DNA from: Buxus sempervirens
Taxonomy: Eukaryota; Streptophyta; Magnoliopsida; Buxales; Buxaceae
DNA: 64,000 nucleotides
Direction of reading: 5' to 3'
NCBI GenBank assembly: GCA_947561395.2
Contig: OX387186.1
Location: 46,705,220 to 46,769,219 of the forward strand
Under the pieces are notes generated by a model that was given only the letters and a program-made list of their open reading frames with translations, had not been told where the DNA came from and ran no database searches. This document shows, one piece after another, positions 1 through 64,000 of this stretch. How positions within the stretch are numbered: the stretch's first letter is position 1; each line of letters begins with the position of its first letter. The translations under genes and the position numbers were made by a program.

Positions 1-1311
1 CCTTGCTTTTCTGCTTTCTCAAACCAAGTCTCTTTTCTATTTTATTTTCTGTTTTCAATTCTAAAAATAGTCTAATTTTCTCCATTGCTGTAGAATAAGG
101 CCTAGTTTATACTTGTATTCCCAAACCTGCCTCCAAGTACCTCAAGACTCCTCTCTAGCCATAAAACGTGAAGAGAGAGCTAGGGGAAAAGGGAACAGGT
201 GGATTCTTAGAATAGAACCCTATAATCTGCTCTTCTCTTCTTTTTTATAGAATAAGGCCATTGATTGTTTTTGTATTCCCAAACCTACCTCTAAGTACCT
301 CAAGACTCCTCTCTAGCCGTAAAACGTGAAGAGAGAGCTAGGGGAAAAAAGAATAGGTGGATCCGTAGGGTAGACCTCCATGTGCTATAATCTGTTATAT
401 GTGGTTTTTATTACTCTGTGGATGTTATGTAAGTGTTTTATTTTGAATCTGGAGGAATCCTATGGATCCAGGTTGTTTACAGCATGAGATCCCCACTTCT
501 TTCTATAGTTTGGATTTTTCACACCTTTGCACCTACATCACTGTTTTCTTGATTTTCTTAGTATTTGGATAGGATTCTGGATTTACTATGATCTATATGG
601 TAGATCTAAAACCAAAAGCCTGAAAGTAACCTATAGGGTTTCATGATGTGATTTTGAAATTGTTTTAATCTTGGAGAAAGGATCCTATGGTCTAAACTCT
701 CCCTTTTGATGTTTTTTTATCAACATGGGTTGAGTGGGGGTTCTATTTCTCCACTAATGAGAGATCCAGATTAGATCTGTTCTCCAAATAAATTTCTTCT
801 TCAATGTTTTAATCAAGAGATTTGATTTCAATCTGGTTTTTCAACTTTTTAATGGTTTAGCCTAAAGCTAGTTTTTCAGGTTTATCTTTAGATTGGTTTT
901 CTTTGATTTTTATCGTGAAACCCTTAGAATGGTATGATCATATTGAAGGTTCTGAATTAATCAGGATATTCATATGAAAAACCATACACTTTTGTCATTT
1001 TCATGACTTTTCCTTTATTAAGCAAGCCTTCTTTATTTTTAACATGAACAATACCTAGCAACCACCTTGTGTGGATGAATAGGGGTGCCTAACACCTTCC
1101 CCTGTTCATAACCTAATCCCCTTTCCCATCTCTGGTTGTTTTTGTTTTGTATTTTAAATTAGAGTTATTTTTACTCTAATTTCTGTCTCCTTTATTTTAT
1201 TTGATATTTCGGTGTCCATTCACACCTAAACAGAATGGTGGCGACTCTTTGTTTTAATGAATCTCGTGTGATGATTAGGAAGTCATTAAATTGATTTTTC
1301 CATGTCTCACA
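1..1311 (+). repeat. 5' LTR of element A (3' 1.3 kb of it)
   Basis: It aligns almost base for base with 25788-27094 and ends in TCTCACA, followed by AC and the PBS. About 550 bases of the LTR lie before the window. The missing part should include the palindrome array and TATA box seen in the 3' copy. Near base 35 this copy lacks the CAGGTAAGT splice-donor-like sequence that the 3' LTR has at the matching place. Confidence 0.93.
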
Positions 1312-1313
1312 AC

Positions 1314-1332
1314 TGGCGACTCTGCTTGGGAC
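1314..1332 (+). other. Primer binding site of element A
   Basis: TGGCGACTCTGCTTGGGAC begins with TGG two bases after the LTR end, the expected place for a tRNA primer site. Near-identical sites follow the LTRs of elements B (27553) and E (36377, minus). The sequence resembles the tRNA-Arg type site reported for Ogre-like elements; the tRNA identity is inference. Confidence 0.75.
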
Positions 1333-2701
1333 TTGTGGATTTCAGCCTTTTGGTGTATTTGTTCATGTTTTTTACGTTTTTGTTTTGCTTGCTATTTTGT
1401 GTTTTTAGCATGTTTGATATGTTTTAAATCTGAATTATTGTTTTGCTTGCTATTTTGTATTTTTAAGCATGTTTGGTATGTTTTAAATCTGAATTATTGC
1501 TTAAAAGTTCATGGGGGTAGAAATATGCTTAATTTTGATTTATAGGATTGTTTCTAGAAACATGCGTAGGGGAGGTTTTGGTTTTGTTAAACCATGTTTA
1601 TTTCTTGCTGTATTTACATGATAGCATGTTTTAATTTTCAGCATGACTCTTTGATGTATTATTTGGTTGTATAACATGATCACATTTTTGGCATGTTTGG
1701 GTGATTTTTGTGAGCATGCTTAGGTGCTATAGGATTGCTTTGTTTACTTGTGTTTGTTTACTTTAAATATGCTCCTTTATTATGCCTTGGTTTGTATAAT
1801 GCATGGCTACGAAAAAGAGTGGCAAGGGGTAGGGACGTTGTGAATGCACCCAATTTTTACAAATGCACTGTGCACATTTTATTTTTTTACATAGCCTACC
1901 CATAACCTATAGGAAGTTGAACCCGAATGTGTGTAGCTTGGCGCAACGAGGTCGTTACTTCGGAAAACGAAAGTGAAAACATTCACCTTAGAACTTTAGG
2001 CTAATGATGTGATGACAATGTGGATCTGTGATTCGATTCTGATCATCATTAGGCTTGAGTTCTAAGTTGCCATTAAGCCAAAACCCAAAACCCCTACGCT
2101 TGAAGGTGGAGATACACGTTTTTAGCTAAAGTACACAATTACGTGGGAAAATGGGTTTGTAATCGAGGGAAGGCCGTTTGCATGGTTCACAAGCCAAGGC
2201 ATAATGTGGATGCCATATTGAAGGTAAACAAGGTAACAAGGTAACCTTAAATTTAGCATTATTTTCATGTCATGTAAGTGTCATGGTGTCCATCTATTTG
2301 GGATGAAATTGTTCCCAATAGGTAGGTATCTTAAAATTGGTGTAACCCATAGGAAGAGTTTTTAACTCTTATCAGAATTGATCCTACCCAAAGTCCATAT
2401 AAGAGGCAACCAAAGGTACAAAATCCCTGAATAGGGTGTCTAATTTGGAGGGAACGTGTGCCCTCTCGAGCAGGCATTTTTGCTAGTAGGGTTAAAGTCC
2501 ACTTTGGGACAGTTTAGAAGCCTTGAAAGGGTGAACCGTATGTTTGGATAAGCAATCCAAGTGATCAAATCATGTAAAAATGGAAAAAAAAACTCCAAAA
2601 CCCGTATGTACTACACAGGCAACCCTTGACCGCATTTTTTATGCGGGCAAGCCTTGCCCGCAATTTAAGTACGAGTAGGGCCGGACCGTAGTATATATAC
2701 G
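1333..2701 (+). other. Element A untranslated leader, first part
   Basis: There is no credible gene here. The sequence is T-rich with repeated GCATGTTT motifs. Bases about 1800-2000 are homologous, inverted, to 35270-35440 in the leader of element E, so this is conserved leader rather than host DNA. Bases 2600-2701 hold copies of the element's GGGCA/TGCCC palindrome, after which solo LTR D1 interrupts. Confidence 0.7.
2642..2662. repeat. Leader copy of the A-type palindrome
   Basis: The 8-bp arms TGCGGGCA and TGCCCGCA are separated by a 5-base loop. It is the same motif as in the LTR array at 25351-25484 and upstream of the antisense genes. Degenerate partial copies flank it on both sides. 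Confidence 0.75.
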
Positions 2702-5692
2702 TGTAACGCCCCGAACCCGGGTCAGTGCAAACCGGCACCCAACCCGAACCCGGTTCGCTACTGTAACAACCCAAGGCCGGTTCAACAACCAAACTCGAGG
2801 TGTTACCACGAAGCTGGGGTCAGATACAAACCAAGATTCACAATAATTTTAAAATTTACAAATTAATTACATCAGAGTTATGGTGGCCAATAACAACAAT
2901 TCTTTATTCATTAATATCAATTCTGTTTACAATAAAGTTTATCTAATCAACATGTGGCATTAATACCAATTATATTTCTACCCATCAAATTAAAACCCCA
3001 TCTTCGCGATCTCTCCAAGCAACCTGAAAAATATAGGGGAAAACGGAGTGAGATTTACATCTCAGCAAGTAGCAGGTGCATGCAATTTGAAACAGTCCAA
3101 TATAAGCAAATAGTCATGATGTATTCAATTAATCAACGATAAGACGAGAAATCCAAGTTATTCATGGCAATTACAAATAAGGCGATGAAACATATGTTCA
3201 TGTATAAATACCAGTCTCTTGATGTTAACGAGGTAAAACCGATAAAAGCGATAAAACACGTGCCATTGCAGGACTCACAAAGATGATAAGTATTTGAGAT
3301 GACACTCGACTAAATGCTGTTCCACCCGTGCGGCTTAGGGGCAGTGCTACTTAATGATACTCAAGCCCCATGCAGCACAGCTTAGGCAAGAGCCATAGTC
3401 ACCGACTTATTGCGCACGAACCCCGCAGAGTTGGACGTACCACCAGCATGCAGCACCAGAATCAATACATGGAGTGTGGTCGCTTATCCACATGTACAGG
3501 GAATCACCAGCGGCTCACCGGGGTGTCCCTCCAGACATAGGACCCTCCCAGAGCAAACTAACTTGCAAAGGGAAGCGCGCTCGCAATATAGGAGTAAGTC
3601 AACCCAAACTAAATACCACTTAGCTAACCAGCCAAAACTATGGATCCATATACAGCTAAGCCCACTGACACAAACCACGATAAAAACACATACGGGAGGA
3701 CACGCTAATGTAGGAGGCATACACACTTTTACCCGTAAAGGATTACACATCTCTACACAGAGGATTAACCATCTCTGCCGTAAAAGATAGTATCAACTCA
3801 ACCACAGAAGCCGTATCACCCAACCGTAAAATTAAAGAGAACAATATCATACCACCTACCAATCCATACCAAAGTATTCCATTCCATGTGAAATCCATGA
3901 TTCAATCATAACAAATCCAATTATAGGCATTTTCAGAAAAACCTATGCAATTCTTCCAATCAAAATAAAACTCAAGTATCATAAATCCGGTAAAATCTGA
4001 GTTTAGGCAATTCCAATAGCCAATATTCCTATATAAAGCTCAAATAAAAGTAAATCAAATCATGCTTGAACTTTTCCTTCTTAATCCCTTTATTAGAATC
4101 CAATTTCCTACCTTCGCACCTAAGCTAGTTTCTATTTGAATTTTCTGTATTTTATTTTTCCAGCATGTTCTACAGACCTAGAATGAAGTTTAAAAGATGT
4201 TTATAAGCTATAAATTTCAGTAGTATTATTTCTAGCAATATCCATACCCTTTGACTCTTTTATAAACAATCCTTTCATTATAACCTTCAATTTATTGCTT
4301 ATTCTTTCCAAATTAATTTTATAATTTTTATAGCTTAATTAGGTCCTTATAAAGATGCTAACATGCTTAACTAATCATAGGAATTATTGGATATTTATTC
4401 GAATTACAAAATCCCCAAAATCTACAAATTTTATTTAGAGCGCCTACCTCTACAGGGCTGGGCGATCCTAGGCGCTCGTGCAATTTTTAACAGAATTTTC
4501 CAGATTTTCCAATTTCGGATTCTTATGCTTTTTCTTTATGTTTTCTTGATCTAAATTAATCTTCAAACTTTCTGAAACTTACCTAGAGCCTTCTAGAGTA
4601 ATTTTTATGAATTAAATACCCTCCTATCCTTATTTACATAATCCAACTAAACTTTCTTCATTAATTTGATAAATCCACCAAGAATACAAATCATGAAAAT
4701 ATAAGAAACTTGATTCCATGTAAATACAGTTCCGTCTAATCCATTCTAACCATATGAAATCACAGAAATCAAAATCATGCAGTTTCTCACGTTTTCCAAA
4801 GGTTACTACTTGCCTTATACGCTAAATCCTTCTTCCATTGCACCTTCTAATTCTGGACCAGACTTTTGCTCCCAACCGCACCAAGCTAGACTCTTCCAAT
4901 TCAAATCTCCACCGTTCACAATGTAGTTTTATCAGTCACGAACAAAACTTCCAAATTTTAAGGCGATCCACCGTACAGATTTGCCCCGATCGCGTTTTGA
5001 TGGTGGCTGGTCAGACACCTCCATTAGAAACCTCCTTCCTTTCTCTCCCTCTTTTCTCTCCATAAGAAACCCACGAAAATTCCCTCTTGTCTAACCTTAG
5101 TCTCCTATTTATACTAGGCTTTAGAAATCCTAAACCAACCCTAATTGGCTAATTTAATTTGGGCTAACCCAACCATGGTCTAGTTAATGTCTAATCCTTC
5201 TAATTTAATTCCTACTTTTTCTCCACCTTCTATTTTCTACTTAAACAATACTAATTAAGTTTCTTATTATCTAAACTCATGAAAATAACCTATTTTCGTG
5301 CAAAATATTTAATTAAACATTTCTATCACTTAAGACCTTATTTTCTCCAAATTAAGACGTGAAATCTCCTAATTACCCTTTTTCCCTATTTTAGGCTTTT
5401 ATTAATTTCTTTTAATTTCTAACATGTCAAAATAATTTGTTTTCTTCTATTTTCTAATTCTAATTATTATTTGATGATCTATTTACTAATTACCCTTTTC
5501 TGAAAATTACCAAAATATCCTTTTTATTCTTTTAGGCTAATTTCATTAAAATTCTTTCTTTATTTTCAACTTAGAACTTATTTGGATTAATTATCCTCTA
5601 AATCTTCACTTTTTCTTTTAATTAGGACTTAACTCATATTTTCTTTTATTTATTATTTATTTATTTATTAGGTGAAAAATCGTGGTTTTACA
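2702..5692 (+). mobile_element. Solo LTR D1 inside element A leader
   Basis: It starts TGTAACGCCCC and ends TTTTACA (TG...CA). The flanking five bases are ATACG (2697-2701) and ATATG (5693-5697), a target duplication with one C-to-T change. It shares its start and an internal block (about 3050-3090, ATCTCAGCRAGTAGCA) with D2 at 41041-43427, so both belong to one LTR family. No internal coding region, PBS or second LTR is present, so it is a solo LTR of about 3 kb. The TGTAAC(A/G)CCCC start is common among Del/Tekay-type chromovirus LTRs, but the family assignment is tentative. ORFs within it have no domain signature. Confidence 0.82.
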
Positions 5693-5871
5693 ATATGGGC
5701 TTCACGGAAAATTCAATTTTAGTGGTTTTTTCCCACCAAATCTTGTTCCTTTAACCTTTAAGTGATGATAAAGGGAAATGAGTTTGAATAAAATGTTTCA
5801 AAAAAATAATAATAAATAAATAAATAAAATAAAAATGAGAAACAAAATTTCCTGAAGATTGAAAAAAATAT
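5693..5871 (+). other. Element A leader between D1 and the minisatellite
   Basis: The leader resumes after the D1 target duplication. This is AT-rich noncoding sequence with a TAAA-rich run near 5805-5835. No ORF or motif was recognised. Confidence 0.5.
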
Positions 5872-6595
5872 CTCTGGGCCTCTGAAAGCCTTTGAATTTC
5901 ATATCTTTTTCAAAAAAAAAAAATCCCTGGGCCTCTGAAAGCCTTTGAATTCAGACCTTTTTCAAAATATTTCTGGGCCTCTGAAAGCCTTTGAATTTCA
6001 TATCTTTTTCAAACATATCCTTTGGGCTGTCTAAAAGCCTTTGAATTTTAGACAAATCATTCCTTTGGGCCGTCTATAAGCCTCTGAATTATAGACACAT
6101 ATCCTTTGGGTCACCTATAAGTCTCTGAATTATAGACACAAATCCTTGGGCCTCTGAAAGCCTTTGAATTTCAGATTTTACCATTGGGCTTCTGAAAGCC
6201 TTTGAATTTCAGACTTTACCCTTGGGCCTCTGAAAACCTTTGAATTTCAGACTTTACCCTTGGGCCTCTGAAAGCCTTTGAATTTCAGATCGTTCTCAAA
6301 AACATCCCTGGGCCTTTGAATTTCAGACTTTTTCCAAAAATATCTCTGGGCCTCTGAAAGCCTTTGAATTTAAGACCGTTTTCAAAAATATTCCTGGGCC
6401 TCTGAAAGCCTTTGAATTTCAGACCGTTTTCAAAAATATTCCTGGGCCTCTGAAAGCCTTTGAATTTCAGATTTTGATTATGGCCCCTTTGGAAGCCCTA
6501 GAATATTTCATTCCTTTTGTGGGCCCTTTGGAAGCCCTAAAATATTCCATTCTTTTTATGAGACCTTTGGAAGCCCTAAAATATTCCAACAATTC
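5872..6595 (+). repeat. Hairpin-forming minisatellite upstream of gag (element A)
   Basis: About 17 tandem units of roughly 37-48 bp carry the core GGGCCTCTGAAAGCCTTTGAA followed by TTTCAGA. Each unit can fold with a 9-11 base loop. Stems differ between units yet stay paired: TCTGAAA/TTTCAGA (6153-6175), GTCTAAAA/TTTTAGAC (6029-6053), GTCTATAA/TTATAGAC (6072-6096). The last three units (6480-6595) have GGAA/TTCC stems around GCCCTA, matching the element E repeat. Confidence 0.88.
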
Positions 6596-6751
6596 TTTTA
6601 ACCCAAATAAAAATGAAAAAAAAAAATCCAAGCTCGTGTTCACCTAACTTGCATACATGCATTTATAGGTAGGTAACTGAAATTGAATTGGTACTGATAT
6701 TTCTTTTTAATTATTTTTCCAGGTACCAATACACTTGCAACCATAGCTCCT

Positions 6752-8323
6752 ATGATCAGATCAAGAGCTCGCACCATGCATTCCACTGAGAATGAAGCTG
6801 ATGTTCCTAACCCAGACATTGCCCTGCTATAGGAACAAGTAGCAGGACTTGCCTGAATGCTAGAGAACTTACTGGCGGTGCAAGTCCAAGCCCAAAACCA
6901 AGCCTCCACTTCCACCCACGCACCACCACCTCAAACCAATATCTCACCCCCGATTCAACCTATTCCGGAACCCATTTCTGAACACACCCCTGAACCTATA
7001 CTGATCAGGGAAGAGACGATTGAATCCCAGAAAGAAAAGGAAAAAGAGAGGATGAGGGATGAGATAAAAAAGAAACTCATGCACAGGATGGAAATGATCC
7101 AAGATGAACTGAGGGATGTGAAAGGAGTAAGTAACTATGGGGGCACCAACTTTGAAGACCTATGCCTGTACCTAGATGTTAACCTACGGCTAAGTTCAAA
7201 TGCTCGGACCTGGAAAAATACGATGGCACTGGCTGCCCCATGAGCCATCTGAAGTTGTACTGCGAGGCCCTATGCCAGTTCGGTCGGGATGATGGCATTC
7301 TGATTCAGCTCTTCCAAAGGAGCTTAAGTGGAACTGCTTTGAGGTGGTTCACTACCTTAGATTATGGAAGGATCAAAAGGTGGAAGGACTTAGTAGATGC
7401 TTTCCTAGCCCAATATAAGTTCAACTCAGAGATCGTACCAGATAGGTACGATGTGATGAGGATGAGTAAAGGAGGGGATGAGTCGGTAAGGCAGTATGCT
7501 ATAAGGTGGAGGGAGACGGCCTCTCAAGTCAGACCACCTATGTTGGAGCAAGAGATGATTTCTATTTTCATCAGTACACTGGGTCAACCATTCTATAGCC
7601 ACTTGGTGGGTCAAACCACCAGTAATTTTGCTGCCTTGGTACAAGTAGCCGACCGAATCGAGGACGGGATCAAGTCGGGTAAAATAATTGACCATTCTGC
7701 CATGGTCAATCAGCAGGACCCCAATATGAAGAGAAGGAATGGCATGAGGAAGAATGAGAACAAGAAAAAGGGAGAGGTGAACATGGTACAACAACCATAT
7801 GTCCCCAATAAGCCTATACAAATCAACGTGCCCACTCCACCTACCCAGCAGGCCCCCATGAGGGTTAATGTTCCAGCAGCACCCTCAGACCAAAAGAGGG
7901 CTTTTAATAAGGAGGAAAGGGATGCCTGGTTCACATCAAGGAGAAATAGGGTTTTCACCCCTATTCTAATGTCTCCGTCTCAGTTGCTACCAACTCTATT
8001 GCAAGCAGGGTACATTACCTTAAGAGAGCCAAATCCGAATGCATCCAAGGGAGAAATTTTGACCCTTCCACCACTTGCGATTTCCACATGGGTGCACCTG
8101 GACACCCTACTGACAAGTGTTGGCCGTTGAAACACGCCATTCAGGACTTGATTGACCAAAATACCCTGTCTTTCAATACAGGGGCTCCCAATCCTCCCAG
8201 AATGGACATTGGACAAAACCCTTTGCCTCAGCATCATGGGGCAGACCCATCTAATGTCATAGGGGACATTTCTTCTGATAAAATATCCTTTGACCTATCT
8301 CAGTTAATTGCTCTTATAGGGAC
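6752..8323 (+). pseudogene. gag: Element A gag, 5' part (degraded)
   Basis: This would encode the capsid polyprotein of a Tat-type element. The start ATG is at 6752 or 6776, just after a strong acceptor-like TTTTTCCAG at 6713-6721. It reads through a Pro/Gln-rich N-terminus and the retrotransposon gag domain (7240-7700; motifs RWFTTLDYGRIKRWKDL, QYKFNSEIVPDRYD and YAIRWRETASQ). It ends with a Cys/His motif CDFHMGAPGHPTDKCW (about 8070-8115) in place of a classic zinc knuckle. It is broken by TAG at 6830 and TGA at 6854, and by frameshifts near 7184 and 8050. The solo LTR C splits the frame at 8323; gag resumes after 11592. Confidence 0.9.
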
Positions 8324-8402
8324 TGTAAGCACCTCATTTTTGCGCTCCCAGAAAAACCAAAAATGCAAACCCTAGACAGAAAGTCAAACCCTAAGGGGTG
8401 AA

Positions 8403-8840
8403 AAGTTGACTTTTTGATCAAGTGAAAATTGGCCACCTCGCTTTATGTCATTGGATAGAGAATCTTGACACAGTTCCAACGCAACTGAGTTTGCAGGAAT
8501 CGGGGTCCGGATGAAAGTTCTGCGAGCGGTCAAACTTGAGCAGAGCCAAAAGTTGACTTTTTGCTAAAATCCGATCCAGAGGCCTACCCCTAGGTCATTG
8601 GATAGGGAATCTCGACACAGTTCCAACGCAACTAAGTTTGCAGGAATCGGGGTCCGGATGAAGGTTCCACGGGCGGTCAAACTTGAGCAGAGCCAAAAGT
8701 TGACTTTCTGCTAAAATCCGATCCAGAGGCCTACCCCTAAGTCATGGGATAGAGGCTCCGATACGATTCTAACGCAACTGAGTTTGCCCAAATCGGAGTC
8801 CGGATGGGAAAAATATGAGCTGTCAAAGTTCCCGAGCAGC
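8403..8840 (+). repeat. 148-bp tandem triplication in LTR C
   Basis: The phrase AAAGTTGACTTT recurs at 8403, 8551 and 8699 with whole-unit similarity (cagttccaacgcaact, gaatcggggtccgg). The homologous B LTR (from 40884) has only two diverged units, so the copy number changed within the family. Confidence 0.85.
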
Positions 8841-9036
8841 AGAACCGGCAAACTGCACACGTGGCAAAAAGCTGCACACGTGGCAAGTTGCACAGGAAAA
8901 TATCTTGGGGATCAAATCCGTAAATATCTAAATGTAAGAAATATCCCAGGGACTAAATCTGTAAAAATCCGAGAATATCGGATTAAATTGAAATTGGCCA
9001 GGGACTAAATCTGAATTTTTCAGATTTTCACAACCG

Positions 9037-9080
9037 GCGAGCGGCGGCATTAAATGATTTTTCATCATTATGCCGCTCGC
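9037..9080. repeat. Palindrome upstream of the LTR C TATA box
   Basis: The outer arms GCGAGCGGC and GCCGCTCGC continue inward to GGCATTAAATGAT and ATCATTATGCC around the loop TTTTC, with a small bulge. It lies about 45 bp upstream of the TATA box at 9126, the same position as the palindrome arrays of the other LTRs. Confidence 0.75.
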
Positions 9081-9125
9081 GCGGACGTGGCAAGAGAGTG
9101 AGCGCCCCCCCTTTTTTTTCCCCCT

Positions 9126-9132
9126 TATATAA
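9126..9132 (+). promoter_or_regulatory. TATA box of solo LTR C
   Basis: TATATAA lies in a C-rich context and is followed by GC-rich transcribed sequence. Its position matches the TATA boxes in the other LTRs. A splice-donor-like CAGGTATTG follows at about 9533-9541. Confidence 0.6.
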
Positions 9133-10084
9133 GCTGCGCGACTTTTCGCGCAAAGGGTTGGAAGATTTTGAAAAAAAGCTTAGGGCTCGAGGATTTTGGG
9201 TTCGGAAAAAATTTTGGCTAGGCTCTTCTTGGTCGAAGGATTTTGGTGGGAGGATTCTTCGGGTTGGAAGACTCTCGGGTTGGGGATTTTTCAGTGAAGG
9301 TTTTTATTCTGGTTGGCTTTTGGTTTTCAAAAACTTCCCCTCCCGTAGCCTGACTTCCCTCCCTAGATCCCCAAGCACCCGACCTTGCCTTCTTACCCCC
9401 TCTTTTCTCCTTCTTCTTCATCCTTCTACCAAAGACCGGAGGAGCTACTTGCAGTGGCTGTTGGAGAGGAAGCTCGCAGCGGCGTTTCGCTTCGAGGAGG
9501 TCACACACTTCCACGAAAGAGCTCAGAACTTTCAGGTATTGTTCCCTTCTAGCTCCTATGCTACATATATGAAAACCGGTTCTCTTGCATGACTTTTTTT
9601 GTATAAGTATGGTATCCACCACGTTTGCTTCCACATGGGATCTTCCAGGCTATGGTTCTGGGCAATATAGGATTTGGCGTAAAAGGGAGTGTGTTCCCGG
9701 CTAAGTGAGTCTTTTGTATCCCTGTAAACCCCCCCTCTCTTTCCTTTCCCTGACGGTTACCTGACATGCTCGAAGGTCCGGTCTAGCCCAGGCGTAGGTA
9801 AGAGTTTTGTGTTTTTTCTTGCCCATGCAATCTCTGTCTTTTATGGTCTCTATTTAATTTTTACTAAACATGCCAACATGCTCCCCAAACCCCTGCCTGT
9901 GTGCTTGCTAACATGCTCCATCATCCCCATTACCCCTGTGAAGTCATCGGGCTTGGTTTTATGTATCATCGGGCTCGGTTTTGTTTAAAAAGAGATTGGG
10001 AGTTGTGTGGTGAAGTAGTTTAGTTAATTTGAATACAAGTTTAAGTGCCTTCTGGGGAGTGGTCGAAGCCCAGGGAAGTGTTCT

Positions 10085-10610
10085 GGGCAATATTATTCGT
10101 GATGTATTTTGATTACATGGTTGTATTGTGAGTTTTCTGGGTTTTCTGGAATATCATGAGTCCGAGCATGAGAGTGAATTACAACTTGAAATAAAATGTG
10201 TTTAGATTAAATACAAAACTAGTTGGGAAGTGTTCTAGGCATATTAGGAGACTAGTGGAACAATTACAGACCGAAAAGGATCGGCCAGAGATGGAGATCT
10301 CGAAATAACAGAGAGTCGAAAATCGTAGTGAGTATCCGCCGACTTGGCGCTCACTTAGGAAGTAGGCGCCCTTTTAATTTCACTACCCGCCGAGCTGGCG
10401 CCCACTTGGCGCTCAGCTCGCGCTCACTTAAAACCATACGCGATTCTCGCTCGAAGCCGGCGCCCATCTCACGCCCACTTCCCGCCCAGCTCGCGCTCAC
10501 TTAGTATCGAGTGAGCCCATTTTACGTGCCGAAATTGATTCTTGACTGAACCAAGGGGGATTTTGATGTCTTGGGGTTTATACCACTTAACCAATCTTGA
10601 GCCAGTTTTT
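10085..10610. repeat. Module with GC-rich GAGCGCC array shared with D2 in inverted orientation
   Basis: This block is homologous to the reverse complement of 42285-42830 inside D2. Both contain a cluster of GGCGCCCACTT / AAGTGAGCGCC units (here 10330-10505). Both also share flanks such as TTTTCTGGAATA, CTCGAAATAACAGAGA and GGGGGATTTTGATGTCTTGG. It is unusual, because C and D are otherwise unrelated LTR families. Confidence 0.8.
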
Positions 10611-11592
10611 TTTCTGACAAAGTGTCAATCTTGTGTATTTTTTTTGTGTGATTATTGCTGGATGTGAGTGCCACTTCCGAACCAAACCGGATAAACCGAC
10701 GGGGCTCACCAAGCCCAATAAACACAAATGAAATGAATGCATGTAACTTAATCAAGATAAGTGAAACCGATTAAACCGGGCGGGCCAAACCTAATGCGGC
10801 CCACCCGAACCAGATTTGTGAAATTGATGCATGAAATGTATGGTTTGGCCGAGACCAAGGGCAAGGGCCTACCGGGCCCGCCAAAGCCCACCAACCGAAC
10901 CAAGGAAGGGTGCAAACCCTAACTTCCGGTAACTTGGGCTTACAAGCCCAGATTTGGACTACGGGCCCCAAGCCCAGTGTCCAACTCATTTTGGCAAAAT
11001 TAAAAAGATAAATCCAATAAAAATACTTGGCCACCATGTGGGCCCACCTTAGGGGCCCACAAACCAGTCCAGCCCACCTTTTCATGGAAAACACTTAAAC
11101 TTTAAATCTGAACTTAAAGTAAAATCAAAACACTTAACCAAAGCCCAAAGGGCCTCCTAGGATAGGCCGAGGCCCACAAGGGCACACGGGCTTGACTAAA
11201 CCCACCAAGGACACCGTGGGCCTTCCAACGGGGCCCACCCAACCAGACTCAGACTACCTAATTAATCAAGATAAAAGCAATTAAAGGGACCCACACCACT
11301 CAGGTGGTCCCGCCAGACTTAACCAAGCTACATATCGGTTTAGGAATCGGGTGAGACCAAAGTAAGCTGACTCAAACCAGGACAAACCTAAGGGACCCGT
11401 CACCCGACGGGGTGGACCGGGGTGTCTACAGACTTCCCCGGACCGCAACCGAGACCCTACTTAGAATCTCAAAGCCGCAGACCAAAAGCCTTAATAGACA
11501 AAGATTAGGCACCCAGGTATCCGCCTGTACCCCATCAGGCTGTGGCGACTCCGAATTTTCCCGTGCCGCGTTTCCCACGCACGCACAGGGAC

Positions 11593-13019
11593 AACGGTCA
11601 AAGTTTATTTTGACAAAGGAAATGGGGATAAAGAAATAAATGTGATTTCAAAAGGAATGAGCATGCTGTTGAGAATATTAGCTCTTCTTTGGACCAGGCC
11701 TCCTCTTTCATGGCCCAATTGAATATTGCAAAACCACCTTTGGTTATCAATTACGATCCATCCACCTATTTTTCACCTACTCCATCAAAACCGCCATTGG
11801 TCATAAACTGTGACCACCTCACTGTGCCTGTTACTTCTATAACCCCTCAACCAAAACAACTTCTACCATTGGTTGTAGATGTTCCTTCTACTCAGACTCT
11901 TTTATCAAAGTCCAAACTTCCCCCACTAGTGATAAATGTCCCAAAGCCTTCCTACTCTGAATCAGCTGTACCATGGAACTACAGTGAATGCTTCACCACC
12001 ACATTTCCGACAGTTGAGGGAGAAAGCAAGAAAGAAGTGAACCTCATGATGAGGTCAGGAAAGTGTATAGGGGAGGAAGAGAAACAAAAAGAAATCGGAA
12101 AGGAAAAGAAGTAAAGGGAAAGTCCAAGGTAGGGGAAGATACCCCTCAGATAATTGACAGTGAGGCTGCTGACCTCATCAAAATAATCAGAAAGAGTGAA
12201 TTTAATGTTGTCGAGCAATTAAACAAAGTCCCTGCCTAGATTTCAATACTGGGATTATTGTTGAATTCAGAAAAGCATAGAGATTCTCTGTTAAGGGTAC
12301 TTCAGGGCGCACATGTGCCTAAAAGCATTGAACCAAACCAACTTGGTAAGATGGTTGGGCAAATCTTGTATCATAATGTCATATCTTTTTCTGAAACTAA
12401 GATCAACCCAGCTGGATACCACCATGTTGATCCTTTACACATAACTGTGCTTAGCAAGGGTTGCATGGTGGCGCGGGTTTTAATTGATAATGGGTCGGCT
12501 CTGAATGTCTGCCCATTAATAATATTTGTAAGGCTCAGTCTGGAGCAAAATAAGATTAAGCAGAATGGGAGAATCATAAGAGCCTTTGATAGTTCTAAAA
12601 CACACTCCCTAGTGGAGGTTGAACTGCCGGTCACTATTGGATCTTATATCTTCAGTATCACATTTGAAGTGATGGATATACCGGTGGCTTTCAACCTACT
12701 CCTAAGAAGGCTGTGGATTCATTCAGCTAGGGCAATACCATCTACCCTCCACCAAAGAGTCAAATATATCCGAGGGCAAAAGGTGATTACGGTCCTAGCT
12801 GAGAATTTGGTTCCTCCCATGGTATCCCCTGATGTGCCCTATATTAACATTGAAATGACTGCAACCAAGATTGCATTTCACTCTTTTCAGTTTGAAACTG
12901 TCAATTTCATACCTACGGGGTATCAAGAAAAGGAAGAGAAAATGACTTGTGCTGAGAAGATGGTCAAGAAAGTGCTGAGAAAGTACAATTTCCACCAAGG
13001 AAAAGGTCTATTGGGTTAA
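11593..13019 (+). pseudogene. Element A gag C-terminus and protease
   Basis: The frame resumes after the LTR C target duplication. A frameshift lies near 11672. A Pro-rich stretch with repeated PPLVIN motifs follows, then a Lys/Glu-rich linker, then the Tat signature around ISILGLLLNSEKHR, whose preceding Gln codon is a TAG at 12237. The aspartic protease domain follows (about 12450-12780), with the active site VLIDNGSALNVCP and the flap-side motif IHSARAIPSTLHQ. Asp is retained, but the usual LLGRPWIH has become LLRRLWIH. The frame stops at 13017. The product would mature the Gag-Pol polyprotein; this copy cannot. Confidence 0.88.
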
Positions 13020-13032
13020 CCTACATGGGAGG

Positions 13033-16000
13033 TTGGAGCCAGTAAAAGTTAAGAAGCTTACTCCTAGAGTTGGATCGGGGTCCAAACCTGGGAGCTGGAA
13101 AAGACAGAAACTAATGGAAGAAGAGAATGGAGAGAGAAAAGGTAACCAGAAATTCCCTCATTTAAAGGAAACTTTTCCTAAGCTTTCTCATATGATTCAG
13201 CTGTCTCCTCCTCAAGATCAGTCAAAACCTCCATACTATAACATTAACCCATTCCAGAAACCCAATTTCCCAACCTTGCAACCATATGTCCCACCTTCAC
13301 CTTCGCAAGCATCGGGTGAGCCTGGACTGCGCTCAGAATAGAAGCGGGATTTTTCTGAAGATGTTGGAGCCTTCTTTCCCATGACTGAAGGCAAAAGAGA
13401 AGAAGGAGCAAATGAGCTACCCTTCATCGACTGGGCTGTAATAAAAGTTCCAGATGAAGTCATATCTGGGTCGAGTCCTATAGCAGAGACGGATGATACA
13501 ACTCACCCAGTAATGGTGATCTCGAATGCGGACCCTGAGTTTGGGGAGCAGGCTTGTGTTATTACCCCTACTCCAGAATTTTTTATTTTGAACAATTAGG
13601 AGGAAACCCTCCTTACTTTTGAAGCTGCGTTTGTTTGGCAAACAGACACGGCATCCAAAAAAAACTCCATTAGTGGAATACCCTTTTCCTGAAGGTTTTA
13701 ATGAGCCTTCATCTTCAAGAAAAGATTTTTTTGAAGGCTCTCAAAAAACAAAAAAAGATTTTCCCATTTTTTTCTAGAAAAGTTAAATTTTTCAAAAAGG
13801 TCCAAGCCACTTATACACCATATAAGCAAACGGAATTGGATCAGGTTGATTATGACTTCGACCTTGAGCTCGACTTTGACCTAATGGGGGTTGAAGAAGA
13901 GACCGAGGTCGAAGAAGAACCCTCCAAAAGAAATCACATATCAATTGGAGCGTCATGAAAAGGGTGTCCAACCTAATATTGAGGAGACCATCTCAATAAA
14001 TCTAGGGACCGAAGATGACAAAAACATAGTGAAGATTGGGGCATGCCTATCTGAGATGTAGCGTGATGAAATGACACGATTCTTGGCTGATTATAAAGAT
14101 GTATTTGCATAGTCGTATCGGGATATGCCAGGGTTAGACACTGACATGGTTGTGCACAGGATACCAATTCTACCAGAGGTTAAGCAGAAATTGAGAAGGT
14201 TGAAACCGGAATAGACATTGAAGGTCAAAGATGAAGTGATCAAACAATTCCAAGCAGGATTTTTGGTAGTCTCCACGTACCCTGAATGGCTCGCTAATAT
14301 AGTGCCAGTACCAAAGAAGGATGGAAAGGTCAAAATGTGCATAGACTACAGAGATTTGAATAAGGCAAGCCCAAAAGATGATTTTTCGCTTCCACATATC
14401 GACATTCTGGTCAACAACACTGCTATACATAGTTTATTCTCATTCATGGATGGCTTCTCTGGGTACAATCAAATTAAGATGGCTAAGGATGATCAAGAGA
14501 AAATGGCCTTCATTACACCTTGGGGTACTTTCCACTACACTGTCATGCCATTTGGGCTTAAAAATGCTGGGGCAACCTACCAGCAGGCCATGACAGCATT
14601 ATTCCATGACATGATCCATATGGAGATGGAGGTCTATGTGGATGATATGATAGCCAAATCATGTGAAGAAGAAGACCACTTGATCAACTTGAAGAAGGTG
14701 TTTGACAGGCTCAGGAAATACAGTCTATGGCTTAACCTGGCAAAATGTGTCTTTGAGGCTACATCAAGGAAATTTCTGGGATTTATAGTGAGCAAAAGAG
14801 GAATTTAGATTGACCCAGCTAAAGCCAAGGCAATAATTGAAATGCCCTCACCTAGAACGGAGAAGGAGGTTCGTGGCTTTCTTGGAAGGATTCAGTACAT
14901 AAGCCGGTTCATAGCACAGCTCACTACTATCTGTGAACCAATTTTCAAGCTTCTGAGAAAGAATAACCCGACGGTCTGGAATGACGATTGCCAAGAAGCC
15001 TTTGACACAATAAAGGAATATTTATTGAATCCACTTATGCTAGTGCCACCAACTCGAGGAAGACCACTGATTCTATACTTGTCAGTTTTGGAGACGTCGA
15101 TGGGGTGTGTATTGGGACAGCATGACGACATAGGCAGACAGGAAAGGGCGATTTACTATCTAAGTAAAAAGTTCAAGGAATATGAAGCAAAGTATTCCCA
15201 TTTGGAAAAGACCTGTTGTGCTTTAGTGTGGGCAACTTAGAGATTGAGACATTATTTCCTTAGTCATTCCACCTTATTGATATCCTGAATGGATCCTTTG
15301 AAGTATTTATTTGAGAAACCAGCACTAACAGGTAGAACGGCAAAGTGGCAGCTATTGCTTTCCGAATTTGACCTCACATACATCACTCAGAAGGCGATTA
15401 AAGGTCAAGCCATTGCAGATCACCTATCTGCACATCCTTTACCAGAATAACAACCTCTTAAAACAAATTTCCCTGATGAGGCAATACTATTTATTGAAGA
15501 AGAGGAAAGTGAAAGCTCTTGGCAAATGTTCTTCGATGAAGCCACCAACATGAATGGAAATGGAATACGGGCAGTTTTGGTGAAGCCGGATGGGTCACAT
15601 ATCCCAATGGCAATGAAGTTAAGATTCGAATGCACAAACAATATTGCAGAGTATGAAGCATGCATAATTGGGTTACAAGCCCCATTAGACCATGAAGTGG
15701 AGGAACTTGATGTATACAGGGATTCGAGTCTTATCATCTTCCAAACAACTGGTGAATGGAAAACCAAGGATCACAAATTGATCCCCTATCACTAGTATTT
15801 GGAAGAAATAAGCACCAAATTTACTCGAATTTCCTTCAACTATATGCCAAGGGCCAAAAATCAACTTGCGGATGCTCTAGCAACATTGGCTTCAATGGTC
15901 AGCATGCCAGAAGGAGTAGATATCAAGCCACTAAAAATTGAAGTCAGAGATGAGCCTGCATATTGTCTTGTTCTAGAGGGAGCACCAAAAGAAGAAGTAC

Positions 16001-17199
16001 CGTGGTTTCAAGATATCAAAATTTTCTTGAATGATCGGAGTCTGTCAGAAAATGTCACTCCTACTGAGAAAAGGACAATACAGAGGTTAGCAGGACAGTT
16101 CCTATTAAGTGGTGGACAGTTGTACAAGATATCACATAATGATATTTTACTCAGATGTGTTGCTAAGACTGAGTCAGGAAGATTAATTGAAACTGTACAT
16201 GGAGGAGTCTGTGGGCCCCATATGAACGGGCATATGCTTGCAAAGAAGATTCTGCGATTGGGATACTACTGATCGACTATGGAGCACGATTGCTATACAC
16301 ATGTAAAAAGGTGTCATCTGTGCCAAGTATATGTGGATAACAAGAATTCACCTCCAAATGAGTTTCACAATATGACATCACTGTGGCCCTTTTCTATGTG
16401 GGGCATAGACGTCAGTGGAATGATCTCTCTAAAGGCATCGAATGGACATAGGTTTATACTTGTAGCAATTGATTATTTCACCAAGTGGGTAGAAGCAGCT
16501 TCGTATGCAAATATCACAAGTAGCCATGTTCTTAAGTTTGTGAAGCACAACATCATTTGTCGCTATGGTTTGCCAAGTGCCATAGTATCAGACAATGCTT
16601 CGAATATTAAGAACAAAGATATGAGGAAGATGTGTGAGCAGTTTCAAATTACCCATCACAATTCAGCTCCGTACAGACCAAAGATGAATGGGGCAGTAGA
16701 AGCAACGAATAAAAATATAAAGAAAATTATTCAGAAGATGGTAGTGAGTTTCAGAGATTGGCATGAAATGCTGCCGCTTGCTCTACATGCCTACAGAACC
16801 TCAATCCAGACTTCTACTGGGTCAACCTCATATTCCTTAGTCTATGGGATGGAAGCAGTTTTACTAGTGGAAGTGGAAATCCCTTCACTGAGAGTGTTGA
16901 TGGAAGCTGAATGGATGCAATCAAGACATGATCAACTCAATCTGATAGAGGAAAAGCGTTTGAAAGCGCTTTGTCATGGCCAATTGTATCAAAAGAGAAT
17001 GGCCCGGGCTTACAATAAGAAGGTAAAGCCCAGAACTTTCCAAGAAGGAAATTTAGTATTAAAGAAAATCCTACCCTTTTTGGAAGACCCTCGTGGAAAA
17101 TTCAAATCAAATTGGGAAGGGCCTTATGTTGTCAAGAAGGTCCTGTCAGGGGGTGCTCTCATCTTAACAGAAATGGATGGAAATATTTTCCTGAGCTAA
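13033..17199 (+). pseudogene. pol: Element A pol: RT, RNase H, archaeal RNase H, integrase
   Basis: One reading frame runs from about 13930 to 17199, interrupted only by stops. RT (about 14200-14810) has CIDYRDLNKA and the catalytic box YVDDM. The first RNase H (about 14980-15420) follows. The archaeal-type RNase H (about 15510-15890) has FFDEATNMNGNG, NNIAEYEACI and NQLADALATL. Integrase has the HHCC finger (about 16200-16330) and a D-D-E core: VAIDYFTKWVEA, VSDNASN and MNGAVEATNKN. Stops: TAG 14059, 14110, 14212, 14806, 15238, 15793; TGA 15286, 16270; TAA 15448. Most fall where Gln, Trp or Arg is expected. The linker 13033-13930 also carries frameshifts. It would reverse transcribe and integrate the element; it is dead. 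Confidence 0.95.
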
Positions 17200-18257
17200 T
17201 TAACTCTGATGCAATGAAGAGGTATTTTCCTTGATTTAATATTACTAGGAAATGATCCGAGGCCATGTTTCTGTATTTCCCAAAATTTTCATCCCTAGTC
17301 AAGCCAATTCGAGCATGTTCATCTTTTTGATAAACCTAAACTGGACTTACAGTCTTATACTGGGGCAGAACAAACTGGGGCAAAGCCAATAAGGGCAAAT
17401 CCAATTGGGGCAGAGAAAAAAAATAAGAAAACAAAAAGGAAAAAACAAAAAAGCAAAGAATAGTGGCAAATGAAAGCCAAGTGCAAAAAGGAAAGAAAAT
17501 AATGCACTTTGGGGAATGGGATCAAATTCATCACAATTGTAAGTCCGGTTAACCTATTTTCACATTTGAAAAATTTTGAGCCTTTAATACCTTTTCTTTC
17601 ATAAACCGAGCTTAACCTTTGTTTCGTCCTATTCTTAAGCCCTCGGTGATTTTAGTATATTCATTCAACTTTCAGAGTAAGATGGGTGATGATAGAATGC
17701 AGAAGCCAGCCTTAGTGAAAACCGTAATTGGCGCTAGGGGCAATATTGGCAAAAGGAAAAAAAAAAGAAAAAAAAAGAGAGAAGAATCAAAGGTTGAGTT
17801 GATCATGTGGTCCAAGTTTGAAATCAACATGAGCACTAGAAACTGAGCAGATTGGGAATAGCAGGGTCATTCATGGAGGAAAAGCCATTAGGGGACGATT
17901 CTAAAGGTCACAGAATAGATGGATTTGGTCTCTCCCTATTGCTTGGATTACCCTTTTCATTATTCAACCTGATTTTAATTCCTTTAATTATATGTAATTA
18001 AGTGTTTTGGATCAAATTTTAAAAAAAAACAATATACTTTGGCCAATGATGAGAAATCAAATACTTTTCATAAAACTTTTGTTTTTACAAGCATCTGAGA
18101 ATTCTGAGGCCAATAATATAAAACCTATTTTTGAATCAAATCCTTTGCCTTTCCACTATTGGAGTTTGCTTTTGTATAAAGGTATGAAAAAGAAAAGAAA
18201 AGAAAGAAAAAAAAAGAAGAAAAAAAGGAAAAAAGGAAAAAATGCAATAAAAAGGAG
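17200..18257 (+). other. Element A region between integrase and antisense gene 1
   Basis: Noncoding. The integrase ORF ends at 17199. The phrases ACTGGGGCARA and GGGGCAAAGCC repeat at 17350-17410, and poly-A/AAG runs follow (17750-17780, 18185-18250). Similar ACTGGGGC phrases occur after gag in element B (about 32755), marking conserved 3' untranslated sequence of this lineage. Confidence 0.6.
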
Positions 18258-20064
18258 CTAATCCCTATCCCCTAGCCGCTCTTCAAGCTGCCGAATCCGA
18301 GCCGCCTGAGTTGCAATAATCCCAGATGCTCCCTCTGCAGCCGGATCGCTTAGAAAAGATATGACTTCATCTGCCTGATCCTCATGGCCTTAAGGCTAGC
18401 TAAGGCGTCCTGATATTTCTTCTTCATCACTTGGGCCTCAAAGCGATGGGCCTGCCTCTACTCTCTAAGTTGCTCCTCAAGACCAGTATGGCGTGACACT
18501 TGCCCCTCAAGTTGCTAGATCTTCATGCCCCTAAGGCTGGCTAAAGCATCCTGATATTTCTTCCGCATCACTCGAACTTCAAAGCGACGAGCCTGTCTCT
18601 GTTCCTCAAGTTTCTTCTCCATAGCAATGCGGCAAGAAACCTGCTCTTCAAGTTGTCTCTCCAGATCAAGGCCTCGTATCCTAAGTTCACGGGCCTCTCG
18701 CACCCATATTTGTTGAAGCCGCTTGTGAGATGCTCTTTCAGACTCCAGGATGTCCTCAAAAGTAGGTGGAAGAACTGCAGGAGGGTCCTCTGGTATTGGA
18801 GCATGACTCTGAACTTGCTCCCTGATCCAGAAAAGATAATCCTTCACATGTGACTCAGAGAAAACTGGGCCCCGCAGAAAACGAGCATAGGACCACTCCT
18901 TCATTAATCGAGCATTCAACCCCATGGTGGCTGGTGTAAGTGGCCCAAGGAAGTCTCCATATCCATCTGGGATCATAATCCCCTGGGTCGCTCCAAACTG
19001 CCGAAGAACCCTCAAAGGAAGATAGAGAACATCAGATCTCAAGCCTACTAGGACCAGGAAGTTCCTATCTCTGAAGCTGATCACTGTCTCTGCATTGGGC
19101 TGATAAGTGTCAGGCCATCTCACCTGATTATCCTGGAGGGTGCCCAAGAAAGTGAACCAGCCCTGCTTGCTGCCTTGGATGTTAGGATACCCCCTGTTGC
19201 TCATCAAAACAAGAATTTTCATTCTTGTAGAAAAGCAGCGATCTATCTCCTCAATCTGACTTAGGTGGTCAAGTAACCAAAGCTGCACAAAAGGGGAAGT
19301 ATTTCAATTTAATTTCAATAAATCCAACTTCACATGTAAGTTGCAAAAAAAAAAAAAGATTTCACCTGTAGGATAGGGGCACATGCAAGGAAACGTTTCT
19401 TCTTTTTGAAATAGCAATCAGTCAGGGCCTGGTATATCTCTGCTAGGATCATAGGGGCCAACCTCTCACGTTCCTTAACCTGGCAGAAAACTGAGATGAG
19501 AGCCAAGTCAACCTGGTCGTCACCCCGCGGAAAGAGCAGCTAGTTGACCACTATCAAGGTCAAGGCATTAAACCTGGCCTGCTTGTCCTCACCCCTTAGA
19601 AGCTTCTCAGTGAGAAAATTCTTGGACAAGGTCAACAGTGTATCAAAATCCCCTAGGTCCTTCTTCCCTATATCCATAAAGGTGGATGCTTCCTTTTTGT
19701 AGCTAGGCTTAAGGGGCAGGTTCACTACTTTTTCAGAAAACCTTAGGCCAAGGATTCTTTCAATTTCCTCAATGGTAGGAGTCATCTCTTTGTCATCAAA
19801 GCGAAAGAGATTCAATTGAGGTTCCCAGTGTCCAATCACAGCCTCAATGATTTCCCATTTAAAAGGGATTTTAGGGATGTGTAGGATATGACCTAGGTGG
19901 ATGTGATCCCAACGAATCTCCTCTTCGAGGGTCATAGAGTTAACCCACCTATCATAGAAAGAGTCCACAACATTATACCTGGTGAGATTAGGAGGTTTTG
20001 ATCTAACAGGTTGTCTTACAGGAGGAGCTTCATCGGCAGAAGAGAACGGTACGAAGGAAGCCAT
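18258..20064 (-). pseudogene. Antisense gene 1 (aORF1): plant-mobile-domain-like protein with coiled coil
   Basis: It lies opposite to gag-pol, as in antisense ORFs known from Tat elements. Exon 1 is 20064-19366 (233 codons), the intron 19365-19283 (83 bp, GT-AG) and exon 2 begins at 19282. Near residues 75-115 it reads GHWEPQLNLFRFDDKEMTPT, then IEEIERILGLRF, a PMD (aminotransferase-like) signature. Exon 2 opens LWLLDHLSQIEEID and ends in a coiled coil rich in Glu/Arg/Gln. A 136-bp tandem duplication of the coiled-coil part follows the stop at 18515; after it a shifted frame continues to a TAG near 18258. An in-frame TAG at 19540 and further TAGs in the duplication kill it. Its function is unknown. 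It has its own TATA box and palindrome array. Confidence 0.82.
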
Positions 20065-20156
20065 GGAATCACCAAAGAAGCCAAGAAAAGCAAAAAAACG
20101 GAGGGCTCAGGGAGTTTTCGAGCTATTAAAAACATCACAATGACGTTCCCCATAGG

Positions 20157-20164
20157 TTTATATA
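20157..20164 (-). promoter_or_regulatory. TATA box of antisense gene 1
   Basis: The minus strand reads TATATAAA about 95 bp before the ATG at 20064 and about 36 bp downstream of the palindrome array (20200-20306). The spacing suits a dedicated promoter driving aORF1 away from the 3' LTR. Confidence 0.6.
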
Positions 20165-20199
20165 GAAAAATCAAAAATACAGTAAAACCCATATTTATA

Positions 20200-20306
20200 A
20201 TACGAGCACCGCGTGCACGTATAGAAATTACGGGCACCGCATGCCCGCATAGAAATTATGGGCACTGCGTGCCCGCATAGAAATTACGGGCACGGCGTGT
20301 CTACAA
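20200..20306. repeat. Four palindromes at exact 28-bp period upstream of aORF1
   Basis: Units start at 20200, 20228, 20256 and 20284. Each is a 23-bp imperfect palindrome of the type TTACGGGCA - 5 bases - TGCCCGCAT, separated by 5 bases (AGAAA in most). The motif and period are the same as in the element's LTR at 25351-25484. Confidence 0.88.
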
Positions 20307-20530
20307 TATAAATGCAATTTTTCGGGAAAAATACAAAAAAAAAAGGGGAATTTCAATTTCAATCCTTTCCCAAGCTTCACCTGTCCCTGCTTAAACATAT
20401 ATCATGCAATGGAGGTAAGAAATAAAAAAGAAAAGAGCATAAATGAAGAAAAATGAATCAAATTTCTTTTTATATATATATGGAAGCGTACATCATTTGT
20501 CAAATACAAGTGTAAATGAAGTATCCTAAT
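20307..20530. other. Spacer between the two antisense genes
   Basis: It is AT-rich and ends close to the 3' end of aORF2, with a TATATATA run at 20473-20480. No coding content was seen. Confidence 0.5.
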
Positions 20531-23367
20531 CTAATCTGCCTCTCCAGGTCCATCCCCACGGCCACATCCTCTACCTCGTCCACTGCCTTGAGGTCACCGG
20601 CGCTCGAAAACATGTGCCACAAGATGACAGGCGGTACTACAGGTCATCCTGCCCAAAATACACTAAATATCATACATCATATATAAAGGCATAAGGCCAG
20701 CAGTTGGATGATCATGAGGAACGTACCCCGAGGTATCTACATCTTCCGCAGGCTCCGCATCAGGGTTGGCAGGGACTGGCTCAATCACAGGCTCGGCGGC
20801 AGGCTCTGCACTCCCACGAGCCGCAGACTCGGAGGCAGGAATAGACGCCTCAGGAGCATTAGCATCAGGCCTCGGCTCCACAGGCTCAATAGAGGCCTCC
20901 TCTGTCACCACAGCCTCATCGGTAGGCTCCATCACAGCGGCATCCCCAGCCGACTCCATATCCATCTCAGCAGGTGCATCGGGAACGGTCTCTGATGCTA
21001 GGGCAGACTCTGGAATGTCCTCAGCAGTGGGAGCAACATCAAATGCAGTGTCAACCTCTGCTGCTGGCACGTCTGGGGCTCGAGGAGAAGTCACGAGCTG
21101 CATCAGTGACACGAAAAAGACCTCGCCGCGAGGATGTGTAAAATAAGGTGAAGAAGGACCGGCCATGTCATCCTGAAAATAAGAAGAAGAATTCTAATCA
21201 GAATAGGATAAGCAAATATAAGAAGCAAAATTTTAAAGGGGTAAAAGAAGTAACCTGAGTATGAGATGGACCCGCCTAGTCCTGTACACCAGAAGGACCC
21301 GCCTGGCCCTGTGCCCTAGCAAGCTGTCCCCAGAGGTCGCCAACGATGACAAGGAGGGCGTCCCGCTCAGTAATAGTGGCATCTCGTTGGCGCTCTATGT
21401 CAGCATACCGAGCTCGAATCTCTGCCAACTGAGCCTTCTGAAATAGAAGAAAGGGTGTCAGAAATGCCAAGTCAAATAGAATATAAGAAAGGAAGATCAA
21501 AGAGGGAAAGGCATACCGTGGTATCGTAGGCCTTGATCACTACCCCTCCTATCTCCGTGACTCCGCCACGGACAGGCATGGGTGGCATGAGGCACCCAAC
21601 TGAAGCCTTTCTAAACCAGGCATCATAGTCACCCTCCTCCAACAAAGTCTCTGCCTCCGTCCAATCTAAGAACTGAGCAGGCTCGATAAGCGTAGGAGGA
21701 AAAGAAGGGGTAGTATCGGAGGGATGACAGGAATCCAGGGCCCTCCAGTGTGCTGATAAAAGAAGCGCTCGCCGCAATACCAGATGCTGCCCATTTGACC
21801 GATAAAGAACTGATAGCGCTGATGCCTCTGGTCGGGGGCAAATGCATCGTCCCTAGTAGCATGCAAGGCCAGTACCTCGTGGATGTCTTCTAACCAGAGA
21901 ACGAACAGCTGAGAAACAAAAAAAGGAATTTTAGGCATATGATTCAGGAAAAGAAAAAAGGAAGAACTAAAGAGGTTTACCTCAGCCCCAGACAACCGGT
22001 CCAAACAAGCCCGGGCAGACCTAGGCCGACTCTTATCAGAGTCATGCTCCACATGGCACCATCCACGAGCGATAGGATACGTCTCCTCTGGTATCGTAGA
22101 GATAGGGCGGAAGTAGAGAATATACACCCTAGCAAAAAACTGCAAAAGAAGAAAAAAAAAGGGTCATAAGAATAAAAAAGGAGAAGAAGAGAAAGAAAGA
22201 ATAAAGAAATAAGTGTTTCACCTACAAGAAGGGCCAGAAAAATCTGCATCCGACTCCGGCACCCCGAGAGGTAGAAAGGCCACTAACGGCTCGACGCAGG
22301 CCAGCCAAAATGGTGCCAAAAATAAGCGGCCCCCAAGCGTACCTCCTCGCCCGTGGTAAATCTCCCAATAAGCTCAGGAAATGCGGGCTAACAGAGGTCA
22401 TGTCCTCTGGGAAAAAGCAGGACCCATCATGTAGAGGAAAACAAAGCGAAAAGCGAAGGGGAAGTCTACATGGCTGGCGGCAATCTGGCTGAAACCTCTC
22501 CCCCGGAAGGTCTCTCTCAACCAAGTCAAGGACAATCTAGGTCTCCCTCTATCCCAGGCCTCCGGGGCTACCGCCCCATATCCAAGAAGGGCAGAAATCT
22601 CCGCATAATCTGGCCTCACCATCTCAAGGATAATATCTCCAAACATCCTAATCCCAGTGATGAGTGTGAAGTCGGACGGTCGAATCCCGATCTCAATATC
22701 TGGAAAATGGAAGCTCAGCATCTCTGGGAAGAACCTCTCGAGCATCACTGCAATAAGAGCTCAATCCAAGCGCACATCTGGGATGGTGATGAAGTGGCCG
22801 AAACCAAACAAGCTCAACTCCTGGCGGAAGGATGAACTGCAACCTCCAAGAAATCTAATGAAACTGGCCTAGCTCCCTCGGTAATGGGACATAGGATACA
22901 CCAAAGGGATATCCACCCTAATATAGGCTGAGGGATGAGTCCTCAGGCCGTGTAGCAGGTCAGTATCCCTAATCTGTGCCATGATCCCCTCAGGGATATC
23001 CACTCTAGCCTGAGCCTCCTCCCTGCCACAGCCTCCTCTACAGCCCCCATCACAGCCTCCATCTTTGCCTCTAGCTCGTCGCTCACCACAACCCCTGCCT
23101 CGGCCAGGAGCCTCAACCACCGGCTAAGGAAACAAGTTGAAAGAAAGGATTAGGGTGAAGGATTTTGAGAGAGAAATCGAATTTTAGAAGAGTGAAGATT
23201 ACCTCTAGGGTCGACTCGCGTGAGCCCTCAAAAGAAAGATCAGGGACATCTGAATCAGAGTCCCTTTCGGCTCTCGAAGATGAGGCCACATCAGCATGAT
23301 CCCTCTGAACCCTAGAAGAAGAGGGCTCATCTGCAAGATCCCTAGAAGCTGATTGGATACGAGCCAT
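20531..23367 (-). pseudogene. Antisense gene 2 (aORF2): multi-exon plant-mobile-domain-like protein
   Basis: Seven exons with GT-AG limits: 23367-23203, 23123-22222, 22139-21981, 21908-21517, 21437-21255, 21172-20727, 20648-20531, with introns of about 72-82 bp. The start is MARIQSAS, where an acceptor abuts the ATG. Exon 1 is Ser/Asp-rich. Exon 2 has a Gly/Arg-rich stretch, then a PMD-like core: FHFPDIEIGIRPSDFTLITG, RPRLSLTWLRETF and RARRYAWGPLIFG. Exon 5 is a coiled coil (AEIRARYADIERQRD), exon 6 an acidic Ala/Pro/Glu-rich stretch and exon 7 ends GRGRGCGRGDG. TAG near 22870, TGA near 22767, TAG at 22224, TAG near 21273, TGA in exon 7 and frameshifts near 22405 and 21712 break it. The function is unknown; it may be a captured or long-domesticated cargo gene. 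Confidence 0.75.
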
Positions 23368-23379
23368 CTGCGAATTCAA

Positions 23380-24537
23380 ATCAGGGAGATGATTTTTTTT
23401 TTTTTTGAATTTTTATTGCTTCTGTTTTGCATTTTAATGGAGGTAATTGTTCGCAAGAATGCTTCAGAAGTTCCCGACTAAATCAGGAGTCAATTAAAGA
23501 AGTTTATCCTTTTGATCTCAAGAAAATTTTAGGATGCTCAATTATTTTCTAGTGGATTATTTCTTTTCTCTAGTTGCTTATGCTTAATCATCTCTTTTCA
23601 TTTTGGTTTCAGGACAGTCAAGGCAGATGGTAACAAGGAAAAGGCATGAGGAATTCAGCTTTCAGAGATTTATTGTATGCAGCTCTAAACAGTTGGATGG
23701 GATAGACCGATATGGATTGGGTCCTAAATCATCCCGGTTAAAGCAATGTGAAAGGGGTTTTTAGGCAAGCTTAGAACACTAAGTTCTTAAGCCATGCAAA
23801 AGGAGTTTTCGCAGAAGCAACATTCAATATAAAGAAAAATCACCAGGGTAGCATTGTAACAGACATAGCAGTACCTCATGCATAAAGCTAGAGTCTGAGA
23901 TATCAGAGGATTATGCAAAATCAGAAACTCAACATATCAAGCTAAGAGTAATCAGTTGGCAAGAAATTTAGTCAAGGCATGCCCAAATTGGTGTGAAGTA
24001 TGTACAAAAGCTCTAAAGCATATGCATGCAAAAGTCAGGGTAACAAGGAAAATACCCACAAGACTTGAGTTGATTCAGGTCATACCAGTCATGGCAACAT
24101 ATCAAGATTGGATTCAGATAAGAACTATCAACATTCAAAGAATGGAAAACCAGGCACCCAAATCAAATGGATTCAAAAACATGTGGACATCTGGAGTTTC
24201 TAACAATAGATATTCAAAGAAATCTACAGAAACAAAGTTTCATTCAAATATAGATTGAAGTTCTGAAGTTGCAGAAATCTAAGGCAATAAAATTATCATG
24301 AGACAAGTTGGAGTTTGGGAACTCTATCAATTAGAACAGAGGATTCAAAAGTCAACAAATTATTGTTAGCAGAATACCCAAACATTCAGATAAGGGCCAA
24401 AACAGATATATCTTGCAGAGTGAGTGAAAGTATCATACGGCCAATTGAAAATTAGAGTTCAAAATCAGCATTTCATGTCAATCAAGAAGGATGCAATCGG
24501 GATTTTAATTGCATACAGAAATCAAATCGTGCCTCAC
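23380..24537. other. Element A 3' region: putative aORF2 leader intron
   Basis: There is no recognised gene. A poly-A/T run is at 23392-23407. The plus-strand ORF 23956-24258 has no domain and no family motif. It is best read as an intron of the antisense transcript and 3' untranslated sequence of the sense transcript. Confidence 0.5.
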
Positions 24538-24760
24538 CGGAATGACAAAACACAGTGAACAGCGAAAGCTCACTGTCTCCAAGGGATTTGAATCGCCGGA
24601 GATAGTTACAGTCGCTGGAGAAGAAGCTATTACCGGAGAAGAAGACGTCGTCGGAGAAGAGGAGTTACTGTCGAAGATCAAAAACCGTAAGAGGAGGTAC
24701 GGTCGCAGAGGGTTTGGAGAGGAAATACGAGCAAAAGAAATGGAAGAGATATTCAAGTTC
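24538..24760 (-). other. Probable 5' exon of antisense gene 2
   Basis: On the minus strand a Ser/Thr/Pro-biased, CT-rich stretch ends at a donor-like CCG/GTGAGG (intron from 24537). The next acceptor, TTCGCAG at 23374-23368, abuts the aORF2 ATG. That predicts a 1.17-kb leader intron. It looks like a plant 5' UTR or transit of coding sequence captured from a host gene. The plus-strand frame across it (24509-24937) has no recognised domain. Confidence 0.45.
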
Positions 24761-24821
24761 GCAAATAAAAAGCCCTTAAAACCTGTAGAAGAAGCATGGG
24801 CAACAGAAGCCCGCAAAGGTA

Positions 24822-24890
24822 ATACGGTCATGCACGCCCGTGTTCAAATTGTGGTCATCACTTGCCCGCAATACAAATATGGGCAAACCA
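24822..24890. repeat. Degenerate 28-bp palindrome units upstream of aORF2
   Basis: Units near 24822 (ATACGGTCA / GCCCGTGT) and 24849 (TTGTGGTCA / TGCCCGCAA) are spaced about 28 bp, with a half unit ATATGGGCA near 24878. This is the same motif as at 20200-20306 and 25351-25484, lying just upstream (minus strand) of the probable aORF2 first exon. Confidence 0.65.
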
Positions 24891-25217
24891 GAAAATTGCA
24901 TTTTTCATCATTTTCTCCATACTTTTCAGAAGATTAATGTCTATATTAATTGTAAATTGCAAGAATTGCCACTTTATCCACTTTTGTTTTAAAATTTGTC
25001 ACAAATCTCACTTCATAGCCACGAGTGCTCAATGAGAATAAAGAGGAGGATTTGCCCCTTAAGGTTAAGGACTTTTCAGCAAATCCTCCACACAAATTCT
25101 TTTGTTCCAAAATCATCCTTTTAATCCTTGCAAAGTGCAATTAGTTAGACAAAATATCAAAACGTGCATTTTGTGGGTCTTTTTGCTCTCTGTTAGTAAT
25201 TGGTTCCAATTACCAGC

Positions 25218-25231
25218 AAAGAGGAGGCAGT
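25218..25231 (+). other. Polypurine tract of element A
   Basis: AAAGAGGAGGCAG runs directly into the LTR start TGTAGACACC. The same AAAGAGGGGCAGC tract precedes the element B 3' LTR at 40871-40883. It would prime plus-strand DNA synthesis. Confidence 0.85.
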
Positions 25232-25350
25232 TGTAGACACCCCAAATTGCACTACAAAATGAGAAAATAATTGAAAATATGTAATTAGGATTTGAAACAG
25301 GTCAAAAAAAGTGTAAAATTTGGTCAAACATGCAGTGCCCGTACTTTGTT

Positions 25351-25484
25351 TGCGGGCTGGTCGCGCCCGCAATTTATATACGGGCATGCTGTGCCCGTAT
25401 TAACACTGCGGGCAAGATACACCCGTAATTTATATACGGGCATGCCGTAACCGTATTGAGAATGCGGGCAACACACACCCGCAT
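25351..25484. repeat. Five palindromes at about 28-bp period in the U3 of LTR A
   Basis: Units start at 25351, 25378, 25407, 25434 and 25462. The best unit, 25378-25400, has perfect 9-bp arms ATACGGGCA and TGCCCGTAT with a 5-base loop. Others alternate TGCGGGC / GCCCGCA. The array ends 225 bp upstream of the TATA box. Confidence 0.92.
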
Positions 25485-25709
25485 TATATATACCGACACG
25501 GGGGTTTTTGTGCGAATTTATCCTTTTTTGATTTCTGAGCCTTATGTGCACCCAAATCTCTCTCTGAGAGATTCAAATCCTCTTGTTTATCCATTCGAAT
25601 CCTCTTATTTATCCTCTTTGGTGCAATGGATTGGCATTATCTCTATTTTTAATTCAATCTGAAACCCTATCTTGGCAAACACTGGACCAACCATGCCCCT
25701 GGGTTTGCC

Positions 25710-25717
25710 TATAAATA
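25710..25717 (+). promoter_or_regulatory. TATA box of LTR A
   Basis: TATAAATA lies in the context TTGCC..GAGGGCC, a form shared with the LTRs of E and F. Transcription would start about 30 bp downstream. Confidence 0.75.
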
Positions 25718-27094
25718 GAGGGCCTCTCCTCAAGCAAAGGGTCATTAATTTGAAGTCTGAAAAGCTCCAAGTGAAGAAGGGAATCCCTGCTTTTCTGCTA
25801 TCTCAAACCAGGTAAGTCCCTTTTCTATTTTATTTTCTGTTTTCAATTCTAGAAAGTCTAATTTTCTCCATTGCTGTAGAATAAGGCCTAGTTTATATTT
25901 GTATTCCCAAACCTGCCTCCAAGTACCTCAAGACTCCTCTATAGCCGTAAAACGTGAAGAGAGAGCTAGGGGAAAGGGGAACAGGTGGATTCTTAGAATA
26001 GAACCCTATAATCTGTTCTTCTCTTCTTTTTATAGAATAAGGCCATTGATTGTGTTTGTATTCCCAAACCTACCTCCAAGTACCTCAAGACTCCTCTCTA
26101 GCCGTAAAACGTGAAGAGAGAGCTAGGGAAAAGAGAATAGGTGGATCCGCAGGGTAGACCCCCATGTGCTATAATCTGTGATATGTGGTTTTATTACTCT
26201 ATGGATGTTATGTAAGTGTTTTATTTTGAATCTGGAGGAATCCTATGAATCCAGGTTGTTTACAACATGAGATCCCCACTTCTTTCTATAGTTTGGATTT
26301 TTCACACCTTTGCACCTACATCACTGTTTTCTTGATTTTCTTAGTATTTGGCTAGGATTCTGGATTTACCATGATCTATATGGTAGATCTAAAACCAAAA
26401 GCCTGAAAGTAACCTATAGGGTTTCATGATGTGATTTTGAAATTGTTTTAATCTTGGAGAAAGGATCCTATGGTCTAAACTCTCCCTTTTGATGTTTTTT
26501 CATCAACATGGGTTGAGTGGGGGTTCTATTTCTCCACTAATGAGAGATCCGGATCAGATCTGTACTCCAAATAAATTTCTTCTTCAATGTTTTAATCAAG
26601 AGATTTAATTTCAATCTGGTTTTTCAACTTTTTAATGGTTTAGCCTAAAGCTAGTTTTTCAGGTTTCTCTTTAGGTTGGTTTTCTTTGATTTTTATCGTG
26701 AAACCCTTAGAATGGTATGATCATATTGAAGGTTCTAAATTAATCGGGATATTCATATAAAAAACCATACACTTTTGTTATTTTTATGATTTTTCCTTTA
26801 TTAAGCAAGCCTTCTTTATTTTTAACATGAACAATACCTGGCAACCACCTTGTGTGGATGAATAGGGGTTCCTAACACCTTCCCTTGTTCATAACATAAT
26901 CCCCTTTCCCATCTCCAGTTGTTTTTGTTTTGTATTTTAAATTAGAGTTATTTTTACTCTAATTTCTGTCTCCTTTATTTTATTTGATATTTCGGTGTCC
27001 ATTCACACCTAAACAGAATGGTGTCGACTCTTTGTTTTAATGAATCCCGTGTGATGATTAGGAAGTCATTAAATTGATTTTTCCATGTCTCACA

Positions 27095-27549
27095 GTTACC
27101 CAATAACCCGAATTGGGCCTTGGGCTTGACTTAAGCCCAACATGGATTCCACTGGGCCTTCCAACAGGGCCCATACCAGACCCACTTCCGTAATTGATAA
27201 AAAGATAAAAATCAAATAAAAAGGGGACCCACACCCTCAGCGGTCCCCACTAGACCAAATAAGTGTGCATGCTGGCCTAGGAATTGGATGAGAATTAAGT
27301 TGACTTAAACCAGGGAGACCCACGGGACCCGTCAACCAATGGGGCGGGCTAAGGTGTCTTCAGACTTCCCTAGACGTAACCGAGAACTTGCTCAGATCTC
27401 CAAAAAGCCGCAGACCAGAATAATTAAGCCCGGATAGGTGCCCCTTTTGTATCTGCTTGCACCTCTCAGGCAGTGGCGACTCCAAACAGTCCCAAGGCAA
27501 GCATCATTATGCATGCGCCTCTTGTACAGCCCGAAATCGGGTGCACACA
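27095..27549 (+). repeat. 3' end of element B 5' LTR
   Basis: It begins immediately after LTR A and matches 45402-45855 closely: TTGGGCCTTGGGCTT, ACTGGGCCTTCCAACA, AGCCGCAGACCAGAATAATT. It ends GTGCACACA. The 5' part of this LTR lies left of element A, outside the window. Confidence 0.88.
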
Positions 27550-27552
27550 GCT

Positions 27553-27571
27553 TGGCGACTCCGCTAGGGAC
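27553..27571 (+). other. Primer binding site of element B
   Basis: TGGCGACTCCGCTAGGGAC lies three bases after the LTR end and is the same type as in element A. Confidence 0.8.
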
Positions 27572-29274
27572 CCTCAACCCAGTTGGACCCTGGTTCAAAG
27601 AATCAACTTTGATGGATATAGATCGGTCTAGGTATTACTTGCTGTCTCACCTTAGTGAGATGTGGAATTCGTGTAATTGCGTGATCTGGGGAGTCTTGTC
27701 AAAAGGACGAGATAATTGCCTAAGGAAAGTGGAATTTAAGTGGCTCCCAGTGACCCTCCACTTACCTGGGGACTCTCCCAGAATATCGTATTGCGTGTCA
27801 ATTCTGCATGTCACTATAAAGAGATGGCAGGGAACCCTTTACCAATCAAATATCCAAAACTCACCCAATTAGACACAGCACTCTACCCAAATGCACACAC
27901 GGGCACTCCACCACACCGTGGATGGTTTTTTTTCTTTACAAACTACATGGGGTGACACGCACGAGGGAGTCTGCATGGTTGACCCGATTTAAATGATTGG
28001 ACAAAATGGAATGCCGCTATTCTTCACCAAAACCTAGACCTCTTTAGAAGCCACCCTTCTGTTTCGATAAACTTATATTTGGGATGGTATTAGCCCCATG
28101 CTCCCGTGGCTTGTCAGGGAAAGTAGGGTAAACCCATCTCCCCAGGTTTCTAGATTCCTTAGCGCCACTGGCTTCATGATGTGGTACGCGAGGGTATAGT
28201 ACTTGGCTCAGACCCTTGTACGTAAATGTCTCGGGCTGGGTACCCTTTCCCCACCTATTGTTTCTGATAAACCTCAGCTTTACGAATGCAGTGAGCCATG
28301 GGCCTTGACCCATTGAGTCCCCCGGGAGCACTCTGAGTCCAAATTGGCCTTTTGAGCAGATGAAAGCCAGAAGCAAACCAGATCAAAACAGGGGCAACAC
28401 CCTAGGTCTTGGAATTCTGCTTACCTGCCTTGAAGCAAATTTGTACCCTTCCTCTGGGTTCCCAAAAGCTCTTAAGATGAAATTTTGCAAATTTTGAATA
28501 TCATGTAATTTCTACCCTTGCTGGCAAATTATCAATTCTTTTGGTCTGACACCTAAAAGCAAAGGCAGATGAAAAAAGGCTGATCCGGACTTAGATGTGC
28601 TTCCATACACAAGTATGTCTAAGAGTCGTGCCTCATGGGGCACCAACCTTTTTAGGACTATGCACACACTTTTTAAATTGTACACATTTTTGTTTGAATG
28701 GTAATATTATTTAACTTTTGTTTTAATTTTGTGTACGCATTCTCATGCATCAAGTGCACACTTCAAAGATCATTTGCATAAGTATGCTTTATCAAATCAT
28801 TTCCAAAAGAAAAAAAAAGAGAGAATTCATAAAATTTTCAAAGATCTGCATTGCCTTTGTATATACATCAAACCTGCCTTGGGGCAAAAAGTGGCTCCAA
28901 TTCTTTGTGCTTCAACCAAGTTTCAACTTAATCAAAAAATTTTGAGATCAATTGGTTGTGAACCAGCCCAAAATAATGAATTGGAAAAATTCAAGGACAA
29001 GTTGGATCCTTGCCGATGGCCATCGGTCAAACTAAAGAAAAGAATAAATAAGGGAAAAAGAAAACTGAAAAAAAGAGAAAAAAAAAAAAGAAAGTCAATT
29101 GAGAAATCAACTCTTGTAGTTTCCCGAATCTTGGTGGAAATTAATACTTTGCATTCCCACCATCCCAAATCTTTAATTATTTCTTAGAACTCCCTAAGAC
29201 TAATCCTTTAGAAACCAATGCTCCACAGTTCCGAAATCCAACTAAATAGAAGTCGGCTCCTATGGTTTCCGATC
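27572..29274 (+). other. Element B leader
   Basis: No gene. Bases about 27693-27790 (with GGACGAGATAATTGCCTAAG) match a stretch in the 5' region of the hAT element at 62600-62700. Bases 28050-28380 are ordinary leader. The run 28800-29100 is A-rich. Confidence 0.6.
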
Positions 29275-29775
29275 CCAGAGACTCTTTCTTTACCTCCGAA
29301 GTGGCGGTTCTAATCTTCTACCCTGTCCTCCGAAGTGGCGATCCAAAAAAAAAATCTTTTCTCATGACCTCCGAAGTGGCGGTCCAAAAAAAAAAAAAAA
29401 GGTTTTTTCTCATTACCTCCGAAGTGGCGGTCCAAAAAAAAAATCTTTTCTCATTACCTTCGAAGTGGCGGTATAGAAGAGACTCTTTTCCTTACCTCCG
29501 AAGTGGCGGTTAAAAGGAAACCTCCGAAGTGGTGTTTAAAAGAGATCTTCCCCCTTTACCTCCGAAGTGATGGTTCAAAAATCATCCTTTTTCCTTACCT
29601 CCGAAGTGGCGGTTCGAAAATCAACATTTTTCCTTACCTCCAAAGTGGCGGTCCTTTTCCTTACCTCCGAAGTGGCAGTTAAAAGAAATCTTCTCCCTTT
29701 ACCTCCGAAGTGGCAGTCAAAAACAAACCATCCTTAGGGACTCTCCCCTTGTCTCCGAATGGTGGCTAAAAAGAG
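29275..29775 (+). repeat. Minisatellite upstream of gag in element B
   Basis: A dozen or so units have the core CCTCCGAAGTGGCGGT joined by A-rich and CTTTTTCC-type spacers of varying length (period about 35-55 bp). The core can pair CCG with CGG around AAGTGG. Its position, immediately upstream of gag, parallels the arrays in A (5872-6595) and E (33843-34150), but the sequence differs. Confidence 0.88.
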
Positions 29776-30061
29776 ATCAAATTATCCCCCAGGTTGTTGA
29801 ATGATGATTAAATTGAAAAATCAATCAAGTGGAAATTAACTCTCCAAGTTTCCACATCTCAATCAAATCACAAAAAAATAAAAATAAAAAATATATAAAA
29901 AAATAATAATAATAATAATAAATCTGCATTGGCATACATCAACATGCATTATATTTTGATTTAATCTGAATTCTTTATACTAATTTGTGTTTTTTATAAC
30001 GAAAGGTACCAAGATTGCGTATCGCAGCCCGTACCTCCTACGTTCAAGAAGAAGACTCCAG
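29776..30061 (+). other. Element B leader end with A/T microsatellites
   Basis: Low-complexity AATAAT and AAAAAT runs (29870-29920) come first, then AAAGGTACCAAG at about 30003, the equivalent of the acceptor and GTACC block before gag in A and E. Confidence 0.5.
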
Positions 30062-32476
30062 ATGGATCCTGCTGAAGGACTTGAGCAAGCACTCCATCCA
30101 CCTCCTCAGGAGCAAGAAAAGATGGAGGAACATCCAGTGATCACAGGTCTTAACCAGCAGATGGCCAACATTACGGCCATGATAGCAAACATGATACAGC
30201 GAATGGAAAGGCTGCAAATGCCACCCCAGTTTGTACAACCCCAATAGCAGTTGCCGATACCCCCACAATAGCCGGTACCTCCTCAGGAACCACCAGTACC
30301 ACCCCCACAGCACTTGACTCCTCAACCATTGCCAGTCGTCCCAGAGCAGCTACCGCCTACCATTCCGCAAATGAACTTGCAACCGCCAGAGCAGCCAGTT
30401 CCTCAACCACTACCGGTCCAAGCGGAACATCACTTGAGGATTCTGGCGCCTTTTGTTATTCCAGAACAACAAGTGATGGGGATGGGGCACGAAGTAGAAG
30501 AGTTGCGCCGAGCACAAGAATTGACCAATATGCAGGCCGATTTGCAGGCCCTAAAGGAACACGTGCATAATGCAAATCGAGGTTCTGTGCCAAAAGAAGC
30601 CTCACTGGATAGGTTGAGTTTCTTCCCTGATTTGCAACTTCCACCAAAGTTTAAATGTCTGGATCTTGTAAAATTCGATGGAAGCGGAGATCCGTTGTTG
30701 CATCTCAGAGCATACTATGGAGACATGTGCTAGTATGCACATGACGAGAGGATCATGATCCAATTCTTCCAACGCTCGTTGACAGGATCAGCGCAGAAGT
30801 GGTTTGCTAGTTTGGATAGGAGCCGGATTAGGACGTGGGATGATTTGGTAAGCACATTTTTTGAGCACTTCAAATTTAACACTGAAGTCTTGCCTACTCA
30901 GATGGAGCTACAAAAGATGACCAAGAAAAGTACTGAGTCCATTCGAGAGTATGCTAAGAGGTGGCGGGAGATGGCTGCCATGGTTCAACCTTCCATGCTG
31001 GAAAAGGAGATGGTGACCCTGTTCATCTCAACATTGGGGCATCCCTATTACACACTGCTGGGGCAGTTTTCTGCAAGTTTCGCAGACCTGGTGGTTATAG
31101 CAGACAAGATAGAAGACGGAGTTAAATCCGGCAAAGTTGCAGGATTTCCTGAGTAGAAAAGGAACCCTGTTAGTGGGAGAGGCATGGAAAGGAAAAAAGA
31201 GGACGAGACTGTGAACTACGTCCAGCCAAACAGACCTTTCCACTTTTCGGCATCTGACAGGAGGGAAAATCAGAATACTGGTTAGGAAACACAGGCTACA
31301 AGATGGCCTAGGTGGACCAAAGAGGAATATGAAGCAAGAATGACTAGACTATTTACACCCCTCCCCTATCCGATAGCAGAGCTGCTTCCAACTCTACTAA
31401 AGAAGGGATATTTGCAGAAAAAGCAGCCAACCCACCAGCTGACCAATAATCGCAATTACAACGCTAATGAGCGCTGTGAATATCACATGGGAGCTCTTGG
31501 TCATCATACTAACCGTTACTAGGACTTGAGGCATGATATACAAGATTTGATCAACAGTAAGCGCATCTCGGTCGATCCCCTAGCAACAACTCCTGCAGCA
31601 GGGGTCCAGACTAATCCTCTTCTGGACCATAACAAGGCAACTACTAGTGGGCCAGTAAATCTTGTGAACAATTGTGATGGAAACCAGGGGCAGTTCAACC
31701 CATCCGTACTCATTGGACGGCCAGGTCAGATAATAAGGGTGTACCTCCGGGAGGAAACCATATCACTGGCTGCGGTTGCCATCTTGAAAAAAGATGATGA
31801 AGACACTCCATTTGCTCCCACTAAGGAAGTTAAGGCTGAAAAGGGCTCGGATGTCTACGTCTACGCTCTAGAGGACGACCCTCAAAGCAGTGAAGAGGTC
31901 ATAGGACCACATCACCAGAACAATTGCGGATGGATCAGTGATTCACCATCACCTTCAGCCAGAGAAGGAGCGGGCAGCTCTGCAGGGTTCTGGTATCAAG
32001 ATAGGTCACTTGTCTTAGAATCATCAGTCGATAGCTCAGGAGTCCCTCCTCAAATGTCTGCTAAATGGCCTCTTGATTGCATGTCTGCCACATCAGATAC
32101 GAATATATACTCCCTCACCGATCCACCTTCAACTGGATCCGATTATGACTCCGTCTCGTTTCAGATACGTGAATGGTATGACCTCCCTCATATCACAGTA
32201 GAAGGAGTGCCATCATCTACTCTTGAGCTCATGGATCTGCCTGACCCATACGATAGCCAGGGTGAGAACCCCGAAGACACTTCATCAGAGGAGGAGGATC
32301 TGGATGAAGACATGGAAGATGCAGCGGCAACAGATGAAAGTGATCCAGACAGGTCCATCAATATGATCACGGTTGGTGGGACTAAACCGGAGGAGGTGGT
32401 TGAAGTCGTCAAAGGCAAGTCACCACCTAGGAACTGGAGCTATGTACCCTTTGCAACTCGCAAGGCTGAAATATGA
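30062..32476 (+). pseudogene. gag: Element B gag with long acidic tail
   Basis: A single frame from ATG 30062 to 32476 is broken only by six TAG codons: 30245, 30269, 30731, 31154, 31283 and 31520. Order: Gln/Pro-rich N-terminus; a gag domain (about 30640-31150) with FFQRSLTGSAQKWFASLD, FKFNTEVLPTQMELQ and YAKRWREMAAM; the Cys/His motif CEYHMGALGHHTNRY (about 31480); then about 300 residues ending in an acidic region (EDTSSEEEDLDEDMEDAAAT). No protease or RT motif follows. Restricting the damage to CAG- or TGG-type changes shows the frame was intact at insertion. Confidence 0.88.
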
Positions 32477-32939
32477 AGGGAGGTTTTATTTATTTTGTTT
32501 TAATGCTTTTTGATGTAATTTCCTTTTAATTCTGCTTTCATGTATATTATAAAAAAAAAGGCAAGTGTTTGGTCGGTGATGACATTGTTCTGAGACCACA
32601 CCCTTTGGCAAGACCATGATCATGGAAAAATGCCGAGAAGCTCAAAGGTGTTTTCAGCTGGGTGCAATATACTGTCCCATGAAAACCTTGATTGAGTCAA
32701 AGGCAACCCTTTCTTGATCCATGCCTAAACTTTTCTCCCAAACCCATCCTTGCACTGGGGCGAAACAACCCTAGAGAAGAAACAAAAAAAAAGAAAAGAG
32801 AGAAAATGTCTAAACCAGCTAAGGGCCAAGGTCGGCCTAAATGTCATGTCTTTGAGAAAGGATGAGAGGCCATCCTTCATCCATCATGAAGTTTAAGAAC
32901 CGCTAGTCAAACACTTTGAGCCTGATCGTATTATTCAAA
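32477..32939 (+). other. Element B sequence after gag
   Basis: Noncoding. It contains TTGCACTGGGGCGAAAC (about 32751-32767), like the post-integrase region of element A. This suggests that gag is followed directly by 3' untranslated sequence. It ends abruptly at the truncated gag of element E. Confidence 0.55.
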
Positions 32940-33651
32940 TACCCGTGTTGTGCCTCATCCTCATCATGTCGTACCGGTCTGGCACGATCTCCGAGTTGAA
33001 CTTGTACTGGTCCAAGAAGGCGTCAGCCAAGTCCTTCCATCTTCTGATCCTGCCATGGTCCACGGTGGCAAACCACCTTAGAGCCGACCCTGTCAAACTC
33101 CTTCGGAAAAGTTGGATCAGTATGCCGTCATCCCGGCCAAACTGGCACAAAGCCCTGCAGTACAATTTCAAGTGGCTCATTGGACAGCCCGTGCCATCGT
33201 ATTTATCAAAGTCCAAGCACTTGAACTTGGCCGGTAGGCATACATCTGGGTACATACATAAGTCATCGAAGGTGGTACCTCCGTAGCTGTTTCCCCCCTT
33301 CACCTCCTTGAGTTCTTCCTGAATCCTCTCTATCTTGTGTAGCATTTTTCTTTCCATCTCCTCTCTAGCTTTTTCTTTTTCCATTTCTTTATCATACTCC
33401 ACGGTATTTTCCCTGATCAGAATAGGCTCAGGGACTGGCTCAGAAATGGGTTCAGGCATGGGTTGAGCAGGAGGCGGAATGTAGGCTTGAGGTGGTGGTG
33501 CTTGATTGGAAGTTGAGGCTTGGTTTTGGGCCTGGGCTTGAGCCGCCAGTAAGTCTCCCAGCATCTTGGCTAGTCAGACCACCTGCTCTTGCAGCTGAGC
33601 AAAGTCTTGAGCAAGGACAGTAGCTTGGGCTTGGTTCTCTTCAGTATTCAT
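32940..33651 (-). pseudogene. gag: Element E gag, N-terminal fragment
   Basis: The ATG at 33651 follows the same ACCAG/GTAC block as in A. It has a Pro/Gln-rich N-terminus, a charged coiled coil, then LTGSALRWFATVDHGRIRR and QYKFNSEIVPDRYDMMRM, clearly homologous to A gag at 7300-7460. An in-frame TGA at 33576 falls where A also has a decayed Arg codon. The frame ends after DMMRM at about 32950, where homology stops, so this is a truncation. Confidence 0.88.
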
Positions 33652-33842
33652 TGCTCGGGCTTTGGATCTGGTCAGGGGAGCAATGATTGCAAGTAAGTGT
33701 ACCTGGTTAAGGAAAAGCAAAGAGACATGTCAGCTTCCATTTAACCTGAGTCACACCCCTATAAATGTAGATAAGTAGGTTAGGTGAACACAAGTCCGGA
33801 TTTATTTTTTTTTTCTATATATTTTTTTGTTTGATTTTTGAT

Positions 33843-34150
33843 TGCTGGAATATTCTAGGGCTCCCAAGTGTCCCACAAATGTTTTGATTTGATTGGAAAA
33901 AATAACCAACCAAAGGTTTCTTGGAATATTCTAGGGCTTCCAAGTGTCCCACAAATGTTTTGATTTGATTGGAAAAAATAACCAACCAAAGGTTTCTTGG
34001 AATATTCTAGGGCTTCCAAGCGTCCCACAAATGTTTTGATTTGATTGGAAAAAATTACCAATCAAAGGTTTCTTGGAATATTCTAGGGCTTCCAAGTGTC
34101 CCACAAATGTTTTGATTTGATTGGAAAAAAAAACCAACCAAAGGTTTTTT
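33843..34150 (-). repeat. 76-bp tandem repeat upstream of gag in element E
   Basis: Four copies start near 33843, 33919, 33995 and 34071. On the minus strand each contains a hairpin with 7-bp arms CTTGGAA and TTCCAAG around GCCCTAGAATA (33920-33944). This is the same core as the last units of the element A minisatellite (6480-6595). Confidence 0.92.
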
Positions 34151-34482
34151 TTTTTTGTTGCTGAATTTTCTCAGTTTTCAAGTTCAAAAGCTTGATTGAA
34201 ACATGTTTGAATTGAATGGACATCAAAAAATATGACACCTCAATTTGCCCTAATGAATCTTGAGGGTAAAATGTAGATTTGTGTTTCAAAATTAGGTTAA
34301 ACCCTTAGTGAGCCTTTTTTATTTTTTATTTTTCATTTTTTTTTGTTTTAAATATATATATATTTTTTTACTTGAATTATCTTTCCATATCCTCTTTGGG
34401 TGCTCACAAATTGTTTACAGTGCCTTAGGCATTTTATCTTCAAAAGAATTGGGCTAAAAAAGCAATTTGACCATTTTCGGGC

Positions 34483-34630
34483 TGTATCCGACATGATATG
34501 TCGGCTAAGGCAATGTCTTATTGTATCCAATATAAATGATCAGATACACACATATATCCTTTTTGCCGATGAGTTCTGTCGGATAAGAATAGAATGCTGC
34601 TTAACCGACCTGAGTTGTCAGTTAATGCCG
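34483..34630. repeat. Leader copies of the E-type palindrome
   Basis: CCGACA - TGATA - TGTCGG at 34488-34504 is the clearest. Degenerate copies follow near 34520, 34562 (TTGCCGA..TCGGATAA) and 34600 (TTAACCGAC..GTCAGTTAA). It matches the LTR array of the same element at 38623-38730. Confidence 0.75.
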
Positions 34631-34639
34631 AAATGGCCT

Positions 34640-36358
34640 TTTTGACTCATTTTTTCACCAGATTATGTTATTTTCATTCCCACTTGATGTTCACCTTGAC
34701 TTGGCCTTTAAATCCTGCCCCAAATTGGGACTTGACATCATACTTGCTAAAATTCACAAATTTATGAGGGTACTTGTACCCTCCAAAGTTATACACCAAT
34801 TCTTGGATTTTGTACACTTGGTTGCCTCTAGCCTGGACTTTGGGTAGGATAACGTCTAAGCAGAGTTAGAGACTCTTTCTATGGGTTACACCGACCTTAG
34901 GCTACAAATGTTTTTGGGAAAAATTTCATCCCAACCATATGGACACCATGGTTTTTAATTTACATGAAGATAAAAAAAACATGGCTTTACCTTGCCGCCT
35001 TGTGTTACCTTCAATATGGTATTCATATTACCTTGGCCTGTGAAACATGCAAACGGCCTTCCTACATTTACACCCAATTCCCCAAACGCAATTGTGTACT
35101 TTTAGCTAAAAACGTGTTTCTCCACCTTCAAGCATATGGTTTTTGGGTTTTGGCTTAATTGGCAACTTAGAACTCAAGTCTAGTGATACCCGGAATCGAA
35201 TCACAGATCCCATTGCCATCACATCATTGACTCAAATTCTAAGGTAAATGTTTTCACTTTCGCTTTTCGAAGTAACGACCTCGGTGCGCCAAGCTACACA
35301 CATTCAGGTTCAACTTCCTATAAGTAATAGGTAGGCTGTGCAAAGTGTTTATAGTGCTCAAGTGCATTTTGAATTTTGAAGTACATTCACAACGTCCCAG
35401 CCCCTTGCCACTCTTTTTCGTAGCCATGCATACAATTCCAAGCCAAGGCATATGACATTATATTGAAAGCAAAACATAAGCAAGCAAGGTAGTAAAAGCA
35501 ACTCAATATGCACATAATTACTACATACCCAAAAGGCATCATACAAGCATGTTATCATATTGTACAAACAACAATTAAACCATGCCAAACATGCTTGAAA
35601 CCCAAAAGCATTCCCCAAATTTCCAGATTTCATGCTCTTTTTTCATGCTCAAAGTGTATCATTTATACTCCAAATTGAAGCCTTAAAATACAGCAACTAC
35701 TTGACATGGTACAAGAAGGGTTTTGGTTAGGTAAAAACATGCTTGACAATTCCCACATTCCCGCTGAATTTCTGGGTTTCAATGCTCTCCATTTTATGAT
35801 CAAAGCATCAATTATACCCCAAATTGAAGCCTAAAATTTCAGCAACTAACAATATGGTACAAGAAGTGTTTTGTTGGGGAAAACATGCCTGAAAACCACC
35901 AAAATAGCTACTGAATTTCCAGATTTCATGCCCACAATTTTCCTTGATCAATATGTTATTGGAACCCAATTTAAAGCCTAAAAATACAGCAACTAATCAC
36001 ATGACCTAAAAGAGTTTTAATTTAGGGAAAACATGCTAGAAGGCACCCAAAACATCCATTAAACTCCTAGATTTCATGCTTTCATATTTCATGTTCAACT
36101 CATGGCATAAAAACTCAAGTTAGAGCATGTTATCACAAAATACATCCAAATCATGTTTCAAAATAGGCTTCTTCTAGACACATTTCTAGACGAAGTCAAG
36201 CAACACATACATGCTTTTATCTATGTAAATTTCAAAGCATTCCAATCAGATTTGAAATACCACACTATGCACAAATAAAGTAAGCAAAATAGCAAGCATT
36301 CAAAAGTAAAAAAAAAAAAAAAGCATGAACAAATACACAAAATGGCTTAAATCCACAA
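34640..36358 (-). other. Element E leader
   Basis: Noncoding and AT-rich. Bases 35270-35440 match element A leader 1800-2000 inverted. Several loosely repeated blocks occur at 35590-36130 (AACATGCTTGA, ATTTCATGCT, AGCCTAAAA..CAGCAACTA), roughly 120-140 bp apart, which look like old tandem duplications. Confidence 0.65.
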
Positions 36359-36377
36359 GTCCCCAGCAGAGTCACCA
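36359..36377 (-). other. Primer binding site of element E
   Basis: The minus strand reads TGGTGACTCTGCTGGGGAC, two bases inside the LTR end, the same spacing as in element A. Confidence 0.8.
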
Positions 36378-38451
36378 GTTGTGAGACATGGAAAAATCAC
36401 CGAGATGATTCCCCTCCATGAGCACACAGGCTCAACAAAAATATGGGAGAGTCGCCACCATTCAGATTTTAAGGTGTAAATGGACACCAAAATCATCAAA
36501 AAAAGTAAAAAGGCAAATACTAGAGTAAAAAAAACTCTACTTGAAAATAAAATCCAGAGATGGGTAAGGGGATTAGATTATGAATGGGGGAAGGTGCTAG
36601 GCACCCCGGTTCACCCACACAAGGTGATTGCCAAGTGTTGTTCATACTAAAAAATGAGAAAGCTAGCTAAAATAATCAAAAACCTTGAAAAATGATTAAA
36701 CAAATGTGTGATACCTTCACATGAGAAATCCAAATGAATTCCAAATCTTCTTTTATGTTAGTATCACTTCTAGAATACCACCAATAGATGGAAATCAAAG
36801 CAAAAATTGCACAAAACCAAGTTGAGTCAAATCCGGAAAATTCGGTAAAAGATGGAGCCATTTGTCTTGAAATCATTCAAATCTAGTTGAAATTGAATCA
36901 AACCAAATCCATTTGAAAGATTATGACAAATAGAAGACTCATGCAAATTTTCAATCAATTCTGGTTAAAATCCTAGGAGTTACTCTCCTTTGAAATCTGC
37001 TACTGGAGATAGTTAAAAGTGACAAGTGGGCAAGTTTGGAAAATCATTTAGAAACATTGGCTCCATATAAATCCATGAAATTTGGTGTGAATGAAGTATG
37101 TATGGCCATATTTCAAATGCAACTAGCCTCATACAAAAATTCATTTGGATGTGCCTTGGGTGACCTCCCAAACAGGCCGCGAGGATCACAGATTAACCCT
37201 GAAAAATGCTGTTGAGTAGTTCTGAGTAAATCTGTTACCCACGACACAAATGGAGTCAAACAATTATGAAACCAACTGGATTTGAAACTATACTTCCAAA
37301 GGAAAACACAGAAACAAAAATCACTCAAATCAGACTTAAAACGAACACATGGCGCTCAGTCGAAGTGACAAGTTCCGCAATCCGGCTTGAATTGACCTAT
37401 CAACTTCGACTGAGAGGTGTCAAAAATCCACTTGATAAAAATTGATTACATTTTGCAGACATAAACTAGACAGCCTCACCTTTCCCATGGATCTGGAATC
37501 ACTCCAAAATTCATCCAGACGATGAAGATACGAGTGTCCGAAGTTGGGGTACAGCTACTATTAAGTTAAGCTTTTTTAAAGAAAATCAACTCAAAACAGT
37601 GATAAGGTGTGTGGAATCCATGCAAGATAAATCAAAATCATTTTAAAAAGATATTGAAGAACCTCTAGGAAGAAATGGGGCACAAGTTTGGCTCACCATT
37701 CTCTCCGATTGGAAAGAATATGCCGAAAACCCCAAAATTGAGCAAAAGTGCCCAAAACCGAGAAGTTAGACCTAGAGGTCTTCAATACTTACTTGAAATC
37801 ATGTTGAAAACCAATAAGAAATATCCCAGAATTGTTTGGGGCTATTTATTCCGAATCTATCACAATTAATGCAATAAATCCGAAATATAAGCCGAATCCG
37901 ACAAGACAAGTGCTATGTGTGTGTGTGTGTAAAAATCCATTCTTCAATAATATAACAACATATAGCATGCATTCATATCAATCAAATGGGGTTCTAGAAT
38001 AACCTAGGGTTCCGTTCCATTCTCGTTTCCCTTAGTTCTCTCTCCCCGTTTAACGGTTCTTCGAGATAATCTTGGGGTACTTTGAATATGAAACGGTTTT
38101 CATAGAATCAAAAGGCTTATTCAACAAGGTTCTAACACTAGGATCAATCCTCAGTCTCGTTTCCCCTAGATCCTGCCTTCACGTTTTACGGCTAGGGGAG
38201 TCTCGAGGTACTTTAAGTAGAGGAAGGGTTTTCATACACACAGATTAGGCCTTATTCTACAGAAAGGTAGAAGAAGAGAACTACACCTAGAATGTAAGAA
38301 CAGAAAAATAAAGAGAGGTTTGAGGCTTTCCTGGGCTTCTAGAAACAATGCGGCAGCGGTTCCCTTCTTCACTCGGAGCTCTTCAACCTCCAAATTATTG
38401 GCAAAAATTCTTGGCAAAAGTTATTGGCCATTTGCTTAAGGAGGAGCCTCT

Positions 38452-38459
38452 TATTTATA
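38452..38459 (-). promoter_or_regulatory. TATA box of LTR E
   Basis: The minus strand reads TTGCC TATAAATA AGAGGC, matching the LTR A promoter core. It lies about 165 bp downstream of the palindrome array. Confidence 0.72.
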
Positions 38460-38622
38460 GGCAAAGGCTAGGGTTAGGGCTTGGGTGATGCTAGACACAA
38501 AATGATGTCTAGAGTCCACCAACCTAAACCCTAAGGCTATTTCCGAGATTTCACTCCTTTAATGAAGGATATGATGGTAAAAAGTGAAAACTCTCGGAAA
38601 ACCCTAATTTTGAGCAAAAACC

Positions 38623-38730
38623 TTGTATCCGACAACTCAGGTCGGATACAAGCAATTCTCTTTGTATCCGACATTATCTGTCGGATACAATAAAGATCCT
38701 TTGTATCCGACATTATCTGTCGGATACAAA
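38623..38730. repeat. Three palindromes at exact 39-bp period in LTR E
   Basis: Units begin at 38623, 38662 and 38701. Arms are TTGTATCCGACA and TGTCGGATACAA, perfect 12-bp in units 2 and 3 (loop TTATC) and 11-bp in unit 1 (loop AACTCAG). Confidence 0.95.
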
Positions 38731-39269
38731 AAAAAGAACCTTTTATCCGAATTTTAACACAAGCAATACTTATTTACATGTAATATCGTTTAAGTAAATG
38801 TAAGATATTACATGTAAATAAGCAAACACCCCCCATTTGAATCCATTAAAAATAGTTCCAGACCCAAATTCCAAGTTAATAAAAAGTCAACTTTCCAGTT
38901 CCAAGCTAAATTTCGGTTTTTCAGGTCCGGTAAAAAGATTCAACATGTTAAAACCAAGGTATTCGTCAAGATTTAAAATCTCAAAAAATTCTTTTATGCA
39001 ATAACATGGCTAAAAACTTGATTACTGGGAAAAATTATCTTGAAATCTTGCTTTAAAAAATATTTCATTTTCTAGGGTCAAAAGTCAACAAAGTTCACCC
39101 GAAAAAAGTTTGACTTTGCACAAAAGATTGAATTTGGGCATTTTCCTTTACGGTTTTGGATTCAAATGGGTTAAGGATCTTAAACCCAATGCAAAGAATT
39201 AAAAATTCCAATAAAATATCTCTCTCCTTCATGATTTATCAAAAATTGTGCAATTTTGGGGTGTCTACA

Positions 39270-40870
39270 ACTGTCAAAGTCCAAGCAATCAAGAAAAGGG
39301 TAGAATATGACTCAACCCATTTACAAAAGAACTTTGAGCCGTATTCCCTTTCTTTCATAAACCAAAACCTCGACCTTCGCTTTTTCCCATTAAAAAGTCC
39401 TTTCTGATTGCAGAAAATGTGACACTCAGGTTCATGCAGATGAATGATAAAGGAATCTAAAAAGGAAGAATGAGCTTCAGCAAGACACAGACTAAAACCT
39501 GAGAATGAAAAGAAAATTTTGAGCCTTATAATCCATCATTTCTTAGACTTAAAACCAAGCTGATGTTTCGTCCCAATTTTAAGACCTCTCTGATCTATGG
39601 GACATGATGTGCAAAAGCCGGCCAAAGATCCTCAAGCTGGGATAGACATTAATCCCTGGGGAGGAACCCTCAATTGCCAAATCCTGAAACTTCCCTCAAG
39701 AAGGAGAAAATGAGAAAGACCGAAACCTGAGAAAGGGGAGACATTCCTTAAAATGCCCTTCAGCTTTTAAGCCCTTGCTGGCACAAGTCAGGGATCTCGT
39801 GGGAATACGTGTCAAGCATGCCACCCCAAAACACTTCAAGTTAGCAAGGCAAATTTCTATGGTCATTGGTCTTGCATTTTCTTTTACGAAGATCTTGCAC
39901 AAAAAAAAAAACCTATTCTGCTACTTATCTTCTTGATTTCAGATACCTCACCGCTTTGTGAGATCTTGGCAGACCATCAAAAACACCTTGAAGCTAGAGA
40001 AAAGAACAAGACGGAAAAAGGCTAAGCAGAAAGCCAAGGCAAAGAAAAAGCAAAAGAATCCCTCATCCCTAGCAGATCCTGTTCCCCAGCAAAGTTCCTT
40101 TAATCCCCACGAAGTGCCCATACTCAGCAAAAGCTCCTAACCAAGTGAAAGAAGCAAAATGCGCAAAGAGGAAAAAACGGTAGAGGTTCCCACCAATCCC
40201 TAGTGGAGTCATTCCAAACTAGGAAACTTCTACCTCATCATGAGAGGAATTGACAAAGGAGCTCTTCTCCAAGCCGAGAAGGTCATGCCGCAAAGAAATG
40301 AGCGGTGAATCTCTCAGGATTTGAAGAAGAAAGCAAAATTAAGGGTTTCTGGGCTAATTAGCCCCAATTTTGTAATTTTTGATTTACCACTTTTGTAAAT
40401 AGAATAGGTTAGGTGTGCGAGGTCTTCCGGATGACGGACAACAGCAAGACAGCCTCCTCCCTACTCCTTCATTCCTGAACCTTCAATAATCCGTATCTGG
40501 CGTTTTAAAAAAAAAACTCTAAATCTACTGAAAGATAAAAGGAAGCCAAAAACTGGAAATCGCCTAAAAGCTCTAATGGAACAAACAAGAAGAAAAATGA
40601 GCATTGTTGAGCATCTTGCATCGACGCCGAAACAGGTCGGCGATCTTAAGTCCAACTTCATTTCTTTCTCAAATCTGAATTAAAAACATGGAGTTGCTCC
40701 TGGAAGCCCAAAGTAGGTGAGCTCCAAAAAACCTAGTGGAAACCATTTCGTGTTTCCGCTGCTTTGAAAATCAAGTGGACTTAAGCTCGTTGATCATGTC
40801 AACCAAAGTGCAAGGTGCAAAAATAAGGTTCTTTTTCTTTTTTACCGTTCATCCCCAAGGTGACTCCGGC
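39270..40870 (+). other. Element B 3' untranslated region
   Basis: It resumes B in plus orientation after LTR E. The phrases GAGCCGTATTCCC and TTTCTTTCATAAACC parallel 17580-17605 of element A. A lysine-rich short frame at 39958-40140 has no family signature. The stretch ends at the polypurine tract (40871). Confidence 0.6.
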
Positions 40871-40883
40871 AAAGAGGGGCAGC
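40871..40883 (+). other. Polypurine tract of element B
   Basis: AAAGAGGGGCAGC lies directly before the LTR start TGTAGACACC at 40884. Confidence 0.82.
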
Positions 40884-41040
40884 TGTAGACACCTGATTTT
40901 TGCACCCCCGAAAATGCAGAAAATAAAAATTTTAATTAAAAAGTCAAACCCTGAGGGGGCCAAAATTTGAATTTTTGATCCAAATATAATTGGCCATGAA
41001 ACTTCCTCTCATTGAAAAGAGCATTCCGACACAGTTCCAA

Positions 41041-43427
41041 TGTAACGCCCCGGATCCGTGTTGTTCAATAAAGATATAACACGTCTCACGGAGGTTAGGC
41101 AAGGATCGATAATTAAATATGATCGCTGGATAATCATCTAACTATAACCTGTCAGAGTGCACAATTTGATTCATCCAAGAAACGTAACGTTTAGACTTAA
41201 CTAGAAACATATGGTTCAACCCCCAAATAGACTTTAATACACCTCAAATATTCATAGTACTCAATTCAAAACAAGATAACCTACAAGTCTAAGGAAGGTA
41301 ATAGTAATCTTCCTCCCTATAAGCCTCAGCAGGATCTACCCCAGTAGTCGCCTCACCACGAGTATCTGAAAATCACAACAAAACAACAGAGTGAGATACG
41401 AATATCTCAGCGAGTAGCACATGCATGCAGAAATAGTTAATCACAGTTCAAAGCTATGCATCGATAAACGTTCCGTACGATTAAACAACTCACATCAATT
41501 TCAAGTTCAAACCAAAACCCATCTCATCGGTCAAATCACATCTCAGTTAAGTACGACAACACATCAATCGGTCAATGTCATGACTATCGTTTAGTTGATA
41601 AATTAAACATGCCAAGTAGACACTCCACACCTCCATGTACACAGTTCCGGCCTACTCAGGGTTTCGGAAACTCTGAAATGACGGCCTACTCAGGGTTTCG
41701 TCATCCAATGCAGGCCTACTCCCCGGGTTTCTACATTGACAACCAAGCCTACTCAGGGTTTCTGGCTGCTCTACACCGGTCATGGCAACACACAAGGCCA
41801 TGCAATTCCAACAACCAACAAATAACATTACATTACTAAGCTTAGACTCTGGATCCAGGACAAGCTAGACCAAAACAGGAAAACATCGTATAATCTCAAT
41901 TTCAACATTTAAAGTAAACCATTCATTCCACATCATGTATATCTCATCATAGTTCATCACCTGTCCCTCTGGACCAAACAGTATCTCAATACTTTCAGTA
42001 TTTCTCATTTCCACAAAACCATGCCATTTGAATACAAACACAGTTATTTATAACAAGACAATACATTTCAGCATTTCCCAAAACAAATGAAAACCAGAAG
42101 TCAATAATTTCTCAATTAGAAGAGTGTATAAGTTCGAGGAGAAAACGACTAAGAACTCCTAGAGTTTTGGTATCCAGCACAACATATATATAATAACCCA
42201 CACTCATCCTTAGGAATCTTTAAGAATTTGCCACTAGCATTCTCCTAGGAATTTAAATAAGAAATGCAGGTTCCAAGGTTACCAACAAGTGATTGGTGAA
42301 GTGATATAAACCCCAAGACATCAAAATCCCCCTTGGTTCAATCGGAAATCAAATTCAGTAAGTTAAATTGGGTATGCGCTCACTTCCTGAAGTGAGCGCC
42401 AGGTGAGCGCCAGTCGGCGGATAGAAAATAGGTGGAAATGGACCATGCGCTCACTCGACGCTAAGTGAGCGCGAGCTGAACGGGAGAAAGGCGCGAGAAG
42501 AGCGCGGGATAGGCGCGAGAAAAGAGCATCAATTTCAAGTAGGCGCGAGCTGAGCGCCAGGTAGGCGCGAGCTCGGCGCCAGATCAATTTTCTTAGGCGC
42601 CTACTTCCCGAAGTGGGCGCAAGTGGGCGCCAAGTGGGCGGATACCCACTGCGAATTTCAAGTCTCTGTTATTTCGAGATGTACATGTCTGGCTGATTTG
42701 TTTCAGTCTGTAAGTGTTCCAATACACTCCCAATGTTCCCAGAATGCTTCCCAACCACTTTTGGATTTAATCTAAACACATTTAATTTCAAGGTAAATTT
42801 CAATCTCCGGTTCTGTTTCATGTTATTCCAGAAAACCAGCAAAACTCAGAAATCACTCAAAATACAACCATGCATCAGAATAAGCTCACGAAGAAACACA
42901 AAACCTCAGTTGTAAATCAGTGCTACTCACAGTATACGCTTTTCCCAGAATAACCCAACCTCGGTCGATCACGACTCCGGCTGCGCGCGCGAATGAAAAT
43001 ATAGCCGAACGAATCCGCTCGAGCAGAGAGAAATAACCCACTGAACTTCGAATCCAAAATCCTTCCCGTAGCCTTTGCGATTCTTGTTCTTCACAAGTAG
43101 AACCCTAATCGCCACACCAGCCGCAAATCACCAAAATCGCCCAGTTCTCCAGATAACGAGAGTAACGAAAGTATTGCCAAAATACGATACGAGTATTCTA
43201 AAGACCCCAAAGACGTAACTTTCCCCTTTTGGTCTATTTCTTTACCTCATACGCATACGCATTGCCGCTTGACCCTTTAACAGTACTTGCTCCCGTGCAT
43301 GCTCACCCACTGAAACCTACATATTTCAGCCACTTAAATTAACAAACGCCCAAGCTATATTTTAATAATAATAATAATAATAAAACAAAAACAAAAAATA
43401 AAACTCACCAAAAATCAGGGTCTTACA
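41041..43427 (+). mobile_element. Solo LTR D2 inside element B 3' LTR
   Basis: A 2387-bp TG...CA unit (TGTAACGCCCCGG ... GTCTTACA) has a perfect 5-bp target duplication TCCAA at 41036-41040 and 43428-43432. It is related to D1 by its start and by the ATCTCAGCGAGTAGCA block (41404). A short repeat of CCTACTCAGGGTTTC (five forms, 41650-41765) and the GAGCGCC array (42363-42660) lie inside. Confidence 0.92.
42363..42660. repeat. GC-rich GAGCGCC/GGGCGC array in D2
   Basis: Many copies of AAGTGAGCGCC, GGCGCGAGCT and AAGTGGGCGCC occur with interspersed inverted copies, for example GCGCTCACTTC and GAAGTGAGCGC at 42377-42399, which form a palindrome. The reverse complement occurs at 10330-10505 in LTR C. 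Confidence 0.85.
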
Positions 43428-43856
43428 TCCAACGCAACCGAGTTTGCTGGAATCGGGGTCCGGGTGAGGAAGTTGTGAGCCGGTCAAACTTTTGGGGGAG
43501 CGAAAGTTGACTTTTTGCTCGACCCCGATTCAACTACCTAATTTGATCCCAGTGGATAGTGGGTTCTGAGCCAATTCCAACGACACCAAATTTGCTGAAA
43601 TGGGACATCAGACGAAAAAGTTATAGGCAGTTGAAGTTTCAAGAAAACTGCCCATGTGGCAAAACAGCAACAAAAAAGCAAAATAAATGAATAAAATAAA
43701 TAAAATAATTGTTTATGGAAAATATCTTAATTTTTAATAATATTTTAATAAAAAAATCTTGTTTTTTATAATATAATAATCAAAAATCGGATGAGAATCT
43801 TTTTAAAAATCAAATTTGATAAAAAATTTCAAATCCAACATTTAAAAAACGTGCTC

Positions 43857-44033
43857 GCCCGTATTTGAATTATGGGCAAGGCATGCCCGCACTTCAAATA
43901 CGGGCAAGCCTTCTAGAAGCGGGACACGCGTCCCGTACGACGACAGCTGGCTGATTCGGCGAGATTTGAAAACGTGTGTATTTCGCCCATATTTGAAGTA
44001 CGGGCAAGGCATGCCCGGATTTCAAATATGGGC
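43857..44033. repeat. Two nested palindromes upstream of the LTR B TATA box
   Basis: Hairpin 1 (43857-43905) has 13-bp arms GCCCGTATTTGAA and TTCAAATACGGGC. Hairpin 2 (43985-44033) has GCCCATATTTGAA and TTCAAATATGGGC. Both enclose an inner GGGCA-AGGCA-TGCCC palindrome. The two pairs differ by a compensating G:C to A:T change. A GGGAC/GTCCC palindrome lies between them. Confidence 0.93.
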
Positions 44034-44047
44034 ACGAAAATTTTTTC

Positions 44048-44055
44048 TATAAATA
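44048..44055 (+). promoter_or_regulatory. TATA box of LTR B
   Basis: TATAAATA lies 14 bp after the second nested palindrome. Confidence 0.72.
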
Positions 44056-45919
44056 GGGGGGCCAGCACCCCCATTTGAACAACCTAGTCCCCTTGGCTGT
44101 CCCCCCTCTCCTTCTCTGCCCCTTGTTCGTCCAACCCCTCTCCAAGCTCTGCCAAAATCCCACTAGCCCAGAAAAATTCCCGTTTTGCCCCTGAACTGCT
44201 GCCTTTACCATACCCCTTTTTACATTCTTTTTTTCACCCCTTTCAACCCAAAGAGAGGAGGTCTCTTTCAAACCCATTTTTGGAAATCTAAAGGAGCGCG
44301 GAAGCGCTGCCCAAGTTTTTCCTCAACTCTAATCCCTTTCAACCTAAAGTGAGAGAGGCTCTTTCAAACCCATTTTCGGAGAATCAACGGAAGCGCACAA
44401 TCGCTGTCGAAATCTCGTGGAGGACCTTAACACATTGGATTAAGAAGTTAGTGGTGGGGTAACACTTCTGCTAACTTTTTATTTGACATGTATAAAAGTT
44501 TTCTTATTTGAATAGCTTTAAATTCTTCTTATTTTGTCACTAACATATTTGTTATGTTTGGCATATCATGAGAAATCCCATATAAAATTGGTATCTAAGT
44601 GCAAAAATGGGAGGAGAGTAGTTACAAAGTCTAAAGGGAAAATACTTATCTTAACATAATGCTCGATAAGGGAGGGGTTTTGTCCTCCTTAAGAAACTTG
44701 TTGTATCCCTAAATCTACTTCCCTCATTCCTTTCCCATTGAGCACAGTTTTACATACAGAATATTGGCTTAACAAGATCAAAAGAAGTGTAAAACACTTT
44801 TCTTTGACAAGTGCTAAAGAAGGAAGACATACAAAGCGAGGATGAGGCTTGGTCATCATTTTGAAGATACTGAGAAATCCGACAGAAGCCGCCGGAACCT
44901 CCAAGAAGGCAACCAAAATGACCCGGGCAGAAATCGGTGCAAAACTGTAAAATCAAGCAGATGCCTGTATTTACTATACGGTCAGGCATGCCCGTATTTG
45001 TTATACGTGTAGGCCTAAACTGTATTATATTTAAACGCTAGACTAGACCTTAAAGTAAATACGAGCAAATTAGAGAATAACTAAAAAATCATCTTTTTTG
45101 GACCTGGTTGAACCCAATCCGACCCATCTTTGTAAGACTTGACCCATTGGGCTTCTTGGACTGTCCTAAGCCCATTTTGAGACAGTGGGCCCAATGGGCC
45201 CACCAAGGCTTCGTGGGCCCTCCAACGAGGCCCATATCCCGTCCAGCCCAACCAAGGCCCGTTTTCAACAAACGGACCTAGGGCCATCTGATTAATTGCT
45301 CGTGGGCCAAATCCAAGCCCATTGGGCCCTAAAAGCTTTTGACTCACTAACCTTGTAAATATTCAATAAATCCTTAAACCAAATAGCCAAAATCAAAGAA
45401 GGGTTACCTAATAACCGAAATTGGGCCTTGGGCTTAACTTAAGCCCAACATAGATTCCACTGGGCCTTCCAACAAGGCCCATACCAGACCCAATTCCTTA
45501 ATTGATAAAAAGATAAAAATCAAATAAAAAGGGGATCCACACCCTCAGCGGTCCCCACTAGACCAAATAAGTGTGCATGCTGGCCTAGGAATTGGGTGAG
45601 AATTAAGTTGACTTAAACCAAGGAGACCCATGGGACCCGTCAACCAACGGGGCGGGCTAGGGTCTTCGGACTTCCCTAGACGTAACCGAGAACTTGCTCA
45701 GATCTCTAAAAAGCCGCAGACCAGAATAATTAGGCCCGGATAGGTGCCCCTTTTGTGTCTACTTGCACCTCTCAGGCAGTGGCAACTCCAAACAATCTCG
45801 AGGCACACATCATTTTGTATGCGCCTCGCGTATGGCCCGAAATCGGGTGCGCACAGTCGGAATGCAATCTGCCAAGATTGATACACTGGGTCATCACTAC
45901 CGAGAAAAATAATTTGCTA

Positions 45920-46790
45920 ACCTAGGTTCCTTCCCTTGAAGAAATCTGGCTCACGGTCAAAAGCATGGGAGCATATAAATGCCTAGGACCAGATGGTTTT
46001 CAAGGTGTTTTCTTCCCCCAATTTTGGGAAACAATTGCTCAAGATGTGATAGGTATGGTTCAAGAATTTTTTTTTATTTTCAAAAGTGCTGCCCCCAGGT
46101 ATAAACCACACTTTCACATCTTTGATTCCTAAAATGCCTCACCCGAGAAGAATAAGTGATTTCAGACCAATCAGTTTGTGCAATTTTAGTTATAAAGTTG
46201 TTTCAAAAATTTTGGTTAGTTGAATTAGACCTTTTCTGGCTGATATTATCTCACCTAATCAATTGGCCTTCGTTCCTGATAGGGAGATTAAGGATAACAT
46301 TTTGATAAACCATGAGATATTTCATTTTTTTTCCAAATGAAAACAGAAAAAGCCAAAAAAGAACCTGTCTTTCAGAAACAAAAAGAAATGTGCCAAGGGG
46401 ATATACGCCATGAAGATTGATTTCTCAAAGGCATATGATCAACTGTCTTGGGACTTTTTGAGGCACGTCCTAAGTGATTTTGGATTCAACATGGAAGTGA
46501 TCCAGATCTGAATGGCTTGTGTGACATCGATATCTTATAAAGTTCTCCTTAATGGGTCTCCCACTAGTAAAATTTTTGCGGAGAGAGGACTTTGTCAGGG
46601 TGACCCCTTGTCACCCTATTTATCCATCCTTTGCCAGTAGGTGCTCTCTTTGGCCATGCACAGGGTTGAAAAGGATGGTAGATTTAGGGATTTAAAGGTG
46701 AGAAGAGGTGGGATGGCTATATCCCACCTCATGTTTGCAGTTGACATTTTTTCTATATGGTTTTAATGAGGGCTGTGAAGCTGATGCAGG
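45920..46790 (+). pseudogene. L1-type LINE reverse transcriptase relic
   Basis: The non-LTR RT domain is readable across two frames: GPDGFQGVFFPQFW, then INHTFTSLIPKMPHPRRISD, FRPISLCNFSYKVVSKIL, LAFVPDREIKDNIL, MKIDFSKAYDQLSWDFL and GLCQGDPLSPYL. The catalytic FADD box is FAVD, so the enzyme would be dead even without the frameshift near 46085 and the stops near 46221 and 46510. Element B ends at 45855, so B probably inserted in this LINE; the 5' part would lie left of the window. Confidence 0.88.
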
Positions 46791-47430
46791 GGGATCTGAT
46801 ACAAAGGATGTTGAGCTGTCAGATTACACATTGATGGCACTGGAATACCATGAGTTGGCAAATCATCGCAAAGGCAAGAAGTGATTGCGATATCTTTCTA
46901 ATTGCTGCAGTTTTGAGGCGTTTTAGTATTTTAGCTATGACTTTGGCTACGGTTATCAGAATCGCACATATGACCCCAATTCGGAAAGCTATTTTCGGCA
47001 CACACGCCGTGGACACCCACCTAAGTTGGTGTGCATCTTTTTCAACCTCAAATTCTGTTGTTTTTCCCTCCGAATCACTATTTTTAATTATTTTTTGGTA
47101 TTTCTGGTAATATTTCGTTTGTCAAGTAGGAAGTGATTTTAAACCCGATTTGGGCCAGATTTTTCACAGGATGCTTATTTTATTCTATATTTCCTTTAGG
47201 CATGCTTTAGGGGATTTTGCCATTTTTAGTAACTTTCCAATGTAGAAGATTTTTTGCTATAAAGTCCGGCTTGTGGACTGATTTTAGTATTACTTGATTA
47301 ATTGATATTGAATTGAATCTCAGAGACGTTTTCTCTGTGTGTTTTGGGCAAATTGCTTGTAGTCTTCCTTGTTTATCATCTGTTCGAACTAGCCTGTAGA
47401 ATAATCGCTATTCTGTCCGGCGTCATAAAT
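46791..47430. other. Unassigned sequence after the LINE
   Basis: I recognise no coding or repeat family. The ORF at 46850-47110 lacks any motif. Confidence 0.4.
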
Positions 47431-48300
47431 TGAACCAAGTTAAACCCAAATTGGATTGAAGTTGTCCTAAAACTAAATTAAACCATAAATATCTCAATAT
47501 GAACCAAAATTGTTCTAAAATTAAATTGAATCAATATCATCCTAAAATTGAACCAACTTACACAATTAACGGCATCAAGCCAATTTAAATAACATGCTGT
47601 AATCAAGATGATTCAAACAAGCCCCTCGTGCAATTCAAGTTCACCTAAATTAAAACTATTTCCTCTTCGGTTCAATTTATTAAGGTAATCAAATTTAACC
47701 AATGAATTAAAACCATTTCCCCTTTACGGTTCAAGTCATAAAAGTGGTTAAATTGAACCAAACCCAAATTAAGTCCTTTAAAATTAAATCATTTTCCCTT
47801 TTATGGTTCAACTCAAATTAACAAATCAATCAAATTAAACCTTTTGGTTCAATTAAGGCCCAATGACTTAGACATTGAATCGAACCAAACTTTCTTAAAT
47901 CAAACTGTTTCCTCTTCGCGGCTTAACTCAAATCACATTAAACAAATTAAAGTCAAATGGTTTAATCCGAGATATAATCTCTTATGGTAAAATGTCTCCA
48001 ACATTAAACCATTTAAATAAAATCAAACCTCAAATTGAACCTCAATGGTCCGCTAATTTACAATAAATCAAACCTAAATGGTTTAACATAAGGTATGATT
48101 TTTGTGGTCCAATGCCTTAAAATTAAACCATTCAAATTAAACTCAATTGAATCGGATCGTAATGGTCCAATTAATTAAAATAGACCAAATTAAATATAAG
48201 GTAGGATCTTTTTATGGTCTAATACCTTAAATTACTTTTGAATTACGTTATGACTTGATCCCAAACAAATGGGAACGTAGGCAGCCCAACAACATTAAAC
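47430..48300. repeat. AT-rich degenerate repeat, possible Tat-type LTR remnant
   Basis: It is dense in AAATTAAACC and GGTTCAA motifs on both strands, with recurring CATTTYCCCTTTWYGGTTCAA phrases (47640-47850). It ends with GGGAACGTAGGCAGCCCAA (48271-48289), a phrase often seen near the 3' part of Ogre/Tat LTRs. No clear ends were found. Confidence 0.45.
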
Positions 48301-50415
48301 TGGGTTCAGTCGTAATTAAAATAAATCAAATAATTCCCAACCATACAAGTAATCAAGTCTTGTGAATTAAATTAGAATCTAAGGGTTTTCTCTAATATTT
48401 TAGAGTTGTAATTAAGGGGATTATTTTGTAGCCTAAACGCCTTGGATGGGTCCGTACCCCATGAAATAAAAACCCACATAATTTGGTGAAATCATGTTTG
48501 ATCAAAAATTATTGAGATTCAAATTTTTAGTCAACAATTGGTTTTTAAACTAATACATCTAATGGTAGATCTTAACTTTTTGAAGATATTATTAGAAAAA
48601 AAAAATTTTAATTTTCTTTATGCTGCAATAGTTTTATTATATAGTTGTTATACATTGGCAATAACTTTGGAGAATGGATTAAAAGGATAATTTTGGAATT
48701 CAAAGTGGGTCGACCAAGAATGTTCCCAAGTCTATATGAAATTATTTAAATCTCTTAACATATTTAATTTGATGGCTAACTTTGATATACATTTATATGT
48801 TGATGATATGAAAGATTACTGGGAGATGCATTTAGGTAGATGCATTTCATTTTAAGAGACTTGTGCAGTCCTTTGGAGAGGAAGATCCCACTGAAACATA
48901 TTTTTTTTAATATCTCGATCAGTTCATCATTCCAAGGATGAAATAAATCTAAAATGATGTCTTTTACTACTTAAGAGAATAATCAAATGGCAAAGATTAT
49001 TCTTATTTTTAACACAAAAAATGTTTTTATGATTAAGCACCCCTGTCTGGATCAAACCCAATTGTAATAGGCTTTATCGAACCAGTTATAAATGAAAAAT
49101 TACCAAAATACCCTTGTGAGAAACGTTTGGTCTTTCCAACAACCCATAAATTGATCTTAAGACAAAAAGGCCCCCTACTGTGAGTGTGCGAATATTTTGT
49201 CCTAAATTCGGAATACCTTTCAAACAACCGTTTTAAGTAATGATCAAATTCTATGACTAAGAATATATTTGTATTTAATGTCAAAAATACTCTCAATTGA
49301 CGTAATTTTGGTCAATTATAATTTGAAACTGTCCAAAATAACCATTTTGCCCTTGTTCCTCTGGTTCGCATGTAAACAAGGTTAAATCTAGAGTTCGGGT
49401 TCATATTTGGAATCTGATTTTTAGATAAAGTCAGCTTGTTTCAAGGTCAGTGCAACTACATGCATTTAGTGAATTGAACATTTTCTTGTGATGGTATTTT
49501 TGTCATTTTACTTTGTGGATGATTGCCTTGCATCATCCATAATGTCACATGACATGGAAAAGAATTTTTAAAGGGAAGTCCTTTTTGGATTAGGATTTCT
49601 ATTTATTGAGGAATCAATTATATGGAATATATGTGACATTTAAAAATTTTATTTATAAGTATGCACACCTTTTTTCGACCATTAGGAGAATGCCTTCTCC
49701 TAATAAGACGAGGAAAAAAGGGAAAGGAATCGTAAGGATTGAGCCATATTGAAAGACGGAATGAAATCATGTGTTGCAAGAGGTTGCGGCAGACACTGCC
49801 ACCTACATGTAACATCTCACTATATTTTTCAATGTAAAAAAGACAATTTCATATTAAAAAAAATAGGTCGTGAGATTTTGTATGCAGCAGCATCTCACCC
49901 AAGCTGTAGTGTCTGTCAAAGGCTCCTACAGCAGATGATTTTGCCCCTTGAAAGACGATTTGAGAATAGGAGAAAGTCTAGACTTTAGAGGAACTTCTTA
50001 AAGACCAAAATAATAATAATAATAAAATAAAAAATAAATAAATGGAGAGTTATTATTATTATTACTACTAATGGGATAGACATGTGATAAATCTTTCATT
50101 TGAGAAGAATAATAGCCAGATAAAAGAAACAATTGTTACATAAAACAGAGTACCATTTAAAAAATTTTGCGCACATATGCATTTATCTAAATTGTGCTTG
50201 GAGTATTGTAGGAACATTTCAAGGAACCATTGAAGGAGAATAAAACAGGTTTGTAGTATAAAGGAACCAAGAACGATCAAAAAGGTTCATTTCTTGCTAT
50301 GATAAAATTAATCCCTTATATGGTTTATCATTAAGGTTTCAGTTACAGGAAAGATCAAATAAATTAACAGAAGAATATATCCCTAATAATTACGTGGCTT
50401 CAATGGCATGGATGT
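48301..50415. other. Intergenic sequence 3' of the ankyrin/PGG gene
   Basis: AT-rich. Notable only for a perfect 10-bp inverted repeat ATTAGGAGAA / TTCTCCTAAT (49682-49705) and AAT/TTA microsatellites at 50008-50070. The bases just below 50416 should hold the 3' UTR of the gene. Small ORFs have no domains. Confidence 0.45.
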
Positions 50416-53400
50416 TCATGTCCATTTATGCTTTTTGACTCGACGTTGATTGAGACCCAAAAGAAAGCTAGCTTTATATGTTGAGTAAATCACATCAGCA
50501 AAGAGAGGAAATTGTAGAGCAGCAAAAAAGGTGATTGGAACACAAGCTAAAGCATAAACCAGCGTTTCAACATGTGCAAATAGATCATGATCAAGGACAA
50601 TAAGGAAGGTTGCAGAAAAGGCTACGATCATTGTCACAATGGAGATGAAGAGCGTTAGAAGGCCAAGTATCAATCTTATGGGTAATGAGATTAGGAAATC
50701 TATTTCTGCATAGCGCGAAGTGAGAATGGATAGAAATGTTGAAATTGAAGTGACAGATGAGAATAGCGATACTGCATCAGATATGGCAAAAACCTTAAAA
50801 GACTTAGCTTTTAAGAAATGAGGAGTACCATCGACATCCTTGTTACCACCTGGGACAGTGAAGGCTGCAGCAAACATTACCGTTGCAATAAGTGTTGCAG
50901 CAAGCATGCAAGAGTTTGCAGTAGCCTTCATCCATTCTTCACCTTGCGTCTTTAGGATTTTGTGCTCCTCTGTAAATAAAACTCGAGGTGATTTCTGATC
51001 ACCATTTTCCATCTCTCTATATGCAGGTATCACAATGCGTTCCACTTCCTACAGTTTTCAGGAAAAGCATTAAATATATATATATTTGTTAATAAGAATT
51101 AGGTTAAAAAAAAGGTGTGAAATCTGTAAGTAACATGCAAAAAAACTGTTCCAAAACTAGCTCAAAACATTGGCAAACCTTAATTAACATATAATAATAA
51201 ATAAAAAAGAGGAAACAAAAAACTTCAAAGCAAGGACAATCACACCTTGAACCAAATGAGTTCCTCTTGCATTTGTAATGCCGCCCCTGAAATCTTGCTA
51301 AGGTGGCTTTCCGGTGCCAACATTCCAGCTAAGTGCAACAGGTTGTTTTTATCCTTATCTTTGTAATAGGCTATCTGATCTTTAATTGCACCAATCCTAT
51401 ATATAAGATTGAAGATCTCTTTTTGACGACAAGCAATTGCAACATGAAAAATGCTTCGTCCTTTGGTATCAACCGTGTATACTAGATCAGGATAAGATTC
51501 GATTAGAACTGTTACGAACTCAACATTCCCGAATTCTGTGGCAAGCAATAGTAATGATACAAGTTCTCCTGCCATTAGCTCTAGAAATATTGGGTCATAA
51601 TAGTCCCGAACTTTTGTCCAAAGAAGGAGGAGCAGCTCACGTGCCTTCTTGTGCATTGAATTGTATTCGGATTCGATACCTAGGGTAGAGAGCAAAAATT
51701 AAATGACCTTACAATTAAGTGAAAATATTAAACGCCAGATAGTTGAAGCAAATTCAAGATCTGAGAAAATAGTTCAGTTGACCCCCAATTTGGTTGTCCT
51801 AATGATGTCTTAATTACTGAATGACTTACTTTTGTGGATGCAAGTTCTTTGATAAAGAGATGATTAGCCTAAAGTGGGCACATTTCATGAAATATTTGAT
51901 CATATATATCCCCTAGAATAGCAAACTGTGCTAAATGTCTAAGATAGACATATCTCCTAGTATACATGTTTTACATATATACACTTAAATTGGTTTATAG
52001 TCCATCTTTATTAGGGTAGTTATCTTGAATTTATTTATTTCTTGAGAATATACAACGGGTGGTCTTCTAAGTGAATGTTTGTTAAGAGTTAGTTTCTTAG
52101 TGACTTTTTGGGAAGGTGAAATGTAAAAAAATTCAGTTAAAGTTAATCCAAAATGGTACCAGAAAATTTCAAGTTTTGTATCTTCTTCCTTCAAGGAAGA
52201 CTAAAGCTATTGGAGTTGTGAACCAAGTTAGCCTTCTTTGTTGAGTATTTTCATCATCAAGAGCACACTTTTCTCTTGATTGCTCTGTCCTCATTTCTCC
52301 ATCCAGTTGGTTTTATCTCAACCAAGTGGTATAAAATCCTTGGTTGATGGAGTATGATGATCGACCTCCTACAACACGTTGTAGCTTCAAAACCTTATTT
52401 TAATGGCATGAACTATAGTTGTTGGAGTATTGAAATAAAGGAGTTGTCTAGATCTCAAGATTTAATTTATTGGACATTTTTGAAACTAGATTTATCTGAT
52501 CTAACATTTCTCATCCAATAACAACTCCATGAGTTGAAAGAAAATCGTAAGTAGGATAAGAGGGCATTGTTTTACATTTATCAAGCATTGGATGAGGTTA
52601 TTTAATTTTGAAAGAATTTCGATGGTGATTTAAGCCAAGTAAGCACAGGATACACTTTACACCTCAAACAAAGGAGATGACAAAGTGAAGATGGTGACAT
52701 TACAATCCCTTATGAACCATTTAAGAGTAAATGACAAGAAAATTGAAGATAAAAGAATAGAGAAAATTCTAGGAGGCTTGAGTTGAAAAGATGAATCCAT
52801 TCTTGTTGCAATTGAATAAAATTAAGATTTGACTACTTTGTCAGTGGAGTGTTTGTTGAGATCACTTCAGTCTCATGAACTACGAATGAAGCAATATGAT
52901 TCTACTCCTTTTGAGAAAAAAGTTCCTATCATGGAAGAGGAAGGAACAATGAAAGGAAACAAGAAGAAAATGAGAAAACGATGGTGAGTCTTCTTCTTCT
53001 AATAGAAAGAGGAGGGGGATGATCTTCTTCATCACATGTTGAATGACATTGTTATCACAAAATTGCACAATTTTAGATAAATCATAGAGGAGAAAGATAT
53101 TTTATTGAAAATTTTCTGCTCTTAGCATTGGCCTAAAGATCCTAAACTCATTTGAATCCAAAATTACAAAGGAAAAGATCCAAATATTGACTTTTGCATA
53201 AAGTCAAACTTTTCCTATTGAAGTTTTGTTAACTTTTAACCACAAAATAAAATTCTTATTTAGACAGGATTTCAAAATAATTTTTCATATGAAACCAGGG
53301 ATTTTGTAATGTTTTGGTATAATTAAACTTTTGAGCTTTCAAAATTTGACAAATACCTTAGCATTGAAATAGTAAAATTTTGCATTGGACCTCAAAAACC

Positions 53401-56400
53401 AAATTTTGTTCTTGAACTAGATAGTTGACTTTTTATTCCTTTGAAAGGTCTGAAACTATTTTTAGTGGATTCAAATGGTTGGGGGATATTTGCTTATTTA
53501 CATGTAATATCTTGAATAAATAGAAATTACAAAATATGATGACATTTACTTAAATGATATTCATGTAAATAATTATTGTCTATGGAAAAAAGTACAGAAC
53601 TATGTCAAATTATTAGATTTTGCATTGTACCATTTTGTAATAACGATTCTAAAAAATATATGTTGAATTGTTAATATATAATGGTTCTGAAGATATTTCT
53701 TTGTAGCTGTTATATAATCACAATACATGGCTGATGTGGCATCTTGAAAGTTTGATCATTATTCCACATCAGCGAAGTCACATGGATCATAACAGAATAT
53801 GTACCGTGATTTATTAGCAGCATTGTACCATTTTGTAATAACGGTTCTGATAAAATATATGTTGAACCATTTATATATAAAGGTCCTAAAGATATTTCTT
53901 TATAGCCATTATATAATCACGGTACATGGTTGATGTGGCATCTCCAACCTTTTATCATTATGCCACATCAGCAATGTCACATGAATCAAAACAGAATTTT
54001 TACCATGATTTATTGGCAATTCTACAATATTTTGTTCTTTACCATTAATATTATTAAATAACTGTTTAGTTATAATTTGTGTTGTACTGTATTAAGTTAG
54101 CGATAGAGCATTAATAAGTTCAAATTGAAATCTCTCACGAGCTTCCTGTTTATTATATGAATACCTCTCTCTCTCTCTCTCAAAGGCTTGATCTATTGAA
54201 ATTGACCTTGGAAATTTCCCTAATTCCCTCAAATTCAAGCCTTAGCCTACATTTGGAAGGATCTAGATCCTAATTTGTGCATACCTTTAGGACATTTCTA
54301 TCCCTCCTTTTGCCTATAAATATAGGGCCTTACCTCTTTGCAAAGGGTTGTAAATTTTGAAACAGAATACCTTACTTGAAGATGGAAGACTCGGTCAAAT
54401 TGACTACTTGTGCTTGCTTGCTTTGGGATGTCATCTTTTACAAGTAATTCTCCTTTAATTTACTGTAAATCTCTTTAAATATCAGCAATCTCTCTTTCTA
54501 TTCCTCTAGGATGGAGCCTTGTGGTTGTAATCCCTAACCAAGATCCAAATACCTCAAGCTTCTCTCTAGCTGTAAAACTTGAAGAAGAGAGCAATGAGAA
54601 AAGATTAAGTGAAGGATCCTAGATTTAGAACCTGTGTTTTTAAAATTTTAATCAGATCTAAAATGATTTGTGCCTTGATTGTTGCTTTTGTTTGGTTTTT
54701 CTTCAATTTAGGATGTTCTTAGAGGTCTAGATCAATCAATGATCTTAGATCTAAATTCCTCTTCATATCAATCTACTTTGATCATTTTTAGCATGCATTT
54801 TGTTAATCTACATAAGCACAATGTCAGATGCATGTTTTTTCTTCATTGTTAGGCAATTTCTCAGATCTACCATGTCTAATATGCATGGATCTAAGATTCA
54901 GGCCTTAAATTAAGATCCTAGGCCCTCTAATACATTTTTTAACATGAATTGTTTAGAAGGAGACGACCTTACAGCTTGATCTTCTTAGATATGTGATTCT
55001 ACAATAAACTTGGAGATGAGATTGTGCTTCGACTCTCCATTTCATAGGAGAATCTGAGCAAATCAAAATCCTACATGGTCAAAGTGCTTTTCATCATCAT
55101 CCTCGTGGTTTTAGATTTGATTTGATTTGAAAAGATCCGTGCTCAAATCAAAGGAGTTTTAATTTGCCTTTTACAAATTTTCTCAGAATATGAACTGTGT
55201 ATGAATATGGAATTGCAAAGCTCATAAGTTCATCATCCGGATGAATTTTTCAATGATTCCAGTTTCATAAGAAAGATACATATCCCTACTTTATTATGAC
55301 CAATTTTCATAAATTTTCATGGAATCATCTCCCTCCATATTTGATTGAAGTTTGCCAAGTCTGCAAAGTGACGATTGCAGAACCTTTTACTTCATATGGC
55401 ACATCTGGTTCATTTCAAATCCTTTTCTAGTGATTTTTGTTTCCAAGTCTTCCTTTGCAAGTTTAGTTTTAAATAAAATTGGTTTGTAAGTATAGTTTTA
55501 AATAAAATTAGTTTGAATTAATTTAGACTTGTTTTGAAATCTCTATGGCTAGTTGAACCTATATTGCTTAATAGTAGAATACGAGATCAGTCTATGAATC
55601 ATTTTAGTGGCTTTAAGGATGCACCAAATCTACAAATAGATGAATTTCTTGATGAGACCTATGCCATTTGAAAGCTAGGTCTTCCTAGTTTAATCAAGCC
55701 AATTTCCATGAACTTGAATGGAGTCAATCTCCACAAATAGGGACCGGAAGTAGGTTTGGTTAGCATTTTGCTGATTGTTGTACTAGCAACTTCATTTGTT
55801 CCCTCCTATTTCATTTCAATTCCATTTTAAATGATTTTGGGATCAGATCTTCCTTATCAAATATACTTTTAAGTGCCACTAGTTTCAGCTAAATTATAGT
55901 TGTTTCGAGACAGTTATGCTTAATTGAATCTATATTTCTCAATAGCAGTTTCTAGATTCAATTATCTTAGCTCATATCTGAGTTTTGAAATTGATTTTTC
56001 TATATTTTACTTTGATTTTAGCCTAATTAGAGGGTTTTGAAAGTAGCAATCAATGAAGGACATTCTTATTCATAGGTGGTCCCCATTTAGGTTCATACAC
56101 TCTTATTTGGCTTGGCAACCACCTTTAATTTAGGTGGATAAGTGAGGGTGCTTAACACCCTCCCTCGCTCATAATATAACCCCTTACCTTAGAATCTAGT
56201 TAGACTATTTTAGCTTATTTTGTGTATTCTTAATACTTTGGTGACCATCTACACTATGATCCCACGGGTGGAGGCGACTTCTTTTTAAGTAATATGCGTG
56301 GTGATCCCAACGATCTCCATGGTTTCAAAACAAGATTACTGGAAGAACACAAGAAAGGTTCAATTTTCATGCCTGAGAAAGACCAAAGCTAAAGATATTA

Positions 56401-59400
56401 TATTCTCACATGCAATATATAAGAAGATGTTTTGATGAAGTTTGGCATGATGATAGTAAATATAATAAGCACATGACTAGAAACTAGAAGGTGTTTGTAC
56501 AATTAGATGAATCAATCCAAAGTGAAGTTAGAACCAGTGATGACAAGAGGCTTTTTGTGAAGGGAAATGATGATATTATTTTTAGATCAAAGAAAGAAGT
56601 GAAGCATATTCCAAAATATTTTCTATGTTCCCCCGCGTGAAGAACAATCTTTTGAGTGTTAGACAACTCGTATTGAATGGACACAAAGTCAACTTTATGG
56701 AAAATGTGTGAAATCAAAGACAAGAATTGTGCTCTCTTTATTGATGATAACAGAAAACAAGATGTTCCCACTGAAGTTTTGTCAAAGATAGATAATGGCC
56801 ACAGCACTCTCGTTTTGGTCATATAATTTTTAAATGTGTAAGAAGAATATTGTTGAATGAATGCCTAACATTGAGCTTCAAGATCAAGTTTGTGATGGAT
56901 GTGCACTTGGAAAGCATCTAAGGAACTATTTTTGATAGTGACAGCTTGGAGAGCATCAGAACCACTTAAACTAATATATTTAGGTCTTCGGGACCCTATG
57001 CGTACCATCAATTCGGGGTCATTCCCTTATTAATGATTTCAATAGAAAGATATGAATATATTTTCTTAAAGAAAAATTTGATGTTTTTGTGTGTTTCCAA
57101 AGATTTAAGGCCTTAGTTGAGAATCAAAGTGGCTAAAAACTTTGTGAACTGATATATCTATTGGCTGTCATAATATTTTTAGCAAAAAAAATAGAGTCAA
57201 ACATCAATTTACTATTTGGTATACTATACAACAAAATAGGATTGCAAAAAGAAAGAACGGGACCATTATGGTCCTGGCTAGAAGCATGTTCAAAGCCAAA
57301 GAATGCCTAAAATTTTTTAGGCAAAACCTATAGCATGTGGACATTATACTTTGAATTGTGCATCATGTGTTCAAAATATGACTCCTCAATAAAAAATATG
57401 ATTTTTTTAGCAAAAAAATGGTGTCAAAAATCAATTCACTATTTGGTATACTTCACAATAAAATGAAATTGCAAAAAGAAAGAAACGAACCATTATGGAC
57501 TTGGCTAGAAGCACGTTCAAAGCCAAAGAATGCCTAATAATTTTTAAGCAATAGCTATAGCATGTGAACTCTATACTTTGAATTGTGCATCATGAGTTCA
57601 AAATATGACTCCTCAAATTAAAAACATGACTATTTTTTTAGTAAAAAAATGATGTCAAACATCAATTTACTATTTGGTATACTCTACAACAAAATGGTAT
57701 TGCAAAAAGAAAGAAACCAGACCAAATAAGGGAAACTTTAAATGGGATGAAAACCTCCACCTACATGTTGTATGATTATTTTACACATGGATAGATGCAT
57801 ATATAGACAAATAGTATTCATAATACAGCAAAAGAGCACAAAAAAGTATCATAAGAACATCATCTCCAACATGAAAAAGATACTTGGCTATTATCTAAGT
57901 TACTTCTATGATCTAGATTATGTATTTGACATGAAGAGGCAAGTTGGAATATTTAGTACTTCATGGATGGCTCAAAAGGTTAGTATGTTTATAGGGAATA
58001 GTTGCACATCAGTAGTTCTTTTCTCGCTAAATGATATTTTATTGCTTTATTGCTTTATTTACTATTTTGGAATAAGTACTTTATTAATTTCACAATTATT
58101 AAAGTACCATCTTGAGCATGCCTTATACTTTGCCCCTTTTAAGGCCAATTGAGATCCTGTGGAGGCTTTATCTGTATTATTATTTGGAGCATTCACAGGA
58201 TCATGTCATGTGTATTGAAAAAACTACCGTGAATAGTTTAATTGTAAATTTTAGGTAAATTTGGCACAATTCTATGTAAAGCTCCAAATATAAAGTGTAG
58301 ATGAGTCATCCTACAGTGTGGAACTCTCAATCTGGTTCCAAAAACTCAATTGATATCCTGTAGGACCTTTACCTACAATCTTATGTGAAGCCTCTATTGG
58401 GATCATGCCACGTGTATTGTGAATGGCATAACTGTAAATTTTTATGCAATCCTGTGAAAAGCTGCAAATAAGGTTGTTGAAAATGGTCCTACACGATGTG
58501 AACTACCAGTAGAGGTGGCAATTTCTAGCCCAGCCCGCCCAGCCCGATCCTCCCAGCCTAGTTTTAATCGGGCTTGGGCATGATTTTTAGGCCCATCGGG
58601 CTAGCCCAACTCGGATTTTAAGAGCCCGTAATATTTAGGGCCGGGCTTAGGCGAGTTTATTTAGCCCGAATCGGCCCGGCCTGGCCCTATTAATATTATT
58701 TTTACTAAAAAACATAATTTTAGTCTCTCCTTATCCCTCTCCAACAAGACATCTCATTTAAAGTTGATTACTTTAACATATTTTACATGTTTTGATGTAT
58801 TTGGATTGTGGGATTTAATTTTCCTAGGCAATATAGAAACTTTCCAATAGTACATCTATCTTTTGTTTGAATCTGTTACTCTTATTTTTTATGTTCAGTT
58901 AATATAAAGATTCACCTAGACATGTATTCAAGTCTCAAAAAAACATTTCTTATCAAATATATGTTGAACGTGCATTAGAATTTCTATGCTTCGGAATGTT
59001 AAATAGAACAATTTGTTAGTGAAAATGTGGCCTCATTGTCTTCTTTTGGGACTTAACTAACCCTCAAAATGTCTTGTTTTTGGTTTCATGATTAAAAAAA
59101 AATTAATCATTTGTAAAAAAACCGGGCCAAATAGGCCAAGCTTGGACAACTCTACTTTTATTAGGGTCGGGCTTGGGCATGATTTCCAAGCCCGAAATCA
59201 GGGCCAAGCTGGGCTTGGGCAAGCCCTAAAGTACGTATATGTGCTCTTAAGCCCAGCCCAGCCCGACAAATTGCCACCTCTAACTACCAGAAACTCTCAG
59301 TTCCGTGAGGGATGGGGTTTGGGGGTGTGGGGCCCCTCTTGACATAGGCCTGGGAATGAATTTCCTTTAATGCCAAAATCTGGTGATACCATGTTACCAC

Positions 59401-61112
59401 CGACTGGGATGGAGTACGGATGTGTGGAGCCCCTCCTGACATTGGCATCCATCCGTGCGTTCCACGCTAGTACCACTGAGTGGCACAATATGAAATGGTC
59501 TCAAGTATGGCCTCATGGGGTGAGTCATCCGGTTTCATGATGGTACCACCAAGTGGTACCAGAGGAAACAGTATGGGTTGAAAGTACAAAATGTTGCTTT
59601 TATGAGCGACTGAGCATCCTATATGTAATTTGATAATTGACCCTAATGAATGCACTCAAGGGCAACTTAAAATCCGTTGGAGCCTTTGGCTTGAAGATCT
59701 GCTGGTCCAACGATGAAGTATGTGTCCACGTAGGTGTGTGAAGCTTACATGTACACACTCTCCACTGTTGGACCAGTAGATCTTCCAACGTGAGAGACCA
59801 GCTAATATGATCCTGACCTAGGGCTGTAAACAGGTCGAATACGGTACGGATTTGCTAATATCCAAATTTGATTTGATAAGAAATACCGATATCTGAATTC
59901 GAACCAATTATCCGATGGATCTTTCACATCTAATACTGAATTTGAATCCGACCGATTATCCGATATCCAAACCCGGCCGATTACATTATTTATGGAAAAA
60001 AAATTAAGATATTATAAACCTTAAGTCAGTGGATCAAATAAGGATGTATTAATTCAAATTTGTCTTATATTATGACCTTAAATCAATAAATATTATATGA
60101 AACCTTCATTCCTTCTATACTAATATATAAAAAGACTTAAAAAGGCCTAAAAAAACATAACATATATACAAAATAAACAATCGAATATTTGTAGTACCAT
60201 ATTCGAATCCGAATATAATCGGATTCGGATAATCGGATCTAATACTAAGATTCATATTTGGATAATCGAATTGGATTCAGATCTTTATCCGGTCCATTGA
60301 CAGCCCTATATACTCGACTCCAATGTTATTGAAAATTATAAGAGGATAGAAAGGATTTTGAAGTCTTCAGTACCTCTGAGACGATACAAATAGAAGTAGA
60401 TGCATCTCCTCCAAAATACTTGCTGACTTGTCCCAAATTCCGAAGGCTTTCGAGCTAGCACATGCAATGCCGTCTCGCCCTTCTCGTTTCTAGCTCTCGC
60501 CACTGATTCGCGATGCTTTACTATTTGTAAGGCCACATCTGCGTACAAAATGAACAATCTAATTGTTAAGGATATGAAAGGTAGCAATGAAGAATCATTT
60601 TTTGATTAATAATAATAATGTCAAATTACCATACAATTTGCTGTCAATACTTGCAAAAAGTAACCCAATGAAATCGTCATCTTTTAGAGATTCCAAATCA
60701 GTCACACAGAAAAGATACGATACCATGTCCCTGTGCCCTAACAAAGCAGCCATATAGAGTGGGGTAACTTCTTTGGCCCCTCGGATATTTGGTAAATTTG
60801 TATTCCTGTCCACCATCAACTTTGCGATCTTCACGTTTCCTGATGCTGCAGCAAAACAAAAGGCTGTGTTTCCCTCATTATTTTTTATCTCTAAGTGCTC
60901 GGATTCCATCAATACCAGCAGCTCCTTCAAAAAGGATTCATGTTTCATTGCAGCCGCTATGTGCAGAGGAGTCTCTTGTCCCACTGTGATCCTAGAATGA
61001 ACTGCTTCTGGACACTTCTCAATTACACCTCTAGCAACCGGCCAATTATCCTCAAGTGCAGCTTGATACAGGGGGCAAAAAATGTTTCGGTACCTCCCTT
61101 TTGCGTCCTCTA
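50416..61112 (-). CDS. Ankyrin-repeat membrane protein with PGG domain (ACD6/ITN1-like), 5' exon(s) not identified
   Basis: Exons with GT-AG limits and matching phases: about 61112-60630, 60538-60374, 51679-51246, 51048-50416 (about 569 codons). The N-terminal part has ankyrin repeats (ETPLHIAAAMKHESF, NNEGNTAFCFAAASGN, VTPLYMAALLGHRDM, GETALHVLARK); exon 3 continues (GRSIFHVAIACRQKEIF, NNLLHLAGMLAP). The last exon opens EVERIVIPAYREMENG and carries the PGG domain (CMLAATLIATVMFAAAFTVPGG as two adjoining parts) with four membrane segments. Proteins of this class sit in membranes and act in defence or salt/ROS signalling. No stop interrupts the four exons, so the gene may be active. The intron between exons 2 and 3 is 8.7 kb. 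The start codon was not found; the acceptor near 61113 is a guess. Confidence 0.88.
52331..52930 (+). pseudogene. gag: Ty1/copia gag relic in the ankyrin gene intron
   Basis: A degraded tRNA-Met-type PBS (TGGTATAAAATCC, 52331) precedes a gag whose pieces read across frames: FNGMNYSCWSIE (about 52410), YIYQALDEV, KMVTLQSLMNHF, IEKILGGLS and SLQSHELRMKQYDSTPF. These are hallmarks of the copia gag (UBN2) family. Many stops and frameshifts. It continues after solo LTR F at 56335. Confidence 0.78.
53618..54030. repeat. Duplicated palindrome block in LTR F
   Basis: Two copies about 201 bp apart begin GCATTGTACCATTTTGTAAT (53618, 53821). Each contains an inverted repeat: GCTGATGTGG / CCACATCAGC (53730-53773) and TGATGTGGCA / TGCCACATCA (53931-53970), each with 10-bp perfect arms. 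Confidence 0.9.
54315..54322 (+). promoter_or_regulatory. TATA box of LTR F
   Basis: TATAAATA occurs in TTTTGCC..TAGGGCC, the same core as in LTR A, about 345 bp after the second palindrome. Confidence 0.68.
56335..57770 (+). pseudogene. pol: Ty1/copia protease end, GAG-pre-integrase and integrase relic
   Basis: Fragments in several frames: KHMTRN, KVFVQLDESIQSEV, FVKGNDDIIFRSKKEVKHI, NLLSVRQLVLNGHKVNFME, CDGCALGKH, GPMRT and LMISIERYEYIF. The integrase core piece RIAKRKN (PQQNGIAERKN in intact elements) is present three times in tandem (57176-57725). Thoroughly decayed. Confidence 0.8.
57176..57725 (+). repeat. Tandem triplication of a copia integrase segment
   Basis: ATCAATTTACTATTTGGTAT and relatives recur at 57203, 57430 and 57661 (period 227-231 bp), with the following AAAAAGAAAGAA and ATAGCATGTG phrases. 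The third copy is partial. Each copy would encode the same integrase-core stretch. Confidence 0.9.
57771..58149. other. Unassigned intron sequence
   Basis: A 126-codon plus-strand frame (57772-58152) is open but rich in Ile/Tyr/Phe with no recognised motif. It is probably chance in AT-rich DNA. Confidence 0.4.
58150..58509. repeat. Old ~200-bp duplication
   Basis: Phrases such as GGATCATGTCATGTGTATTG (58199) and GGGATCATGCCACGTGTATTG (58400), and GTGTGGAACTCTCAATCTGG and GATGTGAACTACCAG, recur in the same order. The second copy is interrupted by the hAT miniature element and resumes at 59283 (AAACTCTCAGTTCCG). Confidence 0.65.
58510..59282. mobile_element. Non-autonomous hAT element with intact ends
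   Basis: The 15-bp perfect terminal inverted repeats are TAGAGGTGGCAATTT and AAATTGCCACCTCTA. A perfect 8-bp target duplication ACTACCAG flanks it at 58502-58509 and 59283-59290. Subterminal regions are rich in GCCCAGCCCG / CGGGCTTGGGC, as is usual in hAT elements. There is no transposase; 773 bp. Confidence 0.95.
59291..59692. other. Intron sequence with small direct and inverted repeats
   Basis: TGTGGGGCCCCTCTTGACAT (about 59317) recurs as TGTGGAGCCCCTCCTGACAT (about 59421). GGTACCAC CAA GTGGTACC (59543-59561) is a perfect palindrome. No gene was seen. Confidence 0.5.
59693..59785. repeat. Short foldback with 19-bp arms
   Basis: GAAGATCTGCTGGTCCAAC (59693-59711) pairs with GTTGGACCAGTAGATCTTC (59767-59785) with one mismatch. 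The 55-base interior is partly self-complementary (TGTGTCC, GTACACA). Confidence 0.75.
59819..60308. mobile_element. Probable non-autonomous hAT-like element
   Basis: The ends TAGGGCTGTAAACAGGTCG and (reverse complement) TAGGGCTGTCAATGGACCGG form imperfect terminal inverted repeats. Inside are many ATCCGA/TCGGAT motifs. Flanks TCCTGACC and TATACTCG do not match, so the target duplication is lost or the ends are slightly off. Confidence 0.6.
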
Positions 61113-61240
61113 ACAAATCATAGTTGGAAGTATCACAATAACGAAGGGGGATATAATAAAAATAAAACCATTAACTTATTGACGAAATGCATGCCAAGGT
61201 AAATATATATGTTGGAATTTTGTTTATTTAAATGATTCAA

Positions 61241-61613
61241 AATTTTTAAAGAAAATTTATTTTTGGTGATGCATTTTGAACAAAACTGTGATTCAGTAAC
61301 CAAATTCTTGATAATTGAAAATTACTGAAACTTTTTAAAAATAATTATGAATCAATGTTGTTTTACTGTTCATATAAGACTTCTTCCAAAAATGCTCTCA
61401 AAACACTTCTTAACCTCATTAAAATATGATAACAAACATTTTTTTACAAGTATGTTGAGGGCATTTTTGGAAAAATTATTTCATGAACAATTAAATAACA
61501 TTGATTCACAATTATTTACAAACAGAATCACTAATTTGTAATTACAAATAATTTGGTGACTAAATCAGGGTTATTTTCAAAAAGTAACATTAAAAATCAA
61601 TTTCCCCAAATTT
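61241..61613. mobile_element. Foldback MITE 5' of the ankyrin gene exons
   Basis: Arms of roughly 150 bp are imperfectly complementary. For example, AATTATGAATCAATGTT (61341-61357) pairs with AACATTGATTCACAATT (61497-61513), and AAAAATGCTCTCAA with TTGAGGGCATTTTT. The outer parts pair too (GTGATTCAGTAACCAAATT with its partner near 61550-61570). There is no coding capacity. The superfamily is not clear. Confidence 0.78.
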
Positions 61614-61843
61614 TTATTGGGTTTTTATTCTTGTGGATTTTTCGTTAGGTTTTTGTAGGCCCTTTCCTTATTGCACATAATCTGGCCTATCATTAAAGAG
61701 TTGTGTCTATTAGAAGTACCTTTTAAGTGAAAAGTTACCTTGAAAATGCATTATGTCCTTCCAAGTAAAGAGACATCTAAGTATCTCTTGGGACACACCT
61801 CTTCACTTGAAAATGTGTGTTTGAATGGGTGCAATGCTGCAAG
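61614..61843. other. Spacer between foldback MITE and hAT element
   Basis: No recognised feature. It may include upstream sequence or an intron of the ankyrin/PGG gene, whose first exon I could not find. Confidence 0.4.
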
Positions 61844-62283
61844 TAGGGTTGCTTATCGGGCCGGGCCAGCATAGCCCAGCACGCCAAAGCTTGCCCGTGC
61901 TCAGCCCGACCCATGTGTGGCCTGACACGGCACGGTCCATGCTCTCCTAGTAGGCCGTGCTATGCCTAGGGGCGGTCACACGGCCCGGCAAGGCACAGTG
62001 GCCCAGCGGGTCGTGGCCCGCGAAGCACGCAGACAGCACGGCCTTTGTCAAGCAAGCCCACACGGGCATGGCCCACTTGCTGGGCCAATGGTAGGCACGC
62101 ATAAGCATGAAAACAGCTAGCCCTTTTTCCCCAAAAAAAGTGCTTTAAAAATTTTTTTTTACACTTTTACCCCCCAATGGCCATATTAGGGGGTATACTT
62201 GTAAGTGACTATAAATTACCATTTATACCCTTCCAACAACCATATTTGAGGGTAGAGGAAGTAAAAGACCACTTATGGTTTTC

Positions 62284-62291
62284 TATAAATA
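62284..62291 (+). promoter_or_regulatory. TATA box of the hAT transposase gene
   Basis: TATAAATA lies in TTTC..GGCCTAACC, followed by a CT-rich 5' UTR start. A donor-like AAGAGGTATTC at about 62463 and the distance to the ATG (62792) suggest a leader intron. Confidence 0.6.
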
Positions 62292-62791
62292 GGCCTAACC
62301 CTTCTCACTCCAAACCACACCTCTTCTACAATCTCTCTTACTCTCTTCATCTCTATAGCTATTAAGTAATAGTTTTTTTTTATTTAAATTGCTTAAGCAT
62401 CAAAGGTGGGAAGTGGACTCTAGAGGTTGAAGGCTTCAACTGCAAAGTTCAACTTCATTCTCAAGAGGTATTCTTCTATTTAATTTTCCAATTTTAAATT
62501 CATTATAAATATTATATATATAAGTCTCTCCTTCTACCTTTCTTATTATTTGAAAGCCTAGTATAGAGGGTGACATACTGTGCAACTCTAGGAAAGTTTT
62601 GTCACAAAGGACGAGATAATTGCCTAAGCAAACTGGGTTTTAAGTGAGACCGTTTGAGACCCATCCAGTTACCTGTGAATTTTGCTGGTGTATTTTTGCG
62701 TACATTATTCCTCACTTTATTATAAGCAGTGTATCACCAAATATTTTATTATTATATTATTTATTAAGCAATTTTTTGTACGAATTTGAAA

Positions 62792-64000
62792 ATGGACCCT
62801 AGGCACCCTCATTACTTTAACACTGAGGAAAGGGAGTTTCTTAGACCCATTTCTAACTCAGGTTTTTCTGAAGATTTTGATGAGACCTAACCCCCATATA
62901 GTGACCCTCCCATCCAAGATCATGACCCTGATTGCCCTCCCCTCCAAGATCCTACAGAAATGGGATCATTTTCCCTACAACCTAGGAGCAGCAAGAGGAC
63001 TAGAACCTCCGGTGTCTGGCAAAATTTTTCAATTCAAATTATAGAGAGGGAAGAGAGAGTAGTTTGTAACCACAATGAAAAAAAATTTAGTTGCAAACGT
63101 TTAGTGGTACAGGCCATTTGCAGTGGCATTTGCAGAAATGCCTTCCAAAGCATGGCCAACTAGACCCTAGTCAAGCCCAACTTTCCACAGGTAGCTGCAA
63201 TTTAGGCAACTTTTTTTTTAACCAAGAAGTGACTAGGCAAGAAATTGTCAAGTGGGTAATACAAGAAGAATTACCCTTTAGACTAATAGAATGTAAAAGA
63301 TTTAACCGTCTAATGACCAAATATCTAGCACCAGGATATAAACCCTTCTCACGCTACACTCTAAGAAGTGATACTATAACGTTATTTAAAAGAATGAAAA
63401 AAGCATTTATAGAAACTTTTCCAAACCGTAGTTTTAAGGTGGCTTTAGCCTCAAATATCTGGACAAATAGACAAAACATAAGTTATTTAGTTATAACTGC
63501 ACATTACATAGATGAGAATTGGAGTATGAAAAAAAGAATAATAACTTTTGCGTCACTAGATGTTAGACATTCTGGACCAACTATAGCAAATGCTATAGCA
63601 CATAATATAAGACAGTATAAATTACAAAATAAAATAATGGCTCTAGCACTTGATAATGCAAGTGCTAATAATGTTGCAATAGACATACTAAAACAACACT
63701 TAAACTTAAATCTAGATAGATGTTTATTTCATGTTTGATGTGTTTGTCACATCCTAAATTTAGTTGTGTAGGATGGCTTAAAAATTGTACAATATCATTT
63801 AACGAATATTAGAGATGCAGTAAGATTTTTAAAACAATCTAACACAACTGCTAGAGATTTTAAAAATTATTGTGCAAGTTTGGGAAAACAACATTAAAAA
63901 ATTACCCTAGATGTTGACCATAGATGGAATTCAACATATTTAATGCTAGATACTACACTAGAATTGAAACAAGAACTTTCACTATTTTATAAAACAAAAG
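62792..64000 (+). pseudogene. hAT transposase (BED finger and N-terminal catalytic part), degraded and cut by window end
   Basis: From the ATG at 62792: an acidic/Pro-rich N-terminus; a BED-type zinc finger across 63020-63170 (VWQNFS, VVCNHNEKKFSCK, then in a shifted frame GTGHLQWHLQKCLPKH); then the transposase body with KVALASNIWTNRQNISYL, LALDNASANNVAIDIL, CVCHILNLVV and DVDHRWNSTYLML, all standard hAT landmarks. TAA near 62889, a frameshift near 63090, TGA at 63736, TAG near 63771 and TAA near 63896 break it. The C-terminal dimerisation domain is beyond 64000. Confidence 0.92.

What the first reader, a model, noticed from the sequence alone, without database searches (positions are those of the whole stretch)
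20200..25484. One 28-bp palindromic repeat marks the LTR promoter and both antisense promoters of element A
A 23-bp palindrome (GGGCA - 5 bases - TGCCC core) plus a ~5-bp spacer repeats at 28 bp at 25351-25484 (LTR U3, 5 units), 20200-20306 (36 bp upstream of the aORF1 TATA, 4 units at exact 28-bp steps) and 24822-24890 (upstream of the probable aORF2 first exon), with a copy in the leader (2642-2662). One motif at every promoter of one element looks like binding sites for a shared regulator. By analogy with VANDAL VANC proteins, which bind repeated motifs in their own noncoding DNA, the regulator could be an element-encoded PMD protein (aORF1 or aORF2). That link is inference; the repeats are directly visible.
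Basis: partly seen in the sequence, partly recalled or inferred. Interest (0 to 1): 0.88.

Follow-up and report, generated by a model that had tools for sequence, protein, structure and literature searches.

The report
Private palindrome code at retrotransposon promoters
Giant plant retrotransposons carry arrays of a family-specific DNA palindrome at their sense promoter and at both antisense-gene promoters, and sister families have swapped the palindrome at all these places together, which suggests that each family answers to its own dedicated DNA-binding regulator.

Summary
The repeats are real, far beyond chance and placed at promoters. In element A (Ty3/gypsy, Tat/Ogre-like) a 21-bp dyad (TRYGGGCA-N5-TGCCCRYA) recurs at 28-bp steps in the LTR U3, the leader and upstream of both antisense PMD-type genes. 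29 of the 30 best A-type aORF1 loci carry the array, in near-fixed phase with the TATA box. Sister family C (aORF1 about 77% identical) has a different dyad (TATCCGAC-N7-GTCGGATA, 39-bp steps) at the same places: U3, leader, aORF2 promoter and 14 of 14 aORF1 promoters. Family E has a third dyad (AACCGYAC-N5-GTRCGGTT) at U3, aORF2 promoter (2 of 2) and aORF1 promoter (6 of 6). The types do not mix, apart from two weak E-like hits in one A promoter. So the operator was replaced in concert at every promoter examined. Best reading: family-private operators of a dimeric regulator, probably encoded by the element itself (aORF2 favoured), working like VANDAL VANC. Binding is untested. Against exclusivity: distant family B carries the A dyad, and a host factor is not excluded.

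The parts
25351..25483 (.). A dyads, five units at exact 28-bp steps, in the U3 of the 3' LTR of element A (LTR 25232-27094, TATA 25710)
20201..20305 (-). A dyads, four units at exact 28-bp steps, upstream of the aORF1 TATA (20156-20164, minus strand)
   Evidence: same layout in 29 of the 30 best genome copies
24795..24898 (-). A dyads, about four diverged units, upstream of aORF2
   Evidence: also at the homologous place in copies L064 (one unit >=13) and L065 (two)
2614..2690 (.). A dyads, three units at 28-bp steps, in the leader
   Evidence: four units at 28-bp steps in the A-type leader of L046
18518..20064 (-). aORF1 pieces (DUF7745/PMD, then a stretch with coiled-coil periodicity); the frame of this copy is interrupted
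20663..23412 (-). aORF2 pieces (weak PMD match, coiled-coil-like stretch, acidic tail); multi-exon, interrupted frame
38623..38729 (.). C dyads, three perfect units at 39-bp steps, in the U3 of element C (minus strand; LTR 39269-36380, TATA about 38463)
34480..34655 (.). Degenerate C dyads in the leader of element C, just after the block homologous to A's leader
43856..44038 (.). A dyads and half-sites (28-bp steps in two blocks) upstream of the TATA (44048) of the family B LTR
44976..45025 (.). Degenerate A-type dyads about 0.9 kb downstream of the B TATA; a better array at the corresponding place in L008

Best explanation
The arrays are operators: tandem binding sites for a sequence-specific, probably dimeric protein that controls the sense (LTR) promoter and both antisense (aORF1, aORF2) promoters of one retrotransposon family together. 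Each family has its own operator sequence. SHOWN by sequence: positions and phase of the arrays, three different operators in three related families, replacement at all the promoters examined, and near-absence of the other families' operators. INFERRED: the binder is encoded by the element itself, most likely aORF2 (PMD-like core, coiled coil for dimerisation, acidic tail, RG-rich end), with aORF1 as partner or alternative; binding activates or un-silences the element's own promoters in a family-private way, as VANC proteins do for VANDAL transposons. Each arm contains a CpG, so binding could be sensitive to DNA methylation and act as an on/off switch (inference).
For: (promoters with >=2 units of A/C/E): A-type 29/0/1 of 30, C-type 0/14/0 of 14, E-type 0/0/6 of 6, A2 3/0/0 of 3, L088 0/0/1 of 1, other DUF7745 genes 0/0/0 of 10. 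C dyad at U3, aORF2 promoter and aORF1 promoter of one element (L043/L044) and at the aORF2 promoter of L066 and L069. E dyad at U3 and aORF2 promoter of L090 and L091, whose aORF1 promoters L074 and L077 also have it. Genome counts of exact cores against reversed-pattern controls: A 4568/94, C 5483/0, E 2469/2. Phase: 42 of 42 C places with one identical span although 31 spacings were allowed; for A 98 of 100 listed places (285 in all) span 59-60 bases; these are related copies, so phase may be inherited. Arms are alike between the arrays of element A and B (0.78) while centre (0.36) and spacer (0.45) are not. aORF2 core is 44-48% identical A to C but 72-84% within A, against 75-78% for aORF1 and 83% for integrase A to C. 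aORF2 tail of the window copy has net charge -32, and an RG-rich end is seen in both A and C copies.
Against: Family B (gag 43% identical over 285 aa) carries the A dyad, and a D-like solo LTR in L046 carries a C-like dyad, so operators are not strictly tied to one lineage. No binding, expression or methylation data. No known DNA-binding domain was found in the aORF pieces scanned, and no PDB relative of the aORF1 piece. Fast change of aORF2 may only be lack of constraint. Acidic charge is much weaker in the C-type pieces (net -3 to -5, pieces that include the basic end). The copies are related, so 29/30 and 14/14 are not independent events: the independent events are few (at least two replacements among A, C and E). 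Ten other DUF7745 genes have no array within the 630 bp or so fetched.
Confidence: 0.52

Rival explanations
1. Host transcription factors bind the arrays: each retrotransposon family recruited a different host factor to all its promoters, as enhancer repeats in plant LTRs are known to do (recalled).
For: Dyad types are shared across distant families: A and B use the A dyad, C and a D-like LTR a C-like dyad. No DNA-binding domain was recognised in the aORF pieces.
Against: Three long dyads (8-bp arms and more) replaced in concert at three or four promoters of sister families is more economical with one private factor per family. I know of no plant factor with these long sites (recalled, not searched in a motif library).
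Confidence: 0.28
2. The arrays are marks for host silencing or boundary factors (small-RNA or methylation targets) rather than operators of the element.
For: Tandem repeats can be siRNA sources and RdDM targets (PMC10398659, passage). Genes with a plant mobile domain make phased siRNAs in tea (PMC10673657, passages). Each arm has a CpG.
Against: An element gains nothing by keeping a silencing target at a fixed distance from its TATA boxes or by replacing it in concert.
Confidence: 0.08
3. The dyads act as RNA hairpins in the genomic RNA (packaging, export or dimerisation signals).
For: Every array lies within the full-length transcript (U3 at its 3' end), and the dyads are perfect in many units. 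Two arm pairs covary: A pair 6-16 (0.002 of shuffles reach it) and C pair 10-18 (0.014).
Against: 14 of the other 16 pairs show no significant excess of pairing and the closest is 0.057 (111 A and 55 C units). Wobble pairs are commoner on the antisense-gene strand (A 103, C 46) than on the genomic-RNA strand (A 77, C 29), and in 13 window units the genomic strand has 6 G-T against 10 A-C. The phase to the antisense TATA boxes is not explained.
Confidence: 0.07
4. Neutral tandem amplification and copying between promoters, without function.
For: Within an array the spacer is often identical (TAGAAAT three times at aORF1; 56-bp period in the LTR).
Against: Between arrays arms stay alike while spacers and centres differ, and the distance to the TATA is kept.
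Confidence: 0.03

Closest known systems
VANDAL DNA transposons and their VANC anti-silencing proteins (Arabidopsis; PMC5735166 and PMC10398659, passages read)
   Same: Short motifs in tandem repeats in the element's own noncoding DNA; related families have different motifs; the element encodes candidate trans factors; arrays change copy number.
   Different: Here the carrier is an LTR retrotransposon, the candidate proteins are PMD-type genes on the antisense strand, the sites are palindromes at 28- or 39-bp steps upstream of promoters, and binding and demethylation are untested. VANC21's motif is the 9-base YAGTATTAY.
Retand-lineage retrotransposons with antisense TRP28 ORFs (Vicient 2025, PMC11963269; abstract, section 11 part 1 of 2 and section 12 read)
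   Same: Antisense ORFs between pol and the 3' LTR, family-specific tandem arrays in many elements, a DNA-binding and regulatory role proposed for the antisense proteins.
   Different: No operator shared by LTR and antisense promoters is described in the parts read; TRP28 was not found here and PMD/DUF7745 was.
Ogre elements with PMD extra ORFs (Neumann 2019, PMC6317226, passages read)
   Same: PMD reported in 57% of Ogre elements; very large size and expanded noncoding regions with tandem repeats.
   Different: No role or operator for the PMD ORFs in the passages read.
Antisense genes and antisense promoters: maize Grande gene23 and HTLV (Vicient and Casacuberta 2020, PMC7264820, passages read; HBZ as regulator of the sense LTR recalled)
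   Same: An antisense gene with its own promoter in the 3' part, with a suspected or known regulatory role.
   Different: No shared tandem operator at all promoters is described there.

Membership tests
Tat/Ogre-lineage Ty3/gypsy retrotransposon (element A) | gag, RT and integrase domains in LTR-element order, with rve after RT | tested here: met
   Retrotrans_gag, RVT_1, rve in order on the plus strand; LTRs 1-1311 and 25232-27094
Tat/Ogre-lineage Ty3/gypsy retrotransposon (element A) | second (archaeal-type) RNase H domain | not tested
   only one RVT_3 piece seen, below its cut-off; no lineage model was run
Tat/Ogre-lineage Ty3/gypsy retrotransposon (element A) | PBS complementary to tRNA-Arg | tested here: inconclusive
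   PBS TGGCGACTCTGCTTGGGAC seen; the match to tRNA-Arg is recalled, no tRNA was compared
Tat/Ogre-lineage Ty3/gypsy retrotransposon (element A) | extra antisense ORF with plant mobile domain | tested here: met
   DUF7745 above its cut-off in aORF1 (35.8 against 26 bits); PF10536 PMD only below its cut-off (18-20 against 34.9 bits) in aORF1 and aORF2 pieces
VANDAL/VANC system | Mutator-like DNA transposon carrier | tested here: not met
   carrier is an LTR retrotransposon
VANDAL/VANC system | family-specific short motif in tandem repeats in noncoding DNA | tested here: met
VANDAL/VANC system | element-encoded protein binds the motif and removes silencing | not testable with these tools
   no binding or methylation data
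Retand (TRP28 aORF) | antisense ORF with Transposase_28 (PF04195) | tested here: not met
   five aORF pieces scanned against Pfam at E<=1, no PF04195 hit

The most novel reading that the evidence does not exclude
Giant Tat retrotransposons of this genome run a private regulatory code. Each family encodes a dimeric PMD protein that recognises its own dyad at every promoter, sense and antisense, and un-silences the whole element. Protein and operators change specificity together when families split, and other families (B, the D-like LTR in L046) carry copies of the A or C operator so as to be driven by a foreign element's regulator.
Probability: 0.32. Interest if true: 0.92.

Novelty: new variant of a known kind. 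Interest (0 to 1): 0.82.

Why it matters
What the antisense genes of plant LTR retrotransposons do is an open question (PMC11963269, PMC7264820, parts read). A candidate cis-regulatory code for them, with three natural specificity variants in one genome, makes that question directly testable by binding assays with swapped dyads. If the binder is encoded by the element, VANC-like sequence-specific self-activation would extend to LTR retrotransposons, among the largest fractions of plant genomes, and the thousands of dyads scattered in this genome would be a ready set of foreign operators.

Tried and rejected
Viral contigs: the two-unit pattern gave 6 contigs. In L001 the motif lies in a repeat between ORFs of a contig of the viral collection, and L003 and L004 show the same motif spacings (not viewed); L002, L005 and L006 have one match each. 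Judged unrelated. aORF1 against viral contigs: no relatives. Rfam: none. tRNA: none. PDB: none for the aORF1 piece.

The RNA-hairpin reading was tested and disfavoured. Neutral copying is disfavoured by the arm/spacer contrast. The idea that L046 is an A/C mosaic element was dropped: its TATCCGG arrays lie in a nested D-like LTR.

Rows dropped or missing: four of ten copies (L062, L063, L067, L068) could not be assessed for the aORF2 promoter because nested insertions or the ends of the stretch removed it. One A locus (L025) has no array because an insertion cuts the promoter. In one search three A loci (L011, L012, L017) had no TATA match by the first pattern and were looked at. In one search the protein identities use only loci in which a 42-aa core was found by pattern (for example L049 is missing). 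L009, one of the first four A-motif loci, is a lone match with no array. At single E hits >=12, 31 of 44 A/C loci scored in an un-oriented scan, which I put down to one conserved edge sequence of A promoters; the tally asks for >=2 units at >=13 and still counts one A locus (L017). In my notebook the LTR start of L043 was put at about 9111; one search places it at about 8682.
Full report
OBSERVATION. The window is plant DNA with nested Ty3/gypsy elements. Element A: part of the 5' LTR 1-1311, gag 7183-8130, pol domains to 17199, antisense aORF1 pieces (20064-18518) and aORF2 pieces (23412-20663), 3' LTR 25232-27094. The reported repeats are there. Scored as TRYGGGCA-N5-TGCCCRYA, 14 sites reach 14/16 in the window where a mean of 0.17 is expected. 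Units lie in the LTR U3 (five, exact 28-bp steps), upstream of the aORF1 TATA (four, exact 28-bp steps), upstream of aORF2 (about four diverged units), in the leader (three) and, outside A, in an LTR of another family, B. In 13 units from five arrays the arms are alike between arrays (0.78) but centre (0.36) and spacer (0.45) are not. What is kept is a dyad at a fixed step, not a copied block.

FIRST CLUE IN THE WINDOW. Element C, on the minus strand (LTR 39269-36380), is a close sister: nearly the same LTR start, an 80% identical leader block (776 columns), gag 83% identical over 96 aa. Its U3 carries another perfect dyad, TTGTATCCGAC-N7-GTCGGATACAA, three units at 39-bp steps. A degenerate array of it stands in C's leader just after the block homologous to A's leader, where A has its own units.

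GENOME TEST, FAMILY A. The host genome (G000, 676.5 Mb) could be searched. Exact cores against the reversed pattern: A 4568 and 94, C 5483 and 0, E (below) 2469 and 2. The A-type aORF1 exon gave 5084 first-look candidates; the 150 scored are 84-100% identical. In the 30 best loci 29 carry at least two A units (>=13/16) and 0 of 30 carry C units; steps are 28 bp or 56 in 28 of the 29, and L017 has one step of 30; L025 is cut by an insertion. In the 27 loci with a TATA match, 26 have units and the nearest starts 56-58 bp before the TATA. A genome-wide pattern, A half-site plus A-type TATA with 31 spacings allowed, gave 285 matches; of the 100 listed, 98 span 59-60 bases and two 63. Other A copies: U3 array in L010 and L064, leader array of four units in L046.

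FAMILY C. A C-type element in L043/L044 has the C dyad at U3 (4 units), between the LTR and aORF2 (2 units, about 560 bp inside the LTR border) and at the aORF1 promoter (3 units), and no A unit at >=13/16. A C-type aORF1 search (4955 candidates, 150 scored) gave 14 loci; 14 of 14 have 3-4 C units, at 39-bp steps except one of 38 and one of 40, and 0 of 14 have A units. Half-site plus C-type TATA, 31 spacings allowed, matched 42 places, all with the same span.

FAMILY E. Of 118 scored DUF7745 matches (5752 candidates) I fetched 20 promoters chosen for variety. Six related genes carry a third dyad, AACCGYAC-N5-GTRCGGTT, four units each (two pairs at 28-bp steps); L088 has two units 39 bp apart in another context; three (L081, L084, L085) carry the A dyad; ten carry none of the three. 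For two of the six, DNA about 5 kb upstream (L090, L091) shows the E dyad in the LTR U3 (six units >=12/16 in each) and three units at exact 39-bp steps between the LTR and the next gene, the place of the aORF2 promoter, with no A (>=13) or C (>=12) units.

TALLY (promoters with >=2 units of A/C/E): A 29/0/1 of 30, C 0/14/0 of 14, E 0/0/6 of 6, A2 3/0/0 of 3, L088 0/0/1 of 1, others 0/0/0 of 10. The one E entry in A is L017, two weak hits at the edges of its array. Identity of a 42-aa aORF1 core, where found: A-A 0.94, A-C 0.82, A-E 0.58, C-E 0.55. At the aORF2 promoter the family's own dyad is present in 3 of 3 A copies (window, L064, L065), 3 of 3 C copies (L043, L066, L069) and 2 of 2 E copies (L090, L091) in which that place lay in the DNA at hand; in four more copies it did not. 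Copies are related, so these are not independent events; the events are the few replacements among families.

MECHANISM. Long dyads in tandem, at a fixed step and distance from TATA boxes, are what a dimeric DNA-binding protein needs. 28 and 39 differ by 11 bp, about one helical turn, so neighbours could face the same way (inference). RNA hairpins get little support (111 A and 55 C units; 2 of 18 arm pairs covary). Concerted replacement at three or four places points to one trans factor per family. aORF2 is the favoured candidate: its core is 44-48% identical between A and C and 72-84% within A, while aORF1 is 75-78% and integrase 83% between A and C, and its product has a coiled-coil-like stretch, an acidic tail (net -32 in the window copy) and an RG-rich end in A and C copies. 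This is association, not proof.

AGAINST. Family B, gag 43% identical to A's over 285 aa, has the A dyad before its TATA and again about 0.9 kb downstream. Of the first four A-motif loci of the genome list, L007 and L008 are B-type LTRs, L010 an A-type LTR and L009 a lone match. A D-like LTR nested in L046 has a C-like dyad (TATCCGG type, 39-bp steps) in the same two places. Either such families borrow the regulators of A and C, or the factors are host proteins, or the dyads are older than the families.

COMPARISON. VANC proteins bind family-specific motifs in tandem repeats in VANDAL noncoding DNA, and related families differ in motif (PMC5735166, PMC10398659, passages read). The present system has that anatomy but is not a member: carrier, protein domain and site symmetry differ. 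For Retand, Vicient (PMC11963269; abstract, section 11 part 1, section 12 read) proposes a regulatory, DNA-binding role of antisense proteins and notes family-specific tandem arrays of unknown function. Neumann (PMC6317226, passages) reports PMD in 57% of Ogre elements. Other passages read: PMC7264820, PMC9289625, PMC12844716, PMC10673657. Searches whose listings did not show such operators in LTR retrotransposons: (open-licence papers only; listings, some capped, not full texts). So 'not in print' is not claimed beyond these.

Noticed in passing
8324-11587: Solo LTR of another family (D) inside element A, between gag and the protease region, with 5-bp target duplication GGGAC; its U3 has CACACGTGGCA repeats (G-box-like) and its R/U5 region GCGCTCACTT clusters (10340-10520).
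   Followed up: partly
L046 1-2170 (reverse complement): A D-like LTR with TATCCGG-type dyads at 39-bp steps just before its TATA and again about 0.9 kb downstream: a C-like operator in a different LTR family.
   Followed up: partly
27095-32476: Rest of a B-family element (LTR tail, PBS, gag 30275-31429) into whose LTR element A was inserted; the matching uninterrupted site is near 45397-45410.
   Followed up: partly
L070-L073, L079, L083, L086, L087, L089: Loci of DUF7745 genes, many with open frames of 484-498 aa in the list, without TATA-linked palindrome arrays in the fetched stretch; perhaps another element family.
   Followed up: no
5865-6588: Several overlapping tandem repeats (38-53 bp units) in the part of element A before gag.
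   Followed up: no
2704-2760: A TGTAACGCCCCGAACCCGG sequence that looks like the start of another LTR directly after the leader array of A.
   Followed up: no
50416-51698 and 60595-61170 (minus): Ankyrin-repeat and PGG-domain coding pieces, probably host genes or fragments.
   Followed up: no
19540 (minus): The aORF1 frame of this copy is interrupted by a stop, whereas most of the genome copies scored show no stop in the matched part.
   Followed up: no
L001, L003, L004: Contigs of the viral collection with a GTAGGTTGGGCACCCCGTGCCCAAC repeat (seen in L001; same motif spacings in the other two); looks like a bacterial REP-type repeat (recalled), unrelated to the plant arrays.
   Followed up: partly
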